Origin: Candidatus Borkfalkia faecipullorum
GTDB taxonomy: Bacteria; Bacillota; Clostridia; Christensenellales; Borkfalkiaceae
Length of the DNA: 64,000 nucleotides
Assembly: GCA_019114245.1 (NCBI GenBank)
Contig: DXFX01000009.1
Coordinates: 1 to 64,000, forward strand
Direction: 5' to 3'
Positions 1 through 64,000 of the stretch are shown piece by piece. Below the pieces are notes generated by a model, which saw nothing but the letters and a program-made list of their open reading frames with translations, was not told the DNA's origin and searched no databases. The position numbers and the translations under genes were made by a program. The stretch's first letter is position 1. Each line of letters starts with the position of its first letter.

Positions 1-207
1 GACGGAAGGGCGGGGAAAGAAAATGACGGCGCGTTGCGAAGAGGGAGAAACGTCCCCGAAAAGCAACGCTCCGCCCCCGAAATGGGGTAAAAACGGCCGT
101 TTGCTCTCCGCGGGCTGTAGCCGGGACAGGCGAACATCAAAATGCCCCGCAAATAATTGCGGAGAGGGGAGATCGTAATTTACGGTTTTTGACCTGAAAG
201 ACCAACG

Positions 208-239
208 GGCCGTTCTCGGAAGAGAGCGGCCTGCTTTTT
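208..239 (+). terminator. Rho-independent terminator of an upstream, out-of-window gene
   Basis: ggccgttctc-ggaa-gagagcggcc stem followed by a T-rich run. Confidence 0.5.
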
Positions 240-334
240 GCATTTCAGAAAGGAAAACCATTGTTTCCGACAACGATGGACGCATACAAAGAATAAATCC
301 TACAAAAAAAGAGACTGTAACCGAAAGGGAAATG

Positions 335-375
335 ATATGCCCCCCAAAAGTTAGACACTTTTGGGGGGTGCATAT
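335..375. repeat. Long GC-cored inverted repeat (possible IS/MITE end or terminator)
   Basis: ccccccaaaagt-tagac-acttttgggggg is a perfect 12-bp stem extended by atatg/catat after a 2-nt bulge. Confidence 0.45.
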
Positions 376-502
376 TTTTATGATTAAAAACGGAGAAAGC
401 AATATTAAAACCATACAGCAGCTCTGACAACTTATGATATGAAGAATTTATATTTTATATGGTTTTTAAACTTAAAGAAATACTGGATTATTTATGTAAA
501 TA

Positions 503-531
503 TTGATTTGATGAAACAGATGTGTTATAAT
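503..531 (+). promoter_or_regulatory. Sigma-A-type promoter
   Basis: TTGATT - 17 nt - TATAAT. Confidence 0.5.
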
Positions 532-721
532 AAGGGAAATCAAAGAGAGGATAAAATATGATGTCAGAACATTTAAAAAAATACAGTTAAAACAGACAAA
601 AATCTCAGATGCTGCAAAGCAGAACAGGCAAGGCTTGTTATTGTCTTGAACGAAAAAATAATTTTTAAAACAGAAATGAGAGACTCAAATTCTCTGCAAT
701 TTATTCTTGGCGGAAAAAATC

Positions 722-1816
722 ATGAAAAATGTTTTGACAATTATACTTTATCCGTTTAAATTTTTGTATGCCTTAATTGATCCCGTTTTGAGGTATATCG
801 AGATGGGCATAAGTTTTATATTGAATTTGATAATCGGCGGATTTGTTGAGCTGATTTCTTTTATTCCCGATATATTTTTTATATCTACAGGCGAAGCAAT
901 TTTGGCAATCGCCTTTGGGGTATGTTGCGGAATATGGTTTGATTGTATTTTTATAGCTTTTTCAGGTTGGATGCTTTTTTACAAAATTTTATTTTGTATA
1001 GCAATCACTGTCGTATCATATTTCCTGCTTTATTTTGTTTTTGAATTTTTACTTGATATCATTACGTCAGCGGTTTCACTTGTGATAGTTGTCATACGAT
1101 TGGCAATATATTTGCCGTCCTCAGTATGGATGACGCTGATTAAAATATTGTCAATGATCCTCTGTTTTGCTGTCGAGCTGATTTTTTTCGGTACAAAGCT
1201 GTTTTTCGATTGGAAACTGTTGATAATATCATTGGCCATATTGGTCGGAGTAGGCCTGGTTATGTCAATCATTATGTTATTGATCAGACAAGATGTAAAA
1301 GTTCATTCCCTCGGGACATTGGGTGAAGTCGAATTGTCTGATCTGAAAGCTTTCAACAGTTCAATAGGCATATACATAATGTTGATGGCCGGCGTTCCCG
1401 TATACATAGGGAGAGCGATCGAGTATAAGAATGGAGGATTTCGCAAAAGGATCAGAGATTACCTGAGGGACAGTTCAAGCGCCAGGAAACATACGTCCGG
1501 GAGACTGATAAATGCAAATAAGAACAACCTGGATCTATACATAATTGAATTGGGGAGAGGAGAAGAAGACGTGGAATGGGTCAAAGAAGTTGAAAGTTCT
1601 ATGATCTCTGAAATTTTTACCGCCTTCAATAAGGTTGACAGTGCATTGCACTATGTGATCAATGTGTTAGGTTATATTTTGGCAGGAGCGTTTTTCGCTT
1701 TGGTTTGTAATGTCTTTATAGAAAATTATGTCGCCAAATGGGTTTTGACAGCGTTTGCAATATTCAATAGTATCTTATGTATAGTCTTTTATTTTATAGA
1801 AAACGCAAAAAAATAA
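722..1816 (+). CDS. Multi-pass membrane protein of unknown function
   Basis: Open ORF with many hydrophobic segments; AT-rich codon usage; ATG at 722 inside the listed ORF. Confidence 0.6.
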   Translation: MKNVLTIILYPFKFLYALIDPVLRYIEMGISFILNLIIGGFVELISFIPDIFFISTGEAILAIAFGVCCGIWFDCIFIAFSGWMLFYKILFCIAITVVSYFLLYFVFEFLLDIITSAVSLVIVVIRLAIYLPSSVWMTLIKILSMILCFAVELIFFGTKLFFDWKLLIISLAILVGVGLVMSIIMLLIRQDVKVHSLGTLGEVELSDLKAFNSSIGIYIMLMAGVPVYIGRAIEYKNGGFRKRIRDYLRDSSSARKHTSGRLINANKNNLDLYIIELGRGEEDVEWVKEVESSMISEIFTAFNKVDSALHYVINVLGYILAGAFFALVCNVFIENYVAKWVLTAFAIFNSILCIVFYFIENAKK

Positions 1817-1889
1817 TTTGATTCTTTACACGGTCAATATTTTATGATTTGTGCGGGTTGAAACTCCGCGCCGATAACCTTGCTCCTCA

Positions 1890-1919
1890 AAAAGCCCTCG
1901 CCGAAGCGGGGGGCTTTTA
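1890..1919 (+). terminator. Rho-independent terminator
   Basis: aaaagccctcgc/gcggggggctttt hairpin. Confidence 0.5.
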
Positions 1920-2132
1920 CTTTCCCGAAAATACGGGCACGTCCTGAAAATATCTGTACAGTTCTCCGCGGATCCCGACAAGAAAAAGCTGTAAGAGCGC
2001 TTGATAAATCTTTTTCCTGTATTCTGTGCAGACTTCGCATCGTTTTGAAAAGTTTGCGGATGGTTTTGCAGGCAGGGGATACGGGGCCTGCACTGTAACA
2101 AATATACCAGTTTTGCATAATAAAAGGAAATC

Positions 2133-2161
2133 TTGACATTATAGCAGTTCTATGTTATAAT
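2133..2161 (+). promoter_or_regulatory. Perfect-consensus sigma-A promoter
   Basis: TTGACA - 17 nt - TATAAT. Confidence 0.75.
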
Positions 2162-2499
2162 AAACAACATAAACAGAAAAAATTTGCTGCGGCAAAAATG
2201 CTGCGGCATGGGGTTTACGGAAAACGTGGGAGAAGGATACAAAGCAGACTTTTGCAGGTCTGTATTGCGGCGGCAAGAAATTTCCTTTTTGCAGGATCTC
2301 CGTTTTTCTGTTGAGGAAATGCGCGGAGTTTTTATAGAAAGTTCAAGACAGGGGAGGATTTTTTCAGTCAGCTTTGAGGAGACGCAATGAAAAAGCGGCA
2401 GAAGAGGGCCTGTTTGAAGCGAGAAATGCCGATCTGAGAGGAATGACATCTCCGAAAAGGGCGCTGAATTTACCGATCAACAAGAGAGGGGGGGATCGT

Positions 2500-2964
2500 A
2501 TGAATTGGGACATTGCAGCCAATATCGCAGAAGTGATAACGAGTGTTTCCCTGATTTTTGCAATTATACAGCTGATCCGCGAAAAGGGCAGTGAAAACAC
2601 GTCGGCGTTTTTTTATCTGCACCAGTATCTTTCACAGGAGCAGTTCAGTATCGCCAGGAAGAAAGTCAGGACGGAGCTCTTCAAAAAGAATTATGAGGAG
2701 TGGACGGAGGATGACAAGGAACAGGCCAACCGTGTCTGTGCAAGCTATGACCAGGCAGGCATTCTGATCAGCGGAAAAGTCATCAATCCGAAGACGGCGA
2801 GGGGGTTTTTATCGTCGTCCTGGGGGATCAGTATTATCGATCAGTATGAATGTCTGGATGATTTTCTCAGCGACTACCAGACCCCGGCGCAGACAGGCAA
2901 GGAATTTTTTCATCATTTTACATGGCTCTACGAGCAGGCAAAGAAGAATCAAAACAGAGGTTGA
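2500..2964 (+). CDS. DUF4760-like protein with an N-terminal hydrophobic helix
   Basis: MNWDIAANIAEVITSVSLIFAIIQLIREKGSENTSAFFYLHQYLSQEQFSIARKKV; ATG 2500 chosen within the listed ORF. Confidence 0.6.
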   Translation: MNWDIAANIAEVITSVSLIFAIIQLIREKGSENTSAFFYLHQYLSQEQFSIARKKVRTELFKKNYEEWTEDDKEQANRVCASYDQAGILISGKVINPKTARGFLSSSWGISIIDQYECLDDFLSDYQTPAQTGKEFFHHFTWLYEQAKKNQNRG

Positions 2965-2966
2965 TC

Positions 2967-3467
2967 ATGAATAAGATCGCATTTATCAGAACAGGCGGAC
3001 AAACGGGTGTGGACAGGGCGGCATTGGATCTTGCGAGGAAGTATAATATACCCATTCTCGGATGGTGTCCGAAAAACGGTTGGGCGGAAGATATGCCAGA
3101 GGCGCCCGGGATCCGTGCGCTTTTTCCTGAACTCAAAGAGACCCCGTCAGAGGATGTGGCACAGCGTACGCGTTGGAATGTGCGCGATTCACACGCCACA
3201 CTCATTATCAATCCCCGGCTTTCCCGCTTCTCTCAGGGGACAAGCGTGACGGAGCAAACTGCCAGGGAATTCGGCAGGCCCTATCTTGAAGTGCGCAGCG
3301 GTAAAAACGCACCGGAAGTCATCGGCTGGCTGAATGCGCTGGGGTATGAACTTACGCTCAACATCGGCGGTCCCCGTGCAAGCGAATGTCCGGAGGCATA
3401 CAAAAAGACGATCAAGATCATGGAGACCGTTATCCAGGTCGTGAACCACCTGGAGCCGAAAGTCTGA
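2967..3467 (+). CDS. Putative molybdenum carrier / SLOG (YpsA-like) Rossmann nucleotide-binding protein
   Basis: RTGGQTGVDRAALDLARK...GWCPKNGWAED...TRWNVRDSHATLII motif set typical of the MoCo_carrier family. Confidence 0.75.
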   Translation: MNKIAFIRTGGQTGVDRAALDLARKYNIPILGWCPKNGWAEDMPEAPGIRALFPELKETPSEDVAQRTRWNVRDSHATLIINPRLSRFSQGTSVTEQTAREFGRPYLEVRSGKNAPEVIGWLNALGYELTLNIGGPRASECPEAYKKTIKIMETVIQVVNHLEPKV

Positions 3468-3686
3468 ATCTTCCGAAATCAGAAGCGTAGCCGCGGCGGA
3501 TAAAATCTGCTTTCCGACCGTCTGAAAAACGGGGAAAATGCAGGAAAAAGCGGGAAGTCTTTCAAAAGACGTTGTTGCAACCCAAAAACAGGGGGACCCT
3601 GTTTGTGTAAATTTATTGATTGCAGAGAATAAAGGCTTGGACGATCGGGCGGTCTGAAGTTCAGGAATGAGAAAGGGGTACAGTTG

Positions 3687-5018
3687 ATGAATAAGACAAA
3701 AATGGTCATTTTGGCGCACGATGCAATCATCAAGCATATCGGAGAGCAGTATTTTCTTGTCAGGGCGTCGTTCGATTATTCCAAAAAGCGGCTTTTACAA
3801 CTGACGGAATTGGGGGTTGCCATCGTTCGGTTCATCAAAGAGGCGCGGGCAGTGCAAAAGGTCGCCGAAACTTTTTCCTCTTATGCAAACGAAGAGACGA
3901 TAGAGGCATATCTTTCCTACCTGGATGAAAATAATTATGTGATCAGATGGGGCGGCGACAGCGATTCATATGTCAATCTCAGTTCCTTGCAAAAGGAGAT
4001 CTGGATGGAGGAACACGTTCCGTATGGCGCTACGATCGAACTGACTTCCCGCTGTAATTTCCGTTGCGTGCATTGCTATCTCGATCATTTTCACCAGACG
4101 GAGGATCTGACCTTTGATCAGATAAAATTTATTTTGGATGCACTTGCCAAGGCGGGCATGATGACAATTTTTCTTTCCGGCGGGGAACCGTTGCTGAGGA
4201 AAGATTTCAGGGAGATCTATCTATACGCAAAGAAACTCGGCTTTTTGCTGATGATCTTCACAAACGGATATTTGTTGGACGACGATCTGCTCGATCTGTT
4301 TTTGCAATATCCGCCGCTGGAGATCGATATTTCCCTGTATGGCTCCGACGATGCGGCATATGAGAGGGTAACAGGGGTCAAGGGCGCGTTTACAAGGATA
4401 AGAAACAACATCATCAAATACAAAAAACATGGCGTCTTTGTTTCCGCAAAGACCCCCGTCCTTACCATCATGAAAGACGATCTTGGGCGTATGAGAGATG
4501 TCGCGGCAGAATTGGATATTCCCTGGAGAATTACGTTTGACATAACGCCGACGATCGACAACGTATCCAAAGAAGAATACCGCCTTCCCGCCAAACAAGC
4601 GATGGAGTTATACAGAGAATTCGGAGATACATACTATGCCGATAAGGAAATTTTGTCGGAGCGATTGGGAAAGGGCGGGCAGATCGGCCGCCGCAGATAT
4701 GCTTGCGGCATGGGGAAGAGCAGCTGTTTTATTGATTATCGAGGGTATGTGAGTCCATGTATTGAAACAAGACATCGCGGCGTTTCGATTTTTGAAAATG
4801 ATTTTGATACGGTTTGGAAAAAGATCCGCGATATTTCCTACGAACAGCTTTCGGAGGAAGAGAATTATAAATGCCTTTCGTGTGATATAGCGTGTATCTG
4901 CAAGAGCTGTCCTGCGGTAAGAGAACGTTATTATGGATCGCCTGCCATAATAAAAAAACAGGATTGCGCTTTTGCGGAAGCATTAAAAGAAATTATACTT
5001 CGGGAGGAGAAACGGTAG
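3687..5018 (+). CDS. Radical SAM/SPASM peptide maturase with PqqD-like N-terminal domain
   Basis: TSRCNFRCVHCYLD (CxxxCxxC), LSGGEPLLR, C-terminal Cys-rich region CGMGKSSCFIDYRGYVSPCIE...CLSCDIACICKSCPA; N-terminal ~90 aa PqqD/RRE-like. Confidence 0.88.
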   Translation: MNKTKMVILAHDAIIKHIGEQYFLVRASFDYSKKRLLQLTELGVAIVRFIKEARAVQKVAETFSSYANEETIEAYLSYLDENNYVIRWGGDSDSYVNLSSLQKEIWMEEHVPYGATIELTSRCNFRCVHCYLDHFHQTEDLTFDQIKFILDALAKAGMMTIFLSGGEPLLRKDFREIYLYAKKLGFLLMIFTNGYLLDDDLLDLFLQYPPLEIDISLYGSDDAAYERVTGVKGAFTRIRNNIIKYKKHGVFVSAKTPVLTIMKDDLGRMRDVAAELDIPWRITFDITPTIDNVSKEEYRLPAKQAMELYREFGDTYYADKEILSERLGKGGQIGRRRYACGMGKSSCFIDYRGYVSPCIETRHRGVSIFENDFDTVWKKIRDISYEQLSEEENYKCLSCDIACICKSCPAVRERYYGSPAIIKKQDCAFAEALKEIILREEKR

Positions 5019-5164
5019 TGGCAAATTTAAGTCTTTTTGTGGTGAGACAGGTTTTTGTGGATACGAACAGCCTGGGCGGATTCAAGTATGATTCCTCTTG
5101 TTCTTATTCCAAATCGGGAGACTGCTCAAGCTGCTGCTCTCTTGAACTTGTATTGACTCCTTAA
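5018..5164 (+). CDS. Candidate Cys-rich RiPP precursor peptide (48 aa)
   Basis: GTG start overlaps the maturase TAG stop (TAGTG), preceded by gggaggaga; product MANLSLFVVRQVFVDTNSLGGFKYDSSCSYSKSGDCSSCCSLELVLTP; then hairpin and terminator. Confidence 0.75.
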   Translation: MANLSLFVVRQVFVDTNSLGGFKYDSSCSYSKSGDCSSCCSLELVLTP

Positions 5165-5174
5165 AGGGGCAAAA

Positions 5175-5210
5175 CATAAGCCGATGAAGCAGGCGGTTCA
5201 TCGGCTTATG
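5175..5210. repeat. Perfect 14-bp inverted repeat directly after the precursor gene
   Basis: cataagccgatgaa-gcaggcgg-ttcatcggcttatg. Confidence 0.8.
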
Positions 5211-5237
5211 AATTTTCAGACAATGACTTTGTATAAG

Positions 5238-5274
5238 ACAACGGCAGCAAGTTCCTTACTGCCGTTGTTTTTTT
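5238..5274 (+). terminator. Rho-independent terminator of the RiPP-like operon
   Basis: acaacggcagcaag-ttc-cttactgccgttgt (one mismatch) followed by TTTTTT. Confidence 0.85.
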
Positions 5275-5402
5275 ATGTCTGTTATTCTGAAAGGAATGCG
5301 CGGGGCGTTGCACAAATTTTTGACAAAAGAGGGAAAAAGAAAGCTGCCGTCTTGCGATCTGCAGGATATAGGAAAAAGATATAATATTTATAAAAGGAAT
5401 TC

Positions 5403-5431
5403 TTGTCAAAAAGGCATTTATGTGATATAAT
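5403..5431 (+). promoter_or_regulatory. Sigma-A promoter upstream of the 5.5-26.6 kb operon
   Basis: TTGTCA - 17 nt - TATAAT. Confidence 0.7.
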
Positions 5432-5521
5432 CATAGTGTCGAATTATTGAGTATCGTGTTGAATTTTCACTGAAAATGGAATGACAACCATACAAAAACT
5501 GATTTTTTGGGGGCGAATGAG

Positions 5522-7729
5522 ATGTACGATATCAAGTGGAAAAATGACTTAAAAATGTATCTTCAAACATTTACGAGTTTTGTTTTTGAAGGGAATATCA
5601 ATGATCTTCAACCCGTGAAAGGGGAGGGGGAAGAGTATCGGTATCTTCCTCTTCACGAAGCGATCGCCGAACTTTACGGGGAGGAATACAGCGTCGTATT
5701 TTATGACCATACCAAACTGAGCGGGCTGGCGATCCCTGAGAAAAACAGCCGCGAAAACGAGAACGATCCGCAGCCCGCGCCTGTGTTGGATGAAAAATGG
5801 TTCAATTCCTTTGTTTTTGCGGAGCGTTCCCTGACGGTTCTGGATTCTTCGACGGGGGAAAGGATCCCGTCGCCCAATATAGCGCTGTTTCTGGAATATT
5901 ATCGGGACGAATACCTGAGAAAGAAAGATGAATCCACCAACAAAGGGTTTCAGGCGGATATTACCAAGGATATGCAGCGGATTTACGACGCCATGGCGGA
6001 TTTTGAGAAAAAGAGCGCTCAGCCGGAGTATAAAGACGCAAAGCCCTATCTCTTTATTTTGCCGGATGTTTCCAGGTATATGACGAGACCGGGCGAACCG
6101 ACGGAAAAGGAAAATGCAATCCTGTTGGTGCTGTTCAAGGCCATCCAACTTGTCGGGACGAGATGCAAACTCATGCTGTTTGTAGACAAGATGAACGACC
6201 TTCCGACCTGGTTTGAGTCGGAAAACAACAATTCGGCGATCAAGAAAATTTTTCTGCCGTCGCCGGACGGAAAATTCAGGGAGACATTTTATCGGCTCGA
6301 GATGAGTTCGGTCATGGAGCCCGTCGACGAAAAGAATCTTGACAAACTGATCAAGAAATTTTCTGCCTATACGGAAAACTTTTCGCTGCGCAGGCTGCAG
6401 CAGCTGAGGACGTTTATCGTCGAGGAGAGCCCCCATCAGGAATCGGGAGCGCCTTCCTACAGAAATCTGCAGAATATCGACAAGACCATCTTCCGTTTTG
6501 AAGTCGGTCAAAGCTATGACCCGTGGCGCGACCCCTCGCTGCGTACGACGATCAGGGAGCTTTCCGCCTCTCTGAACGAGATCGTGAAGGGTCAGCGCGT
6601 ACCCGTTGCGCGCGTTTCGGAAGTGATGAAATCCGCAGCCACGGGGGTCACGTCCAGCAAAAAGAACGATCGGCGTCCGCGCGCGATTTTCTTCTTTGCA
6701 GGCCCGACCGGCGTGGGTAAAACGGAGCTTTCCAAGCAACTCGCCGAAAAGATCTTCCTGAATCAGGACAGTATCATCCGCTTTGACATGAGCGAGTTCC
6801 AGCAGGATCATACAGAATCCAGGCTGTTCGGCGCGCCTCCCGGATACGTCGGTTACGAGGCGGGCGGCGAACTGACCAAGGCGATCAAGCAAAAGCCGTT
6901 CTCGGTGGTGTTGTTTGACGAAATTGAAAAGGCTTCACCGAGGATCTGGGATAAATTCCTGCAAATTTTGGGCGACGGCCGCCTTACGGACGGCAAGGGC
7001 GAGACGGTCTCCTTCACGCAGTCGATCATTATATTCACATCCAATCTGGGCATCACGTCGCTGTATCGCGACGATAAAAATAAGCAAAAGGCTCTCGAAG
7101 AAGTCGACGCCTCGATTTCGGCAACCCTGACGGCGTTGAAAACGTGTTCGGACGAGGACAAGACGGAGCTTGTCAAAAAATTGGTCGAACAGGAGCGCAG
7201 CCGCGCGGCGATCACTGGCCTTACGGTGGATCTGGCGGGGCGGGATCTCTTTACAAAATATTCTGACGAATACGGTATGCTCAACGATACGATGTATGTG
7301 ATGCCGACGGATGCGTTCAATGCGTTTGTTGAGAACTGTGTGCGGGACAGGATCGAAAATTATTTTGAACAGATCGGCAGGAGGGAAGTGCTCGGCCGTA
7401 TTGACAAAAGCAACATTCTGGTCTTTAACTTTATTTCGCCGAATGTGGCGGACGAGATCGCCATGAAAGCGATCAGGGATTATTGCGAGAACCTCAGAAC
7501 GGAAAACGAGAGCAGATTGAATCTTTCCGTGACAGACGCCGCCCTGGAATTCATCAAGGAACACACCAAGACGGCGGAGACGCTGAATTTCGGCGGACGC
7601 GGCGTTGTGACTTGCGTGGAAAAACTGGTCGGCTCTAAGGTCGGTGAGTTTATCTTTGAACACAGTGAGATCGGCCTTTCGGCAACGCTGGACTGTGTGG
7701 ACGGGGCTCTGGAAGTCAGATTAGGGTAG
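5522..7729 (+). CDS. Clp/Hsp100-like AAA+ ATPase (AAA_2), with apparently degenerate first AAA domain
   Basis: FFFAGPTGVGKTELSKQLAEKIF Walker A, FDMSEFQQDHTESRLFGAPPGYVGYEAGGELT, VVLFDEIEKA Walker B, FTSNLG sensor 1. Confidence 0.88.
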   Translation: MYDIKWKNDLKMYLQTFTSFVFEGNINDLQPVKGEGEEYRYLPLHEAIAELYGEEYSVVFYDHTKLSGLAIPEKNSRENENDPQPAPVLDEKWFNSFVFAERSLTVLDSSTGERIPSPNIALFLEYYRDEYLRKKDESTNKGFQADITKDMQRIYDAMADFEKKSAQPEYKDAKPYLFILPDVSRYMTRPGEPTEKENAILLVLFKAIQLVGTRCKLMLFVDKMNDLPTWFESENNNSAIKKIFLPSPDGKFRETFYRLEMSSVMEPVDEKNLDKLIKKFSAYTENFSLRRLQQLRTFIVEESPHQESGAPSYRNLQNIDKTIFRFEVGQSYDPWRDPSLRTTIRELSASLNEIVKGQRVPVARVSEVMKSAATGVTSSKKNDRRPRAIFFFAGPTGVGKTELSKQLAEKIFLNQDSIIRFDMSEFQQDHTESRLFGAPPGYVGYEAGGELTKAIKQKPFSVVLFDEIEKASPRIWDKFLQILGDGRLTDGKGETVSFTQSIIIFTSNLGITSLYRDDKNKQKALEEVDASISATLTALKTCSDEDKTELVKKLVEQERSRAAITGLTVDLAGRDLFTKYSDEYGMLNDTMYVMPTDAFNAFVENCVRDRIENYFEQIGRREVLGRIDKSNILVFNFISPNVADEIAMKAIRDYCENLRTENESRLNLSVTDAALEFIKEHTKTAETLNFGGRGVVTCVEKLVGSKVGEFIFEHSEIGLSATLDCVDGALEVRLG

Positions 7730-7733
7730 TACG

Positions 7734-8288
7734 ATGGAAATAGAGGACGATTTTGAGGTTTTCCGGTTTGCAAGATTTCTGAACGGAGTTCAGGGGAGCG
7801 AAGAGGGAACGGCGGCGTTGTGCGAATACTGGAAAAACATCGGCAAACTGGACAAACTCCTTCTTTTCACGGGCGGATTTTCCGTTTTTCCCCAGTTTAC
7901 GGAAATTCAGTATCTTGTGACGTCGGAAGCCTGCTGCGAACGGTTATACCGTGCGCTGGAAAATTTCATCGGTTCGCAGTGTTGTTCAAAAGAACTCACG
8001 GAGGCGGTCGTAAGTGCGGAGACGATCGCTGCGGCCAACGATCTCGTCAACAAGCTCAGGGCGTTGAAAGACGTTCGCCTCAGAAACAGCTGGGCAGAAT
8101 TTTTCAAGGCGCTGAGCGAACACGCCGCCAAGATCGTCAGCGCGGTCGGCAGGCTCACCGCCCTGGAAGCCGCAGGGCAGCAGGTGCGGTTCAGCGTGAC
8201 CGCGACGGCAGAGCAAATTTTGGCAGGGACGGCAAACTACAATTCGCCTTCGGGCAATTATTTTCTGTTTCGGTATAAGACGCAATGA
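7734..8288 (+). CDS. Hypothetical protein of the AAA+/GTPase operon
   Basis: Tightly packed; stop overlaps next start (ATGA). Confidence 0.6.
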   Translation: MEIEDDFEVFRFARFLNGVQGSEEGTAALCEYWKNIGKLDKLLLFTGGFSVFPQFTEIQYLVTSEACCERLYRALENFIGSQCCSKELTEAVVSAETIAAANDLVNKLRALKDVRLRNSWAEFFKALSEHAAKIVSAVGRLTALEAAGQQVRFSVTATAEQILAGTANYNSPSGNYFLFRYKTQ

Positions 8289-10513
8289 CAATTCAGATTT
8301 TTTTTGACAGTAAAAACTCGATCTACTATGTCAGATATGAGAGAAGCTGCGCGGTTTTACTGCCTGAGTTTAGAGAAATGAATGACCGGCAGCAAGAGGA
8401 TTTTCTGCGCGAAATTTATACGGAAGACGAAGCTGTCGGATATATCAAAAAGCTGGAAAAAAACAGAAAAATTTTTTATGAAAGCGACATCATGAACACG
8501 ATCGGAAAGGCCATTCGGGTCCGTAATGCCGAGAGCGAAAAATCTGCGCGCACCGACGTATCCTGGAAGTATTGCTGGCAAACGGAGCTTGTGCCCGTTT
8601 CACCCTTGCGTGAGAAACAGCTGGAAGAGCAGCTTTCTGTGGAAAAGGGGAGCGCCGGGGCAGAACTGACGGAGATCGGATATGACGGTGTCGCGGACGA
8701 TGCGGCGATCGTGCAGGCGATCGTGGAACACAGGCAAAACAAAAAGAAGAAGTACCTCGTTTTTTTCTGCGATCGGTGTAAACGCTGGCAATATGCGGAG
8801 ATCCGATTCGATCAGGTGCGCTGTCAATGCGGGATAAGTTATGCAACCAAGGCGGAGTTTTCGCATCCCTGTTTTCAGTATGAGGGCGATCGGGCGCGCT
8901 TCCGTGCGTCCGAAAAAGCGTTTGAACAGAACGAGGCGCAGAAAGAGGAAGAAAAAGCCGACGTTATAGAGGCGCGGCCCTACTATTATAAGGGCGAAAC
9001 CGTCCGCAACGGAAAAATTTACGGTCTGACGTTGAGCGATTGCGAAGCCCTTCATGAAAGGCTGTATCTGAACTGTGACGTCGAAAAAGTTTTTTGTTTG
9101 GGGGAGAGCGGGACGATCGCGTTCAATCCCGAATATGAGGCATACGTGAAGGGCCTTGCCGATCGCAAAATCGGGGGAATGCAGCGGATTTACAAGCGGA
9201 AAACGGGCATTCTTGCAGAAATAAATGGGGCTGGGCAGGATCTCAAGGCCATGATGTCGGGCTTTTATCGGTATTTCATGGAGAACGGCCTCACAAAATC
9301 CAAGGCTCTCTGCTGGCGAGAGGCGGGTCAGGTTTATAGATTTCCCTCGTCGGAACGTTTTGCACTCTCCTTTTGCGCATTGCCTGCGGAGAAGCGCAAG
9401 GCGCTTTTGCCTCTCTATAATTCAGATACCTGCACTTATTTTTTTGACGGGTACGACGATCGCAGGATCGAGCTTTCCCGCCTGATCTATGAGAAGTGCG
9501 GCGGCCGTTTTTTGTATATCGACGCGGATGACAAAATTTACGATTTCGGCACGGATTTCATCGAAAAACTGCACGTCGAAGACGGCCTTTCTCTCGTGAA
9601 AAATGAATTTATCCAGGCGATTTACGATGATTTCGAATTCTGGGACCACGTGCGCGGTGCGTACGAAGACGAGGAAGGGTACCTTTCGGGCGAGGATGAA
9701 AACTATTACGATAAGCTGTGCTATTATCAGTTTTCGATCGGCGGAAAGCGCGTCCTGCAATACCGCGGACTCAGCATCCGAAACTCTCGGGACGGGATCC
9801 ACGACGTAAAAAGCATCATACGTGATTGCTATTTGGCGTCGGACGGCCTCGCGCAGGAGAAGTTTTCCGATCTTATCTCCTTGTTTTTCCACACCACGCT
9901 CCCGGAGACGCTCAGAGTGCTGGGCGAGGGGACGGTCAGGACAAGCAAGGGGGAGACGGCGCCGTTTTTGCCCAGGCTAAAGGAATTGCTGAACGCAGAA
10001 GAGACAAAGCCCTCTCTGAGCGCGTATTTGTTCTGTCTGGACACGGTCAGCAAAAGTACGAAGTTCTGGTACGGCGGCCGCTGCGATACGCTTATGGGTC
10101 ATGCAGCCTTTCAGAGCAGCGCGGGAAAAGCGGGGGCGTTCAGAGAGCTTTCCGCCTCGCCCGAGGCCGCCGAGATCTTAAAATATATTTATGCGGAAAG
10201 GTATGAAAGCATCTGCACGGAAAGCGGTCATGCTTTCAGCGCGCTGACGCAGGCTCTGAAAGAATTTCAGAGCCAGTTTGACAATCAGGTTCAGGCAATG
10301 ATCAGAGCGGAGGCGGTCGGCCGTAAGGCTCCTGCCGATGCAGAAGGCGCCAAAGCAGGCGACAGCCGCGGCGTCGGTTCCCCGAAGGGCAGGGGCGAGC
10401 CCGACAGAAGCAGCGAAACGCCGAAGCGCGGCGGACATACCGCATCGCCGGAATCGGAGGGAAAACCTTCCGCGAAAAAAAAATCGGAGGAAATAGCAGA
10501 TGAGTGGGCCTAA
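8285..10513 (+). CDS. Large hypothetical protein with zinc ribbon
   Basis: VFFCDRCKRWQYAEIRFDQVRCQCGISY (CxxC...CxC); low-complexity charged C-terminus. Confidence 0.65.
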   Translation: MTIQIFFDSKNSIYYVRYERSCAVLLPEFREMNDRQQEDFLREIYTEDEAVGYIKKLEKNRKIFYESDIMNTIGKAIRVRNAESEKSARTDVSWKYCWQTELVPVSPLREKQLEEQLSVEKGSAGAELTEIGYDGVADDAAIVQAIVEHRQNKKKKYLVFFCDRCKRWQYAEIRFDQVRCQCGISYATKAEFSHPCFQYEGDRARFRASEKAFEQNEAQKEEEKADVIEARPYYYKGETVRNGKIYGLTLSDCEALHERLYLNCDVEKVFCLGESGTIAFNPEYEAYVKGLADRKIGGMQRIYKRKTGILAEINGAGQDLKAMMSGFYRYFMENGLTKSKALCWREAGQVYRFPSSERFALSFCALPAEKRKALLPLYNSDTCTYFFDGYDDRRIELSRLIYEKCGGRFLYIDADDKIYDFGTDFIEKLHVEDGLSLVKNEFIQAIYDDFEFWDHVRGAYEDEEGYLSGEDENYYDKLCYYQFSIGGKRVLQYRGLSIRNSRDGIHDVKSIIRDCYLASDGLAQEKFSDLISLFFHTTLPETLRVLGEGTVRTSKGETAPFLPRLKELLNAEETKPSLSAYLFCLDTVSKSTKFWYGGRCDTLMGHAAFQSSAGKAGAFRELSASPEAAEILKYIYAERYESICTESGHAFSALTQALKEFQSQFDNQVQAMIRAEAVGRKAPADAEGAKAGDSRGVGSPKGRGEPDRSSETPKRGGHTASPESEGKPSAKKKSEEIADEWA

Positions 10514-12518
10514 ATATTATCATTATTCATCGCCGTATAGCGGCAGTTCTTCAACGTCAACATATGGGAGGAGTACGGAAGTGAGCGGACCTAAATTTTA
10601 CAATTTTTCGGCATCGTCGCCCGAGGAGGCGGCGGGGATCGTCTCCCGTTTTTCATCGTTTGGCGGAATCAGGGCGACCGTATCGGGGAACAGGATCAAC
10701 GTAGAGGTATCAAGTGCGGCGTGGTACGCGGGAAAGGATTACAGCTATATTTCAGAGCAGATCCGTAAGGCGACAGAGCGTTTCCGCGCGGACCAGGAGA
10801 TGGCACGGCTTTTGGCAGAAGGGAAGAAAGAAGAGAAAGCGCGCATCGCCGAATCGAAAAAGAACATCAGAAAACAGGCTGACGAGAAGCGGCGGCAGTA
10901 TCGGGACGCGAGGACGCGTTGCAGCGCATTGTCGCGCGAGACGGATGTGTCCGTGCATACTCCTTTCGGCGATTATGACATGAAGTCCGACGTTCTCCGC
11001 TGCGAAGCGTTGTCGGAAAAACTTCGTGCGGAAGCAGGGCGCATCGACGGAGAGGAGAAAAAATGTCGGGAAAACTGCGACAAATACATGGAGAAAGTGG
11101 AGCAATGCACCACCCTTACGGAGCTGTCGAGGATCAGGGCAAAAGCGCCCGCCATGTCTGTCTCGCATGAGTTTGCGGGCAAGGAAGTGGATGCCCTCGA
11201 AACAGAAGTGCGGGAGAGGAAAGCGCGCCTGCTTGCGTTTACGGAGTCCCTTCGGGAGATCCATCGGATCATCGGGGAAAAGGGACTTTCCGATTTCAGA
11301 TCGCGCATTGAACAGGCCGTCAGAACGCTCGACCCGTTTTCTCCCGATTCGGTCCGCGAGATCATCAAAACCGTCGGGCAAATCGAGCGGGAGCACGCCT
11401 ATATGCGGGAGGAGAGCAAGATCGCGAGATCCGATGCGGAGGCGCTCAGGCTGGCGGAGGCGCAGAATGCCGCGCTGAAAGAGCTGAAAGAAGTTTTACA
11501 GCCGCTTGCGGAGCGGGCCGAAGTCCATGCGGAGACAAAGGTTGATTATGAACGCCTGGGACGGGAAGCGGTCACGGCCTGCGAGGAGATCCTCGCAGAA
11601 ACGGAAAAGCTGAGTTACCGCAGCTCCTATCATGTCTGCAAGATCGAGCAGGCAAGGGAAAAGCTTGCGGCAAAGCGCACCATGCTGCGCTCTCCGCAGG
11701 TGTACGCACAGCTGACGGACCTGCTGACAAAGCTTCGCGCTTTGCTCGAAGACTGCCGCAAGGATGCGGAAAATTATGACGCGTTCTATGCGGAATATAC
11801 GCGCTATCAGCAGCTCTATATGCAGTTCCGCGCGGTCATGAGCGCGGACGAAGCCTCGATGGAAGACAAGGACGGATACCTGGAAGAGCCTGCAGAGATC
11901 GTGTTCGAGTTTTCCGATCCCGAAAAACAGAGGCAATCTCTTGCCGAGCGGAATCAGCAGCTCGAACTTCTCGTTCACCAGGCGATGCAGCATGGGTTCT
12001 GCGCAGGCCTTTCCGCAGTTTTGGGCAAGAGCGCCTGGGGCAAAGAGTTCAAAAGCGAACGGCTCCGCGACGGCAGCGCTCACGTAACGTATGTCAGGAA
12101 AGGCGATTTCGGTGCGATCTATGATATTTCGTACGACGCGGCGGGAAGAGTTTCCATGTGCCCGCGCGGTGTAATTCTCAGCAACGGCCGCAGCCTGATC
12201 TCTCCTGAAGCGCTCAACGGGATCTATGAATCCTGCGATTGGGCAAAAGAGATCTCGGAAGCTTTTTCGCAGATCGAGCTTTGCGACGGGACCTATGAGG
12301 AAATGCCGGAAGAGGTGCGCCGCGCCATGCTGGACAGCAAAAACTACTACGTTTTAAAGACGGAGGAGGAATCCGTCAGGTATCTGCGGATGCACGGATA
12401 CACCGACGAACAGATCGCCGCACTCGGTTATGCGGCCAAAGTTTCTTCCCGCCCCGCGGAGGGCAAGGAGGAAAGGAGGTCCGCCGGAGCGGCGGGAGTC
12501 AGAGAGCTCAGACCGTAA
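10500..12518 (+). CDS. Coiled-coil protein with duplicated N-terminal SGPKYY motif
   Basis: MSGPKYYHYSS...EVSGPKFYNFSA; long Glu/Lys/Arg-rich helical region. Confidence 0.7.
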   Translation: MSGPKYYHYSSPYSGSSSTSTYGRSTEVSGPKFYNFSASSPEEAAGIVSRFSSFGGIRATVSGNRINVEVSSAAWYAGKDYSYISEQIRKATERFRADQEMARLLAEGKKEEKARIAESKKNIRKQADEKRRQYRDARTRCSALSRETDVSVHTPFGDYDMKSDVLRCEALSEKLRAEAGRIDGEEKKCRENCDKYMEKVEQCTTLTELSRIRAKAPAMSVSHEFAGKEVDALETEVRERKARLLAFTESLREIHRIIGEKGLSDFRSRIEQAVRTLDPFSPDSVREIIKTVGQIEREHAYMREESKIARSDAEALRLAEAQNAALKELKEVLQPLAERAEVHAETKVDYERLGREAVTACEEILAETEKLSYRSSYHVCKIEQAREKLAAKRTMLRSPQVYAQLTDLLTKLRALLEDCRKDAENYDAFYAEYTRYQQLYMQFRAVMSADEASMEDKDGYLEEPAEIVFEFSDPEKQRQSLAERNQQLELLVHQAMQHGFCAGLSAVLGKSAWGKEFKSERLRDGSAHVTYVRKGDFGAIYDISYDAAGRVSMCPRGVILSNGRSLISPEALNGIYESCDWAKEISEAFSQIELCDGTYEEMPEEVRRAMLDSKNYYVLKTEEESVRYLRMHGYTDEQIAALGYAAKVSSRPAEGKEERRSAGAAGVRELRP

Positions 12519-12533
12519 GGGAAAACAGGGGGA

Positions 12534-13142
12534 ATGGCAATGCAGATAGGAAAAATTCTGTTTCCCGTGACGACGCTCGGCCCGGGAAAGCGGGTCGGGA
12601 TCTGGGTCCTGGGCTGTCGCAGGAACTGCAAGGGGTGTTCCAATCCGGAGCTTCAGCTGTTTGACGAGACAAAGGATGTCCCCGTCGGCGATGTCATCGG
12701 ATTCGTGCGCACGCTGGATTGCGAAGGCGCCACCATATCGGGCGGCGAGCCTTTCCTGCAGGCAGAGGCTTTGAAGGAACTGGTAGAGGGGCTTCATCGG
12801 GAGAAGATAGAGGATATTCTGGTCTATAGCGGCTTCACAAAAGAGCAGCTGGAACAAATGCACGACCCGAATATCGATTATGTTTTGTCGCATATCACCG
12901 TCCTGATCGACGGCCCTTTTGTGGAGGAGCTGGTGGACGGCGTACCGCTGCGCGGCTCTTCCAACCAAAGGGTGTGGTTGTTTGATGACAGGTACGAGCA
13001 GCAGTATCTTGCGTGTCTGCGCAATGAAAAGAAGGTAGATATTTTTGAGTTCGGGGATGAGACGCATTTTATCGGCATTCCCTTTAAAAATTACAGGCAG
13101 CTCTATGTAAAATATCTCAGGACAAGGGGACAGAATGAGTGA
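12534..13142 (+). CDS. NrdG-like radical SAM protein (4Fe-4S single-cluster type)
   Basis: GIWVLGCRRNCKGCSNPELQ (CxxxCxxC), ISGGEPFLQ; no NrdD in the window. Confidence 0.85.
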   Translation: MAMQIGKILFPVTTLGPGKRVGIWVLGCRRNCKGCSNPELQLFDETKDVPVGDVIGFVRTLDCEGATISGGEPFLQAEALKELVEGLHREKIEDILVYSGFTKEQLEQMHDPNIDYVLSHITVLIDGPFVEELVDGVPLRGSSNQRVWLFDDRYEQQYLACLRNEKKVDIFEFGDETHFIGIPFKNYRQLYVKYLRTRGQNE

Positions 13143-15282
13143 GTTTTATTTTGATTACAAGTGCATTGCAATGGGGGACGTCGATCCGAATCCGATAGCG
13201 GGAGACCGCCCGCGCGAAGCCGATAAGGCGCTGGATTTTTACCTGTATCAGAACTACAATGTGGCCAACGGCTCCATGTGCGTTCAGGTGTTCGTTCCGA
13301 AGGAGATGCAGAGGAAATTCTGTGCCGCGCGGTTGTATTTTGTGCCGCACGGGACCGAGTTTCCCGATCTTTCGGAGTATTCCATCTCCCAGCTCATCCC
13401 GCGCGAACCGACCAGGATGCTCCCGGAGGCGCCGTATTTTATTCACACGGACAACAGCATTTTCATCGAAAGCCAGGGGGGCGAGCTTTCAGGCTGCGGC
13501 GTCATAGCGTTTATCGACGGCGAAAACCCCAACGCCTCGCCCAAGGTGGAAAATGCGTACAAGTTTGTCATCAATTATTCCAAAAAGGAGATCATTTCCT
13601 ATCGGATCGTCGAGCACAAGAGCAGGATCTCAATAGAGATCATCTATCCCCTCATCCGCACCGACATCGTGCTGCACGTGATCCGCAAGGTAGGGGCGAA
13701 GCCCGTTCTGATCCGCGACAGGGACGGCGCGGACAAATATCTGTGCGTCGACAAAAAAATCGTCTCCGTCACCTTGCCCGCAAACGGGCGCATCGAGGAC
13801 GTTATCAAGAAATCTTTCCCCGTGGAAAGTGCGGTCGGGACGGATTTCCGCCTCGTCTTTGATGATATTGCAAACAATCAGCACTACCTGCTCGTGGACG
13901 AGTCAGATTATACGATCGAGGATAAATCGGAGAGAAAACGCGAGAAGAGGGGAGGCCATAAACTCAAAGACGCCGTCCACAGATGCCCTTATTGCGGCAG
14001 ACCTATGGGCAAATTCCCCAAATATGTCCGCGGCAGGTCGGAGATCTACGGCTGCGACGGGACGCTGATCATGAGCGGCCCCGACAGTAAATTCGATCCC
14101 AAGCTGCAGCATCGCAGGACCATCGTGTGCAGTGCGGACCTCAGAACCCTTTCCGATCCCAAGAGTATGCTGAAAGGGTCGGAAAGCGATAAATTCGACA
14201 TTCCTGAGGGGACCAAGAGCTATATCCCCGTGGATAAGCTGATCATCCCGGACGGGTACACGGAGCTTCCCGCAATGAATGTACTGGTCGCGGGCATGAC
14301 GGAATCGGGAAAGACGATCTACCTCTCTTCGCTGATGAACATGATCAACGGCGGCGACACGCTCGGGCTGTTTTCCAAGCCGTTCATCCTCAACCGCATC
14401 CTGAATGTTTTTGACAGGAAGGGAAAGGATTCCAAAAGCGTGGAAGAAGTGAAGTATGACAACGTCGAAACAGAGGACGGCAGGGCGATCCTGGGACACG
14501 AATGCGAACGGCTTCGGAGCGGCCCCGATAAAATTTATAAGAGCCGGTACGTCCTCTCGGTCGGCAATCATGTGGAAAGCAATACGCAGCCGAGGTTTGC
14601 GCTTCCGCTTTCCTGGCACCCGATCGGTTACCGTATGGGGCGGCTGGGATTTCTCTATTTTTACGATGTCCCCGGCGAAGTCCTTACGATGAGATACTCT
14701 TTTAAGGCGCGCTCCGTCGATATGGCGGACTGCTTTATCGCCGTGATCAACGGCGATCCCCTGCACATCACGGCAGGCAGCAAAGTAACTCCCGTGGACG
14801 AGATGAAAGAAGCGCTGGAGCAGCTGGAAAAGATGCGTTCGGGCGGGATCGGGAAAGATACTCCCATTGCGGTTGTCCTGACAAAACACGATTTAAAGCT
14901 CTCGGACTATATCGACAAGAGCGACAGGGAACGGCTGCTCAGCTGTTTTGATGAAAATTGCCACATTGTACGCGAGGATATGCTCGATCTGATGCCCAAA
15001 AACGGAGTCTATGCGGGGAGCGCTCTCGAACGGCACATCGACTGTTCCAGCTACGAGTTGGAGCATTATCTGCGGGCGGCCCACGGCGCGGGGGAGATCC
15101 TGGACGCGCTGAAACAGAAGTTCAGCAACATAAAGTTCTTTACCTGTTCGGCGCTCGGGAGCAACGACCGTCTGGGCGAACCGGTCAGAAGTACGAAGGA
15201 AGTTCTGTTTGGCCCGAGACGTCTGAGGATGGAGCTGCCCATCATCTGGCTGATGTATCAGCGCGGATTGATCAGGAGATAG
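13135..15282 (+). CDS. TRAFAC-like GTPase with zinc-ribbon insert (DO-GTPase-like)
   Basis: VLVAGMTESGKTIYLSSL P-loop; YDVPGE; VVLTKHDL; HRCPYCGRPMG...YGCDG. Confidence 0.7.
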   Translation: MSEFYFDYKCIAMGDVDPNPIAGDRPREADKALDFYLYQNYNVANGSMCVQVFVPKEMQRKFCAARLYFVPHGTEFPDLSEYSISQLIPREPTRMLPEAPYFIHTDNSIFIESQGGELSGCGVIAFIDGENPNASPKVENAYKFVINYSKKEIISYRIVEHKSRISIEIIYPLIRTDIVLHVIRKVGAKPVLIRDRDGADKYLCVDKKIVSVTLPANGRIEDVIKKSFPVESAVGTDFRLVFDDIANNQHYLLVDESDYTIEDKSERKREKRGGHKLKDAVHRCPYCGRPMGKFPKYVRGRSEIYGCDGTLIMSGPDSKFDPKLQHRRTIVCSADLRTLSDPKSMLKGSESDKFDIPEGTKSYIPVDKLIIPDGYTELPAMNVLVAGMTESGKTIYLSSLMNMINGGDTLGLFSKPFILNRILNVFDRKGKDSKSVEEVKYDNVETEDGRAILGHECERLRSGPDKIYKSRYVLSVGNHVESNTQPRFALPLSWHPIGYRMGRLGFLYFYDVPGEVLTMRYSFKARSVDMADCFIAVINGDPLHITAGSKVTPVDEMKEALEQLEKMRSGGIGKDTPIAVVLTKHDLKLSDYIDKSDRERLLSCFDENCHIVREDMLDLMPKNGVYAGSALERHIDCSSYELEHYLRAAHGAGEILDALKQKFSNIKFFTCSALGSNDRLGEPVRSTKEVLFGPRRLRMELPIIWLMYQRGLIRR

Positions 15283-15292
15283 GGAGGGAGAC

Positions 15293-18121
15293 ATGAAGAA
15301 GCTGATCGAAAGCATCTATGCCTATATTTATCAATATAACTATGTAGGGCGCTGCGATCTCGGAATGAAAGTGTATACGCTCACGGAGGGCCTGGACGAC
15401 TCGGAGATCGGATACGTTACTTCCCTGATAGAGCGGATCGACAACGCCAAACTTGAATCGGTGGACAGGGAGGAGGGCGTAAAGAGTATCGGAGAGCCTG
15501 CGGAGCCGGACTACGATCTGGTCTCTTTCGCCTATTATCCCAAGAGAAAATCGGGCGGGATGTGTGTTCTCACCCGCACCGGACTGCGCAAATCGCTGCG
15601 CGACAAGACAGTACGGGGGACGAAAGAGATCATCCATGCCCTGCTGTTTGACAGCGCAGATCCAGATCAATACGCGGTCGATTTCATGGAAAGCAAAGTG
15701 TTTTCTTCCTATACGGACATAGCCCTCGATGAAGAGCACCCCGTGCCTCGCGATGTCTGCGAAAAACAGCCCGATCTGCTCCGACCTGTCGATCCGGGAG
15801 AACTCACTTCTGCACCCTTGAAATTGTCCGAGGTCCAGGGCCCGAATATGTCGGTGGCAAAGGTTTCCGAGCTCGTGAAAGCGATTTTTCTCGCAAAGCG
15901 GGACAAAAAGTGCGTCTATGTCGTGTACAGACCCATCGATCTGAAACTCGCGACAAAATATATCAGGGCGGCGCTGAAGTTTTTGCCCGCACACATCGCA
16001 AACCAGCTCTCCTTTATTACCTGCTGCGGCGAGCTCAGTCTTGAAGGCTTTTCATTTGATATTTGCGGGATCCCCACGAGCAGCAGAGAGAATATCGCCA
16101 GACTCAGGGAGACGGGGTATGTCGTGAGCATCGACGCAACGGGCGTTACAGGGGTGAAAGGAGAAAAAGTCCCGTTTGCGTTTTTTTTGAGCACGTCAGA
16201 CAATAAAACGTTACAGGACTGGCTGGACGCGGCCCCGATTTACGATGCGTGTCTGAACACGTTGGATGACGTCAACGACATCGTCATGCTCTATCAGAAC
16301 AGGGGAAGGGAGACGAGGGGCGATGACGTATCGGAACGCGTTGACCACTGCTTTGAAACCATCGTCAGGATGACCAGGATGGCAAATCTCATCAAGAGCA
16401 TCGACGATATTGAGAGGATAAAATACATCAGGGCTCTTTCCGACGACCTGGAAGGTATTTGTGCGGATATGCGTTCTGTGTCTGCGCAGAGGGTGTACGA
16501 CAAGCTTTTCATGCCTCTTACACGGCTGATAAAAGAATTTCCCCTTTCCGCATTTCCGGAAGTGAACGATTCGCTGAAAAAATCCGTCTACTGCATTCTG
16601 TTCGGCGTAAAGGGTCAGAGCGCGGAGGCCGAGCGCGTACACTTCGACTTTCTTTCCCACAAGAGCAGCGATATTCTGCGGGAATCGGAGGAGTGCGGCC
16701 TCAGCATCATAGAGTATCTCAAGACGGAATGGGAGTTTTGCGGCGCCTTTTTCAAGGACTATTTTTCGGATGCAAAATATTCGGAATATGCCTGCGACAT
16801 AGGCAAGACGGTGCTGAAAAAGCTTCCGTGCGACGTGGGCAACGGCAGTGCGGCGTTCAGCAAAGTGCGGGATTTTTTTGTCGAAAACATTCTCAGCATT
16901 CAGCCGAACGGTCTGAGCGATATTTTAAGGCTCGCATTTGAGGCGTCGGACCGCGCCGCGGTCTTTCAATACTTCCTGGTAAAGCTGCCGGAAATTTCAC
17001 GCGCATCTGCGGAGTTGTTTGAAGACAGGGTGTCATCCTTTGCGGATCATATCGTTGCGGGGGGAATGCTGGAGGAGGCGCTCAGATTTTTCATCGAACA
17101 ATTTGTGTTTGCGGATGAAAGCAATAAAGAGTGCGTCGACAAGATCTTAAAGAAACTGCTGGACGCCTATATCGTCATTCCCGCCCGCCGCACGATGGAG
17201 GAACTCTGCAACGGGTTGCAGAGGGTGCAGGCTTTGATGTCAGAGCATAAGACGGCGGGGCTGGAAACTTTTCTGTATGCCGAGTATGCAGAGCGCGTCA
17301 TCAATCCGTTTTGGGAGGAAGCGATCGCGCAGGTGCGGTTCGAGGTCCTTTCGGAGGAGGAGGTCGATCGCTATCGGGAGCTCTGGCAGGTCTACAGAAA
17401 GGGCGAATTGGTCACCAAGGCAGATCCCGCATTCTGCGAGCGGCTGGAAAAACTGTTTCAGAATTACGAAGTTTACAATCGGCAGGAGCAGAGAGAACAG
17501 GAACTCGTGGATTTCCGCATCGACTTTATCATCCGCGAATTTATCCTGCTCGATGCCGGGACGATTCTGAAGATCCTGAAAGAATTTGTTGGAGAACAGC
17601 AGCTTTCGCAGTACCTGTATCATGAAGGGCTGGGAACCAAACCCGAAAAAGACGAAAGATTTCTGGAAGTAAGTGAAAAGATCGCCCGCGAACTTCTTAC
17701 CGAAAAGGGGGCGGAACTTTCCAAGGAAGAGCAGAAAAACCTGAACGCGAAGAAAATCAGGTTTGCGGAAAAAGTCCGTCGGATCCACAACACGCGGCAC
17801 AGGGCGTCTCTGATCAGAAATATAAGCGACGGCACGCGCGGGCTGATCGGTTCGAGCATTCTTACGGCCGTCATGGTCTTGCTGGCCGCAGTGGCCGGGG
17901 TCCTGCTCTATCACTTCTACGACGGACAATACTTTCGGTCGGTCTACTTTATGTTTGCAGTCCTCACGGGGATCGTGTGCGAAATGATGTATTGGTATAA
18001 CTATTCTGACCGCAGGTTGCACAATGTCGAAGTGAGGGTGACGTGGCAGACAATCATCACCATGATCGTCATGATCGGCCTGTATGTCCTTGCGCAGTTT
18101 ATCCTGTCGTTTTTGTTCTGA
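15293..18121 (+). CDS. GTPase-associated (GAP1-like) protein with C-terminal membrane segments
   Basis: N-terminal YVGRCDLG...LVSFAYYPKRKSGGMCVLTRTGLRKSLRDKTVRGTKEIIHALLF...ANQLSFITCCGELSLEGFSFDICGIP resembles the GAP1-N layout; C-terminus with ~3 TM helices; adjacent to GTPase. Confidence 0.5.
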   Translation: MKKLIESIYAYIYQYNYVGRCDLGMKVYTLTEGLDDSEIGYVTSLIERIDNAKLESVDREEGVKSIGEPAEPDYDLVSFAYYPKRKSGGMCVLTRTGLRKSLRDKTVRGTKEIIHALLFDSADPDQYAVDFMESKVFSSYTDIALDEEHPVPRDVCEKQPDLLRPVDPGELTSAPLKLSEVQGPNMSVAKVSELVKAIFLAKRDKKCVYVVYRPIDLKLATKYIRAALKFLPAHIANQLSFITCCGELSLEGFSFDICGIPTSSRENIARLRETGYVVSIDATGVTGVKGEKVPFAFFLSTSDNKTLQDWLDAAPIYDACLNTLDDVNDIVMLYQNRGRETRGDDVSERVDHCFETIVRMTRMANLIKSIDDIERIKYIRALSDDLEGICADMRSVSAQRVYDKLFMPLTRLIKEFPLSAFPEVNDSLKKSVYCILFGVKGQSAEAERVHFDFLSHKSSDILRESEECGLSIIEYLKTEWEFCGAFFKDYFSDAKYSEYACDIGKTVLKKLPCDVGNGSAAFSKVRDFFVENILSIQPNGLSDILRLAFEASDRAAVFQYFLVKLPEISRASAELFEDRVSSFADHIVAGGMLEEALRFFIEQFVFADESNKECVDKILKKLLDAYIVIPARRTMEELCNGLQRVQALMSEHKTAGLETFLYAEYAERVINPFWEEAIAQVRFEVLSEEEVDRYRELWQVYRKGELVTKADPAFCERLEKLFQNYEVYNRQEQREQELVDFRIDFIIREFILLDAGTILKILKEFVGEQQLSQYLYHEGLGTKPEKDERFLEVSEKIARELLTEKGAELSKEEQKNLNAKKIRFAEKVRRIHNTRHRASLIRNISDGTRGLIGSSILTAVMVLLAAVAGVLLYHFYDGQYFRSVYFMFAVLTGIVCEMMYWYNYSDRRLHNVEVRVTWQTIITMIVMIGLYVLAQFILSFLF

Positions 18122-18133
18122 GGAGAAAGACAT

Positions 18134-21067
18134 ATGGCAGAAAGTCAATTCACAAAGAAAAAAATCAAGCTGTTTCTCGTCGTCCTGGTGCTTGTGGCAA
18201 TTCTCTCCGTCGGGATGGGGGTAGGATTTTATTTCTATTACGGCCATGCCGTCGATGCGTCGGATATCTCTGTCTCTTTGCAGGACCGCATGAAGATAGG
18301 GGCGAGCTTTACGGTGGACGACATTCTCGAAAGCGAGGGCTATCGGTACGGTTGGATGAGATCGGATGTCGAGGTCACCGTTCTGGTGGAAAATGCCGCC
18401 TACGACGAACAGGACGAGACGTCGGGAGAGGAATATATCCCGACGCAGGGCATTCTCGATTATAACGACGGCACGCGTACCTTTACGGTGTGCGGCGTCG
18501 GGGCGGGGATCATCGATTTCAGAGATCCGTTTGACTCTTCCGTCAGCCTGCAGGTCCCGTTCAGAACGCGTTTTGACAACGGGGATACTTCCGAGATCCT
18601 GGAAGAAAACTATCCCGAACTGTTTGAAGACGGGTTCGTAGCCAAAGAAGAATTTGACGAGGTGACGGAACTGAGGCTGACAACTGTCCGTTCCTACGAT
18701 GTAGCCGAACTTTCCGCGTGCCGCAATTTATCCCGATTTGTTCTTTCTTCGGAAGAAGTGATCACGCTGAACGGTCTGCAATCGATTCCGTCCGCGGTCG
18801 ATGTGTATGTTACAGACGGCCTGTATGAAAAATACCTGACCGACGCCGCCTGGAACGATCAGGCAGACAGGGTGTATCCCATCGTGGATCTGAGCGAAGG
18901 GAAGCACACGATCGTCTTTGAATTCAACAGCGGCGCGATCGCCGCCGTCGGCGATGCGCCGCGGACGTATGCGAGCGTGTCGGACGGGGAGAGGATCGAT
19001 CTTGCGCAGTATCCCGTGATGCGTACGGGTTATACCCTTCTGGGTTGGTTTACGAGCGACGACGGCGGACAGACTTTCAGCGATTTCCGCCTGGATTCCG
19101 AGTATGCGATCCGCGACAATCTGAAAGTCTATGCAAAATGGCAGGCAAATACTTACGGGATCACTTATCACGATACAAAGTTCAACACGGATGTCCCTGC
19201 GTCGCAGACTCTGACATACGACGAGAGCGGCAGCCTTTCCGCCGATCTTTTGATGCACGACGGCTATACCTTCCTCGGTTGGGCGCTGACGGAAGGGGCG
19301 GCGGCTGTTTCTTTTGAGATCGGGGAGGAAGTGATCAATCTCGCGTCGGAAAACAATGCCGAAATCAATTTGTATGCGGTCTGGGCTGCAAACGCATACG
19401 ACATCGTTTATGACGGAAATGCTGTCGGCGTGACAAACGTTCCGTCCAGACAGGAGGACATCGCATTCGATACAGAGGTCCTCTTGTCCGCGCAGGAGCC
19501 GTACAGGCAGGGTTATACCTTCATCGGCTGGGCCGTCAGGGAAGATGCTCTCAGTTATGATTATCTGCCCGGCGAGACCGTAAAAAACCTCGTGTCCGAT
19601 TCCGATGGGACGGTGGTTCTCTATGCGGTCTGGAGCGCCAATACATACTCGATCCGCTACGACCCGAACGGCGGAGCAAACGCGCCCTTAGATCAGGAAA
19701 ATCTGATCTACGGGCAGGAGATCACCCTCTCTTCGTCGATCCCCGTGTGGCACGGAAGAAACTTTCTCGGCTGGTCCAGAGATCGGGATGCCGCCACCGC
19801 AAGCTATCTTGCAGGGGCAACCGTCTCCAATCTTGTGGCCGATGCGGGAGGTGCGGTCACGCTGTATGCGGTTTGGGAATATGACTCTTTCCGTATCAAA
19901 TATGACGCCAACGGAGGTGCGGATGCGCCCGATATCAGCTCTTACATTTCGTATAACAGTGCAAGCGCATTGTTGGCGTCCGGTAAACCCAATAGGACAG
20001 GTCATACCTTTATCGGGTGGTCGTATTCGTCCTCCGGCAATGTGGATTATGCGAGCGGACAGTCATTGAGCCAAGGCGAGATCAACGAGATGTACGATCA
20101 GGCAGACTCGGACGATAACATCCTTGTCCTGTACGCCTGCTGGTCTGTAAACTCGTACAAGATAACAGTGAAAAAAGACGGCGGCTCGGTGACAGGAGTG
20201 ACCAGCGGTTCGCGTTATCAGTACGATCAGCGGATCACCATAAAAATCAGCTATGATTATAAGAAAGACAGATATGTTGAGGTCGACGGGAAAAATTTAG
20301 GGGAAAAAGCTTCTCATTCCTTCAATATGCCGGCCCATGATATAACCATCAAAGTATATTCCAAAGAAGGATGCGTTGCGACGGGAACGCTGATCACTAC
20401 GGCGGATCTGAGGCAGGTCCCCATCGAAAGCCTGAAAGTCGGAGATAAGGTCCTTGCGTGGGATTTTGTCACCCAAAGCTTTGTGGAGACGGAAATCACT
20501 TTGTTTGTCTGTCACGGGGATAAAAGTTACGACGTCCTGAATCTGCAATTTGGCAACGGGTCAAAGCTCAGGACAATAGGCAATCATGTTCTGTTCGACG
20601 TGACGCAAAACGAGTATATTACGATCAACACCGACAATTACACGCAGTTCATGGGCCACGACTTTTTGTGCTACGATCTCTCGTCGGGCAAATATGCGGT
20701 ATCGCAGCTGACGCAGGCCGAAGTGACGCAGGAAGTCACAGGCTCGTATACCATCGTTACGGCACAATATTTCAATTACGTATCGGAAAATGTGGTCACG
20801 ACGTCGCCGACTGTTCCCGGATTGTACGAGTTGATCTCTTCGTATGTCATGGACGATCTCACATTCGATCTGGCGGAGTTTGAAAAAGACATTGCAGAAT
20901 ACGGACTATACGGATATGAAGTGTTTGAGGACCGTATGTCCTATGAACAGTTTGTACAGCTGTGCGGGCCGTATTTTAAACTTGCGGTCGAAAAAGGGTT
21001 CACGACCTTGGAGAAAATTCTGGAAGTGCTCGACTACATCGCACAGTGGATGGTATCGGGTGATTAG
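18134..21067 (+). CDS. Membrane-anchored InlB-type B-repeat protein with C-terminal Hint (intein/hedgehog-like) domain
   Basis: N-terminal TM; ~6 GYTFLGW...LYAVW repeats; EGCVATGTLITTADLRQVPIESLKVGDKVLAWD...TIGNHVLFDV Hint signature. Confidence 0.85.
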   Translation: MAESQFTKKKIKLFLVVLVLVAILSVGMGVGFYFYYGHAVDASDISVSLQDRMKIGASFTVDDILESEGYRYGWMRSDVEVTVLVENAAYDEQDETSGEEYIPTQGILDYNDGTRTFTVCGVGAGIIDFRDPFDSSVSLQVPFRTRFDNGDTSEILEENYPELFEDGFVAKEEFDEVTELRLTTVRSYDVAELSACRNLSRFVLSSEEVITLNGLQSIPSAVDVYVTDGLYEKYLTDAAWNDQADRVYPIVDLSEGKHTIVFEFNSGAIAAVGDAPRTYASVSDGERIDLAQYPVMRTGYTLLGWFTSDDGGQTFSDFRLDSEYAIRDNLKVYAKWQANTYGITYHDTKFNTDVPASQTLTYDESGSLSADLLMHDGYTFLGWALTEGAAAVSFEIGEEVINLASENNAEINLYAVWAANAYDIVYDGNAVGVTNVPSRQEDIAFDTEVLLSAQEPYRQGYTFIGWAVREDALSYDYLPGETVKNLVSDSDGTVVLYAVWSANTYSIRYDPNGGANAPLDQENLIYGQEITLSSSIPVWHGRNFLGWSRDRDAATASYLAGATVSNLVADAGGAVTLYAVWEYDSFRIKYDANGGADAPDISSYISYNSASALLASGKPNRTGHTFIGWSYSSSGNVDYASGQSLSQGEINEMYDQADSDDNILVLYACWSVNSYKITVKKDGGSVTGVTSGSRYQYDQRITIKISYDYKKDRYVEVDGKNLGEKASHSFNMPAHDITIKVYSKEGCVATGTLITTADLRQVPIESLKVGDKVLAWDFVTQSFVETEITLFVCHGDKSYDVLNLQFGNGSKLRTIGNHVLFDVTQNEYITINTDNYTQFMGHDFLCYDLSSGKYAVSQLTQAEVTQEVTGSYTIVTAQYFNYVSENVVTTSPTVPGLYELISSYVMDDLTFDLAEFEKDIAEYGLYGYEVFEDRMSYEQFVQLCGPYFKLAVEKGFTTLEKILEVLDYIAQWMVSGD

Positions 21068-21070
21068 GAT

Positions 21071-22075
21071 ATGAGCAGGATAAACATAGCAAATTTAAAA
21101 AATTTTTATTCGGAAAAGCTTGAAGCGCAGCACTTCCAGGTGTATGCCGATTGTGTCGGAAATCTCTTGCAGGGAAAGCTCCGCACTGTCGTTACGCTGG
21201 AAATGACGGAAAAGAACCGACAGGCAGCAGAGAGCGTGGTGGAAGCGATCGTGTACGGCTGTCCGGAGCTGTTTTTCATCGAACAGGAGGTCCGCACTTC
21301 GTGGTCGGGAAATCAGCTGACTCTGGATTTTAAAAACAAGTACCCGAAGGAAAACATCGGTGAGTTGTGGGAGAAACTGAATGCGGAAACAGACCGCATC
21401 TGCGCCATCATCAACAAGTTCCAGACCGTCTATGATAAGCTCAATCGTCTGAACGATTATCTCTGCGCGCGCGTCAAGCCCGTAAGTTCTTTTGAGAGGA
21501 GCGAGCTCGGCGACGCATACGGGGCGCTGATTTTGAAGCAGGCCCGCTGCGAGGGGTTTGCCAAGGCCGCAAAGCTGATCCTGGACCGATGCGGCATTCC
21601 GAGCCTGATCGCAAAGGGCGAGGCGGATTCCGGGTGCAGGCGGGAGCCGCACGCCTGGAACATCGCCGCCTGCGGGGACGCGTTCTATCACTTCGATTTT
21701 ACGTGGAACGCGGGGTATGCCGCGCATGGCATCCCGGGCGCCGATTATATGTTTCTGGACGATCGCGATTGCGGATTGCAGCATTTTCCCGATCACAAAT
21801 ATCCCGCCTGTACGGATGCAGGCAAGACGTTCTGGGCGGTCAACAACGGAATTTTGAAGTATCATTCCGATCTGTCCCGCATCAGGCTGGTGCCGTTCGG
21901 GCGCAATTATATGGCCGCCGCAAAACTGCCGCGCAAGCTCTCGCAATACGAGTATGAAAACGAAGTTTTCGGCTGGATGGTCAACGAACTGTCCGCGCAC
22001 AGTTACGCAAGCACGTTCAGCTATCGCTACAATCAGGTGTTTCAAGTACTTTTCTTTTATTTCATCAACGGCTAA
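21071..22075 (+). CDS. Transglutaminase-like (papain-fold) protein
   Basis: ARCEGFAKAAKLILDRCGIP ... EPHAWNIAACGDAFYHFDFTWN (Cys-His-Asp pattern). Confidence 0.8.
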   Translation: MSRINIANLKNFYSEKLEAQHFQVYADCVGNLLQGKLRTVVTLEMTEKNRQAAESVVEAIVYGCPELFFIEQEVRTSWSGNQLTLDFKNKYPKENIGELWEKLNAETDRICAIINKFQTVYDKLNRLNDYLCARVKPVSSFERSELGDAYGALILKQARCEGFAKAAKLILDRCGIPSLIAKGEADSGCRREPHAWNIAACGDAFYHFDFTWNAGYAAHGIPGADYMFLDDRDCGLQHFPDHKYPACTDAGKTFWAVNNGILKYHSDLSRIRLVPFGRNYMAAAKLPRKLSQYEYENEVFGWMVNELSAHSYASTFSYRYNQVFQVLFFYFING

Positions 22076-22089
22076 GGAGGATGATCGTT

Positions 22090-22389
22090 ATGGACAAGCA
22101 AACGGTATTGGATTTCAGAAATGACTTTATGAGGTATACAGACCTCACTGCCGCGCAGATTTCTGTTCTCGCGCCCGTTCTTTACGGACAGGAGGACAGA
22201 TACTATGAGGCCTGCGTACAGTTTTTGAAGAAAGGGGAAATGCAGAACCTTACTTACGGGGAGTATTCGACCGACCTCATCATGAAAGGGATGCGTTGCT
22301 CTTATCCCGAAGCGCTCGTGATCATGCGCAATATGGAGCAATTCCCGGACTACGCAGACTTTTTCTTCGTGCCGAGAATGGTGGAGTGA
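22090..22389 (+). CDS. Small hypothetical protein
   Basis: AAGGAGG ribosome-binding site 9 nt before ATG 22090; between co-directional genes. Confidence 0.6.
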   Translation: MDKQTVLDFRNDFMRYTDLTAAQISVLAPVLYGQEDRYYEACVQFLKKGEMQNLTYGEYSTDLIMKGMRCSYPEALVIMRNMEQFPDYADFFFVPRMVE

Positions 22390-22395
22390 TGCGCT

Positions 22396-23724
22396 ATGGG
22401 AACAGAAAACACCGCATTGGGTCAGCAAGCGGGGAAAGTCACGTTTGACGCGTCCGATTACAGGACGTATTTATCGTACGAAAAATTTCAGGGACTCTCC
22501 TCTGATCAGAGAGAAGCCCTTTTCAAGTTTGCGTCACAGCAGACTGCTGACGAAAAGGGCTTGAAGCAAGTGGATTTTGAGGCAGAAAGGGTGCTGCCCG
22601 ATAAAGACGGCAGGCTCTGGGGCGGGTCGTGTTCTCAAAAATTCAGCCAGATCATCAAGAAGTTTGAAGGTCATGAACTTTCGATGAATTCGTACTGCTG
22701 GAATCGGGACAGCATAACTGCCCCGTATTCGTCTTGCAGAACGATGTATCACGAGTTGGAGCACGCCGCGCAGTTTGAACGTTCCATTGACAGGGGGATC
22801 AAAAACAGCGATCCCGCTGCGCTGGAAATGCGTCTCAACGACGGTCATTACTATCGTTCGAACGGCGACAAGGCCGTCCTGACTCCGACAGGTCTGACGT
22901 TGAGCAAGCGCTTCGGAAACGCGGCGGACGCGAACAACAACATCGATTTTCATTTGTACCAGGCACAGGCGTGCGAGACGGAGGCGCGGCGCGCGGGGAT
23001 CCGCGGGCTGGAAGAAATGCAGAAATACAATCGGGAACACGGAATTTCCGATTATCATCTGGATGCGTATGTGAGCGCGGCAAAGGCGGAAGAAGCACAT
23101 ATCAACCGTTCGATCATGAAAGATCTGGGGATGCACCCGCGCGAACAGATGGCGAAAGAACAGCTCTCTCAGATCCCGAAAAGCAAGATCTCGGAAGAGG
23201 ACAGGGCGAGAGTGCTTCAATACGCGCGCGAAAAAGACTACGAGATGGCAAGCGAAGTTCTGCGCGACAATGCGCGCGGACAAATTTCCGAAGAGGAAGT
23301 CCGCGAACAGTTCGACAAGAACATAGGGTATCCCGACTTTTTCGAATCGCAGGAATATCAAAGCAAAAAGGCAACCTATGCGGAACGCCTCAATTATCAG
23401 ATGCCCAAATACAGGTGGAGCGAGAATGCCTCGGAAAACGAGAACTCTCAATCGTTTTTTGACAGTCTGGCAAGCAAAGTCGAGGGCAAGATCGAAGAAA
23501 AGCTCGACAATGTGCCGGGAGAGAAATTTTTCTCGGGCATCGAGCGGCGGGCCGAGGGGAATGCAGGCGGTCAAAACGCCGCCGCGGCGTCCTTGGAGGA
23601 AACGCAGGGGAAATCCGATTTCTTTGACAGGACAGAGTCCGGGCAGACAGCGGAAAAGTCCGCTTCCGCATCGGCGGAGGAAGAAGCGCGCAAGCGCGGC
23701 GCGGGGCAGGGACAGACGCTGTGA
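22396..23724 (+). CDS. Putative HExxH metallopeptidase-like protein
   Basis: CRTMYHELEHAAQFERS with downstream QACETEARRAG. Confidence 0.6.
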   Translation: MGTENTALGQQAGKVTFDASDYRTYLSYEKFQGLSSDQREALFKFASQQTADEKGLKQVDFEAERVLPDKDGRLWGGSCSQKFSQIIKKFEGHELSMNSYCWNRDSITAPYSSCRTMYHELEHAAQFERSIDRGIKNSDPAALEMRLNDGHYYRSNGDKAVLTPTGLTLSKRFGNAADANNNIDFHLYQAQACETEARRAGIRGLEEMQKYNREHGISDYHLDAYVSAAKAEEAHINRSIMKDLGMHPREQMAKEQLSQIPKSKISEEDRARVLQYAREKDYEMASEVLRDNARGQISEEEVREQFDKNIGYPDFFESQEYQSKKATYAERLNYQMPKYRWSENASENENSQSFFDSLASKVEGKIEEKLDNVPGEKFFSGIERRAEGNAGGQNAAAASLEETQGKSDFFDRTESGQTAEKSASASAEEEARKRGAGQGQTL

Positions 23725-23768
23725 CCGCGCCCGAAAGGGCGGAGAGGATACTGTAACGGTGGGGTGTT

Positions 23769-25094
23769 ATGATCGTACAGAAAAATGTTTTGGAAGGGAG
23801 CACGCTGTCGCAGAACAGGCAGCCTGAAATTCATCACGGCACGGTCGAGATCGGCGGAACGTGCAACGGAGCGCCCGCCTGTTTTCGCATGAACGACGAA
23901 ATATTGAGCAAGCACGTCATGCTGATCGGCGGTACGGGCTGCGGCAAGACAAATACTTTTTTGCACATTGTCAGCCAGCTGCAAGCGTCCATGACGCCCG
24001 ACGACGTGATGGTCATTTTCGATACAAAGGGGGACTATCACAGTTATTTTTACCGCAGCGGGAGAGATCGTGTGATCTCTGCTTCGGAGAAAGACCCCGC
24101 CGACGTGTGGAACCTGTTCGATGAGATCCTTCTGGACGGGACAGACAGGGACAGGGTGGAGGAAAATGTTCAGGAGATCGCCTGGGGGTTGTTTGCGGAA
24201 ACCATCCGCAAAGACAACAGCAATCCCTTTTTCCCCAACGCGGCAAGGGATCTCTTTTCGGCGATCCTGACCTGTATGGTGCGCAATGCGGCGGGGAACG
24301 AAGAGCTCAGGGAGCGGCGGCTGAACAATGCGTTTTTACGGAAATGTCTGGACGCGCTGACGGTAGACGGTCTGCGCGATATGCTGAAAGGCAACAGCGA
24401 TCAGGAGGCCGTCCTCACCTATGTCGGGGACGGACAAAACCCGCAGGGACTGGGCGTTTTTGCGGAACTTCAGACGGTGCTGCGCCGCATCCTGATCGGC
24501 GCCTTCGCGCAAAAGGGCAGTTTTTCCATGCGTCGGTTCATAAGGGAACGCAATGCGCGCACGCTCTTTATCGAGTACGATCTGTCGCACGGTTCAATGC
24601 TCATCCCGATCTATAAATTGCTGATTGACCTCGCGCTGAAAGAAGCCATGGGCGAAAACGCCAGGAAAAGAAAGAATACGGGAAACGTCTACGTATTCTG
24701 CGACGAATTCAAGCTCCTGCCCGACCTCATGCACATCGAAGATGCGGTCAATTTCGGGCGTTCGCTCGGGATCAAGGTCTTTGCGGGCCTGCAGAGCATC
24801 GACCAGCTCGAAGAAAATTACGGGGAAGCGCGCGCCAAAAATATCGTTGCGGGGTTTTCCAGCATTCTGGCATTCCGCGCAAACGACAGGAACACGCGCG
24901 AATTTATATCGGGCAAGTTCGGAAAGAATTATATCATGGAGCAAAACGTCTCGATCGGCAATACGATCGTTGAAGAAAAGCGGATCGGGAACGTCGTGGA
25001 GGATTGGGAACTCAGCAATCTGAGCGTCGGAGAAGCGGTAGCGGGGCTGCTGGCAAATCCGCCGTTCCGTTTTCGGTTCGATTTATTCAGATAG
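23769..25094 (+). CDS. VirD4/TraG/TrwB-like coupling-type P-loop ATPase
   Basis: VMLIGGTGCGKTNTFLHI Walker A; VMVIFDTKGDY; VYVFCDEFKLLPDL Walker B; GLQSIDQLEENYG. Confidence 0.8.
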   Translation: MIVQKNVLEGSTLSQNRQPEIHHGTVEIGGTCNGAPACFRMNDEILSKHVMLIGGTGCGKTNTFLHIVSQLQASMTPDDVMVIFDTKGDYHSYFYRSGRDRVISASEKDPADVWNLFDEILLDGTDRDRVEENVQEIAWGLFAETIRKDNSNPFFPNAARDLFSAILTCMVRNAAGNEELRERRLNNAFLRKCLDALTVDGLRDMLKGNSDQEAVLTYVGDGQNPQGLGVFAELQTVLRRILIGAFAQKGSFSMRRFIRERNARTLFIEYDLSHGSMLIPIYKLLIDLALKEAMGENARKRKNTGNVYVFCDEFKLLPDLMHIEDAVNFGRSLGIKVFAGLQSIDQLEENYGEARAKNIVAGFSSILAFRANDRNTREFISGKFGKNYIMEQNVSIGNTIVEEKRIGNVVEDWELSNLSVGEAVAGLLANPPFRFRFDLFR

Positions 25095-25108
25095 GGAAGC
25101 GGGAGAAA

Positions 25109-26629
25109 ATGTTTATTATTCAATGGATCATAGGGTTTTTTCGCGGAATTTTCAACAGACACAGGGCGCGGAGAAGAACGCATGAACTGCTTGCGCAAAA
25201 CCAGCGGGCAAGGGACGTAATGCTTTATTACGATTCCCCCGTAGAAGCGTTTTACGCGCTGGATATGGAGGGGAATATCATCGTATCGGGAAACAACGCC
25301 GCCCTGCGCAACCGCGTGCTCACTGCGGCAGCCTATCATCGTTGTCAGAGGCGGATCCCCGTCATTATTCTGCACTGCGGCAATAAGGCGCTCGAAAGGC
25401 TGGTGGCAGACGCTTATGAAAGGGAGCGGGCGCCCCATATCATCAACGCCGAACACCCGGAATACGATCCGTTTACGGAACTTCGCAAGGAAGAGATCTC
25501 GCAGATGGTCATATCCTCTTCCGGCAGCGACAACAAGGTGGAACGCATCGGCGGTCTGTATATCAACGGCCTGACCGATTATCTTCTGGCAAGAGGGCGC
25601 CGCCCGATGGTGAGGAGCTATATCTCTTGCCCGCACGATGCAATTCTGTCGCGCGTGATGGAACACCGCGCGGACGGCTCGATGTCGGAAGCGGATGCAA
25701 CGCGCATCAGCTCGGAGATCACGCAGGGCAAAGCCGAGCAGGGGAATGTAGAGCAGTATTTCCGCGTCCTGGATACGCAGGCGTCCTGCATTCTGGCGCG
25801 AAAGGCGGAGGATGCAATCAGTATCCGAAAGGCGATCGAGGAGGGCAAGACGATCATGCTGGACATCGTTTCTGCCTCCAATATTCTTTTGATCAATCTC
25901 CTGGTTCAGGAAATAACGGATGCAATGGCGCGCGGCAAGCGCTTTTTGCTCGCGATCGACGGCATCCCCGTGGATGCGTCGGAAGGCCTGGCGCGCCTGA
26001 TGAAAAACTATTCAAACGCCTGCAATTTCGTATATTCCTCTTCGGATTTTTATGCGGACACGCAGAGTACGGCAAACACCTTTGAGACGCTTCTTGCAAA
26101 GGCGAACATGGTGTATGTCATGCAACACAGCGCGGCGCAGTCAGGGAAAAAGTTTTCGGAATATTTCGGTCAATATCGTCCTGTCGAGATCAACACGACC
26201 TATGTCAGCGGTACCGTGTATCCCACTTACGGACAGCTCTTGCCGGGGACCAATTCTTCCGATGTGCAAACGACGCAGCTCACAGACAGGCCGAGAATCG
26301 AAGAGCGGGACATCGCAGAACTTGCGCTCGATGAAATGTTTATCAAACGCAATTCCGAGCACGAGATCATGCGCGTGCGTTGTACGGCGGGGGAGGCAAC
26401 GGGAATGTACGAGGCGCCGCGCAGGCGGGGCAGGTGGCCGAGGTTGCCCGCTGTCGGCGTAAACTGGGCGTTATTCGTCTTGCTGCTGCTCGTTCCGCCC
26501 GCAGCATTTATCTATCTGTTTGCGGTAGGCGGCAGGGTAGGGAAGATCGTAAGCGCAATCGTCCTGGTGCTTATGCTTGTGGGTGTCATTGTATCAAACG
26601 TTTTAAGCTATATTGCTTTATCGGGCTGA
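25109..26629 (+). CDS. Membrane-anchored protein, probable catalytically inactive paralogue of the VirD4-like ATPase
   Basis: GNIIVSGNNAALRNRVL at Walker A position lacks GxxxxGK[ST]; FLLAIDGIPVDASEGLARLMKNYSNACNFVYSSSDFYAD aligns by eye with the partner's Walker B region; C-terminal TM helices. Confidence 0.55.
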   Translation: MFIIQWIIGFFRGIFNRHRARRRTHELLAQNQRARDVMLYYDSPVEAFYALDMEGNIIVSGNNAALRNRVLTAAAYHRCQRRIPVIILHCGNKALERLVADAYERERAPHIINAEHPEYDPFTELRKEEISQMVISSSGSDNKVERIGGLYINGLTDYLLARGRRPMVRSYISCPHDAILSRVMEHRADGSMSEADATRISSEITQGKAEQGNVEQYFRVLDTQASCILARKAEDAISIRKAIEEGKTIMLDIVSASNILLINLLVQEITDAMARGKRFLLAIDGIPVDASEGLARLMKNYSNACNFVYSSSDFYADTQSTANTFETLLAKANMVYVMQHSAAQSGKKFSEYFGQYRPVEINTTYVSGTVYPTYGQLLPGTNSSDVQTTQLTDRPRIEERDIAELALDEMFIKRNSEHEIMRVRCTAGEATGMYEAPRRRGRWPRLPAVGVNWALFVLLLLVPPAAFIYLFAVGGRVGKIVSAIVLVLMLVGVIVSNVLSYIALSG

Positions 26630-26652
26630 ACAAACAGGAAAGGAACAAAGCG

Positions 26653-26686
26653 AAGCCGCCGAAAGTTTTTCGGCGGCTTTATTTTT
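26653..26686 (+). terminator. Rho-independent terminator closing the large operon
   Basis: aagccgccg-aaagttttt-cggcggctt then tatttttcc. Confidence 0.85.
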
Positions 26687-26733
26687 CCGTTTTTCCCTTG
26701 TAATTTTTCTTTTATCTTTCTGACGGTTTTTGA

Positions 26734-26766
26734 TTGACAAAAATAGTTCTATATAGTACTATATAG
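26734..26766 (+). promoter_or_regulatory. Sigma-A promoter overlapped by 18-bp perfect palindrome (probable MarR operator)
   Basis: TTGACA (26734-26739), 17 nt, TACTAT (26757-26762); palindrome CTATATAGTACTATATAG at 26749-26766. Confidence 0.8.
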
Positions 26767-26814
26767 ACGGAAAAATCCTGAGGGAAAAGCGTTTTGCGCG
26801 AAAAAGGGGGAACG

Positions 26815-27471
26815 GTGATAAAAATTAAGGACAAAATAAAAAATCTGAACGTCGTCATCGGATGTCCGATAGGGTGCAGGTACTGTTACGCAAGAAATAA
26901 TTGCCGCAGATTTCACATCACAGACGACTTCAATAAGCCCGAATTTTTTGAAAACAAACTCAGGCTGTTTGAAAGCAGGCAGCCGAAAGTATTCCTGCTT
27001 ACGGGCATGAGCGACCTCGCGTACTGGAAAGGGGAATGGATAAAAAAGGTATTGGCAAAGGCGGCGGAAACGCCGCAGAACACATATCTTTTTCTGACCA
27101 AGCGCCCCGAAATGCTGGATATACAGACGCCGTCGGAAAATGTATGGTTCGGCGTTACGGTCACCTGTGCGGCGGAGCGCGGGCGCATTGCGGCGCTGAA
27201 AAGCAATGTTCGGGCAAAACATTATCATGTAACGTTCGAGCCGCTTTCGGACGAAGTGGGACAGACAGACCTGAGCGGGATCGGCTGGGTGGTCATCGGC
27301 ACGGAAACGGGCAGCTGCAGGGGGAAGACCCCCACGCAAAAAAGCTGGGCGGAAGGGCTGGCGGAGCAGGCGCTTTCTGCGGGCATTCCCGTATTCATGA
27401 AGGAAGATCTGTGCGGGATCCTGCCCGAAAGTCAAATGATTCAGCAATTTCCAAAGGAGTTCGGACTATGA
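26815..27471 (+). CDS. DUF5131-like (phage Gp37/Gp68-like) radical SAM protein
   Basis: VIGCPIGCRYCYARNNCRRF; YLFLTKRPE; WFGVTV; WVVIGTETG; GTG start after gggggaac. Confidence 0.75.
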   Translation: MIKIKDKIKNLNVVIGCPIGCRYCYARNNCRRFHITDDFNKPEFFENKLRLFESRQPKVFLLTGMSDLAYWKGEWIKKVLAKAAETPQNTYLFLTKRPEMLDIQTPSENVWFGVTVTCAAERGRIAALKSNVRAKHYHVTFEPLSDEVGQTDLSGIGWVVIGTETGSCRGKTPTQKSWAEGLAEQALSAGIPVFMKEDLCGILPESQMIQQFPKEFGL

Positions 27472-27905
27472 AAGAAAGACAGGCAGGTTTTCTCATTTCA
27501 AAGATCAAGGCGATCGGCGGGCGCAGGTTTGAAAAGATCCTGCAGGAAAAAAAGATAGACGCCTTCAACGGCGCGCAGGGAAAGATCCTCTACGTCCTGT
27601 GGCAGGGCGGGAAGATGACGGTCACTGAAATTTCAGAAAAGAGCGGGCTCGCCAAGACGACGCTCACCGCCATGCTTGCAAGAATGCGCGCGCAGGGTCT
27701 GGTCTGTATGCAGGAAAACGCGAAAGACAGGCGCAGTTCCATCGTCAGTCTCACCCCCGCGGCGGCGCTGCTCAAAGAGGAGTACGACGCCGTCACCGAG
27801 CAGATCGGGAACATCTACTACAAGGGCTTTTCGGAAGCCGAGGCAGAACAGTTTGAAGGGTATCTCAAACGCATCCTGCACAATCTGGAGGAAGAACATG
27901 AGTGA
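27468..27905 (+). CDS. MarR-family transcriptional regulator
   Basis: MTVTEISEKSGLAKTTLTAMLARMRAQGLVCMQENAKDRRSSIVSLTPAA winged-helix signature. Confidence 0.9.
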   Translation: MKERQAGFLISKIKAIGGRRFEKILQEKKIDAFNGAQGKILYVLWQGGKMTVTEISEKSGLAKTTLTAMLARMRAQGLVCMQENAKDRRSSIVSLTPAAALLKEEYDAVTEQIGNIYYKGFSEAEAEQFEGYLKRILHNLEEEHE

Positions 27906-28785
27906 TACGTTACACCTGGGACAGGTAAAAGTCAAAACGGTGCTTACAAAATCCAATCTGCCCATTGCGGGCTACTCCGTCAACCCGTATATCGGCTGCA
28001 CGCACGCCTGCGGGTATTGTTATGCCTGCTTTATGAAGCGGTTTACGGGACATGAAGAGCCGTGGGGGACTTTTCTGGACGTCAAATACTGGGAAAAGAT
28101 CAAAAATCCGGAAAAGTACAATAACAGCACGGTCATCGTTGGGTCCGTGACGGACGCATACAACCCGCAGGAGGAGCAGTTCCGCCGCACCCGCGCCTTT
28201 CTCGAAGAGATGCAGGGCAGCAAGATCAATCTCATCATCACAACCAAGTCCGATCTCGTTCTGCGCGATCTCGATCTCATCAAAACTTTTCCCTCGCCGC
28301 TCGTAAGTTGGTCGGTCAACACCCTCGACGAAGCATTCAAAGAGGACATGGACAAGGCTGTCTCCATAGAGCGCCGCATCGCCGCCATGAAAAAATGTCA
28401 CGAGGAGGGGATCCGCACCACCTGCTTTATTTCGCCCATTTTTCCGGAAATTACCGAAGTGTTTGAAATCATAGAACGGATTGGAGACTTTTGCGACTAT
28501 ATCTGGCTGGAAAACCTCAACCTGCGCGGCGGATTCAAGGCGGAGATCATGCAGTACATATCGGAAAAATACCCGCATCTTTTGCCCCTTTATCAGCAGA
28601 TCTACAACAAAAACGACATGACGTACTGGAAAATTCTCGACCAAAAGGTGGCAGAATACGCCGAGAGCAAGGGCCTGCTGTACGTGGTGGATCAGGAGCC
28701 TTTTTTGCGCGACCCGACGGGCAAACCCGTCATCATCAATTATTTTTATCATGCGCAGATCAGGCAATCCGCCAAAAAACGGTAA
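27898..28785 (+). CDS. SplB-like radical SAM protein (COG1533 type)
   Basis: NPYIGCTHACGYCYACFMKRF; GSVTDAYNPQEEQFRRTR; IITTKSDLVLRDLDLI. Confidence 0.88.
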   Translation: MSDTLHLGQVKVKTVLTKSNLPIAGYSVNPYIGCTHACGYCYACFMKRFTGHEEPWGTFLDVKYWEKIKNPEKYNNSTVIVGSVTDAYNPQEEQFRRTRAFLEEMQGSKINLIITTKSDLVLRDLDLIKTFPSPLVSWSVNTLDEAFKEDMDKAVSIERRIAAMKKCHEEGIRTTCFISPIFPEITEVFEIIERIGDFCDYIWLENLNLRGGFKAEIMQYISEKYPHLLPLYQQIYNKNDMTYWKILDQKVAEYAESKGLLYVVDQEPFLRDPTGKPVIINYFYHAQIRQSAKKR

Positions 28786-28968
28786 AAACATTCTTTCTGC
28801 CGTACGCGGAAAATTTCCGATTTGAAGTCCCGTCTTTCGCTGCTCTTCACAGTTTTGCGCTGTGGGAAAAGTGCTTCTGCCCCAAAACAGAGATCTACAA
28901 TGCCGTACTTGCTTGGTTCCGCCCGCGGGCGGGGGACGGAGACGCGCAAAATCAGCGGGTACGTGCTT

Positions 28969-28989
28969 GTCATTTTGTGACAAAATGAC
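28969..28989. promoter_or_regulatory. 21-bp near-perfect palindrome, candidate operator
   Basis: GTCATTTTGTGACAAAATGAC (10-bp arms around one centre base). Confidence 0.55.
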
Positions 28990-29131
28990 GAGATCATGCA
29001 AAAAAGCGGCTTTGCAGGCAGGCCGTAAAACGGCTCCGCGAGTCCGTCCCCGCATTTGCGGGGGCAGATCGTCTGCGGGGTTGGAAAAGGGCTGCAGGCA
29101 AAAGGCGCGGAAAATGCAGGGAGGGATCGCA

Positions 29132-29908
29132 ATGGACAGGATCGAAAAGACGCGGGAAAAGTTTCGGGAACTTTTCAGGGCCGAACCCACGCAAAACGAG
29201 GGTACGGACCCCGAATTTATGCGCATTTTACAGCGCTTTATCTTTGGGGAGGTGTGCTATGCGGGTTCGCTGGACAACCGTATGCGCGAACTCATCACCA
29301 TCACGGTGCTCACCGTCAACCAGACGCTGCCGCAGCTGAAAGCGCACGTCGGGGCCTGCCTCAACGTGGGGCTCACGCCCGAGGAGATCCGCGAGGCTGT
29401 CTATCAGTGCGCGCCGTTTGTCGGATTTCCGAAAACGCTCAACGCGATCGCCGCAATGAACGAGACGTTTGCGGAGCGCGGCGTTTCTCTGCCCCTTGCA
29501 GACGCGCAGACGGCGGCTGAGCAGACGAGGTACGAACAGGGGCTTGCCGCACAGGAGCCGATCTACGGCAGCGAGATCGCCGAGCGGTACGCCTGGCTGC
29601 CCGCCGAGTTTTCGCAGTGTGTGCCGAAGTGGCTGACCGAGCTCTGCTTTGCGGATTTTTCTCTGCGAAAAGGCTTGGACCAAAAGGTGCGGGAGCTTCT
29701 CACCGTGGTCATGCTCGCCGCGATGGGCGGCGCGGAAACGCAGGTACGTTCCCACGTTTTCGGTGCAATGCGCGCGGGAAACACCGCGGAAGAGGTGGTC
29801 TGCGCGCTCTGCCACGCCATGCCGTACATGGGCATTCCCAGGTTGTTCAACGCCCTCAACTGCTGCAAAGACCTGCTTTGCGAAGAGAAACCAACTGAGG
29901 AGAAATGA
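29132..29908 (+). CDS. Carboxymuconolactone decarboxylase (AhpD-like) family protein, two CMD units
   Basis: LDNRMRELITITVLTVNQTLPQLKAHVGACLNVGLTPEEIREAVYQC and a second similar unit; RBS gggaggg. Confidence 0.85.
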   Translation: MDRIEKTREKFRELFRAEPTQNEGTDPEFMRILQRFIFGEVCYAGSLDNRMRELITITVLTVNQTLPQLKAHVGACLNVGLTPEEIREAVYQCAPFVGFPKTLNAIAAMNETFAERGVSLPLADAQTAAEQTRYEQGLAAQEPIYGSEIAERYAWLPAEFSQCVPKWLTELCFADFSLRKGLDQKVRELLTVVMLAAMGGAETQVRSHVFGAMRAGNTAEEVVCALCHAMPYMGIPRLFNALNCCKDLLCEEKPTEEK

Positions 29909-29966
29909 TCTGCACCGCCGCACAGGGCAGGTGCGGCAGAGAACACAGAAAAAAGGAGAAAATAAA

Positions 29967-30443
29967 ATGAAACCGTTGGTTGCGTATTTTTCGTGTACGG
30001 GAACAACAAAGCGCGCGGCGCTCGCCCTTGCGGAGGCAATCGGCGCGGACGTGTATGAGATCGTGCCGAAACAGCCCTATACCGATGCCGACCTCAACTG
30101 GACGGACAAATACAGCCGCAGCAGCGTCGAGATGAAGGACCCCGACGCGCGCCCCGAAATTTCGGGCAAAGCGGAAGGAATGGAAAATTACAGGACGGTT
30201 TTCCTGGGATTTCCCATCTGGTGGTACGTTGCGCCGCGCATCGTCAACACCTTCCTTGAAAGTTACGATTTTACGGGCAAAACCGTAATTCCGTTTGCGA
30301 CGAGCGGCGGCAGCGGGCTGGGCAGAACGGTCGAAAAACTGCAAAAAAGCTGCCATTCCGAGGTGAAATGGGGGAAGGGCAAGCTTCTCAACGGCCCCCT
30401 CACCAAGGACGGCCTGCTTTCGTGGGCAAAGGAATATCTGTAA
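29967..30443 (+). CDS. Flavodoxin-like protein
   Basis: LVAYFSCTGTTKRAALALAEAIGADVYEIVP...FLGFPIWWYVAPRIVNTFLE...FATSGGSGLG. Confidence 0.9.
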   Translation: MKPLVAYFSCTGTTKRAALALAEAIGADVYEIVPKQPYTDADLNWTDKYSRSSVEMKDPDARPEISGKAEGMENYRTVFLGFPIWWYVAPRIVNTFLESYDFTGKTVIPFATSGGSGLGRTVEKLQKSCHSEVKWGKGKLLNGPLTKDGLLSWAKEYL

Positions 30444-30468
30444 AATCGCTCCCTTCAGGGGACAGAAA

Positions 30469-30502
30469 GGGGCGGCTTGCCTTCGGGCAAGCCGCCCCTT
30501 TT
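30469..30502 (+). terminator. Rho-independent terminator
   Basis: ggggcggcttgcc-ttcg-ggcaagccgcccc followed by TTTTT. Confidence 0.9.
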
Positions 30503-30523
30503 TATGCAAACTTTAAAAGGGTC

Positions 30524-30552
30524 TTGCTTTTTGCGGCATTCTTTGGTATAAT
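30524..30552 (+). promoter_or_regulatory. Sigma-A promoter
   Basis: TTGCTT - 17 nt - TATAAT. Confidence 0.6.
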
Positions 30553-30602
30553 ACAGTCAGATATTCCGAAGTGTAGTATAAAAATTAAGCGAGGGAAAAA
30601 AT

Positions 30603-30947
30603 ATGCAGGACGTTTTACAGATCTTTTTGTACAGCGAGGACGGGAACACCTACTCGTTCAAGGGGAGTTTGTACGAAGGGGCGCTCACGCTGGACGGATA
30701 CGACAGCATTCCCGGCATTTCGCACGCGTACGGCGACGGCGAGGCGGCGTATTTTTACAAGTTCGACCGCGAAAACACGCAAAAGCTCATCGAAGCCTTT
30801 CAGACGGAGGACTTGCTGGAAAGCATCCGCAAGTTTTACGGCGGCAAAACGCGGCACACGGAATTCGAGGCCTTCTGCAGAGAACACGGCATCGAATTCG
30901 AGGACGGGGACATCAACCTGCGGCTGGGCTGGCACTACATCCCCTGA
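30603..30947 (+). CDS. Hypothetical protein (114 aa)
   Basis: Own promoter and terminator; RBS gcgaggga upstream. Confidence 0.65.
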   Translation: MQDVLQIFLYSEDGNTYSFKGSLYEGALTLDGYDSIPGISHAYGDGEAAYFYKFDRENTQKLIEAFQTEDLLESIRKFYGGKTRHTEFEAFCREHGIEFEDGDINLRLGWHYIP

Positions 30948-30963
30948 CTGCGGCAATACGGAC

Positions 30964-31004
30964 AAAAAGGCGCGTTCCGAAATTTTCGGAACGCGCCTTT
31001 TTCG
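30964..31004 (+). terminator. Rho-independent terminator
   Basis: aaaaaggcgcgttccga...tcggaacgcgccttttt. Confidence 0.85.
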
Positions 31005-31072
31005 TGAAAGAAAAAGTTTTTCTAGGCGGCCGGGAGATATTACATAAAAAAGTGCAAATTTTCGTAAAACTG

Positions 31073-31101
31073 TTGCATGATAAAATATCACGTGCTATAA
31101 T
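31073..31101 (+). promoter_or_regulatory. Sigma-A promoter
   Basis: TTGCAT - 17 nt - TATAAT. Confidence 0.65.
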
Positions 31102-31178
31102 AAAAATGTCGAATTACGGGGAAAGGTGCGCCTTTTCCCGCTTTGGCGCCATATTTTTGCGGACGGGAGGTCTTTTTT

Positions 31179-31496
31179 ATGCCGCGCAGGGCGATCGATT
31201 GGAAGAAAACGGGCAAACAGCTGTTATTTTTGAGGAACGACAATCTCTCTTTGCGCAAATATGTGTGCAGGGAAAACAACTACGACAAGGGAGAATGCGA
31301 CGGCAGGTGCGACACCTGTAAGTACGACATGGATACCAGTATCAGCAGGAGCGAACTTGCCAGGGTATTCAGCGTGACGGAAAGCGTTGTGTTCAACTGG
31401 GAAAACGGGATCACGCCCGTATCGCTGGAAGATATGCTCTTTTATTGCGAGATCGCGGGGGTGGACCTGAAAGACCTCATCGTGTTTGAAAATTAG
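31179..31496 (+). CDS. XRE-like HTH regulator with four-Cys insert
   Basis: CRENNYDKGECDGRCDTCKYD insert; SRSELARVFSVTESVVFNWENGITPVSLEDMLFYCEIAGV helix-turn-helix. Confidence 0.7.
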   Translation: MPRRAIDWKKTGKQLLFLRNDNLSLRKYVCRENNYDKGECDGRCDTCKYDMDTSISRSELARVFSVTESVVFNWENGITPVSLEDMLFYCEIAGVDLKDLIVFEN

Positions 31497-31838
31497 GGTC
31501 ACATCGGGAAAAAGATAAGGGAAAAACGAAGGGGAAAAGGGAAAGAGTATTGCACAAAAAGAGCGCTCGCCGCGGGCGGCGCGCGCCCTTTTTGCAGGAA
31601 TGAGCGAAGGAAAACGCCTTGTCCGCTTTGTCAGCAGGCTGTTTTCTTCGCCCTTTTTGTTTTATAAAGGAAAAAGGAGCTTGTCTTTCTGTTCTTGCGA
31701 TCATCTTGTAAAATTTACGGGAAAAAAGTAAAATCCTGCAAAAGGCTGCGGAATTTGCAGAGTGGGCGGGGTGCGCGGAAAAAGCGGACGTGATATACTG
31801 GTTGCACAGTCGGAAGGCAAGCGGAAACGGAGAAGAAA

Positions 31839-32696
31839 ATGAAGCAAATGGGTTTTGAGATCGGCGCGCTGCAAAACGAACTCTGGCAGGTGCGCAAGCA
31901 GCGCAGGTTTGTCATGCGCAGCTCGGAGGAACGGCTGCACGAACTAGCGGAAAACGCCTGGTCGGAGGACAGCCTGGCGCAGCTGGTCAGAAAATACGGG
32001 CTGTGCGACGTGTGCGACTTTTCGGGGCTCAACATCTCGGCGGCGCGGGTGCTTGTCAACTGTGCGATCGCGGCGCTGTACAGGTATCCGCTGCTGCGCA
32101 GCAGGTTCTGTTATCTGGGTTCGCAAAAGGGGTACGTGGCGCTGGTAAAGAAGTTTACGCAGTGCGACGCGGAAACGATGAAGGCGCTGGGCCTGCAGCA
32201 CATCTGCGGGGCGGAATTGGCGAGATCGTTCGGGCAGGGGCTGCTCGAATTTATGGCGGAACCTTCCCGCGGCACGGGCAACGTGCTGGCGCAGGCGGTG
32301 CTGGCGGGCGGATTTCTGGACGGCGTCCTGCTGGACGAAAGGGATTTCAGCACAGAGCGGTTCCGCGAGATCAAGGAGAGTCTGGAAGAGAGCGTGAGGA
32401 TAGGGCATTTTGCCAAGGACTGCGCCTCTGTTTCCGCCGTCATCTTTCACGAGATCGGGCATCTGCTCGATTCTCTGTGCGGCGTCAGCGAGGGCGCCGC
32501 AGTGCAGGAAGCGTTCCGGGAGGGGCGGGAAAGAAAGATCGCAAAGGAGCTTTCCGCCTATGCGGCAACTTCCCCCGCGGAATACGTGGCGGAAGGGTTT
32601 GCCGAATGTATGTCCTCCGGCGCGCCGCGCAGGGCGGCCCGCGCCGTTGCGGAGGCGATCGCAAAGAGTTATCAAACGCTGGAAGCGTCAAGATAA
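31839..32696 (+). CDS. Putative HExxH zinc metallopeptidase-like protein
   Basis: SAVIFHEIGHLLDSLCG ... AEYVAEGFAECM (gluzincin-like third ligand). Confidence 0.65.
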   Translation: MKQMGFEIGALQNELWQVRKQRRFVMRSSEERLHELAENAWSEDSLAQLVRKYGLCDVCDFSGLNISAARVLVNCAIAALYRYPLLRSRFCYLGSQKGYVALVKKFTQCDAETMKALGLQHICGAELARSFGQGLLEFMAEPSRGTGNVLAQAVLAGGFLDGVLLDERDFSTERFREIKESLEESVRIGHFAKDCASVSAVIFHEIGHLLDSLCGVSEGAAVQEAFREGRERKIAKELSAYAATSPAEYVAEGFAECMSSGAPRRAARAVAEAIAKSYQTLEASR

Positions 32697-32721
32697 ATAT
32701 TATTTACAAGGAGAGGAATCC

Positions 32722-33426
32722 ATGGAAAATCTCGAAAGGAAAAAAAGGTGCATTGACATTGTGTTCTGTATCGACGGAACGGGGAGCATGAGCGACTGCA
32801 TCGAAAACGTGAAAAAGCACGCGCGCAACTTTTATTCGATGCTCGTTGAAAAGATGACGAGGCTGGGCAGCGACATCGACGAGACGCGCGTGCAGGTCAT
32901 CGTGTTCCGCGATTACGGGTACGACGGCGCAAACGCCATGCAGATCAGCCCCTTCTTCCTGCTGGACCAGGACGCCGCCGATTACGAGGAATTCCTCGCA
33001 AACGTCAGGGCGCAGGGCGGCGGAGACGGGCCTGAAAACGGATTGGAAGCGCTGTATTACGCCATGCAGAGCGCATTCGAGAGCGGCGACGACGACCGCC
33101 AGGTCATCGTTCTGTTCACGGACGCGGACGCGCTCGAGCTGGGTGCGCGCGCGGACAAGGAAAACTATCCCAAGGACATGGTGGACGAGGCGGGACTGGA
33201 CAAAATGTGGATCGGCAAAGATCAGACGCACGTCGGCTACCTCAATCAGCTGACCAAGCGCCTGGTCATCTTCGCCCCCGCGGGCACCAAGTACGAAGCG
33301 CTCGCCAAGCGCTGGAACCTCACCTGGTACAAGGCGGTTGCGGACGACAACGGACTTTCCGAGATCTCCTTTGAGGACATCATCGACCTCATCGGCAAAT
33401 CCGCGACGGCAAAGGCGAGGAGATAA
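32722..33426 (+). CDS. VWA-domain protein (TerY-like)
   Basis: DIVFCIDGTGSMSDCIENVKKH MIDAS motif; GGGDGPENGLEALYYAM. Confidence 0.85.
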   Translation: MENLERKKRCIDIVFCIDGTGSMSDCIENVKKHARNFYSMLVEKMTRLGSDIDETRVQVIVFRDYGYDGANAMQISPFFLLDQDAADYEEFLANVRAQGGGDGPENGLEALYYAMQSAFESGDDDRQVIVLFTDADALELGARADKENYPKDMVDEAGLDKMWIGKDQTHVGYLNQLTKRLVIFAPAGTKYEALAKRWNLTWYKAVADDNGLSEISFEDIIDLIGKSATAKARR

Positions 33427-33498
33427 AACAGGACAGGCGGAGCCATTGCCGTGCGGGCAGTGGCTCTTTGCCGCGGGAAAGGACAAAGGAGGAAAATT

Positions 33499-35076
33499 AT
33501 GATCTTTCACGGTTATGAGGTGGATCCCGAATACATTCTGGCGGGGTCGGACCTTCCCGACTGGCATTCGGCGGGGCTGGGCGAGTTCATCGTCGGGCGC
33601 AAGGACGGCAAGCGCTGGTTTATCAAGCGCAACAACGAGTACCGTTTCCCCACCGCCAAAGAACAGCCGGACAAGGAACTGCGCGATTTCTACCTGATCC
33701 CCGCCAAACAGTACCAGGCAGATCGGGAACTTCTGCGCAAACTGATGGTCGAAAAGGGCAAACTGACGGCGGAAAAGGACCACATCGTCCCGGAAGTGGA
33801 GCATTTCATTTCGGAGGGCAGGATCGTCCTGGTCAGCCGCTTTGTGGAAAACATCGCGCGGGATGCGGATTTCGTGGGCATGGACGCGGCGCATTTCATT
33901 CCCTTCTGCGCGGACGTCGCCCGGCTGATCGCCAGACTGCACGAATGCGGCATCATCCACTGCGACCTCAAAGTGGGGCAGCCGGACGACGTGATGAGCG
34001 GCAACGTCGTGGCGGCCGTCGAGGGCGGGAAACTCATCCCGTACCTCATCGACTTCGACCTCTCTTTTCCCGCGCCTCCCGCAAAAAATCCCGAAAGCAT
34101 CCCGCATTCGGACAATTACGAAAGCCCCGAGATCATTCCCTACATCGACGGCGACGAGGAAAAATGCACCGAGATCACGATGGCGACGGACGTCTTCACG
34201 CTGGGAATCGTCTTTCACAAGCTGTGGACGGGCTCTTTCCCCGCAGTGGAGGTGGAGCGCGCTTCGGCGGGCCGCTGCGTAGCCAACGACAAGGCGGTCA
34301 CCATTCATAAGAAGTTCGACGTGCGCATCGGGGAAAAATGCGGCGCCACCTTCATGTCGCTCATCAACTGGATGCTCGCCAAGGATCCCGCCGCGCGCCC
34401 CACGGCAAAACAGGTGAGAGAGGTGCTCACCGATCAGCTCGCGGTGCCGGACAAGTACCATAAAGGTTCGGACGTCAAGCAATTTACCGAACTTTGGGAC
34501 GCGCACAAGCTGGCCGCGGAAAGGCTCCCGTCCGATCAGATGCAGGCGAAGGGCGTCGCTTCCTTCAAGCGAATCAACGACGGCGGCCGCCTGAAATATC
34601 TCGTTTCCACGGCGGACGGAAAGGAGGCGAGCCTCTCTCTCGAAGAGATCATCGCGGCGGGTTACGCCGCACGCAAGCCCGCCAACGTGTCCGAGCCGTG
34701 GGAGGAACACAACATCGTCATGGCCTCCCCCGAGGACATCGCCGCCAAGGGCTATGTGGAGGTGACCGCGGCAACGGCGGGCGGACACCGCTACCGCATC
34801 GTCACCGCGACGGGCGTGGTGTTCACGCACGGCTACGAGTGGCTGATCTCCGAAGGTCTTGCCGTCCGCAAGGCGGTGGAAGCCATCGAAGGGGACGAGC
34901 CGTGGCCGGGCGACGGCAAGTACGCCAGCCCCGAATTCCTCGCGGAACGCGGCGTGAAAAAGATCCTGCGCGTCAAGTACGGCCCTGAAAACAGGTACCG
35001 CGTGGAGTTCAAGGACAGGGAACCGCTCGACTACGTCAACGCGGGGACCATGAGAAAACTGAGGTATCTCGTATGA
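33499..35076 (+). CDS. Protein kinase-fold protein with C-terminal repeat-like extension
   Basis: ECGIIHCDLKVGQPDDV catalytic loop, LIDFDLSF, APE-like YESPEIIPY, TDVFTLGIVFHKLWTG. Confidence 0.85.
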   Translation: MIFHGYEVDPEYILAGSDLPDWHSAGLGEFIVGRKDGKRWFIKRNNEYRFPTAKEQPDKELRDFYLIPAKQYQADRELLRKLMVEKGKLTAEKDHIVPEVEHFISEGRIVLVSRFVENIARDADFVGMDAAHFIPFCADVARLIARLHECGIIHCDLKVGQPDDVMSGNVVAAVEGGKLIPYLIDFDLSFPAPPAKNPESIPHSDNYESPEIIPYIDGDEEKCTEITMATDVFTLGIVFHKLWTGSFPAVEVERASAGRCVANDKAVTIHKKFDVRIGEKCGATFMSLINWMLAKDPAARPTAKQVREVLTDQLAVPDKYHKGSDVKQFTELWDAHKLAAERLPSDQMQAKGVASFKRINDGGRLKYLVSTADGKEASLSLEEIIAAGYAARKPANVSEPWEEHNIVMASPEDIAAKGYVEVTAATAGGHRYRIVTATGVVFTHGYEWLISEGLAVRKAVEAIEGDEPWPGDGKYASPEFLAERGVKKILRVKYGPENRYRVEFKDREPLDYVNAGTMRKLRYLV

Positions 35077-37223
35077 AAGATCTTTCCTTTGTTTTTCACG
35101 TAAGCACTCCCAACAACGAGGACGTGGAGCCTCTGTTGTACAAAAACTGGCTCGCCGCCGCCGACGGAATGGGCGGTTCGGGCTGTATGCGGCACAGGGT
35201 GGAGGAAAAGTACCGCGCGTCGCTTCAGGCGGTGCTCGGCTGCGTCCTGCCCGAGTACGAAAAGAGCGCTTCCCATCCCGATCTCGCCCCGCTCCTGCCC
35301 TATGCGGAAGGGGAAAATTGCTATTTTGCGCGCATCTTTGCGCCCCTTATCAAAGACGAAGTCAACACGTCCGCTCGCTGGGCGTCCCGCATCGTCATGG
35401 CGCGCTTTCTGTACTTTCTCGTCGCGGCGGAAGGGGCGGGGAAATGCGACCCTGACGATGCGCAGTTTGTTGAGAAAACGGAAAAATTCATCAGCCGCGG
35501 GCTGGAGCGGGCAAAATCCGTGCTGCACCTTTCGGTGGACAATCCGAGCATGACATTGCTCCCCACCACCTTTGCCGCCCTCCGCTATCTGCCCGTATCC
35601 GAAGAGGAATGCGCCGTCCACGCCCTCTGGGCAGGGGATTCGCGCTGTTACGTGCTGGACGCGCAGGGCCTGCGCAAACTTTCCGCGGACGACGAGGACG
35701 AGAGCAAACTGCTCACAAACAGTTTCAACGCGGAGGGCCACGCCCGACTGAATTGCCGCGCCTACCGCCTGAAAATGCCCTTTGTTCTGCTCTGCGCGAG
35801 CGACGGGTTTTTCGACGCGTACGACAAGACGGGCCTGCCCGTCGAGGCAAAGCTTTTAGGCGACATTCTCGGCGCGTCCTCGGCGCAGCAGCTGAAAGAA
35901 GTGCTCGTTGCCCGCTACAACAACAATCTTTCGGACGATACGAGCGTGGCGTTTGTTCCCGTCGGGTTTGATTCCTACGAGGAGATCCGCAGCCTGCTCT
36001 CCGCCCGCCGCAAACAGATGGACGAACTGTACGCCCTGCACAGGGAATGCGCGCCCGTCCTCGCCCTCATCGACAAGCCCGAATTCCGCGTGACGGCAAC
36101 CATCTGCGACCGCTTTCAGATGAAATTTGCGGACATCATCCGCGCGCTGACGCAGGCGTATTATCAGGGCAAAAAGGAATCGCTCCTCACTTCGTGGTGG
36201 CGGGAAGTCATCGCGCAGAGCGAAACCGAGTGCAGGCAGGAATATTCCGAGCGCGCGCGGGAACGCAGGGAACAGCTGAAAAAAGAGGCGGCGGAAGAGA
36301 TCGAAAAGCGCGGCTATGCCGCCTGTTTCCGCAGGAAAATATTGCCCGGCGGCTGGATCACCGACCACGTCGAGGCGCTGCGCACCGCAACCGAAGCGCT
36401 GGCAAAGGCGGAAGCAAAACTCGCCTCTTTCTCCTCCTGCAGGGAAAAACTTCTCGTGGAGCGGGAGGAACTGCGCCGCAATCTCCGCGCGGAACAGCGC
36501 GAACTTCTGTCCGAATTTCTCCCCCTGGTCGACGCCCCCGAAGGCGCCGCGGAAGACGTGCTGTCCGACAGCAAGCTCCGCTGCTCCCTCACATTCTGGC
36601 TGAACAATCTTTCCCGCCTCGAACTGTATCTTTTCGATCGGAAACTCAAACTCGGCGACGCGGAGCGCAACGGGAAGTACAGAAAGATGTTCCGCAAGGC
36701 GGAAGAATACTACGAGCATTGCAAAAGAGCGGAGGCGGACGAGATCAGGGCAAAATCGGAGTGTGCCCTCTGCGAAAAGGAGTACAGGGCCGCCCTGAAA
36801 AAGGTGAAAGATCACATTTCCACCATCTTGCAGGAGCGCCGCAACCTCCTGTCGGCGGAGTTTATCGCCGATCTGGACATGGACGCGATCATGTTCGGAC
36901 AGATCGCGCGGGAGGAACTGTGCGAGCGCGTTTCGCAAAAACTCGTGCAGGAGTACGCAAAGGATCCGCGCATGATCGCGGACACGCTGGACGCGTACAA
37001 GACCTCGGCCGAATCCTGCATCGATTATCTCTTCCCCGCGTCCAGGCTGGCCGATTTCCGCAAATACTATCTGTACAGGGGGGAAGCGGGTTCGGAAAAA
37101 TACGCTTCCTACCGCGCCCGCCTCGCCGCCTATGAGGAGGAGACGGACGCCCTCCTGCGCGCACCCGCCGCTCCCGAACAGGGGGAAGGCGATCGGAAAC
37201 AAAACGGAGAATCAATATGCTGA
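35073..37223 (+). CDS. PP2C-family protein phosphatase with long coiled-coil C-terminus
   Basis: NWLAAADGMGGSG; ALWAGDSRCYVLD; LLCASDGFFDAYD; LSDDTSVAFVP. Confidence 0.88.
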   Translation: MKDLSFVFHVSTPNNEDVEPLLYKNWLAAADGMGGSGCMRHRVEEKYRASLQAVLGCVLPEYEKSASHPDLAPLLPYAEGENCYFARIFAPLIKDEVNTSARWASRIVMARFLYFLVAAEGAGKCDPDDAQFVEKTEKFISRGLERAKSVLHLSVDNPSMTLLPTTFAALRYLPVSEEECAVHALWAGDSRCYVLDAQGLRKLSADDEDESKLLTNSFNAEGHARLNCRAYRLKMPFVLLCASDGFFDAYDKTGLPVEAKLLGDILGASSAQQLKEVLVARYNNNLSDDTSVAFVPVGFDSYEEIRSLLSARRKQMDELYALHRECAPVLALIDKPEFRVTATICDRFQMKFADIIRALTQAYYQGKKESLLTSWWREVIAQSETECRQEYSERARERREQLKKEAAEEIEKRGYAACFRRKILPGGWITDHVEALRTATEALAKAEAKLASFSSCREKLLVEREELRRNLRAEQRELLSEFLPLVDAPEGAAEDVLSDSKLRCSLTFWLNNLSRLELYLFDRKLKLGDAERNGKYRKMFRKAEEYYEHCKRAEADEIRAKSECALCEKEYRAALKKVKDHISTILQERRNLLSAEFIADLDMDAIMFGQIAREELCERVSQKLVQEYAKDPRMIADTLDAYKTSAESCIDYLFPASRLADFRKYYLYRGEAGSEKYASYRARLAAYEEETDALLRAPAAPEQGEGDRKQNGESIC

Positions 37224-38116
37224 ACGATTATGTCTGCCCCGATTGCGGGCTTGTCATCCGCGACGGCTCTACTTCCTGCATTCGCTGCGGCTGTCCCATG
37301 CCGCAGGTGAAGGCGGGAAAAAAGACGCCCGTCAAACTTCCCTATACCGAATGGGCGGGTCACAACGACGTCAGATCCGCCCCCAAGGATAAATACGGCA
37401 ACCCCAACGGCACCAATTACGACCTCCTGCGCGACGGCAGCATGAAGGGGTACAAGATCTTGCTCATCAATCTCTGTCCCGACTGGGATACCTGCGGCAA
37501 GCGCGCCAATTACGAAAATCCCATCCGCGCTCTCACCAACAAGGGATTTGAGGTGATTTATACCACCTCTTTCCCGCCCGATCTGGCAAGCGCCACGCAG
37601 GACGTGTGCCAGCTTTGGCTGATCAGCGGCAACAGGCAGAGCATCACCCCCGATCAGGTGGATCAGGTCATCCGCTTTTACAATTCGGGCAAGGGCCTGT
37701 ACCTGTGGGCGGACAACGATCCCTTCTTTGCCGACGTCAATCCCGTCATCCGCAAGCTGTTTTCCACTTCCATGTCGGGCAATTACAAAGGGGACCGCGT
37801 TCTGGGCGTGCAGAAAAACGCCTACGACGTGGGCATCGTGGCGGGGCATCTCATCTCCACGGGCATCGCAAACTTTTACGAGGGGATCACCATTTCCAAC
37901 GTCGCCATGACGCAGAAACTGAAACCGTTGATGTATTCTTCGGACGGAAAGGTGGTCGCGGCCTATTCGGATGCCGACAAAAAGCGCGTCCTCATCGACG
38001 GCGGATTTACCCGCCTCTGCAACAAATGGGACAGCGCGGGTACGGACAGATACGTCGTCAACGCCGCGGGCTGGCTGGGCAATTTCGAGCGCTTCGGCTG
38101 GCGCATTCCCAAATAA
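37217..38116 (+). CDS. Zinc-ribbon protein with Rossmann/GATase1-like C-terminal domain
   Basis: YVCPDCGLVIRDGSTSCIRCGCPMP; GYKILLINLCPDWDTCGKRANYENPI. Confidence 0.65.
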   Translation: MLNDYVCPDCGLVIRDGSTSCIRCGCPMPQVKAGKKTPVKLPYTEWAGHNDVRSAPKDKYGNPNGTNYDLLRDGSMKGYKILLINLCPDWDTCGKRANYENPIRALTNKGFEVIYTTSFPPDLASATQDVCQLWLISGNRQSITPDQVDQVIRFYNSGKGLYLWADNDPFFADVNPVIRKLFSTSMSGNYKGDRVLGVQKNAYDVGIVAGHLISTGIANFYEGITISNVAMTQKLKPLMYSSDGKVVAAYSDADKKRVLIDGGFTRLCNKWDSAGTDRYVVNAAGWLGNFERFGWRIPK

Positions 38117-38128
38117 CTGAAAAAAAAT

Positions 38129-38153
38129 GCCGCCCTTCGGGGCGGCGCGTTTT
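38129..38153 (+). terminator. Rho-independent terminator
   Basis: gccgccc-ttcg-gggcggc hairpin; second GC hairpin follows at ~38157. Confidence 0.6.
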
Positions 38154-38282
38154 CGGGCGCGTTCCAAGAGGAGGGGAACGCGCCTTCTTTTTTAAGGAAA
38201 GCACGGCTTTTTGCCGCTGCCGAGCAAAAAAGCAGGGGAAAAGTGAAAAAATTTTTTTCTTTGTGAAAAGTTTGCGAAATCT

Positions 38283-38311
38283 TTGCGTTTTTTGTCGGAA
38301 AATGGTATAAT
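38283..38311 (+). promoter_or_regulatory. Sigma-A promoter for the permease
   Basis: TTGCGT - 17 nt - TATAAT. Confidence 0.65.
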
Positions 38312-38369
38312 GACAAAGATAGCTTTTCAGGCGTTCTGGAAAGAAAAAAATTTAAGAGGGGTTTTACCT

Positions 38370-39830
38370 ATGAAACTGGTTTACGGCGTAAAAGACAGAC
38401 CCAAGCCTTTGCAGCTGGTTCTGTTTGCTCTGCAGCAGCTGCTCGCCATCCTCGCGGCGACCATCGCGGTGCCTATGATTATTAACCAAAATTATCCAGA
38501 TGTAAATATGTCTGTTGGTGCCGCTCTGTTCGGCGCGGGTATCGGAACACTCGTTTATCTGCTGTTCACAAAGTTCAAAAGCCCTGTGTTTCTGGGCAGT
38601 TCGTTTGCGTTTATCGGTTCTATGTCCGCAGCCTTCGCGGGCGGCGTATCCGCTTCGCTCGGCTATCTCGGGCTGATCATCGGCGCCTGCTTCGCGGGTC
38701 TCGTGTACGTCGTCATCGCCATCATCATCAAGCTGGTCGGCGTCAAATGGATCGATAAAGTGATGCCCGCCGTGGTCATCGGGCCTACGGTCGCCATCAT
38801 CGGTCTCTCTCTTTCTGGCAACGCCATCGGCGATGCGGTCAGCGCCGTTTACGACAGCGCCGCAAGCGCCTACATCATGGATACCCATTCCATTCTCTGC
38901 CTCATCTGCGCGCTGGTCACCTTCGGCGTCACCATCACCTGCTCTGTGTACGGCAAAAAATTCCTGCGCATGATCCCGTTCATCATCGGTATCCTCTCCG
39001 GTTATCTGCTGGCGGCGATCCTCACGGTCATCGGCATCGCGGGCAACGTGGAAGCGCTGAAAATCATCGATTTCTCGCTGTTCAATTCCATGGAATGGTA
39101 CCCCAACTTCACCTTCCTGCAGATCTTTAAAGGCAGCCTTACCCCTGCGGAAGGCAGCAGCATCGGCGCTTACATCGGCACCATCGCCGTGGCGTACATC
39201 CCCGTCGCGTTCGTCGTGTTTGCCGAGCACCTCGCCGATCACAAAAACATCTCTTCCATCATCGAAAGCGACCTGCTCGTCGATCCCGGTCTTTCCAGAA
39301 CGCTCCTCGGCGACGGCGTAGGTTCCATCGCGGGCGCCTTCTTCGGCGGCTGCCCCAACACGACGTACGGCGAATCCGTCGGCTGCGTCGCCATTTCCGG
39401 CAACGCTTCCGTCGCAACCACCTTCGTCACGGCAATCTTTGCCATTCTCTGCTCCTTTATCGGCGTGTTCACCACCTTCCTCGATACCATTCCTTCCTGC
39501 GTCATGGGCGGCGTGTGTATCGCTCTGTACGGCTTTATCGCCGTCAGCGGTCTGAAAATGCTGCAAAAAGTCGACCTCAACGAAAACGGCAACCTGTTCA
39601 CCGCATCCGTCGTGCTCATCGCGGGCGTGGGCGGCATGGCGCTCAAGTTCGGCGCGGTCACCGTTACGGCCATCGCGTGCGCGCTCATCCTCGGCATTCT
39701 CACCAACCTCGTGGTCAACGTCGGCAGAAAGAAAAAGGAAGATCGGCAGGCAGAACCCGCTGCGGATGCCGCTCCCGCCGCGGAAGCTTCCCCCGCACAG
39801 GCAAAACAGTCTGAAACAAAAGAGGAATAA
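38370..39830 (+). CDS. Uracil/xanthine permease (nucleobase:cation symporter-2 family)
   Basis: LAATIAVPMIINQ; FVVFAEHLADHKNISSIIESDLLVDPGLSRTLLGDGVGSIAGAFFGGCPNTTYGESVGCVAIS. Confidence 0.93.
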   Translation: MKLVYGVKDRPKPLQLVLFALQQLLAILAATIAVPMIINQNYPDVNMSVGAALFGAGIGTLVYLLFTKFKSPVFLGSSFAFIGSMSAAFAGGVSASLGYLGLIIGACFAGLVYVVIAIIIKLVGVKWIDKVMPAVVIGPTVAIIGLSLSGNAIGDAVSAVYDSAASAYIMDTHSILCLICALVTFGVTITCSVYGKKFLRMIPFIIGILSGYLLAAILTVIGIAGNVEALKIIDFSLFNSMEWYPNFTFLQIFKGSLTPAEGSSIGAYIGTIAVAYIPVAFVVFAEHLADHKNISSIIESDLLVDPGLSRTLLGDGVGSIAGAFFGGCPNTTYGESVGCVAISGNASVATTFVTAIFAILCSFIGVFTTFLDTIPSCVMGGVCIALYGFIAVSGLKMLQKVDLNENGNLFTASVVLIAGVGGMALKFGAVTVTAIACALILGILTNLVVNVGRKKKEDRQAEPAADAAPAAEASPAQAKQSETKEE

Positions 39831-39893
39831 CACCGTAATTTTCCGCCCCTGCAAAGCAGGGCGGAAGACGATCACTGCATAGCATAAAAGAAG

Positions 39894-39932
39894 GCGTCCC
39901 CGAAAGCCGCAGGCTTTCGGGGACGCTTTTTT
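39894..39932. terminator. Terminator between convergent genes
   Basis: gcgtccccgaaagcc-gca-ggctttcggggacgc followed by TTTTTT. Confidence 0.85.
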
Positions 39933-40087
39933 GTTGCAATTTTTGGGGTACGTATCGCCGAAAAACGATTTAAACGGGGCTTGCGCTTATTTGACGGGGA
40001 ACCCGAAAAGCGCTTTTTTTTCTTTTGGGAAAAGAAAGAGCCCTGCATTTTTAACAGGACTCTTGCGAAGGATATGAGATCTTGCGA

Positions 40088-42622
40088 TCAATAGAATGTG
40101 ATGCTGTTGAGGGTGCGGAATTTCCCGTCCTCCGCCGATTCAAACTTGCCCGAATGTTCTATCCTCAGGTTGGCGGCGGAAAGCGTCCTCGCCATCTCGT
40201 CGTCGTCGGGGATGAGGGTATTTTTGTGCAGGCTCTGCGAGAAGGTGGAAAGACCGATGATGTACGCCTCTTCAAACACGCAGTTGGTAAAATGGGCGGA
40301 CGTGACGTTGGTTTCTGTGGAATTTTCCTTGGAACCGAAGCTCACGTTGCGGAACACGCAGTTATAAAAGCGCGCGTGCGAGAGGTTGGCGGAGGACAGG
40401 TCGCAGTTTTCAAACAAAACGTTGTCTATCCTCGCGCTGATCATGTTTGCGCCCGAAAGGTTGCTTTCCGAAAACAGGCAGGCGAACAGCCGCGCGTTTG
40501 CCAGTACGGACTGGTTGAGCGCCGAGTGCGCAAACGCCGTTCCCAGCAGCAGGGAATAGGTGAGGTTGACGCGGTGCAGGTCGGACCAGCGCAGCAGGCA
40601 GTTGCTGAAAAAGGACTTTTTCAGGTCGGCGAGGTTGAGCACGGAGCGGTCGAGGTTCATGCCCACGAAACAGCTGCCCGCCGCCATGCAGTTCTGCAGG
40701 TTGCAGTCCTGCATATCGGCGCAGGCGTACACGCTGTCCCGCCACATTTTCTTCGTCTGCGGAATGGGGTATTCCGTGTATTCGTAGCCGTTTTTGCGGG
40801 CGGGATCGGCGTCCGAAGACCCCGCCGTCAGCTCTTCGAGATAGGAGGTCTTGCGGTCTGTATTGAAAAATTTCGCATCGATGAGCAGCGCCTTTTCAAA
40901 GCTCGTGCCCGTCATTTTGCAGTCGAGGAACACGCTGTCCAGCACGCTCGAACGGGTAAAGGTGGCCTCGCTTAGGTCACAGCGGCTGAAGCGGCACTTG
41001 CCCATGTTCACGCTGGCAAAGTTGGTCATTCTGCCGTCGTTGTAGTTGAAGGTGCTCCCGCTGACGTCGCTGTCGTCAAAGGACGCGCCGCAGATGTTGA
41101 CGTAAGAAAAATCGGTGTCGGGCAGGGAGACGCGCTTCACGCTCGCGCTGCACAGGTTCGCGGGCCTGTAATTGACGCCGCTGCTGTAAAACACCTGCCT
41201 CTTGCCCTCCGTTTCCGCTTTCTCCACCCAGGCGAGGATGTCGGGTTCCAGGCAGAAGGTCAGCGCCTCGCCCGCGTACTTTTGCAGGCAGTCGGCAATG
41301 TCGCGGTTGATGGGTTCGGTAAGTTTTGCAAAGTTTTCCGCAGGTTCGGGGCGCAGGTCGATGCCGAGCGTCTTTTTTTTCAGTTCGCCGCCGTCGGGAA
41401 CGTTTCTCGCAAGTTTGGAAAGGATGTCCTCGTCGATGTCGCCGGGGACAAGTTCGCCGTTGTAAAACACGTTAAAGCGCTTGCGCAGGGAAATTTCTTT
41501 CACCTCGTCCTGGTTGTAGGAATGGCGGTCGGTGATCCGCTTGTCCAGGAAGGTGACGGCATTGAGCGCCATGTCGTTGAGCACCGCGCCCGAAAGGTCG
41601 GCGCCCGCCAGGGTGGCGTAATTGAAGGTGGAACCTGCAAAATCCGCGCCCGCCGCGTCGATGTTTTCCAGCGCGCACATGGAGAGGTCGCTCCTGCGCA
41701 GGCTGGCGTTGGTGAAGTTGGCGCCCGTAAATTCGGAGGACATGAAGTTGCTCCCGTTGAGGATGGAACGGCTGAACTGCGCTTCCCGCAGGAAGGAGTG
41801 GGGCAGGTTGGACGCCATGATCTTGACGTAGCTGACGAGGTATTTGAGGATGAGCCCCTTCACCGTTTCGGCGAGGATGATGATGCGCAGCATCTGTCCC
41901 TTTTCGCGCAGGTACATCATGTCGCTGGAATTGGAGTTGGGGGAAAAGGGCATTTCCTCCACGACGGAGAGGTACTGGCTGAAATTGACGAGGTTGTTGA
42001 GCACGTCGAACAGATCCCCGAGGGTGACGCGCAGGGCGGCCTTGTAGTCGGCGACGATCCTGGCGCGCTTTTCCCCGCCCGTTTCAAAATCCTTGTAACA
42101 GGGGTCGGATTTTTCCTCCCTGCCCGCGGCGCGGGTGGTGCTGCGGATGATCTGTCGGATGCGCTCCACGTCCTGGTAGGCGGGGTCGCTCTCGTTGACG
42201 CAGTCCACAAACTGCCAGATGATCGCCTGTTTCACCTCCTCGATGCCCGATTCCTCGGTGATGATGGAGCTGTCGATGGAGTCGTGGCAGATCCTGTAGA
42301 GAATGGTCTGGATGAGGTTGAGGTTTTTGGCAAGGCGGAATTTCAGGTCGCTGAATTCGTCGGGCGTGTAGCTGTTTCCGTTGCTGCGCGATTCCCAGCG
42401 CACCCTCGTTTTGGTGGTTTTGAGGTAGCTGGCAAAGGAAAAATGCTTTTTCCCGAAAATGGCGGGATAGAAAAACCCGCCCGAACGCTCGTTTTCCTGC
42501 GTTTCGGCGCTCTCGCTCTGTTCGGTGTACTTTCTGAATTTGTCGCCCAGGCTGGAAAAATATCCCCGCAGGGAATTGTTCCTGTCCGCCGCGTTCATCT
42601 GTTCAATGTAGCTCGTCTTCAT
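40088..42622 (-). CDS. Large pentapeptide-repeat protein
   Basis: Many A(D/N)LxxxxF repeats (GANFTNASLRRSDLSMCALENIDAAGADFAGSTFNYATLAGADLSGAVL); RBS then ATG at 42622. Confidence 0.88.
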   Translation of the reverse strand: MKTSYIEQMNAADRNNSLRGYFSSLGDKFRKYTEQSESAETQENERSGGFFYPAIFGKKHFSFASYLKTTKTRVRWESRSNGNSYTPDEFSDLKFRLAKNLNLIQTILYRICHDSIDSSIITEESGIEEVKQAIIWQFVDCVNESDPAYQDVERIRQIIRSTTRAAGREEKSDPCYKDFETGGEKRARIVADYKAALRVTLGDLFDVLNNLVNFSQYLSVVEEMPFSPNSNSSDMMYLREKGQMLRIIILAETVKGLILKYLVSYVKIMASNLPHSFLREAQFSRSILNGSNFMSSEFTGANFTNASLRRSDLSMCALENIDAAGADFAGSTFNYATLAGADLSGAVLNDMALNAVTFLDKRITDRHSYNQDEVKEISLRKRFNVFYNGELVPGDIDEDILSKLARNVPDGGELKKKTLGIDLRPEPAENFAKLTEPINRDIADCLQKYAGEALTFCLEPDILAWVEKAETEGKRQVFYSSGVNYRPANLCSASVKRVSLPDTDFSYVNICGASFDDSDVSGSTFNYNDGRMTNFASVNMGKCRFSRCDLSEATFTRSSVLDSVFLDCKMTGTSFEKALLIDAKFFNTDRKTSYLEELTAGSSDADPARKNGYEYTEYPIPQTKKMWRDSVYACADMQDCNLQNCMAAGSCFVGMNLDRSVLNLADLKKSFFSNCLLRWSDLHRVNLTYSLLLGTAFAHSALNQSVLANARLFACLFSESNLSGANMISARIDNVLFENCDLSSANLSHARFYNCVFRNVSFGSKENSTETNVTSAHFTNCVFEEAYIIGLSTFSQSLHKNTLIPDDDEMARTLSAANLRIEHSGKFESAEDGKFRTLNSITFY

Positions 42623-42651
42623 AATTTTTCTCCTTATCGCAGTTTTCCCGA

Positions 42652-45600
42652 TCACAGCCGCACGGTGCGGGGCAGGCTCAGCGTGTTGTTCTGGCAGCAG
42701 ATGCAGTCAGGCCCTAACATATAGTAGGGGACGGCGTCCCCCGTCTTTTCGTTAAATGCGTCTATTTTTTTCTGCAAAGCAAAGTACAGCTTGTACACAT
42801 ACGCCATGGACGGCGCCACGCAGTCCTCCAGCGGCGTGCCGCGCAGGGGTCGGAACAGCGAGATGATGGGCTGAATGCCGTTTCCGATCATCCAGTCCAT
42901 GCCCGCGGCAAAGCTTTCCCGCGGTTCCAGGCCGAGAATGACCATCGAGCGGATCTGCTGGAAGGCGAGGTGCGTGTTTTTGCTCAGCGTCTTGAACCAG
43001 ATATCCTGCGCTTTCAGGAGCATCTCTTTGTACGTTTCTCGTTTGTTTTCCGATTTTCCCGGCATATATTTGGCGGCGCAACGCTCGTCGAAGATCTCGA
43101 CGTTGAAGGACAGCTGGTCCAGCCCCGCCTCGCGCATCTTGCGGATGCCCTCTTCGTCGCAGGGGAGGATCATGGCGTACACGTCCGCGCCGTCGGGGTA
43201 CTTTTCCCCTTTGGTGACGTTCTTGATGATTTTGATGATGGAAACCACCTTGTCGATGGTGGCGGCGTTCTGGGCGGGGGACTGTCCGCCGATGAGGAAG
43301 TGCCGCAGGCGGGAAGTTTCGTGGTCAGCCCAGTGCCTGCGCACCACTTCTTCGATGGATTGCAGGTCGATGCCGTTGTCGGGGTCGCGCTCGATGTTGC
43401 AGAACTTGCACTCTTTCTTTCGGTCGCCCGCCTTGTAGATACAGCTGTTGGTCACGTGTACGCGCAGCCTGTCCGTGGAGAGATAGGCGACCTGGCTGTA
43501 CAAAAATCCCTTGGACGTCCTGTTGTTTGCCAGCGGATCCTGCGGATAAAAGCGGATCTCGCAGAGCTCGTTGCCGTAGTAGGAGAGAAAATACTTTCCC
43601 TCACGCACGTCGATGCGGAAGGGGGAAAAGTCCTGGAATTTGTTGCTCAGCGGCGCGTTGATGACCACCCCGTGCAGTTTTTCGCCGAATTGCAGGTCTA
43701 CCGCGTCGTTGGTGGCGGGGCGCAGTCCGCCGTGCTGTCTGCGCGCCTCTGCGGAAACGTTCACCCCCTGCGTCAGCAGGGCGATCTTCAGCGCCAGCAG
43801 GGACTGGGCGGAAACTTCTCCGCCCGCGGCGATCTCGCAGATCTTTTCCTTGAATTCCGCCATGGGCTCGCACACGCATTCGTCCAGATTGACGCCGCCG
43901 TCCTCGTTCGCCCAGCAGATGTTGGTGCGGAACACGAGTCTGTAAAAGTGCGCGTTGTCGTCCAGCTTGCACAGTTCGCGCGGGAGGGGCCTGTATCCGT
44001 CCGCTTCGGGAAAGCACAGTTTTCCCGGCAGCGCCTTGCTCTGGTATCCGAGCAGGACGCCCTCGCCCGATTCCGCCTTTTTCGCCGCGTTCACGGCGTT
44101 GAAAACGTGCAGGGCGTGCGTCTCGTCGCCCGTGTAGTTGTAAGAATAGTTGGAGTATTCCACGCGCAGTCCGTCCAGGTACTTCGCGTAGTTTGCGGCC
44201 TTTTCGCCGTCCTTCCACGCCGCGAGGTTGATCTCCTGCAGGGAGGGGAAGCCCTGTTCGGCAAGCGCGCGGTTGACTAGTGCAGAGGACGCCTGGAAAC
44301 GGCAGTTGACTTCCAGAAGTTTCACTTCGTCCCCGTAGATCATGCCGTCTATGCCCAGAATGCCGCGGTAGCCTTCGGCGCGGATCTTTTCGCACAGCGC
44401 GGCGCAAAGTTCCTTGAATTTTGCAATGTGCCTGCCGTTCACCCTGTTTTCGGGTTTGTCGTCAAGGCAGGCCAGGCGGTCGTACTCCACAAAATCGGCG
44501 CCGCGGTACATCAGCCGCTTCACGCTGCTCGAATTGTCCGCCTTTTCGTAGTCCGCCCGCATGATCTGTATGGAGCCCGGCGCAAAGAGGACGCCGTCTT
44601 TAAAGAGAATGGCGTGCAGATTGACGGGCACGTTGTCCTCGCGGTAGACGGAAAAGAGCATACGCTTGTCCTCGCCCGTAAAGTTCTTGAACAGCTCGCT
44701 GTTTTCCCGCGTCATGATGTAGGTGCCGTTTCCGCCGCTGGCGATGGGGCGCTGTAAAATAAATTTATGCCCTTCTTCCTCGCGCACGCCCAAAAGTTTG
44801 CATACGGTGGCATATTTGCAGTCCGCAACGCTGCCTTCGGCAACGTCCAGAAGGGCGCCTTTCAGCCCCTTTTCGTCGCAGAACCTGTGAAATTTCTGCT
44901 TGTCGCTGAGGGTGTCGAGCACGCCCTTTGCGTTCACGCAAATGTAGCGTTCGCCCAGCGCCTCGCCCAGCGAAACGCCGTTGTCCCGCGCGCTGTGCAC
45001 GTTGTAGTAGGCGCTCTGGTTGTAAAAGTAAAACCGCGCGCGTGGATGGCTGTTGGCAAGCGCCACCGCGCGGTCGAAGAGAAACTGGTCCTGCTCCTCG
45101 CTGATCTTGTTGTGATCCACGCGGCGGGAGGATCCCTCGTCGCACAGGGCAAACAGATTTTTGCGCTCGTCCGTCTCCCCGAACAGCGTCACCGCGCCCG
45201 CAAACATGCTCCCCGTCTGGCCGATGTCGGAAAGCCGCGTGCCGATCCACACAAATTCTCCGTCGCGGATCTCCGCGCGCTTGATGTATTCGTTGTACAC
45301 CCGCTCGGTCACGTTGATGAGCTCGCGCGCGGCGGGGTTGAAGTTGTAATCGATGCTGTACGCGTTGGACTGGTGGGATAAGTTTTCGACGATCTTGTCA
45401 AAAGCGGTGCGAAGTTTTTCTTCGGGGAAGCTGCCTTCCGCGTATCCCTTGCCGCGCAGGCTTTCCCAGGCGAGTTCGTTGGTGCGCTTTGCATTTTTTT
45501 CCGTCCAGAGCCATCTGGTCAGTTCCTGGAGGAATTTGTTGATGTTCCCGCCGTAGGCTCTGCCCGCAAACACGGGCAAAATGCTTAAATTTTCGGCAGG

Positions 45601-45990
45601 GGAGCCCTCGCTGCGCAGCCGCTCGCGGCGCAGAAGTTCGTTGCACAGCATCAAAAGTTCCTTGCGCACCTGGTCGTCCGCGTTGTAAAACATCTTGCTC
45701 AGCTTGTCCGTGCCGCTGAGGACGGGGGTGCAGAAATCGTCGTTGATGACGATGATAAATACGCGCGTCTTTGCGATCGCGCGGCAGGACGCCTGTTCAA
45801 AATCCACCCCGTCGTTGCACAGGGGCGCGCAGAAGGGGACGAGCTCCGCATGATTGCAGCACAGGAGATTGTAGTACAGGATCTGCGCCACGGCGCCGCC
45901 CATCGCCTTCATGCCGCGGTAGCAGATAAACACGTTTTTGTTGGGATTGTTGAGTTTTTTGTCGATCTCTTCCAGATAGAAGTTGCTCAT
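42652..45990 (-). CDS. TIR-like / ATP-grasp / radical SAM three-domain fusion
   Basis: N-terminus KNVFICYRGMKAMGGAVAQILYYNLL...DDQVRKELLML; middle SGGNGTYIMTRE...GILGIDGMIYGDEVKLLEVNCRFQASS; C-terminus TNSCIYKAGDRKKECKFCNIE...FLIGGQSP; GGAGG RBS before ATG at 45990. Confidence 0.8.
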   Translation of the reverse strand: MSNFYLEEIDKKLNNPNKNVFICYRGMKAMGGAVAQILYYNLLCCNHAELVPFCAPLCNDGVDFEQASCRAIAKTRVFIIVINDDFCTPVLSGTDKLSKMFYNADDQVRKELLMLCNELLRRERLRSEGSPAENLSILPVFAGRAYGGNINKFLQELTRWLWTEKNAKRTNELAWESLRGKGYAEGSFPEEKLRTAFDKIVENLSHQSNAYSIDYNFNPAARELINVTERVYNEYIKRAEIRDGEFVWIGTRLSDIGQTGSMFAGAVTLFGETDERKNLFALCDEGSSRRVDHNKISEEQDQFLFDRAVALANSHPRARFYFYNQSAYYNVHSARDNGVSLGEALGERYICVNAKGVLDTLSDKQKFHRFCDEKGLKGALLDVAEGSVADCKYATVCKLLGVREEEGHKFILQRPIASGGNGTYIMTRENSELFKNFTGEDKRMLFSVYREDNVPVNLHAILFKDGVLFAPGSIQIMRADYEKADNSSSVKRLMYRGADFVEYDRLACLDDKPENRVNGRHIAKFKELCAALCEKIRAEGYRGILGIDGMIYGDEVKLLEVNCRFQASSALVNRALAEQGFPSLQEINLAAWKDGEKAANYAKYLDGLRVEYSNYSYNYTGDETHALHVFNAVNAAKKAESGEGVLLGYQSKALPGKLCFPEADGYRPLPRELCKLDDNAHFYRLVFRTNICWANEDGGVNLDECVCEPMAEFKEKICEIAAGGEVSAQSLLALKIALLTQGVNVSAEARRQHGGLRPATNDAVDLQFGEKLHGVVINAPLSNKFQDFSPFRIDVREGKYFLSYYGNELCEIRFYPQDPLANNRTSKGFLYSQVAYLSTDRLRVHVTNSCIYKAGDRKKECKFCNIERDPDNGIDLQSIEEVVRRHWADHETSRLRHFLIGGQSPAQNAATIDKVVSIIKIIKNVTKGEKYPDGADVYAMILPCDEEGIRKMREAGLDQLSFNVEIFDERCAAKYMPGKSENKRETYKEMLLKAQDIWFKTLSKNTHLAFQQIRSMVILGLEPRESFAAGMDWMIGNGIQPIISLFRPLRGTPLEDCVAPSMAYVYKLYFALQKKIDAFNEKTGDAVPYYMLGPDCICCQNNTLSLPRTVRL

Positions 45991-46178
45991 GCTGCGGCCT
46001 CCGTATTCTTTCATATATTTTATCATATCTCCCCGCTTTTTGCAAGTTTTATCATAATATGACAATTTTTATTTTCGTTCTCCCGTTCTGTCGTTTTTTC
46101 GCGGGAAAATCCCCTGAAAAAGATCTGTTTTTGCCCGCGAAAGAGCCGCGCTTTCTCGTGCAAAAACGGGGAGCAGGT

Positions 46179-46207
46179 TTGACATTTACGGAAAATTGTG
46201 TTACAAT
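46179..46207 (+). promoter_or_regulatory. Sigma-A promoter for the sugar kinase
   Basis: TTGACA - 17 nt - TACAAT. Confidence 0.7.
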
Positions 46208-46309
46208 AAAAATATTGAAAAGATGCCTTCGGCATCGCCGCGGGAAACGCGATGCGTGCCTGCGGAGAGATCAAAAAATGCCGCAAAAAACGGGCGGCGG
46301 AGGTTTTTT

Positions 46310-47209
46310 ATGATTTTATGCGTCGGTGAAATTCTCGTCGATATGATCGGAACAAACAGGGACGGTTCGTTCTTTTACGAGCGCAAAGCGGGCGGCGCGC
46401 CCTTCAACGTCGCGTGCGGCGTAAAGCAGTTCGGCGCGCAGAGCGCGTTTGTCGGATGCGTCGGCGACGACATCATCGGCAACTTTCTGGAAAAGTTTGC
46501 CCGCGCCCGCGATCTGGACGTCCTGCTCCTGAAAAGGGACGAAACCCGCAACACCACGCTCGCCTTTGTCGAACTGGACGAGCAGGGCGAACGCTCTTTC
46601 TGCTTTTTCCGCAAAAACACGGCGGACTATATCCTCCCCGAGGTGGACGAGGAGACCCTCGCCAAATCGGACATCGTGCATATCGGCTCCCTCATGCTCA
46701 GCGAAAAGGAGGGCAGGGAGTACGCAGGGCGCCTCGCGCGCCGCGCGCGGGAAGCGGGCAAGCTGGTCAGCTTCGACGTCAACTTCCGCACGGACATCTT
46801 CCGCGACGAGGCGGAGGCCGTGCGCCTTTATAAAGAACAGATCGCCCTTGCCGACATCGTCAAATTCTCCGAGGACGAGGTGGATATCTTCACGAAAGAA
46901 TACGTACATTCTCTCTCGGATAAGCTCGTGTGCGTGTCTTTGGGGGCGCGCGGCAGCGAATGGCGCTTCGGCGGAAAGAACAACATCGTTCCCGCCATCC
47001 GCGTAAAACCCGTGGACACCACGGGTGCGGGCGACGCTTTTTATGCGGGCATGCTTGCAAAGCTGGACGGCGTTGCGCGAGAACAGTGGACGGATGAGTT
47101 TTTAAACAAGGCGTTTGCCTTTGCCAACGTCTGCGGCGCGCTCAACACGCTCGGGCGCGGCGCCATCGACAATCTTCCCACTCTCGCACAGGTGGAGGAA
47201 AAACTGTAA
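46310..47209 (+). CDS. PfkB-family carbohydrate kinase (fructokinase-like)
   Basis: GEILVDMIG; GGAPFNVACG; VDTTGAGDAFYAG. Confidence 0.93.
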   Translation: MILCVGEILVDMIGTNRDGSFFYERKAGGAPFNVACGVKQFGAQSAFVGCVGDDIIGNFLEKFARARDLDVLLLKRDETRNTTLAFVELDEQGERSFCFFRKNTADYILPEVDEETLAKSDIVHIGSLMLSEKEGREYAGRLARRAREAGKLVSFDVNFRTDIFRDEAEAVRLYKEQIALADIVKFSEDEVDIFTKEYVHSLSDKLVCVSLGARGSEWRFGGKNNIVPAIRVKPVDTTGAGDAFYAGMLAKLDGVAREQWTDEFLNKAFAFANVCGALNTLGRGAIDNLPTLAQVEEKL

Positions 47210-47262
47210 CAAGCGCAGTCAATTTCTTTTCGTCTGAAAGGGAATGCGCGATCGGAAACAGA

Positions 47263-47294
47263 GAGGGCGGCCGTGCGGCCGCCCTCTTTTCTTA
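47263..47294 (+). terminator. Rho-independent terminator
   Basis: gagggcggcc-gtgc-ggccgccctc TTTT. Confidence 0.85.
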
Positions 47295-47469
47295 TTGATT
47301 GCAGCCGCCTCCGCAGGTTTTGCGGGGGCGTTTTTTTTGTAAAAGAGCGCCGCGCGGCTCGTTTGAGAGGGGAAAAACGCTCAGAAGCGACCTTTTTTGA
47401 CAAGGTTATCCGTTATTTTTCGCCCGCAATGTGATAAGATGCGGAAAAAGCCCTTCGGGAGAGGATACA

Positions 47470-49788
47470 ATGCGGTTGCGGTTCAGATACGGATATAAGA
47501 CGGCGCTCGTCTACTTTGCAGTGTTTGCGGGGATGGTTCTGCTCAATTTCACCATGCGTTCCTTTGAACCTTTTTCCCTGCCCCTGTTTGCGGCGGCGCT
47601 CACGTGCGGATTTCATCCGCTGGCGCTGGCGGGAATGTACATATTGGCGGGCGGCCTGTCGCTGTTGGCGGGGTTCAATGCGTTTATCGTCTTTCTGATG
47701 CAGGGGATCTTTCTGGGCGCCGTCTTTTTTGTGTACGAGCGCACGGGCAGGTCCATGCGCGCGGAATTCGGGCTGTGGTGCGCTCTGGCGCTTCTGCCCT
47801 TTTTGTGGCGGTTCGGGGGGTACGTATATGCCGATTACGTGCAAAGCGCCCTCGTTTCGGCGGCCATTTTCCTGCTGTGCCTGCTCTTTTTGGGGGCGGG
47901 GCGCAGTTTGCTGCTGCACGCGGGCAGGCGCCGCCTGTCCCCGGAAGAACTCATCTTTCTGGCGGCAAGCGTCGCCGCGGTCGGGGTGGGGTTGTACAAC
48001 TGTCTGGGGGAAAATGTCTATCAGTCTGTCGCCCTTTTCCTCATTTTGCTCTCCTGCGCACTGCTGCGCAGCGCGTCCGCCGTGTTCTGCGCGCTGGTGC
48101 TGGGCATCGCGCCCTCCGTCTGCAGGAGCGTTTCGTCCATGTCGCCCGATCTGTACCCCGTCGCGGCCTTTTCCCTTTGTGCGGCGGCGGCCCTCTTGCT
48201 GCTGCGCGCGGGCAAGCTCCCCTGCGCGCTGGGCGCCTTTTTTGCGGACGTCTTGCTGCGCACTCTCTCCTGCCTCGCGGATACGGGCATGGAAGGGCTT
48301 ACGCGGATGCAGTTTTACCTCACCTTGCTCGTGCCGCTCGTTCCCTGTCTGCTGTTTGTCTTTCTGCCCGAAACTCTGCTCCGCCGCGGTGCGCGGACGA
48401 TCCGCCTGTACGGCGAGCGCCGCCTCACCCGCACCAGCATCGACAGGAACCGCGCGGAAGTGGGGGAACGGTTGTTTGAAATGTCTGCGGCCTTTCGGGA
48501 GATCGAAAACGCCTTTTACTCGTTTGCCGCCGAGCAGACGTTTGCGGGGGCGCCCGCTCTGTTGGCGGAACAGGTGCGCGCGGAGGCGTGCGCAAACTGC
48601 GAAAAGCTCTCTTCCTGCGATCAGAAAACGGACGGCGGACTTTTGCGGCTGACGGAAGTGGGCTGCGAGAAGGGGAAAGTGAGCCTGATCGACCTGCCGG
48701 GGGCGCTTTCTGCGGAATGTCCCAATCCCGCGGGGCTGCTGTTTTCCCTCAATCGGGTGCTTGCGGAATACCGTCGGGAGGCGCTGGAAGCGGAAAATGC
48801 CGCCGCCGCGCGGGAACTGTTTGCCAAACAGGCGCGCGCGGTGGCGGACCTTTTAAAAGATCTCGCCGTGCGGCAAAGTGTCCCCACGGGCGCCAACGTG
48901 CAGGCGGAGCAGGAGATCCAGGCCGCGCTGGGGAGTGCGGGCATCCCCTGCGACGAAGTGTTTGTTTTGGGGGAAATGCCCGAAATTTACCTTACCGTAT
49001 GCGGAAATTATGCGCAAAGGCGCATTTGCGCCGCCCTTTCCCGCGCCATGGGAAAGGAGTATACTCTCTCCGCGCGGCGCAACGTGTGTGCGGACAAATA
49101 CGTCTACGTCCTGCGCCCCACGCCCGTGTACGATGCGGCGTTCGGCGTGGCCTCCGCCACTAAGGAAGGGGAAAGCGCCTGCGGCGATACCACTTCCGTG
49201 CTGCGCATCGACGAGCGCAATTTTCTCTGCGCCCTTGCGGACGGCATGGGCAGCGGCGGGGAGGCGCGCTCCCTTTCGGACGCCGCGCTCAATCTGGTGG
49301 AAAGCCTCTTCCGCGCGGGTATGGCGGGGGAAACCGTCCTGCTCACCGTCAACAGGCTCCTGTCTTTCCGCAAAGGGGAGGGGTTTGCCTGCCTGGACGT
49401 CGCCACGGTCAATCTGGATACTGGCAGGGCGGACATCGTAAAGGCGGGTTCGCCGCTCGCCTTTCTCATCACCCGTTCCAAAGTGGAAACGCTGGAAAGC
49501 GATTCCCTCCCGCTGGGCATTCTCGAAGGGGTGCATCCCACCACCCTCACGCGCACGCTGTCGGACGGGGACGTGCTGGTTTTTCTCAGCGACGGGATCT
49601 CTTCGGCATTCGGTTCGGGGACGGACGTCGCACAGTTTTTGAGTCAGAAGATCGCCGCCAACCCGCAGGCGCTGGCAGATTCCCTGCTTGCCGAGGCGCT
49701 CGCGCGCAGCGGCAGGGCGCAGGACGACATGACTGTGCTTGCCGTGCGCCTCTTCTCGCGCACGCCCACGACGGTGGAGGGGAGCTGA
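47470..49788 (+). CDS. spoIIE: Stage II sporulation protein E (membrane PP2C phosphatase)
   Basis: Multi-TM N-terminus; C-terminal ALADGMGSGGEARSLSDAALNLVESLFRAG...KAGSPLAFLITR...VFLSDGISSAFG. Confidence 0.9.
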   Translation: MRLRFRYGYKTALVYFAVFAGMVLLNFTMRSFEPFSLPLFAAALTCGFHPLALAGMYILAGGLSLLAGFNAFIVFLMQGIFLGAVFFVYERTGRSMRAEFGLWCALALLPFLWRFGGYVYADYVQSALVSAAIFLLCLLFLGAGRSLLLHAGRRRLSPEELIFLAASVAAVGVGLYNCLGENVYQSVALFLILLSCALLRSASAVFCALVLGIAPSVCRSVSSMSPDLYPVAAFSLCAAAALLLLRAGKLPCALGAFFADVLLRTLSCLADTGMEGLTRMQFYLTLLVPLVPCLLFVFLPETLLRRGARTIRLYGERRLTRTSIDRNRAEVGERLFEMSAAFREIENAFYSFAAEQTFAGAPALLAEQVRAEACANCEKLSSCDQKTDGGLLRLTEVGCEKGKVSLIDLPGALSAECPNPAGLLFSLNRVLAEYRREALEAENAAAARELFAKQARAVADLLKDLAVRQSVPTGANVQAEQEIQAALGSAGIPCDEVFVLGEMPEIYLTVCGNYAQRRICAALSRAMGKEYTLSARRNVCADKYVYVLRPTPVYDAAFGVASATKEGESACGDTTSVLRIDERNFLCALADGMGSGGEARSLSDAALNLVESLFRAGMAGETVLLTVNRLLSFRKGEGFACLDVATVNLDTGRADIVKAGSPLAFLITRSKVETLESDSLPLGILEGVHPTTLTRTLSDGDVLVFLSDGISSAFGSGTDVAQFLSQKIAANPQALADSLLAEALARSGRAQDDMTVLAVRLFSRTPTTVEGS

Positions 49789-49850
49789 AAAAATTCTCCC
49801 GCAGGCGGGCGCCGCATTGAAAAAATCCCTGTTGAGGGAGGGACAAACCA

Positions 49851-50570
49851 ATGACGACACAATTTTTGGGGGCGGTCCTCTTGCCCTATCTGGCGATCGC
49901 CGCGGCGGCGCTGTTGCTGGGCAAATACGGCGGCAGGGCGCGCGGGCTGGTTGTGCGCTGGGTGTTTGCGCTGATGCTGTCTGCAGGCATCGCAAAGCAG
50001 ATCGTCGCCGTGCGCACGGGCGTGTGGCATACGATGGTGCCGCTGCATTTTTCTTCCACCTTTTACCTGACGGTGGGCTGTTCGGTGTTTGCAAAAAATT
50101 TTCTGCGCCGTGCGGGGCAAAGTCTCTTGTTTGTCAGCGGGGTTCTGATGACGGTCGTACTCTTTGTCGATCCCGTCGCGGTGCTGGGCGAACCCGCGCT
50201 CGTGTTTACTTCGCACATCCGCGCTCACGGGTATTTCTTTCACATGGCCGCGGCGTTCCAGATGTTTGTGCTCCTGTTTTCGGGGGAATTGTCTTTGGGC
50301 CGGTACGATGCGCATATCTTTGCGCTGTTTGTCGCCGCTTGGTGCGCTCTCGCCATTCCGGGGGCCTTTTATTTTCGCATCAATTTCATGGGGATCCTCG
50401 TCTCTTACATCCCCTTGCTGGAACGGCTCCGCCTCGCCGCAGGCACTCCGCTCTATCTCACAGTCTGTTATTCGCTGCTCGTCTTATCGGTGTACGCATT
50501 TTTGTTTGTCTGCAAAAAGCTGTCACGTATGCCAGTTTTTCGTGCAAAAAGCGCACTCTACGGAAAGTAG
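49851..50570 (+). CDS. YwaF/TMEM164-like integral membrane protein
   Basis: ~6-7 TM helices; MVPLHFSSTFYLTVGC and HGYFFHMAAAFQM motifs. Confidence 0.6.
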   Translation: MTTQFLGAVLLPYLAIAAAALLLGKYGGRARGLVVRWVFALMLSAGIAKQIVAVRTGVWHTMVPLHFSSTFYLTVGCSVFAKNFLRRAGQSLLFVSGVLMTVVLFVDPVAVLGEPALVFTSHIRAHGYFFHMAAAFQMFVLLFSGELSLGRYDAHIFALFVAAWCALAIPGAFYFRINFMGILVSYIPLLERLRLAAGTPLYLTVCYSLLVLSVYAFLFVCKKLSRMPVFRAKSALYGK

Positions 50571-50623
50571 AGCTTCTTTTTTGAAGAGTAGAGGGGCAGA
50601 TTTGAAAAGTAGAACGCTTTTTT

Positions 50624-50655
50624 TCCGCAAGTGCTTGAAAACTTGCGGATTTTTT
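50624..50655 (+). terminator. Rho-independent terminator
   Basis: tccgcaagt-gcttgaaa-acttgcgga TTTTTT. Confidence 0.8.
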
Positions 50656-50795
50656 CATACAATACCATACGGTAAGAAAAGGCAGTCCTTGTGCAAGCGT
50701 TTCACATGCGGAAAGGGCGGTTTTTTGACTGAACAGAAAAAATTCCGCCGCGCGGTGGCATTGCCCCGCGCGGCGGCCGAAAAAAGGAGAACCAT

Positions 50796-51683
50796 ATGCA
50801 GGAGTATGTATTGTGCTGCGGTTCCACCGCAGACCTGACGGCAGAGCGGCTGCGCGAGAGGAACATCGAATACATTCCCTTTCATTTCAGTCTGGACGGC
50901 AAGGAATACACGGACGATCTGGGAAAGAGCATATCTTATCCCGAATTTTACGCCGCCATGGCGCGCGGCGCGATGACGCGTACCTCGCAGACAAACACGG
51001 ACGAGTTTTTGCAGGCGTTTACCCCCTGGCTGGAAGAGGGCAGGGACGTGGTGTACGTTTCCCTTTCTTCGGGAATTTCCGGGACGTACAACGCCGCTCT
51101 CCTCGCGGCGCGCACGTTAAAGGAAAAATTCCCGCAGAGGAATGTGTATATCGTCGATTCACTGGGGGCGTCTTCGGGGTACGGGCTTCTGATGGAGGAG
51201 CTCGCCGACCTGCGCGATAACGGCATGGGCGCGGAGGAACTTGCCCGCCGTGCAGCGCAGATGCGGCTGTTTGTGCATCACTGGTTTTTCTCCACCGACC
51301 TCACGTATTATGTGCGCGGTGGCAGGATCTCGCGCGCCATGGGCTGGTTCGGCACGGTGCTGCGCATCTGTCCGCTCCTGAACATGGATAACCTCGGCAG
51401 GCTGATCCCCCGCCGCAAGGTCCGCACCAAGCCGCGGGTCATCCAGGAGATCGCCCGCACCATGTGCGAGCACGCGCAGGGCGGAACGGCTTATTCGGGC
51501 CGCTGTTATATTTCTCATGCGGATTGTCTGCAGGATGCGCTTGCTGTCAGGGAGCAGGTGGAGGAACGCATTCCCGCACTGCGCGGCAAGGTGCAGATCT
51601 TCGACATAGGCACAACCATCGGGGCGCATACGGGCCCCGGCACCGTCGCCCTCTTCTTTTTGGGGGACGAGCGGAAAGACTGA
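50796..51683 (+). CDS. DegV-family fatty-acid-binding protein
   Basis: STADLTAERLRERNIEYIPFHFSLDGKEYTDD; TSQTNTDEFLQAF; VYVSLSSGISGTYNAALLA; GTTIGAHTGPGTVALFFLG. Confidence 0.93.
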   Translation: MQEYVLCCGSTADLTAERLRERNIEYIPFHFSLDGKEYTDDLGKSISYPEFYAAMARGAMTRTSQTNTDEFLQAFTPWLEEGRDVVYVSLSSGISGTYNAALLAARTLKEKFPQRNVYIVDSLGASSGYGLLMEELADLRDNGMGAEELARRAAQMRLFVHHWFFSTDLTYYVRGGRISRAMGWFGTVLRICPLLNMDNLGRLIPRRKVRTKPRVIQEIARTMCEHAQGGTAYSGRCYISHADCLQDALAVREQVEERIPALRGKVQIFDIGTTIGAHTGPGTVALFFLGDERKD

Positions 51684-51810
51684 AAAATTTTTAAAAAAAG
51701 CCGCCTTTTCTCCCGAATATGGGAGAGGGGCGGCAGATCTCGCAGACAGGGCGCACGGGGGATCGCAAAAGAGAAAAGTCTGCGGGAAATACTTTAAACG
51801 TAAGGCGGAA

Positions 51811-51840
51811 AGTCCGGGTGATCCCCCGGACTTTTTTTTT
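51811..51840 (+). terminator. Rho-independent terminator
   Basis: agtccggg-tgatcc-cccggact T9. Confidence 0.85.
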
Positions 51841-51978
51841 CTTTAAAACGATAAGGGAAAAATCTTTGTAAAAATAAGGGAAAACGAGGGGGCGTTTTCC
51901 GTGAATTAAAGTTTTTTAACGGAAAAATTACTTCTCCTCTTTTTATTTTGTTAATCAAATAAACATTAAAATTAATGA

Positions 51979-52006
51979 TTGACAAAGAAAAAAATACTTT
52001 TATAAT
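51979..52006 (+). promoter_or_regulatory. Sigma-A promoter
   Basis: TTGACA - 16 nt - TATAAT. Confidence 0.65.
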
Positions 52007-52088
52007 GGAAGTACGAAGTGTGATCCGAAAAAAGACAGCTTTAACATTAAGATATACATTAAAGAGGGAAAATGAAAAAATATACATA

Positions 52089-52274
52089 ATGATGGCTTTG
52101 CTCCTGGCGCTTTTGCTGTCGGGATGCGGGGAGAAATCGGCGCCCGTTCCCGTCCCTGCACCGGAGGGAGACTATTTTGTTCAGCTGGCGCAGGAATCCG
52201 TCGATCTTCTGGCGGGGCAGGAAGATGCGTACCGAAAAACGCTTGCAAGTATGCAGGTTTTTATAATAATATGA
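52089..52274 (+). pseudogene. Truncated small lipoprotein, possible gene remnant
   Basis: MMALLLALLLSGCGEK lipobox; MKKYT-stop one frame away just upstream suggests a frameshifted signal peptide. Confidence 0.35.
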
Positions 52275-52283
52275 GGAGGGGTT

Positions 52284-54899
52284 ATGATCAAAACAAGACA
52301 AAAATGGATGTTTGCGGTCCTGCTGATCGTTTGTCTGTCTTTGTGGATCGCCGCGTGCGAAAAGCCGACGGAAACAAAGCCGACATCGCTCAGCATCGCC
52401 AACAAAGAGGCGCTGACGGCGGAATGGCTGCTTGGTGATGCGGACAGAACGGTGGAGGTCTCTATGGAGCCCGATTCGTTCACGGCGGAAAACACGCAGA
52501 TCACGGTCACGTCGGGCAACACCGCCGCGGTGGAAGTGTCGGGCATGACGCTCAAAGCGGTGGGCGCGGGTACCTCCGTCATCACCGTTTCGGCGGGAGA
52601 GCTGAAAGACGAGGTCACCGTCACGGTGAAACCTGTTCTCAGCGGCGTCAGCATCACAAACAAAGAGGCGCTGACGGCGGAATGGCTGTTCGGCGGTGCG
52701 GACAGGACGGTGGAAGTCTCTCTGACTCCCGATTCGTACACAACGGAAAACACACAGATCACGGTCACGTCGGGCAACACCGCCGCGGTCACAGTGTCGG
52801 GCATGACGCTCAGAGCGGTGGGCGCGGGCACCTCCGTCATCACCGTTTCGGCGGGAGAGCTGAAAGACGAGGTCACCGTCACGGTGAAACCTGTTCTCAG
52901 CGGCGTCAGCATCACAAACAAAGAGGCGCTGACGGCGGAATGGGTCGAAGGGGACGCGGACAGGACGGTGGAGGTCTCTCTGACGCCCGATTCCTTTACG
53001 TTGGAAAATACGCAGGTCACCGTCACGTCGGCAAACCCCGAAGTGGTGGAAGTATCGGGCATGACGCTCAAAGCGGCGGGAGCGGGCACTTCCGTCATCA
53101 CCGTTTCGGCGGGAGAGTTTACGGACACGGTGGAGCTGACCGTTCGCCCCGCACTGGAATCCGTTCAGGTGAGCAATAAGGATGCGCTGACGGCGCAGTG
53201 GATCATCGGTTCGCAAGATCGTACGGTGGAAGTTGCGCTTTCGCCGAGTGAATATTACAATACGCAAAACACGCAGATCACCGTGACGTCGGAAAATCCC
53301 GACGCGGTGGAAGTGTCGGGCATGACGCTCAGAGCGGTGGGTGCGGGCACTTCCGTCATCACCGTTTCGGCGGGAGACAAGAACGATACCTTTACGGTCA
53401 GCGTCGAGATCGGAGCTCCGCAGATCACGGTCGCAAAAGAGACGATCGAAGTGCTGCAGGATACGCCCGCATATCTGCTGGAAGGGGTCACGGTCAAGTC
53501 CTGCGACGGAAGCGATCTGAAAAGCTCCCTTTCGGTGGAGCTGTCCGACCCGGACAAAATGACTTACTCGTTTGAAAACCTCACCGTTTCCGAACCGGGC
53601 GCCTACACCGTGACGTTTACCGTTTCGGATCCCCGTGACGCTTCCAAGACGGCGAGCAAGACGGTGGACGTGGACGTTTACAGAAAGATCTTTACCTGGC
53701 AGGACAACACCTGGACGGTCGGCAACGAGATGAGGCCGAATACGGAACAGACGGTTGCCGGCAGCAATACAGGATTTACCATTGCGCAGTTCAATCTCAG
53801 TCCTTCCACGCTCTATTATGCGGAGGCGGTGTACACCGTCGGCGATCCGCACGGCAGCCGCGTGATCGGAATGGGGCATTTTGCGGAGGGCAACACTTCC
53901 CGCTGGCTGGCGATGTGCGTGGACCGCGGAGACAGAAACCATAAAGCCAAGGACTTTGATACGACGGACGGCAAGAGCTGGGATCTGAACGAGTATGATA
54001 CGTACGGCAGGTTCTGCGCTTATTCTTACCAGATCGCCAATTACAGGGGCATCCCTGACAAGGATGCGGGCGTGGTCAAGTACGCGATCGCGCGCAGCGG
54101 CGATTACTTCTATGCGTTTGTCAACGATACATATGTGTGCTGCGTCTCCCTGGAATACTACCGCGATCAGCCCACGCTTCCCGGCATTTTCGGACACGCG
54201 ATGGATACGACGGTGCTTTCCTCGATCGTCTATTTCGGCGGAGAGCAGGCGCAGCAGAAGCTGGATTCCCTGCTGGCAGACGGTTCGCAGATGGGCGCGC
54301 ATGTTCCCGCTGACTGGGCAGCCGCTTCCCTCAACGACAATCTGAAAATCAACCCTATCAGCGAAACGCGCGGTCTGAATTACGATTATACGGATACGAT
54401 GTCCGATTTCAACAACGGAATGGCGGGCCCGTACCTGTATCTGGACGGCGATTTCACCTTCTCGTGGGAATATAAAAACACGGGCATCGGGGACACGGCG
54501 AACAAGCGCCGCATGATCCTGGAAGTCAGAAACTTCCTGTACGGGGCGGAGATCGTGCAGTTCGGCGCCGATCTTGCAAACAACAAATACCTCCTCAACG
54601 TCTCCCAGAAAGAGAGCTGGTGGGAGCAGACGGCGAACTTCCCCGACGAGGAAAAGGGTACGCGTTATACCATTTCGCGCCGCGTGATGGACGGTTATGA
54701 CGAGTACACGATGACGGTGCAGTCTCTGGATGATCCCGATCTTACGTTTACGCGCACCGTTCAGTGGGACGGCAAAAACAGCGCGGGAGGTGTGGCAGAC
54801 GACAAGGTGGGCAGGCCCGTCCTGTTTGTATGGCACAACTACTTCACGTCGGGCGAGTATTCCAACATCACCTGGAGCATCGACGACGCGCAGGCTTAA
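52284..54899 (+). CDS. Lipoprotein with four tandem bacterial Ig-like (Big_2-type) repeats
   Basis: Signal LLIVCLSLWIAACEK; repeated TNKEALTAEW...VEVSGMTLKAVGAGTSVITVSAGEL. Confidence 0.85.
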   Translation: MIKTRQKWMFAVLLIVCLSLWIAACEKPTETKPTSLSIANKEALTAEWLLGDADRTVEVSMEPDSFTAENTQITVTSGNTAAVEVSGMTLKAVGAGTSVITVSAGELKDEVTVTVKPVLSGVSITNKEALTAEWLFGGADRTVEVSLTPDSYTTENTQITVTSGNTAAVTVSGMTLRAVGAGTSVITVSAGELKDEVTVTVKPVLSGVSITNKEALTAEWVEGDADRTVEVSLTPDSFTLENTQVTVTSANPEVVEVSGMTLKAAGAGTSVITVSAGEFTDTVELTVRPALESVQVSNKDALTAQWIIGSQDRTVEVALSPSEYYNTQNTQITVTSENPDAVEVSGMTLRAVGAGTSVITVSAGDKNDTFTVSVEIGAPQITVAKETIEVLQDTPAYLLEGVTVKSCDGSDLKSSLSVELSDPDKMTYSFENLTVSEPGAYTVTFTVSDPRDASKTASKTVDVDVYRKIFTWQDNTWTVGNEMRPNTEQTVAGSNTGFTIAQFNLSPSTLYYAEAVYTVGDPHGSRVIGMGHFAEGNTSRWLAMCVDRGDRNHKAKDFDTTDGKSWDLNEYDTYGRFCAYSYQIANYRGIPDKDAGVVKYAIARSGDYFYAFVNDTYVCCVSLEYYRDQPTLPGIFGHAMDTTVLSSIVYFGGEQAQQKLDSLLADGSQMGAHVPADWAAASLNDNLKINPISETRGLNYDYTDTMSDFNNGMAGPYLYLDGDFTFSWEYKNTGIGDTANKRRMILEVRNFLYGAEIVQFGADLANNKYLLNVSQKESWWEQTANFPDEEKGTRYTISRRVMDGYDEYTMTVQSLDDPDLTFTRTVQWDGKNSAGGVADDKVGRPVLFVWHNYFTSGEYSNITWSIDDAQA
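52392..53400 (+). repeat. Tandem 258-bp (86-codon) coding repeats, four units
   Basis: Unit starts at 52392, 52650, 52908, 53166; units 1-3 nearly identical, e.g. ctgaaagacgaggtcaccgtcacggtgaaacctgttctcagcggcgtcagcatc. Confidence 0.9.
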
Positions 54900-54910
54900 C
54901 AGAAAAAAAG

Positions 54911-54941
54911 CCGCTTTTCCCGCCGCGGGCGGGAAAAGCGG
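54911..54941 (+). terminator. Hairpin, probable terminator or processing site
   Basis: ccgcttttcccgcc-gcg-ggcgggaaaagcgg perfect stem, A-rich 3' flank rather than a T-run. Confidence 0.5.
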
Positions 54942-55017
54942 TGAAAAATACCAGACTGTAAACAGTCCGCCGCACGCGTCGTGCTGTTCAGAAATTTATC
55001 AATAGAAGGAGTTGAAA

Positions 55018-56835
55018 ATGAAAACTTTTTGGAAAAGGATCGTATCCGTTCTGATGTGTCTCGCCCTTGCGGCCGCACCGATCCTGATGACTGCCTGCTC
55101 ACCCAAGCAGTCCGGAGGCGGAGAGGAAAAATCGGAATACACCGTCGTTTACGATCTGAACTATGAAGGTTCTACCAACAGGACGGTCACCGTCTCCGCG
55201 GGAACGCGCGCCACAAACTGGAAGCCGTCCCGTGCCGACTACGATTTTATTGCATGGTACACCGAACCCGAATGCACCACGAAATTCGATTTTTCGCAGT
55301 ACATCAATGCGGACACCCATATCTATGCGAAGTGGGAAAAGCAGGCCGCGCAGTATACCGTGACTTTCGATTTCAATTACAGCGGCAAGGGTGAACCCGC
55401 CGTCGTCAAAGTGACGGAAAACGAAAAGATCGCCGAGCAGTATCTGCCCACGAGCCCGAGGCTGGGCATGGAGATCTCCGGCTGGTTCGAGGACGCCGAT
55501 TGCACGTTGGCATGGAACATGGACAGAGACGTCGTCACGGAGGACATCACTCTCTATGCGGCGTACGAAACGGATGCGAGCATTCCCCGCAATCCTGACG
55601 GCTCCATCAAGTATGAAAACGTGGTCGTCAACTTCTGGGTCGGCTCCAACTTCGGTTACGATGCTTACCTGAAGTCCCTGGTCAACCGCTTCAACAGCGA
55701 GAACACCGGCAAGATCCGCATCGATATGACTTTCAGCGGAAATCTCGTGCAGAGCACGACGGCCCTGCGTATGCAGCAGATGCCGGGAATGAACGCAGGT
55801 TACACAGGCTATTATTCCGTAGAGGAAGTTTACGATTTTGCCGGCATCGAGTATTCCCGTTCCGATTACTTTGAACAGGCTTCCCGCGATAGCTATGTCG
55901 GCGGAAAGATGTATTCCGTACCCGTCATCATGGGTGCGCCCTTCTTCGTGTACAACAAGACGCTCATGCAGAAATATGCCGAAAACGGCGCTCTGCCCAC
56001 CAATTATTCCAAACTGAGCGCTCTGCTCACCAAGGCGTACAACGGCGAGATCGGCTCCAACGCTTCTTTCAAAACCGTTCTCACCAACCGTTCCTGGACC
56101 TTCAAAGAGGCGCCCAGCTACGTCGCATTCCTCCAGAACGGCGCAGACTATTACGTGTACGAAAACGGCTCCTTCGTCAACAAGTGGAGCGATTCCGCCG
56201 TGTATGCAAACGCGGTGAAGGCGATGCAGAATACGTACGATCTGTTTGGCGAAGGCGGCGCTCTGCACGGCTCTTCCAACGGATTTGACAGCGAGTACAC
56301 GGACGACAACGCCATCAACCAGGTCAAAAACGGAAACGCGCTTCTCGGTCTGGTCAACATTGCCGCCACCATCGCTCCCCGCGCAGCCGACATTTCTTCT
56401 CTGGGCATCCTGCCTCTGAGCGGTCTGTTTACGGACAACACGGACGCGCAGTCGCAGCAGGTCCCCGTACATACCGTCGGATTGCAGTTCTACAAGGCGA
56501 AGGACGTTTCCCTGGTCGAGCTTGCAGCCGCGGCAGAGTTTGCCGATTTTGTCAGCCGCAACTCGGCGGGCTTCGGTGAATCCGGCTGGTATCCGATGCG
56601 CAAATCGGCGGCGGAAAATACTTCCTTCACCAAATCCTCCAATGCGGTCGCCAAGATCGTTTTGCAGACGGGCGATCCCGAAAACTTCCGTTCGCTGGAC
56701 GGATTTGTCAACGGCAAGAGCATCTTCAACGTCACGGCGGCGGAAAGTTACATTGTCCCCGTTCTGGAAGGTTCTGCAGAGGTCGGAAAGGCGGTAGAGG
56801 ATCTCATGGCCGCCATCAACGGACAGCTGCTGTAA
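55018..56835 (+). CDS. Extracellular solute-binding lipoprotein (sugar ABC type) with N-terminal InlB-type repeats
   Basis: AAAPILMTACSPK lipobox; YDFIAWYTEPECTTKFDF...IYAKWE and GWFEDADCTLAW...LYAAYE; then SBP-like VVNFWVGSNFGYDAYLKSLVNRFNSEN. Confidence 0.8.
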   Translation: MKTFWKRIVSVLMCLALAAAPILMTACSPKQSGGGEEKSEYTVVYDLNYEGSTNRTVTVSAGTRATNWKPSRADYDFIAWYTEPECTTKFDFSQYINADTHIYAKWEKQAAQYTVTFDFNYSGKGEPAVVKVTENEKIAEQYLPTSPRLGMEISGWFEDADCTLAWNMDRDVVTEDITLYAAYETDASIPRNPDGSIKYENVVVNFWVGSNFGYDAYLKSLVNRFNSENTGKIRIDMTFSGNLVQSTTALRMQQMPGMNAGYTGYYSVEEVYDFAGIEYSRSDYFEQASRDSYVGGKMYSVPVIMGAPFFVYNKTLMQKYAENGALPTNYSKLSALLTKAYNGEIGSNASFKTVLTNRSWTFKEAPSYVAFLQNGADYYVYENGSFVNKWSDSAVYANAVKAMQNTYDLFGEGGALHGSSNGFDSEYTDDNAINQVKNGNALLGLVNIAATIAPRAADISSLGILPLSGLFTDNTDAQSQQVPVHTVGLQFYKAKDVSLVELAAAAEFADFVSRNSAGFGESGWYPMRKSAAENTSFTKSSNAVAKIVLQTGDPENFRSLDGFVNGKSIFNVTAAESYIVPVLEGSAEVGKAVEDLMAAINGQLL

Positions 56836-56845
56836 CAGGAGGCTT

Positions 56846-58849
56846 ATGAAAATATCCGCAAAAAAACTGGCTGCGGCACTGATGGCGGGAAGCATTGCGC
56901 TGACCGCCGTCGGCTGCGGCCCGACAGAACAAAAACCCGCACCGAAGCCCGATCTGAACAGCTGGAACGTCACATCCCCTGACGGGACGATCGACGTCCG
57001 CATCGGCATGGACAGCGCGGGTGCGCTGTACTACACGGTGCAGAAAGGGGACGTCGCGGTGGTGGACCAGTCGACGCTCGGCTTTGCGGTCGCAGAGGAC
57101 GATCTGAGTTTTCTCACCTTTGAAGGAGAAAAGACAGAGCGCGTCACGGGCTCGTACGACAACGTTACGGGCAAACGTTCCCACGTGGAATACGATTGCA
57201 ACCAGACGACCCTCACTTTCAAGGCGTGGCAGTTCTATCTGGACGTCGTCATGCGCGCCTACGACGACGGTTACGCCTTCCGCTACGCCATCCGCGGCGT
57301 GGACGGCGGGGAAGGCACGCTGACCGTGGAAGAGGAAAAGACAGAGTTCGCTCTGCCGGAAAATTCCGTCGTGTGGTCGCAGCCCTATGTCACCAACAAG
57401 GCGACGGGCAAATTCTTCTCCTACGAGGAAGCGTATGTGCGCCGCAAGGCGAGCAACCTTGCGGGCAAGATCATCTCCATGCCCATGCTGTATCAGGCAG
57501 GGGAATCGGAAGTGTATTCCCTCATCACCGAATCCGAGCTCATCGGCAGCGGCTTTTACGGCTCCTTCCTGGAAGAGAGCGAGGAAAAAGAGGGGACTGG
57601 CATCTTACAGACGGTTCGCACCCCCGCGACCGCACTGGAAACGGACAACGTCGTCTCTTACCCGTTTGAGTCTCCCTGGCGCGTCGGCATCACGGGCGAC
57701 ATGAAGACGGTCATCGAGAGCGAATTGGTCGAAAAAGTGTACGACGATGCCGAATATTGGAAACCGGACGACTACGACAGCCTGACCGCCGAAGAACAGG
57801 CCACGTACGATTATTCGTGGGTGGAACCGGGCGTCACGGCGTGGAACTGGCTCAGATACACGGGCAGCGTCGGCCAGAACGACTGGGATCTGCAGATCAG
57901 CTATGTGGACCTCGCCGCGGAGATGGGCTGGAAATACACCATTCTGGACGGCGGCTGGAGTGCAGGAAGCACGTTCAATACGGCGGGTTTGACAAAATTC
58001 TGCGAATACGCCGCCCAAAAGGGCGTCAAAGTGCTGGTATGGTGCGATGCGCTCGTCGATTTCAGCAACGGCGTCGAAAGCCTGCTCTGCTCCAAGCTGG
58101 ATCAGTGGAAGAGCTGCGGCGTGGCGGGCATCAAGATCGACTTCTTTGACGGACAAAACGCCAACGCCCCCAAATTCCAGGGCGAAGACATCGATATGAT
58201 CAAATGGTACGAGACCATTTATCAGGAAACGGCGCGCAGACAGATGATCGTCAACTGCCACGGCGCCAACAAGCCTACGGGCGAACGCAGGATCTATCCC
58301 AACGTCATCAACCGCGAAGCGATCCGCGGCAACGAGATGAGGAACATAGACAGCTCCGTCACGGTCAACTCCATGTTCACGCGCGGCGTGCTCGGCTCCT
58401 GCGATTTCACGCCCGTCGTCACGCCGAGGAGCTCGGGAATGACCATGGGACAGCAGATGGCGCTCGCCGTCCTGTACGAATCGGGCACGCCCTCCATGGC
58501 CGATTATGCCGATACCTACAGGGACGAGCTGATCAATAATTTTTATAAATCCGTTCCCGCCGCGCGCGACGAGACGGTTTACCTGTGCGGATTGCCGGAC
58601 GAGTACTACTGTGCCGCCGTCCGCGTGGGCGACGAATGGTTTGTGGCAGGCATCAACGGAATTTTGGAAAGCCAGGCAACCATCGATTTCTCTTTCCTCG
58701 GAGAGGGAAGCTATACGGCAGAATTTTTCACCGACGCAGAAGGTGCGAAAACGGTGGAAAAACAGACAAAAACCATCACTTCCGCCACCAAGGAAACGGT
58801 TTCCATGGCGAAAAACGGCGGATTCGTGTATCATCTCACCAAAGTCTGA
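56846..58849 (+). CDS. Glycoside hydrolase family 97-like (alpha-glucosidase/alpha-galactosidase) lipoprotein
   Basis: SIALTAVGCGPTE lipobox; NSWNVTSPDGTIDVRI; WRVGITGD; LDGGWS; GIKIDFFDGQN; NCHGANKPTGERRIYPNVINREAIRGNE. Confidence 0.85.
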   Translation: MKISAKKLAAALMAGSIALTAVGCGPTEQKPAPKPDLNSWNVTSPDGTIDVRIGMDSAGALYYTVQKGDVAVVDQSTLGFAVAEDDLSFLTFEGEKTERVTGSYDNVTGKRSHVEYDCNQTTLTFKAWQFYLDVVMRAYDDGYAFRYAIRGVDGGEGTLTVEEEKTEFALPENSVVWSQPYVTNKATGKFFSYEEAYVRRKASNLAGKIISMPMLYQAGESEVYSLITESELIGSGFYGSFLEESEEKEGTGILQTVRTPATALETDNVVSYPFESPWRVGITGDMKTVIESELVEKVYDDAEYWKPDDYDSLTAEEQATYDYSWVEPGVTAWNWLRYTGSVGQNDWDLQISYVDLAAEMGWKYTILDGGWSAGSTFNTAGLTKFCEYAAQKGVKVLVWCDALVDFSNGVESLLCSKLDQWKSCGVAGIKIDFFDGQNANAPKFQGEDIDMIKWYETIYQETARRQMIVNCHGANKPTGERRIYPNVINREAIRGNEMRNIDSSVTVNSMFTRGVLGSCDFTPVVTPRSSGMTMGQQMALAVLYESGTPSMADYADTYRDELINNFYKSVPAARDETVYLCGLPDEYYCAAVRVGDEWFVAGINGILESQATIDFSFLGEGSYTAEFFTDAEGAKTVEKQTKTITSATKETVSMAKNGGFVYHLTKV

Positions 58850-59018
58850 TCTTCTTTTGTCCCCGTAAAACGGGGCGCAAGGCAAGTGAACGGCCGCTCT
58901 CCCGCGGGTGCGGGAGAGCGGTAAAACGCCGCACATTCTGCGGAAACGCGGGGAAACGCCCCGCGGCGCGCCGCGATCGGAAAAATTGCGGCCATCAAAC
59001 ATTTTAAGGAGTTCCGGA

Positions 59019-60476
59019 ATGAAAAAGAAACTTTTAAGCCTGATCTTTGCGTTCGTCTGCATTTTCGCGTTTGCGGGATGCGGCAGAGGCACAACTCCCT
59101 CCGGCGGCGACGGCTCGGGAACCATCAAAAACCCCTGGTGGACGACGGAAGGAACGCTGGAACAGGAAGACGGAAAAGTCGTCTTTGACGAAGTGGAGAT
59201 CGATCTGACGACGGTCGTCAACGGCGAGGACCTCGCGGCGTTCAACCAGATCATAGCGCAGTTCAACGCAGAGTACAGGGGAAAGATCTCCGTCATCTCC
59301 ACGTCCGTCAACCAAGCTAACTTTGAAACCACCGTGGCGCAGCAGATCGCCAACGATTCCAATGCGCCCGACCTCATCATGTCCCACCAGAAAGGGCATA
59401 AATCTTTTGTGGAAAACAAGCTCATCCAGCCCTTCAACGAGACGATGGAACAGTCGGGCATCGAGATCAGCCTCAACGACTACGCGGCAGGGCTGGCACA
59501 GTACAGCAACCTCGGGTATGAAGGGTACACCTTCGGCATCCCCGCCGACGCGCAGAGCATGGTCATCTATTATAACAAGAATATGCTTGCACGGTACGGC
59601 AACAAGCTGCCCCAGACGCACGCCGAACTCATCGAGCTGTGCGACGAGGTCGCTCAGGCGGAAAACATCAAGCCGATCGCCGTATCCACCAGCCTGGAAT
59701 TCTTCCCCGATTATGTTTTCCCGACGGCCATCGTGCAGAACGGCGGATCGCTGTACGATACGGAAAACTACTACGCAAACTGGGCAAGCGATCCCGCAAA
59801 TCTGCAGGCGTTCAAGGACGCGGCGCAGTCCTTGCGCGATATTTTCTACCACACCCCCGCTCTGGCTGACCTGAACAAGGGCGAATCGGAAGCTCTCAAC
59901 AACTTCCTCAACGATAAGGCGCTCTTCTATTTCGGTATGCCCTGGAATCTCAATTCCCTTGTGGAATCTTATGCGCAGGGCCACGGCAACCTCACGATGG
60001 ATGCGGTCAAGGAAAACTACATCGGTGCGGCCTCCGTTGCCAATATGTTCGCTCTGGAAAGCGGCACCGAGGACGGCAACAAGATCTTCGGGGATTCGCA
60101 TTTCTTTGCCATGAGCAAGACGGTCACCGACGTCAATAAGAAAGCGGCGATCTGCGAGTTTATCAAATGGTTTACGCAGACGGGTTCGGTCGGCGCCGCA
60201 TGGGCGGAAGCGGGACATATCAGCGCTTCCACCATCATCGCCAACACGGCCGAATACACGGAAAACAGCGTCGTCACCGATTATATCACCCGGTTCTATC
60301 CCGACCTCAACTACTTCGTGTGCGCGGGAAATACTCCTTATTACAGCGACATGGCTACCCAGATGCGCGCCCTGTTCGTCGATCTGATGGCGGAAAGCAC
60401 GGGCGCCAAGGACGAGGCGATCATCACTTCCGCGCAGGACGACCTGAACGCGATCATCGACTTTATTCTGATGTGA
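59019..60476 (+). CDS. Sugar ABC transporter substrate-binding lipoprotein
   Basis: FAFVCIFAFAGCGRG lipobox; FNQIIAQFNAEYRGKISV; GIPADAQSMVIYYNKNML. Confidence 0.88.
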   Translation: MKKKLLSLIFAFVCIFAFAGCGRGTTPSGGDGSGTIKNPWWTTEGTLEQEDGKVVFDEVEIDLTTVVNGEDLAAFNQIIAQFNAEYRGKISVISTSVNQANFETTVAQQIANDSNAPDLIMSHQKGHKSFVENKLIQPFNETMEQSGIEISLNDYAAGLAQYSNLGYEGYTFGIPADAQSMVIYYNKNMLARYGNKLPQTHAELIELCDEVAQAENIKPIAVSTSLEFFPDYVFPTAIVQNGGSLYDTENYYANWASDPANLQAFKDAAQSLRDIFYHTPALADLNKGESEALNNFLNDKALFYFGMPWNLNSLVESYAQGHGNLTMDAVKENYIGAASVANMFALESGTEDGNKIFGDSHFFAMSKTVTDVNKKAAICEFIKWFTQTGSVGAAWAEAGHISASTIIANTAEYTENSVVTDYITRFYPDLNYFVCAGNTPYYSDMATQMRALFVDLMAESTGAKDEAIITSAQDDLNAIIDFILM

Positions 60477-60477
60477 T

Positions 60478-61503
60478 ATGGATGCAATGACCGAAAAAAA
60501 GCGGCTTGAGATGAAACGCAGCAAGCGGCGGGAAGGTTTTCTCGCCCTTGCTCTCATCAGCCCGTATCTGGTCGTATTTCTGCTGTTTACGCTCATCCCG
60601 TTTTTGCTGGGATTTGTCTTTTCCTTCATGCGTTACAACCCGTACACGCCCGAGGAAAACAGCTTTTACGGCTTCAACAACTACATCAATATCTTTAACT
60701 TCGATCTTCCCATTTCCAAGTCGTTCTGGGAATCGTTTACCACCATGCTCGTGTTCGACGTCGTGGCGGTGCCCTGCCTGATCGTCATTCCGCTTGCGCT
60801 CGCGTATTTCATCAATATGCACCCGCCCGGATATAAAATTTTCCGCGCCATCATTTTCCTGCCCAGCGTGGTTTCCATCACCATCGTCGGCATCATTTTC
60901 GGAAATATGTTTGCAAGCAACAGTTCGGGGCTCATCAACGCGTGGCTGAACACGGAGATCAAGTGGCTGGCGGGCAAGCCGTGGGCAGGGGACACCCTGC
61001 GCTGGCTGGTCATGCTCATCGCCAGTATCTGGTGGCAGACGGGCACCAACTTCGTCATCTTTTCGGGGGCGCTGCGCAACGTGCCGCAGTCCCTGTACGA
61101 GGCTTGCGAAATGGACGGCGGCAGCCGCTTCCAGCGCATTCTGTACGTCACGTTGCCGGGCATCCGTTCGGCAGTCGCCATCTGCCTGTTCAATACCCTC
61201 ATCGGGTACCTCAATCTGTACGGCCAGCCCTTCGTCCTCAATGAGATCGACAACGAGTCCATTCTCGTGTCTCCCATGATGTTCATACAGAAGTATCTGT
61301 CCGGCGGACTGGTCTATGCGCGGCAGACGGGTTACATCTGCGCCTGCGCCATTATTTTCGGATTGTTCGTCATGCTGTTCAGCGTACTGGAGCGCCGCAT
61401 CATGGCGGAACGCAAGCGCAAGAACGTCTATACGGAAAACTGCAAAAAATACTTTGCAAACAAACAGGCTCTGAAAGGGGAAGGAGGGGAACGGCATGAG
61501 TAA
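60478..61503 (+). CDS. Sugar ABC transporter permease (MalF/UgpA type)
   Basis: LALISPYLVVFLLFTLIPF; EACEMDGGSRFQRILYVTLPGIRSA EAA motif. Confidence 0.93.
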   Translation: MDAMTEKKRLEMKRSKRREGFLALALISPYLVVFLLFTLIPFLLGFVFSFMRYNPYTPEENSFYGFNNYINIFNFDLPISKSFWESFTTMLVFDVVAVPCLIVIPLALAYFINMHPPGYKIFRAIIFLPSVVSITIVGIIFGNMFASNSSGLINAWLNTEIKWLAGKPWAGDTLRWLVMLIASIWWQTGTNFVIFSGALRNVPQSLYEACEMDGGSRFQRILYVTLPGIRSAVAICLFNTLIGYLNLYGQPFVLNEIDNESILVSPMMFIQKYLSGGLVYARQTGYICACAIIFGLFVMLFSVLERRIMAERKRKNVYTENCKKYFANKQALKGEGGERHE

Positions 61504-62410
61504 GAGAAGGCGCACCAAGTCCGAACGCACGCGTTTCCGCGAAAAGCTGATCTCCTTCATCGTCCTGCTCGTGGTCTCCGTCGTGTGGATCATTCCGCTG
61601 CTGTATATGATCGGCACTTCTTTCAAGTCCGATCTGGAATTGCAGCTGCACCCGGATACCCTTTTCCCCACGTCCTGGAGCGAGTGGACGATCGAACACT
61701 ACTACGGCTTTATCGTCCGCGAAGGCAAGATCGACAATATGCCCATCTGGATGCTCAACTCCCTGTGGTCCACGCTCGCGACGGTGGGGCTGACCGTGCT
61801 GGTCGACCTCCTCACGGCGTACGCCGTGGTGTTTCTCAGGTTCAGGGGCAAGGGGACGTTCATGAAGTTCCTGCTCCTGTGGATGGCGGTGCCTTCCGTC
61901 ATCGGTACCGCGCCCTCGTTTGCGCTGTACTCCTCCATCCGCAACGCCCTCGACATCACGGGCAACACGGAAACGTACATTTACATTTATTTCTGGATCA
62001 TTCTGCCCGGAATCACGGGGATCTTCAATATGCTTCTCATGCGCAACTTTTTCGATTCCATCCCCAAGGACATCATCGACAGCGCAAAGAGCGACGGGGC
62101 AAGCAATTTTGCCATTTTCAGGCGGGTGGTCTGCCCGCTGGCAAAATCCACCATCATGCTCATCATTCTGTTCACGTTTACGGGCAGCTGGAACAACCTC
62201 CTCTGGCCGCAGCTGCTTCTTGCGGGCGGGGATTCGTATTGGAACACCATCACGGTCGCCCTCACGGGTTATACGGGCGGTTCGGCATGGGGCGCCAACG
62301 GCGTTGCCATGGCAACAAGCGTCTTTGCTCTCATCCCCATTTTTGTGGTGTTTGTCATTACGCAGAACAAGATGATCGACGGGCTCGCGACGACGGGCGT
62401 AAAAGGATAG
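61496..62410 (+). CDS. Sugar ABC transporter permease (MalG/UgpE type)
   Basis: WIIPLLYMIGTSFK; DSAKSDGASNFAIFRRVVCPLAKS. Confidence 0.92.
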   Translation: MSKRRRTKSERTRFREKLISFIVLLVVSVVWIIPLLYMIGTSFKSDLELQLHPDTLFPTSWSEWTIEHYYGFIVREGKIDNMPIWMLNSLWSTLATVGLTVLVDLLTAYAVVFLRFRGKGTFMKFLLLWMAVPSVIGTAPSFALYSSIRNALDITGNTETYIYIYFWIILPGITGIFNMLLMRNFFDSIPKDIIDSAKSDGASNFAIFRRVVCPLAKSTIMLIILFTFTGSWNNLLWPQLLLAGGDSYWNTITVALTGYTGGSAWGANGVAMATSVFALIPIFVVFVITQNKMIDGLATTGVKG

Positions 62411-62419
62411 GAGAACGGT

Positions 62420-64000
62420 ATGAATACAGCAGGCGAACAGAACGCAAAGCAGGCTTTTTTGTCCTTGCAGAACCTGGAAAAAATTTATCCCAACGGCGAA
62501 AAGGCGGTGTACAACTTCAATCTCGACATCGAAAAAAACGAGTTTCTGGTCATCGTCGGGCCGTCCGGCTGCGGTAAAACGACCACGCTGCGCATGGTGG
62601 CGGGGCTGGAGGACATCTCTTCGGGGGATATTTTCCTGGAAGGGGAGCTGCTCAATTACAAGCCCTGCAAGGACAGGCGCATGGCCATCGTCTTTCAGAG
62701 CTATGCCCTGTACCCGCAGATGAAGGTGTTCGACAACATTGCCTTCCCGCTCACCATCAACCGTTACGAAGCCCCCGTGACCGACGAATGTCTGCAAAGC
62801 TGTTTCCTGCTGAGGTCGCTGATGCGGGAGACGGACGCGCAAAAGCTGTTTGAAATTTTGTGCGGCATTCTCGGCGGCAAGGGCGGCGCACGCGCAAAGG
62901 CGGAAAGCCTTGCGGAAGTGTTTTCTCTCACCTATGAATGCGCAAAGCGGCTCATCGCCCTTTGCAAAAAATACAAGAAACAGAGCGCGCAGCAGCTGCT
63001 TTCTCAGAAAGAGCAGATCTTCGCGGAATGGGAGGCGCAACTCGGCGCCTGGGAGAGCGCCGAGCGTGGCGCTTTGCAGCAAAAAGGCATACACGTAGAC
63101 GAAAAATTCTGCGAACTGGACGAAAACGGCGCCGTAAAAATGCAGATGCGCAAGCTCACGCCGTACGAGATCAAGGTCAAGGTGTACGAGACGGCGGATA
63201 AGCTGGATCTGACGCCTTATCTCGACAAACTGCCCAAGGAACTGTCCGGCGGACAGATGCAGCGCGTGGCGCTGGGCAGGGCGATCGTGAAAAACGTTCC
63301 CATCTTTTTGATGGACGAACCGCTTTCCAACCTCGACGCAAAACTGCGCCTGACCATGCGCAGCGAGATCGTCAAGCTGCACAACCGCATCCACGCCACC
63401 ACCATCTACGTCACGCACGACCAGACGGAGGCGATGACGATGGCGTCGCGCATCGTCGTCATGTCCAAGGGCTTTGTGCAGCAGATCGGAACGCCCGAAG
63501 TCATCTACAACGATCCCGCCAACATCTTTGTGGCGCGGTTTATCGGTTCGCCCTCCATGAACGTGTTCAACGCAAAATTCGAGAGGGCGTCCTCCCGTTT
63601 CCGCTTCGGAAGTTTGGAGATCGCCGCGGGCAAGGACTTTGCGCAGCGCTGCGCCGAATTTTACAAGAGAAAGGAAGCGGAGCTTTCCGCCATGCTGGAC
63701 AATTTCGACGAGGCGGCGCACGAATCCATGCTCAAACTTCTCTCCGTGACGGGAGAATATGCGGAAAAGCGCCGCAAAACAGCGGAAAAAAACAGTCTGT
63801 GGGCAAACCTGAAGCGTCGGGTGGCAAAGTCCCCCGCGCAGGACAGATATGCGTTTGAGCGCGAAGTCTGCGCCCGCAAACTCGAAGAAGTCCGCTGCCG
63901 TCTGGATTCCGACTGCGAACTGACGCTGGGCATCCGCCCGGAAAACCTGCGCATCCGTATGCACGGGGCAGGGGAGACGGAAAAGAACGCGGTCACGGTG
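62420..64000 (+). CDS. Sugar ABC transporter ATP-binding protein (MsmX/UgpC-like), truncated by window end, with large insertions
   Basis: VIVGPSGCGKTTTLRMVAGLE; VFQSYALYPQM; LSGGQMQRVALGRA; IFLMDEPLSNLDAK; absent from the ORF track because it runs off the window. Confidence 0.9.
   Translation, partial: MNTAGEQNAKQAFLSLQNLEKIYPNGEKAVYNFNLDIEKNEFLVIVGPSGCGKTTTLRMVAGLEDISSGDIFLEGELLNYKPCKDRRMAIVFQSYALYPQMKVFDNIAFPLTINRYEAPVTDECLQSCFLLRSLMRETDAQKLFEILCGILGGKGGARAKAESLAEVFSLTYECAKRLIALCKKYKKQSAQQLLSQKEQIFAEWEAQLGAWESAERGALQQKGIHVDEKFCELDENGAVKMQMRKLTPYEIKVKVYETADKLDLTPYLDKLPKELSGGQMQRVALGRAIVKNVPIFLMDEPLSNLDAKLRLTMRSEIVKLHNRIHATTIYVTHDQTEAMTMASRIVVMSKGFVQQIGTPEVIYNDPANIFVARFIGSPSMNVFNAKFERASSRFRFGSLEIAAGKDFAQRCAEFYKRKEAELSAMLDNFDEAAHESMLKLLSVTGEYAEKRRKTAEKNSLWANLKRRVAKSPAQDRYAFEREVCARKLEEVRCRLDSDCELTLGIRPENLRIRMHGAGETEKNAVTV

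Follow-up and report, generated by a model that had tools for sequence, protein, structure and literature searches.

A rare two-gene locus of Candidatus Borkfalkia faecipullorum encoding a candidate Cys-rich RiPP precursor and a radical SAM/SPASM maturase with a predicted fused RRE

In the window (the whole 64,000-nucleotide stretch of contig DXFX01000009.1 analyzed here), the end of a radical SAM/SPASM enzyme gene is overlapped by a short reading frame. Is this frame a gene, and is its product the substrate of the enzyme? Two- or three-gene radical SAM RiPP loci with Cys-containing precursors are already a known kind (PMC9062424). We consider the peptide and the enzyme to be the precursor and the maturase of one RiPP pathway, with a probability of about 0.88; this figure refers to the pairing and not to the thioether chemistry discussed below. 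The features of the locus are listed in Table 1.

Table 1. Features of the maturase–precursor locus (window coordinates)
Feature	Position	Strand	Details
Radical SAM/SPASM peptide maturase	3687..5018	+	443 aa, ATG start; PF04055 8e-23
RRE (leader-binding winged helix-turn-helix), residues 1-90, predicted	3687..3956	+	Profile-profile comparison, predicted structure
CNFRCVHC [4Fe-4S] radical SAM motif	4053..4076	+	C123, C127, C130; from sequence
SPASM domain	4704..4967	+	C340, C358, C396, C399, C405, C408, C427
Shine-Dalgarno GGGAGGAG	5002..5009	+	8 nt ahead of GTG; from sequence
Precursor peptide, putative	5018..5164	+	48 aa/codons; GTG start; 60%-identical orthologue, codon-position pattern
Presumed leader (~residues 1-24)	5018..5089	+	FVV.....DTNSLxGFxY conserved with L036; role inferred
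Presumed core (~residues 25-48)	5090..5161	+	xSSC[ST]YSKxGDCxSCC....VLTP kept in L036; boundary inferred
14-bp perfect inverted repeat, hairpin	5175..5210	+	-23.9 kcal/mol, z -6.9
Intrinsic-terminator-like hairpin, 13 bp, then T-run	5235..5275	+	z -5.6

The overlapping reading frame is a conserved gene

The first-pass annotation had described an unlisted Cys-rich peptide starting over the maturase stop codon, and translation (VANLSLFVVRQVFVDTNSLGGFKYDSSCSYSKSGDCSSCCSLELVLTP) and coordinates agreed with this description: GTG at 5018-5020 and TAG at 5016-5018 share one G, and the junction reads CGGTAGTGG. As had also been observed, in the mechanical ORF list the peptide appears solely as the C-terminal part of a 90-aa ORF beginning at 4892, and all four of its cysteines lie in the second half, leaving the first half Cys-free. 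At least four Cys in the last 24 residues were found in 4 of the 437 small ORFs of the window, so Cys composition alone is suggestive, not decisive.

Whole-genome searches with the full-length maturase revealed one orthologue, with 45% identity over its length, in MAG HAN096 (genome G371; locus L036/L062), which belongs to another family of the same order as the window genome. The annotation had made its proposal depend on homologous small ORFs accompanying orthologous maturases, and the L036 maturase gene is likewise overlapped by a small ORF of 49 aa (L036:1344-1493, reverse strand; MSAAIKKFVVDEFYMDTNSLTGFQYNSSCTYSKEGDCASCCERAMVLTP) in the same position, whose product is identical to the window peptide at 28 of 47 residues (60%). 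The local alignment of the peptide scored 160, whereas the best of 300 shuffles of that region of L036 reached 45. Identities at codon positions 1/2/3 were 66/77/28% for the peptide and 52/67/37% for the maturase, and dN values were 0.37 and 0.58, respectively, with synonymous sites saturated. These patterns show protein-level constraint on the peptide, at least as strong as that on the maturase. Since the same pair is present in a distant relative, and its peptide is better kept than its maturase, the peptide is a real gene. The genes flanking the pair differ: tRNA-Leu is located about 0.8 kb before the maturase in L062 and other genes follow, while in the window a cpYpsA-family gene precedes the pair and an unrelated AAA/GTPase block follows. 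Thus, the pair alone is conserved, in a type with two members found and hence on the basis of one comparison. That the frame arose by chance where the maturase gene ends, which the short length, the GTG start, and the lack of a model match would allow, has a practically nil probability: another family has the orthologue with the same overlap and 60% identity although synonymous sites are saturated, and the codon-position pattern and the shuffle score agree with this.

The L036 peptide keeps all of Cys28, Cys36, Cys39, and Cys40, and the core residues Y, S, K, G, and D are conserved to the same degree. The GG motif reported in the first pass did not hold up as a protease cleavage motif and was rejected: the orthologue has TG at this site, so GG is not conserved and no GG-type protease is implied. 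A C39 peptidase-ABC gene was also absent among the scanned neighbors, and the locus does not qualify as a double-glycine (C39-protease/ABC) system.

The precursor matched no NCBIfam or Pfam model, and its core motifs were not found in the literature searched. A single-sequence search of the genome contigs gave no match, and an alignment-based search recovered the L036 orthologue, the only one among about 1,300 genomes searched plus a GTDB contig scan. Weak peptide-profile matches in the relatives G002, G005, G007, and G041 (E 0.02-0.07) were located inside other genes with no maturase nearby and were therefore dismissed as chance, as were DNA-pattern matches in the stop-ridden frames of viral contigs L117 and L118. 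Carriage by phages or plasmids was rejected, the window peptide having no match in phage records and the L036 peptide none in plasmid records.

Maturase with a predicted N-terminal RRE

The maturase, for which an in-frame TTG at 3684 is also available as a start, carries both the radical SAM CX3CX2C motif (residues 123-130), nearly invariant in a 42-row maturase alignment, and the SPASM cysteines in the pattern CX17C...CX2CX5CX2C...C, all seven aligned across the family; the match to the SPASM model PF13186 (0.013) was below its cut-off. Among the best 25 NCBIfam models listed, the maturase fell far under every cut-off, the best being NirJ2 (101/500 bits); scores relative to cut-offs were 78.8/340 for PapB, 68/850 for AlbA, 58.7/300 for SkfB, and 52.7/625 for StsB. 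SkfB was the best PDB sequence match.

The AlphaFold2 model built from the 42-row alignment had a mean pLDDT of 86.5. In the Foldseek search against PDB, the first ten matches were chains of the RiPP maturases SuiB, CteB, SkfB, and TigE, with values of 6e-17 for SuiB and 1.7e-14 for TigE at about 15% identity. The alignments spanned about 460-485 columns for SuiB and CteB, and therefore include the RRE, and about 460-480 columns for TigE. The overall rmsd to SuiB and CteB is large, and the domains are placed differently.

The N-terminus had been annotated as PqqD-like, a claim that stood in profile and structure comparisons and failed with the Pfam PqqD model, which gave no direct match. A two-row N-terminal profile aligned with the PqqD-like proteins that sister loci encode as separate genes (hhalign E 5.8e-5, probability 65.6). 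In the AlphaFold2 model the order of elements is E6-9 E13-18 E21-26 E37-39 H41-49 H56-62 H69-81 E85-88, that is, three strands and a short fourth one, then three helices and a last strand, as in RREs, with a block pLDDT of about 66-95. Together with the Foldseek matches to RRE-bearing maturases, these data support a predicted winged helix-turn-helix RRE as the N-terminal domain of the maturase. The window's genome, an incomplete assembly (92.7%), yielded no further PqqD-family protein and thus no obvious stand-alone replacement for the fused RRE.

An extra cysteine, C347 (4725-4727), is located between SPASM C340 and C358. Its column also contains Cys in L063, L003, L037, and L065, and the residue is displaced in L036. 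C347 could be a ligand of the first auxiliary cluster or close its open site.

Related maturases and their small peptides

The maturase tree, which covered 38 sequences, pairs the enzymes of the window and L036 (100/97) inside a Clostridia clade of eight (95/96). Cys-bearing ORFs of 42-49 aa, starting from -16 to +75 nt relative to the maturase end, were found at seven of these eight maturases, including that of the window, although the loci are not all independent, the peptides of L064 and L067 being near-identical. Counting the nearest tree neighbors of the window maturase, six of seven are followed by a small Cys-bearing peptide, compared to 6 of the 339 remaining long ORFs of these loci; in two of those 6 cases the neighbor is one recurring small gene. 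A conserved small precursor thus accompanies the orthologous maturases. The window and L036 peptides have four Cys; other Cys peptides occur in L063, L064, L067, L003, and L037 (e.g., MSYEKPEVTEVSLEYADENEIKFGKDTKSGCSGHCCFAQGSDGGGW). The remaining clade member, L061, has no evident Cys peptide at its maturase; downstream of this maturase is an ORF with a NUDIX domain that is similar to IPP isomerase (L061:881-1420, reverse strand).

In the sister loci the RRE is a separate upstream gene of 89-100 aa and the peptide leaders carry Y-x-x-P, whereas the window/L036 branch has a fused RRE and no YxxP. YxxP is a known motif of discrete lasso RREs, common to several other RRE groups (PMC12710340, PMC13381572). 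The window/L036 type, a single branch, would thus appear to be a naturally occurring case in which the RRE became fused and the leader changed along with it.

More widely, YxxP-leader small ORFs with 2-4 Cys are found by maturases in Desulfobulbaceae, Verrucomicrobiota/Kiritimatiellota, Nitrospirota, and many Clostridia. Cys is present in nearly all peptides by related maturases, while the rest of the core varies. The comparison thus reveals a broad set of loci combining a radical SAM/SPASM maturase with an RRE and a small Cys peptide, a set to which none of the curated models tried gives a name. In Desulfobulbaceae, maturases related to that of the window were found in L065, L071, L073, and L077, including Candidatus Electrothrix (cable bacteria); in L065, L073, and L077 they are followed by small YxxP-leader Cys peptides (e.g., YEKPRVEKVNLFADQVLGEPSCARSCGPSCYAIAA), present as a tandem pair in L077. 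The maturases of Paraclostridium, Thiodictyon, Streptomyces, and an E. coli plasmid (23-27% identity) have different contexts and were not accepted as orthologues. L004, from the same genus (29%), with a small Cys ORF upstream, was set aside because of its long, unsure tree branch.

A Sel1-repeat gene is located upstream, on the same strand, of the operon of RRE, radical SAM/SPASM, and Cys-peptide genes in L067 (1743-2276), L064 (617-1894), and L063 (3019-5910), directly in L067 and L063 and with one small Cys-rich ORF intervening in L064. A Sel1-like ORF also occurs downstream in L061, and Sel1 is absent beside the window pair. The Sel1-repeat protein is a possible conserved partner of the sister RiPP clade; no Sel1-RiPP link was found in the literature searched. 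A second small Cys-rich ORF (L064:1907-2053, L066:5515-5661; MFFRFQK...CPSCKSYNTY...WCGDCSYEW) is zinc-ribbon-like and in L064 sits between the Sel1 and RRE genes.

Comparison with known systems

Ranthipeptide linkages are thioethers from the Cys sulfur to C-beta or C-gamma, and sactipeptide linkages run from the Cys sulfur to C-alpha. The ranthipeptide systems (SCIFF CteA/CteB, Tte1186; freyrasin PapA/PapB) share with the window locus a Cys-rich precursor beside a fused RRE-radical SAM-SPASM maturase and an occurrence in Clostridia; CteB is among the top fold matches, and the PapB model matched. However, the match (78.8 bits) did not pass the curated PapB cut-off of 340, the window precursor has four Cys in 48 residues versus six in about 45, and the conserved spacing is Cys-X6-Asp rather than Cys-X3-Asp/Glu. 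The CX3E of the window peptide (C39-E43) is not kept in L036, and the SCIFF precursor model did not match the window peptide.

The sactipeptide maturases AlbA, SkfB, and StsB have the same combination of RRE, radical SAM, and SPASM/twitch domains acting on Cys donors, and SkfB is the closest PDB sequence, but the window maturase is far under the cut-offs of all three and adjacent transport genes are missing. SuiB of the streptide type and the TigE type provide the closest folds, aligned including the RRE, but at about 15% identity; the window precursor lacks TVGG-type repeats and contains no Trp, so there is no streptide Lys-Trp pair. The uncharacterized family mentioned above (L003, L037/L079, L063, L064, L067, and more distantly Desulfobulbaceae, Verrucomicrobiota, and Nitrospirota) shares a homologous maturase (about 25-33% identity) and the order of maturase then small Cys peptide, but differs in its separate PqqD-like RRE gene, Y-x-x-P leaders, unrelated cores, and, in some loci, the upstream Sel1-repeat gene. 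Since the maturase scores stay far below the curated cut-offs and the precursor has no model match, no characterized family claims the window pair, and the comparisons support its assignment to the RRE-dependent radical SAM-SPASM RiPPs, as a rare member.

Proposed pathway

The orthologous pair and the RRE-radical SAM-SPASM architecture support the candidate orphan RiPP proposed in the first pass. The locus may function as a self-contained two-gene cassette, in which the maturase is translated and the precursor follows from the overlapping GTG, probably by translational coupling. By homology and fold, the N-terminal half of the precursor would be a leader, bound in strand form by the fused RRE, and the C-terminal core would thereby come close to the Fe-S clusters of the radical SAM and SPASM domains. 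In CteB, the leader strand lies between alpha3 and beta3 of the RRE, and an open auxiliary-cluster site is near the peptide (PMC8326336). A 5'-deoxyadenosyl radical would then oxidize an acceptor residue, and a Cys sulfur would join it to form one or more intramolecular thioethers. Enzymes for leader removal and export, if any, would be encoded elsewhere.

Given the four conserved cysteines, ranthipeptide-like thioether(s) on the Cys of SSC[ST]YSKxGDCxSCC seem the likeliest chemistry, at slightly better than even odds; the choice is a guess from the cysteines and the enzyme's relatives, and no characterized family's acceptor motif is conserved. PapB tolerates spacings of n = 0-6 (PMC9413430), and by analogy the conserved Cys28-X6-Asp35 would be at the edge of this range. 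Alternatively, the same pathway could form a crosslink of the C-C or C-O type or alter Tyr, Lys, or Asp (Y30, K32, D35) in another way, with the cysteines serving as disulfides or metal ligands. This chemistry is rather unlikely, with an appreciable share of the probability: the core Y, S, K, G, and D, among them Y30, K32, and D35, are kept as well as Cys, the best fold match, SuiB, is a Lys-Trp C-C crosslinker, and C347, like its counterparts in several relatives, could close the first auxiliary cluster's open site, but this extra Cys is in a different column in L036, four Cys are concentrated in a 24-residue core, and Cys recurs in nearly all related peptides despite their varying cores. A crosslink type or pattern new to description in SSC[ST]YSKxGDCxSCC, such as Cys-Tyr/Lys or nested rings via the vicinal CC, is doubtful; an undescribed crosslink type, if true, would mean a new RiPP class, not a new ranthipeptide.

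Instead of being the substrate, the peptide could be a small Cys-rich protein that is transcribed together with the enzyme and binds metal or has a regulatory role; this is very improbable. Its C-x7-C-x2-CC set could bind a metal and no peptidase or transporter is nearby, but the enzyme carries a leader-binding RRE and requires a peptide substrate, and beside the sister maturases the corresponding position is occupied by markedly dissimilar Cys peptides whose YxxP-containing N-termini resemble leaders. With the peptide as the candidate substrate, the locus reduces the system to its two-gene minimum, one unlisted but conserved precursor gene plus the gene of its enzyme, so that the chemistry can be tested directly in E. 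coli.

End of the unit and genomic surroundings

Two hairpins after the stop codon close the two-gene unit and separate it from the downstream block. No transporter or peptidase/protease family was found among the scanned neighbors of the pair, in agreement with the initial description. The separate same-strand block at 5522-25094 includes an AAA_2 ATPase, a DO-GTPase2-like protein, a Fer4_12/radical SAM activase-like protein (12534-13142), a large Listeria-Bacteroides-repeat protein with a weak Hint match (18134-21067), a transglutaminase-like protein (ORF at 21071, 16 kb off), and a TraG/TrwB-like ATPase. This block looks like a surface or conflict-type system.

Follow-up and report, generated by a model that had tools for sequence, protein, structure and literature searches.

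A VirD4/TrwB-type ATPase and a P-loop-less partner of predicted TrwB fold beside toxin-like genes in Candidatus Borkfalkia faecipullorum

What is the role of a VirD4-like ATPase encoded next to a protein that resembles such an enzyme without its catalytic residues? The question is raised by two adjacent genes in a 64,000-nucleotide stretch of the Candidatus Borkfalkia faecipullorum genome (GCA_019114245.1 DXFX01000009.1:1-64000), referred to below as the window. The original prediction, made from the DNA sequence, described an intact enzyme beside a P-loop-less, membrane-anchored paralogue, a pseudo-ATPase that would anchor the active subunit or form mixed rings with it. Both open reading frames were recovered where they had been placed. 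P1, the active ATPase, spans 23769-25094 (+ strand, 441 aa) and P2 spans 25109-26629 (+ strand, 506 aa). The probable start of P2 is the ATG at 25109, located 15 bases past the P1 stop; a TTG at 25004 falls within P1.

The two ATPase-like proteins

P1 is assigned to the TrwB/VirD4 family by Pfam (PF10412, TrwB_AAD_bind, E 1e-44), and its closest solved relative is TrwB (1e9r; phmmer, E 4e-17). The Walker A (GGTGCGKT) and Walker B (FCDEF) motifs are both present as announced, together with NFGR and GLQS. All 88 relatives of P1 have preserved the Walker A and NFGR motifs, and 86 of them the motif-3 glutamine. P1 is the sole TrwB-family ATPase of its genome. Unlike P1, conjugative VirD4 proteins have a hydrophobic N-terminus; none of the 88 relatives displays one and P1 itself has no transmembrane segment. 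No relative of P1 turned up when viral contigs were scanned, so that it is not a common phage gene.

P2 bears GNIIVSGNNAALRNRVL at the Walker A site and FLLAIDGIPVDAS at the Walker B site, and the alterations extend to the whole family. The Walker A lysine position is occupied by lysine in 0 of the 33 aligned members, the loop starts with serine (31/33) and glycine (33/33), and an arginine (32/33) stands in the place of the usual Thr/Ser, which defines S-G-x5-R as a new fixed motif at the former Walker A site. At Walker B, the aspartate is retained in 28 of 33 relatives and the glutamate in 3; NFGR is missing from all 34 relatives, and the motif-3 glutamine is lost across the family as well. 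With Walker A intact in 88/88 P1 proteins and an altered lysine and arginine pattern of such constancy in P2, the contrast between the two families is not due to chance, and the fixation of a new motif indicates that the P2 site is under selection and not decaying. P2 was also considered as a decayed pseudogene, a possibility ruled out by its conservation across many families.

The comparison of P2 with Pfam, NCBIfam, PHROGs and PADLOC returned nothing useful, two matches being rejected as noise (sCache_2 in Pfam, E 0.058; HAD, E 0.018), and both a P2-only scan of genome contigs and a plasmid search yielded zero relatives. The family could be recovered only via P1-anchored loci (80 loci, from genome contigs), among which 32 members were identified directly and 35 after iteration, the latter figure including an active ATPase of locus L055 described below; the family as a whole exceeds 35 members. 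An AlphaFold model built with 32 sequences reached a pLDDT of 89.9 and a pTM of 0.78, as compared with a pLDDT of 43.6 when 3 sequences were supplied. Among the best 35 PDB matches of this model in Foldseek, 33 are TrwB and 2 are the Helicobacter pylori coupling protein Cagbeta; the top match is TrwB (E 1.4e-10, probability 1.00, TM-score by target of about 0.53) and, in the predicted model, the TrwB-like fold spans the whole P2 chain. A profile of P2 compared with PDB sequences retrieved DotL/IcmO first (E 8e-4) and then Cag5 (E 0.06), both of them coupling proteins. Since the AlphaFold model matches TrwB best, P2 is modelled as a RecA-like protein of TrwB fold, a point on which the original prediction could have failed; in conjunction with the loss of catalytic residues in the 33-member alignment, the model upholds the reading of P2 as a pseudo-ATPase.

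The term paralogue requires more care. No usable similarity between P1 and P2 is detected by blastp, and their profile-profile alignment, suggested as a check at the outset, is colinear but weak (E 0.06 to 0.13), so that homology is argued from the fold and from two bridge ATPases. The first of these (L055, 543-1931, minus strand) is a TrwB-family protein with an intact P-loop (Pfam TrwB, 2e-17), which is nevertheless matched with an E value of 3e-14 by a P2 profile built without it. The second, of locus L111, likewise has an intact P-loop and was obtained with a one-sequence search (E 2e-16). In addition, a Lactococcus P2 (G1068:C26) exceeds the Pfam TrwB cut-off. P2 is thus a paralogue at the superfamily level and no recent copy of P1. 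Of the active proteins found, the L055 and L111 ATPases are those most closely related to P2; both occur in genomes of a clade lacking P2, and a link with the origin of P2 is possible.

The membrane segments of P2 were confirmed for the window protein, whose residues 453-505 form hydrophobic C-terminal helices. These helices are confined to its own sub-clade (5 of 34 members), an N-terminal hydrophobic segment occurs in 5 others, and most members have no clear transmembrane segment. Membrane anchoring as a family-wide role of P2 was consequently ruled out, and this part of the original prediction does not hold as a general rule.

Gene surroundings and pairing across clades

P1 and P2 close a run of 13 tightly packed genes (5507-26629, 21 kb, gaps of at most 45 bases), which is predicted to form one operon. 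A Sigma-70-like promoter precedes it at 5403-5431 (+ strand; 11/12, a consensus match only), and a strong intrinsic-terminator-like hairpin of 13 pairs lies at 26652-26680 (+ strand), 23 bases 3' of P2. The run starts with a ClpB-like AAA protein (5507-7729; PF07724, E 4.5e-46), followed by three unknown proteins and an NrdG-like radical SAM protein. A DO-GTPase2-like GTPase comes next (13135-15282; PF19993, E 5e-6, just under the cut-off with 26.8 versus 27 bits), then a GAP1-like protein (GTPase-associated protein 1, middle domain; 15293-18121; PF20014, E 0.0014, below the cut-off), a protein with List_Bact repeats, a Hint domain (Pfam) and an N-terminal hydrophobic segment (18134-21067), and a transglutaminase-like protein (21071-22075; PF01841, E 2e-6). 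A small protein of the c27 family (22081-22389; c27 profile, E 4e-6) and a zincin-like protein (22396-23724, 442 aa), recognised by its HELEH sequence and ending with a disordered tail in GQGQTL, directly precede P1. The genes of the run that are given here with coordinates are on the + strand.

The transglutaminase-like gene recurs with P2 in 23 of 24 loci. The GTPase genes accompany P1-P2 in few loci, namely the window, L021 and L022. In the latter two, the order DO-GTPase, GAP1-like, Hint/repeat and transglutaminase is kept 5' of P1-P2, and L021 also matches the window in the small gene and the zincin, at the same place. DO-GTPase and GAP1 proteins have been described in systems with a predicted role in conflict and defence (PMC7159879), and the shared gene order ties this sub-clade to GTPase-centred conflict systems.

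Conservation of the pair was evaluated on a tree of 88 P1 proteins, in which clade I designates a fully supported set of 37. Among the 37 loci of this clade, 32 include P2, 2 are on contigs ending too soon and 3 have no P2 within the flank; the genomes of these 3 do have P2, in two cases on the same contig but beyond the flank, and in the third on a different contig. P2 is carried by 35 of the 35 scorable clade-I genomes and is the obligate partner of P1 in clade I. Clade II, represented by 25 genomes, offers the opposite picture: 23 have no P2 match, 2 have the active bridge ATPase only, and the P-loop-less P2 is present in 0/25. P2 is thus genetically tied to P1, a point in favour of the original prediction. 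A divergent P2 is encoded in L015, outside the 37. The distances of P1 and P2 are correlated (0.84 over 21 loci, versus 0.62 for P1 and PP2C), shared ancestry inflating such values. P2 is not always directly 3' of P1; in 3 of 4 new non-duplicate loci it lies 12-28 bases downstream, L102 and L105 being copies of known loci that were not counted among the new ones. Locus L042 contains a second P2 copy at 9879-11147, 6 kb past P1. In clade II, zinc-ribbon/PH-like membrane proteins are encoded in 42 loci (for example L056, L061 and L066), none of which has P2; such a protein is the constant partner of P1, in place of P2, in the P2-less clade.

A further companion of the pair is the association of a kinase, a PP2C phosphatase and a vWA protein, found together in 23 of 35 clade-I flanks and 0 of 30 clade-II flanks (Fisher p 5e-9, uncorrected for relatedness) and missing from about a third of the clade-I flanks. 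In the window, this triad occupies 32704-37223, 6 kb downstream of and apart from the P1-P2 operon, and comprises on the + strand a vWA protein (32704-33426; PF25106/PF00092), a Ser/Thr kinase (33451-35076; PF00069, E 2e-18, with an STK profile match) and a weakly recognised PP2C/SpoIIE-like phosphatase (35073-37223; SpoIIE, E 0.0067). The latter matches the phosphatase-like neighbour of the L015 kinase (blastp, E 3e-12). vWA, PP2C and Ser/Thr kinase genes in one neighbourhood, the hallmark of TerY-P, are thus present, with a window phosphatase of weak recognition; TerY-P triads have been reported in systems predicted to serve conflict and defence (PMC11090510). Two other window genes may be mentioned here: a second zincin-like protein with a weak M90 match at 31839-32696, just 5' of the triad, and a pentapeptide-repeat protein of 855 aa at 40091-42655 (minus strand).

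Toxin-like neighbours and the proposed working of the pair

Toxin and immunity genes adjoin P1 and are exchanged between loci. In relatives of the P1 locus, Tox-GHH (3e-24) is paired with SMI1/KNR4 SUKH-1 and Tox-HNH-HHH (2e-49) with Syd/SUKH-2, and a PD-(D/E)XK protein is also among the neighbours. HExxH zincin-like proteins are paired with small genes of the c27 family, which precede zincin genes and are represented in 9 loci, and the window contains this zincin/c27 version. The window zincin-like protein matches no Pfam toxin family; judged from its sequence it is a candidate cargo toxin, and the c27 protein at 22081-22389 is a candidate immunity protein or chaperone.

Many of the toxin-like proteins share an architecture with an N-terminal enzyme domain and a common disordered C-terminal tail, which is the reverse of classical polymorphic toxins, where the N-terminal part is devoted to trafficking and the C-terminal toxin is variable. 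The disordered tail is found in 37 of 76 genes upstream of P1 versus 6 of 374 other (core) system genes. A tail end of the form G-[YMIVQ]-x-x, first spotted by eye, is displayed by 31 of 55 non-redundant tails chosen with a looser cut, as compared with 1.2 in shuffled sequences, where the highest count in 5000 was 6; other offsets of that pair of positions gave 0 to 5, and core system genes 4/374. In a partly independent test, the more specific G-[QI]-x-R, learned on Tox-GHH, proved present in 5 of 14 other P2-clade tails (0.005 when shuffled); two of the five matching tails are mutually related. In 42 of 88 loci a tailed protein with the motif is encoded on the strand of P1, and in 0 of 88 on the opposite one. 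The four new loci provided a single weak example, which makes the motif common and not universal. The zincin-like protein, with its GQGQTL end, is the only window ORF with both tail and motif. Similar tails exist in clade II without P2, which is accordingly not required for tail use as such. Other features were noted in these loci: tailed proteins with repetitive beta-solenoid-like N-termini and no known toxin domain 5' of P1 (L059, L061, L070, L084), tailed proteins with glycine-rich hydrophobic starts (L074, L078, L091), and several genes of the c11 family within a single locus, with a C-terminal part similar to a formylglycine-enzyme/lectin-like domain (L045, L042 and others).

The presence of P1-P2 relatives beside toxin-like proteins with a common tail points to a toxin-handling machine. 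The explanation that we consider reasonably probable is that of a VirD4/TrwB-type machine acting on tailed toxin-like proteins instead of in conjugation, with P2 as its non-catalytic subunit and the triad probably switching it. It draws on the modelled fold, the residue loss, the obligate pairing, the gene order, the toxin and immunity neighbours, the tail motif and the lack of an adjacent relaxase. According to this scheme, a tailed toxin would be made together with its immunity protein, which would shield the producer until release. By analogy with the XVIPCD domains, which bind VirD4 (PMC6536674), the tail end G-[YMIVQ]-x-x would dock on P1 or on a P1-P2 complex. ATP would be hydrolysed by P1, and P2 would act as the obligate structural or receptor partner, either in a position of the ring, stacked on the ring or as a receptor for the tail, a role that may be compared with the domains without Walker motifs held by EssC-type motors (PMC11090510). 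P2 may provide membrane contact in some lineages, the kinase and phosphatase would probably switch the machine by phosphorylation, and the toxin would be moved or released, either to the membrane or beyond the cell. The 30 window proteins scanned include no recognised channel or export component beside the pair, and gene proximity does not show contact between P1, P2 and toxin. More tentatively, these loci might represent an undescribed toxin-deployment system of Clostridia and others, based on a soluble VirD4-like motor that would recognise unrelated toxins by their short G-[YMIVQ]-x-x tails, would bring them across or to the membrane without a classical type IV channel and, in one clade, would function only when paired with a dedicated pseudo-ATPase.

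Other explanations were weighed against the same data. A Pfam scan of the 30 window proteins detected no relaxase and no T4SS channel family (VirB4, VirB6 and others), as initially predicted, and the relaxase search was extended to homologues, where such a gene could have lain just outside the window. A relaxase (PF03432) is encoded in 14 of 27 P2-bearing genomes, the other 13 having none; it shares the contig of P1 in 3 of the 27 only, at least 25 kb away (25, 30 and 142 kb), and in two of these three a separate coupling protein lies between relaxase and P1. It is very improbable that P1 is an orphan conjugation coupling protein from a degraded integrative element and P2 its decaying copy: the TrwB family membership of P1 and the relaxases elsewhere in 14 genomes would suit such an origin, but the remote relaxases with their intervening coupling proteins argue against it, as do the conservation of P2 as a family, its new fixed motif and its strict pairing. 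P2 could alternatively be a pure membrane anchor, giving soluble P1 the membrane segment that it misses, as if VirD4 had been split. The absence of a hydrophobic N-terminus in all 88 P1 relatives is consistent with this idea, as are the C-terminal helices of the window P2 and the N-terminal ones of five others; it is nonetheless unlikely, because most P2 members have no clear transmembrane segment and because a mere anchor would not need the conserved S-G-x5-R site and a whole TrwB fold.

An intracellular anti-phage or suicide system, in which P1-P2 would move along nucleic acid in a HerA-like manner, is possible if somewhat doubtful, and equally so the corresponding sequence of events, namely that sensing by the kinase/PP2C/vWA proteins or by the GTPase frees or activates nuclease and peptidase effectors, the immunity proteins being antitoxins. 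An intracellular defence role fits the best PADLOC matches of P1 (mad8, E 3.5e-17) and of the kinase (mad6, E 1e-14), both MADS proteins. It also agrees with the occurrence of TerY-P triads (PMC11090510) and of DO-GTPase/GAP1 genes (PMC7159879) in predicted conflict and defence systems, and with the lack of an export channel among the 30 window proteins. The mad8 match is however at the superfamily level only, SUKH-type immunity, Tox-GHH and Tox-HNH-HHH belong to polymorphic toxin systems, and enzymes that are unrelated have the same kind of C-terminal tail, which suggests that a single receptor recruits them. Should the tail motif be a recruitment signal, cargo toxins could be found in gut Clostridia from sequence alone.

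Comparison with known systems

TrwB, VirD4 and TraD are hexameric RecA-like motors that recruit substrates. The likeness to these coupling proteins is seen by sequence in P1 (PF10412; TrwB, E 4e-17) and by predicted fold in P2, while the differences reside in the absence of an N-terminal transmembrane segment in P1, of an adjacent relaxase, and in the obligate non-catalytic second subunit. A kinase and a TrwB-superfamily ATPase are likewise part of the MADS anti-phage system, a similarity at the superfamily level; of the full mad1-mad8 set with its methylation genes, only mad6-like and mad8-like matches were obtained among the proteins scanned, and no methylase or restriction gene was seen among the scanned window genes. 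The window operon shares DO-GTPase2-like and GAP1-like genes with the DO-GTPase/GAP1 conflict systems, where inactive enzymes are a theme, and the available part of the source describes no P1-P2 pair (PMC7159879). A literature search limited to open-access papers retrieved none on the pair; the parts are of known kinds, and we could not find their combination described in the open-access literature.

The bacteria-killing X-T4SS similarly relies on a VirD4-type ATPase, on toxin/immunity pairs and on recognition of the C-terminal part of the toxin (PMC6536674). It nevertheless has a full set of class A subunits, is found in Gram-negative bacteria and recognises its toxins by a domain some 120 residues long (PMC6536674), whereas in the P1-P2 loci, mostly of Clostridia, the shared motif is short and terminal, and the 30 window proteins include no channel component. 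Pseudo-ATPase domains are known within larger secretion motors, whereas P2 is a protein of its own that accompanies a VirD4-like enzyme throughout the family. The EssC-type motors of the T7SS, members of the FtsK/HerA superfamily, are the case in point: some of their ATPase domains are without Walker motifs and they are associated with TerY-P (PMC11090510), as here, but the degenerate domain of EssC is part of the same polypeptide, whereas in the present loci, where no WXG100 gene was noticed, it is a separate protein of predicted TrwB fold.
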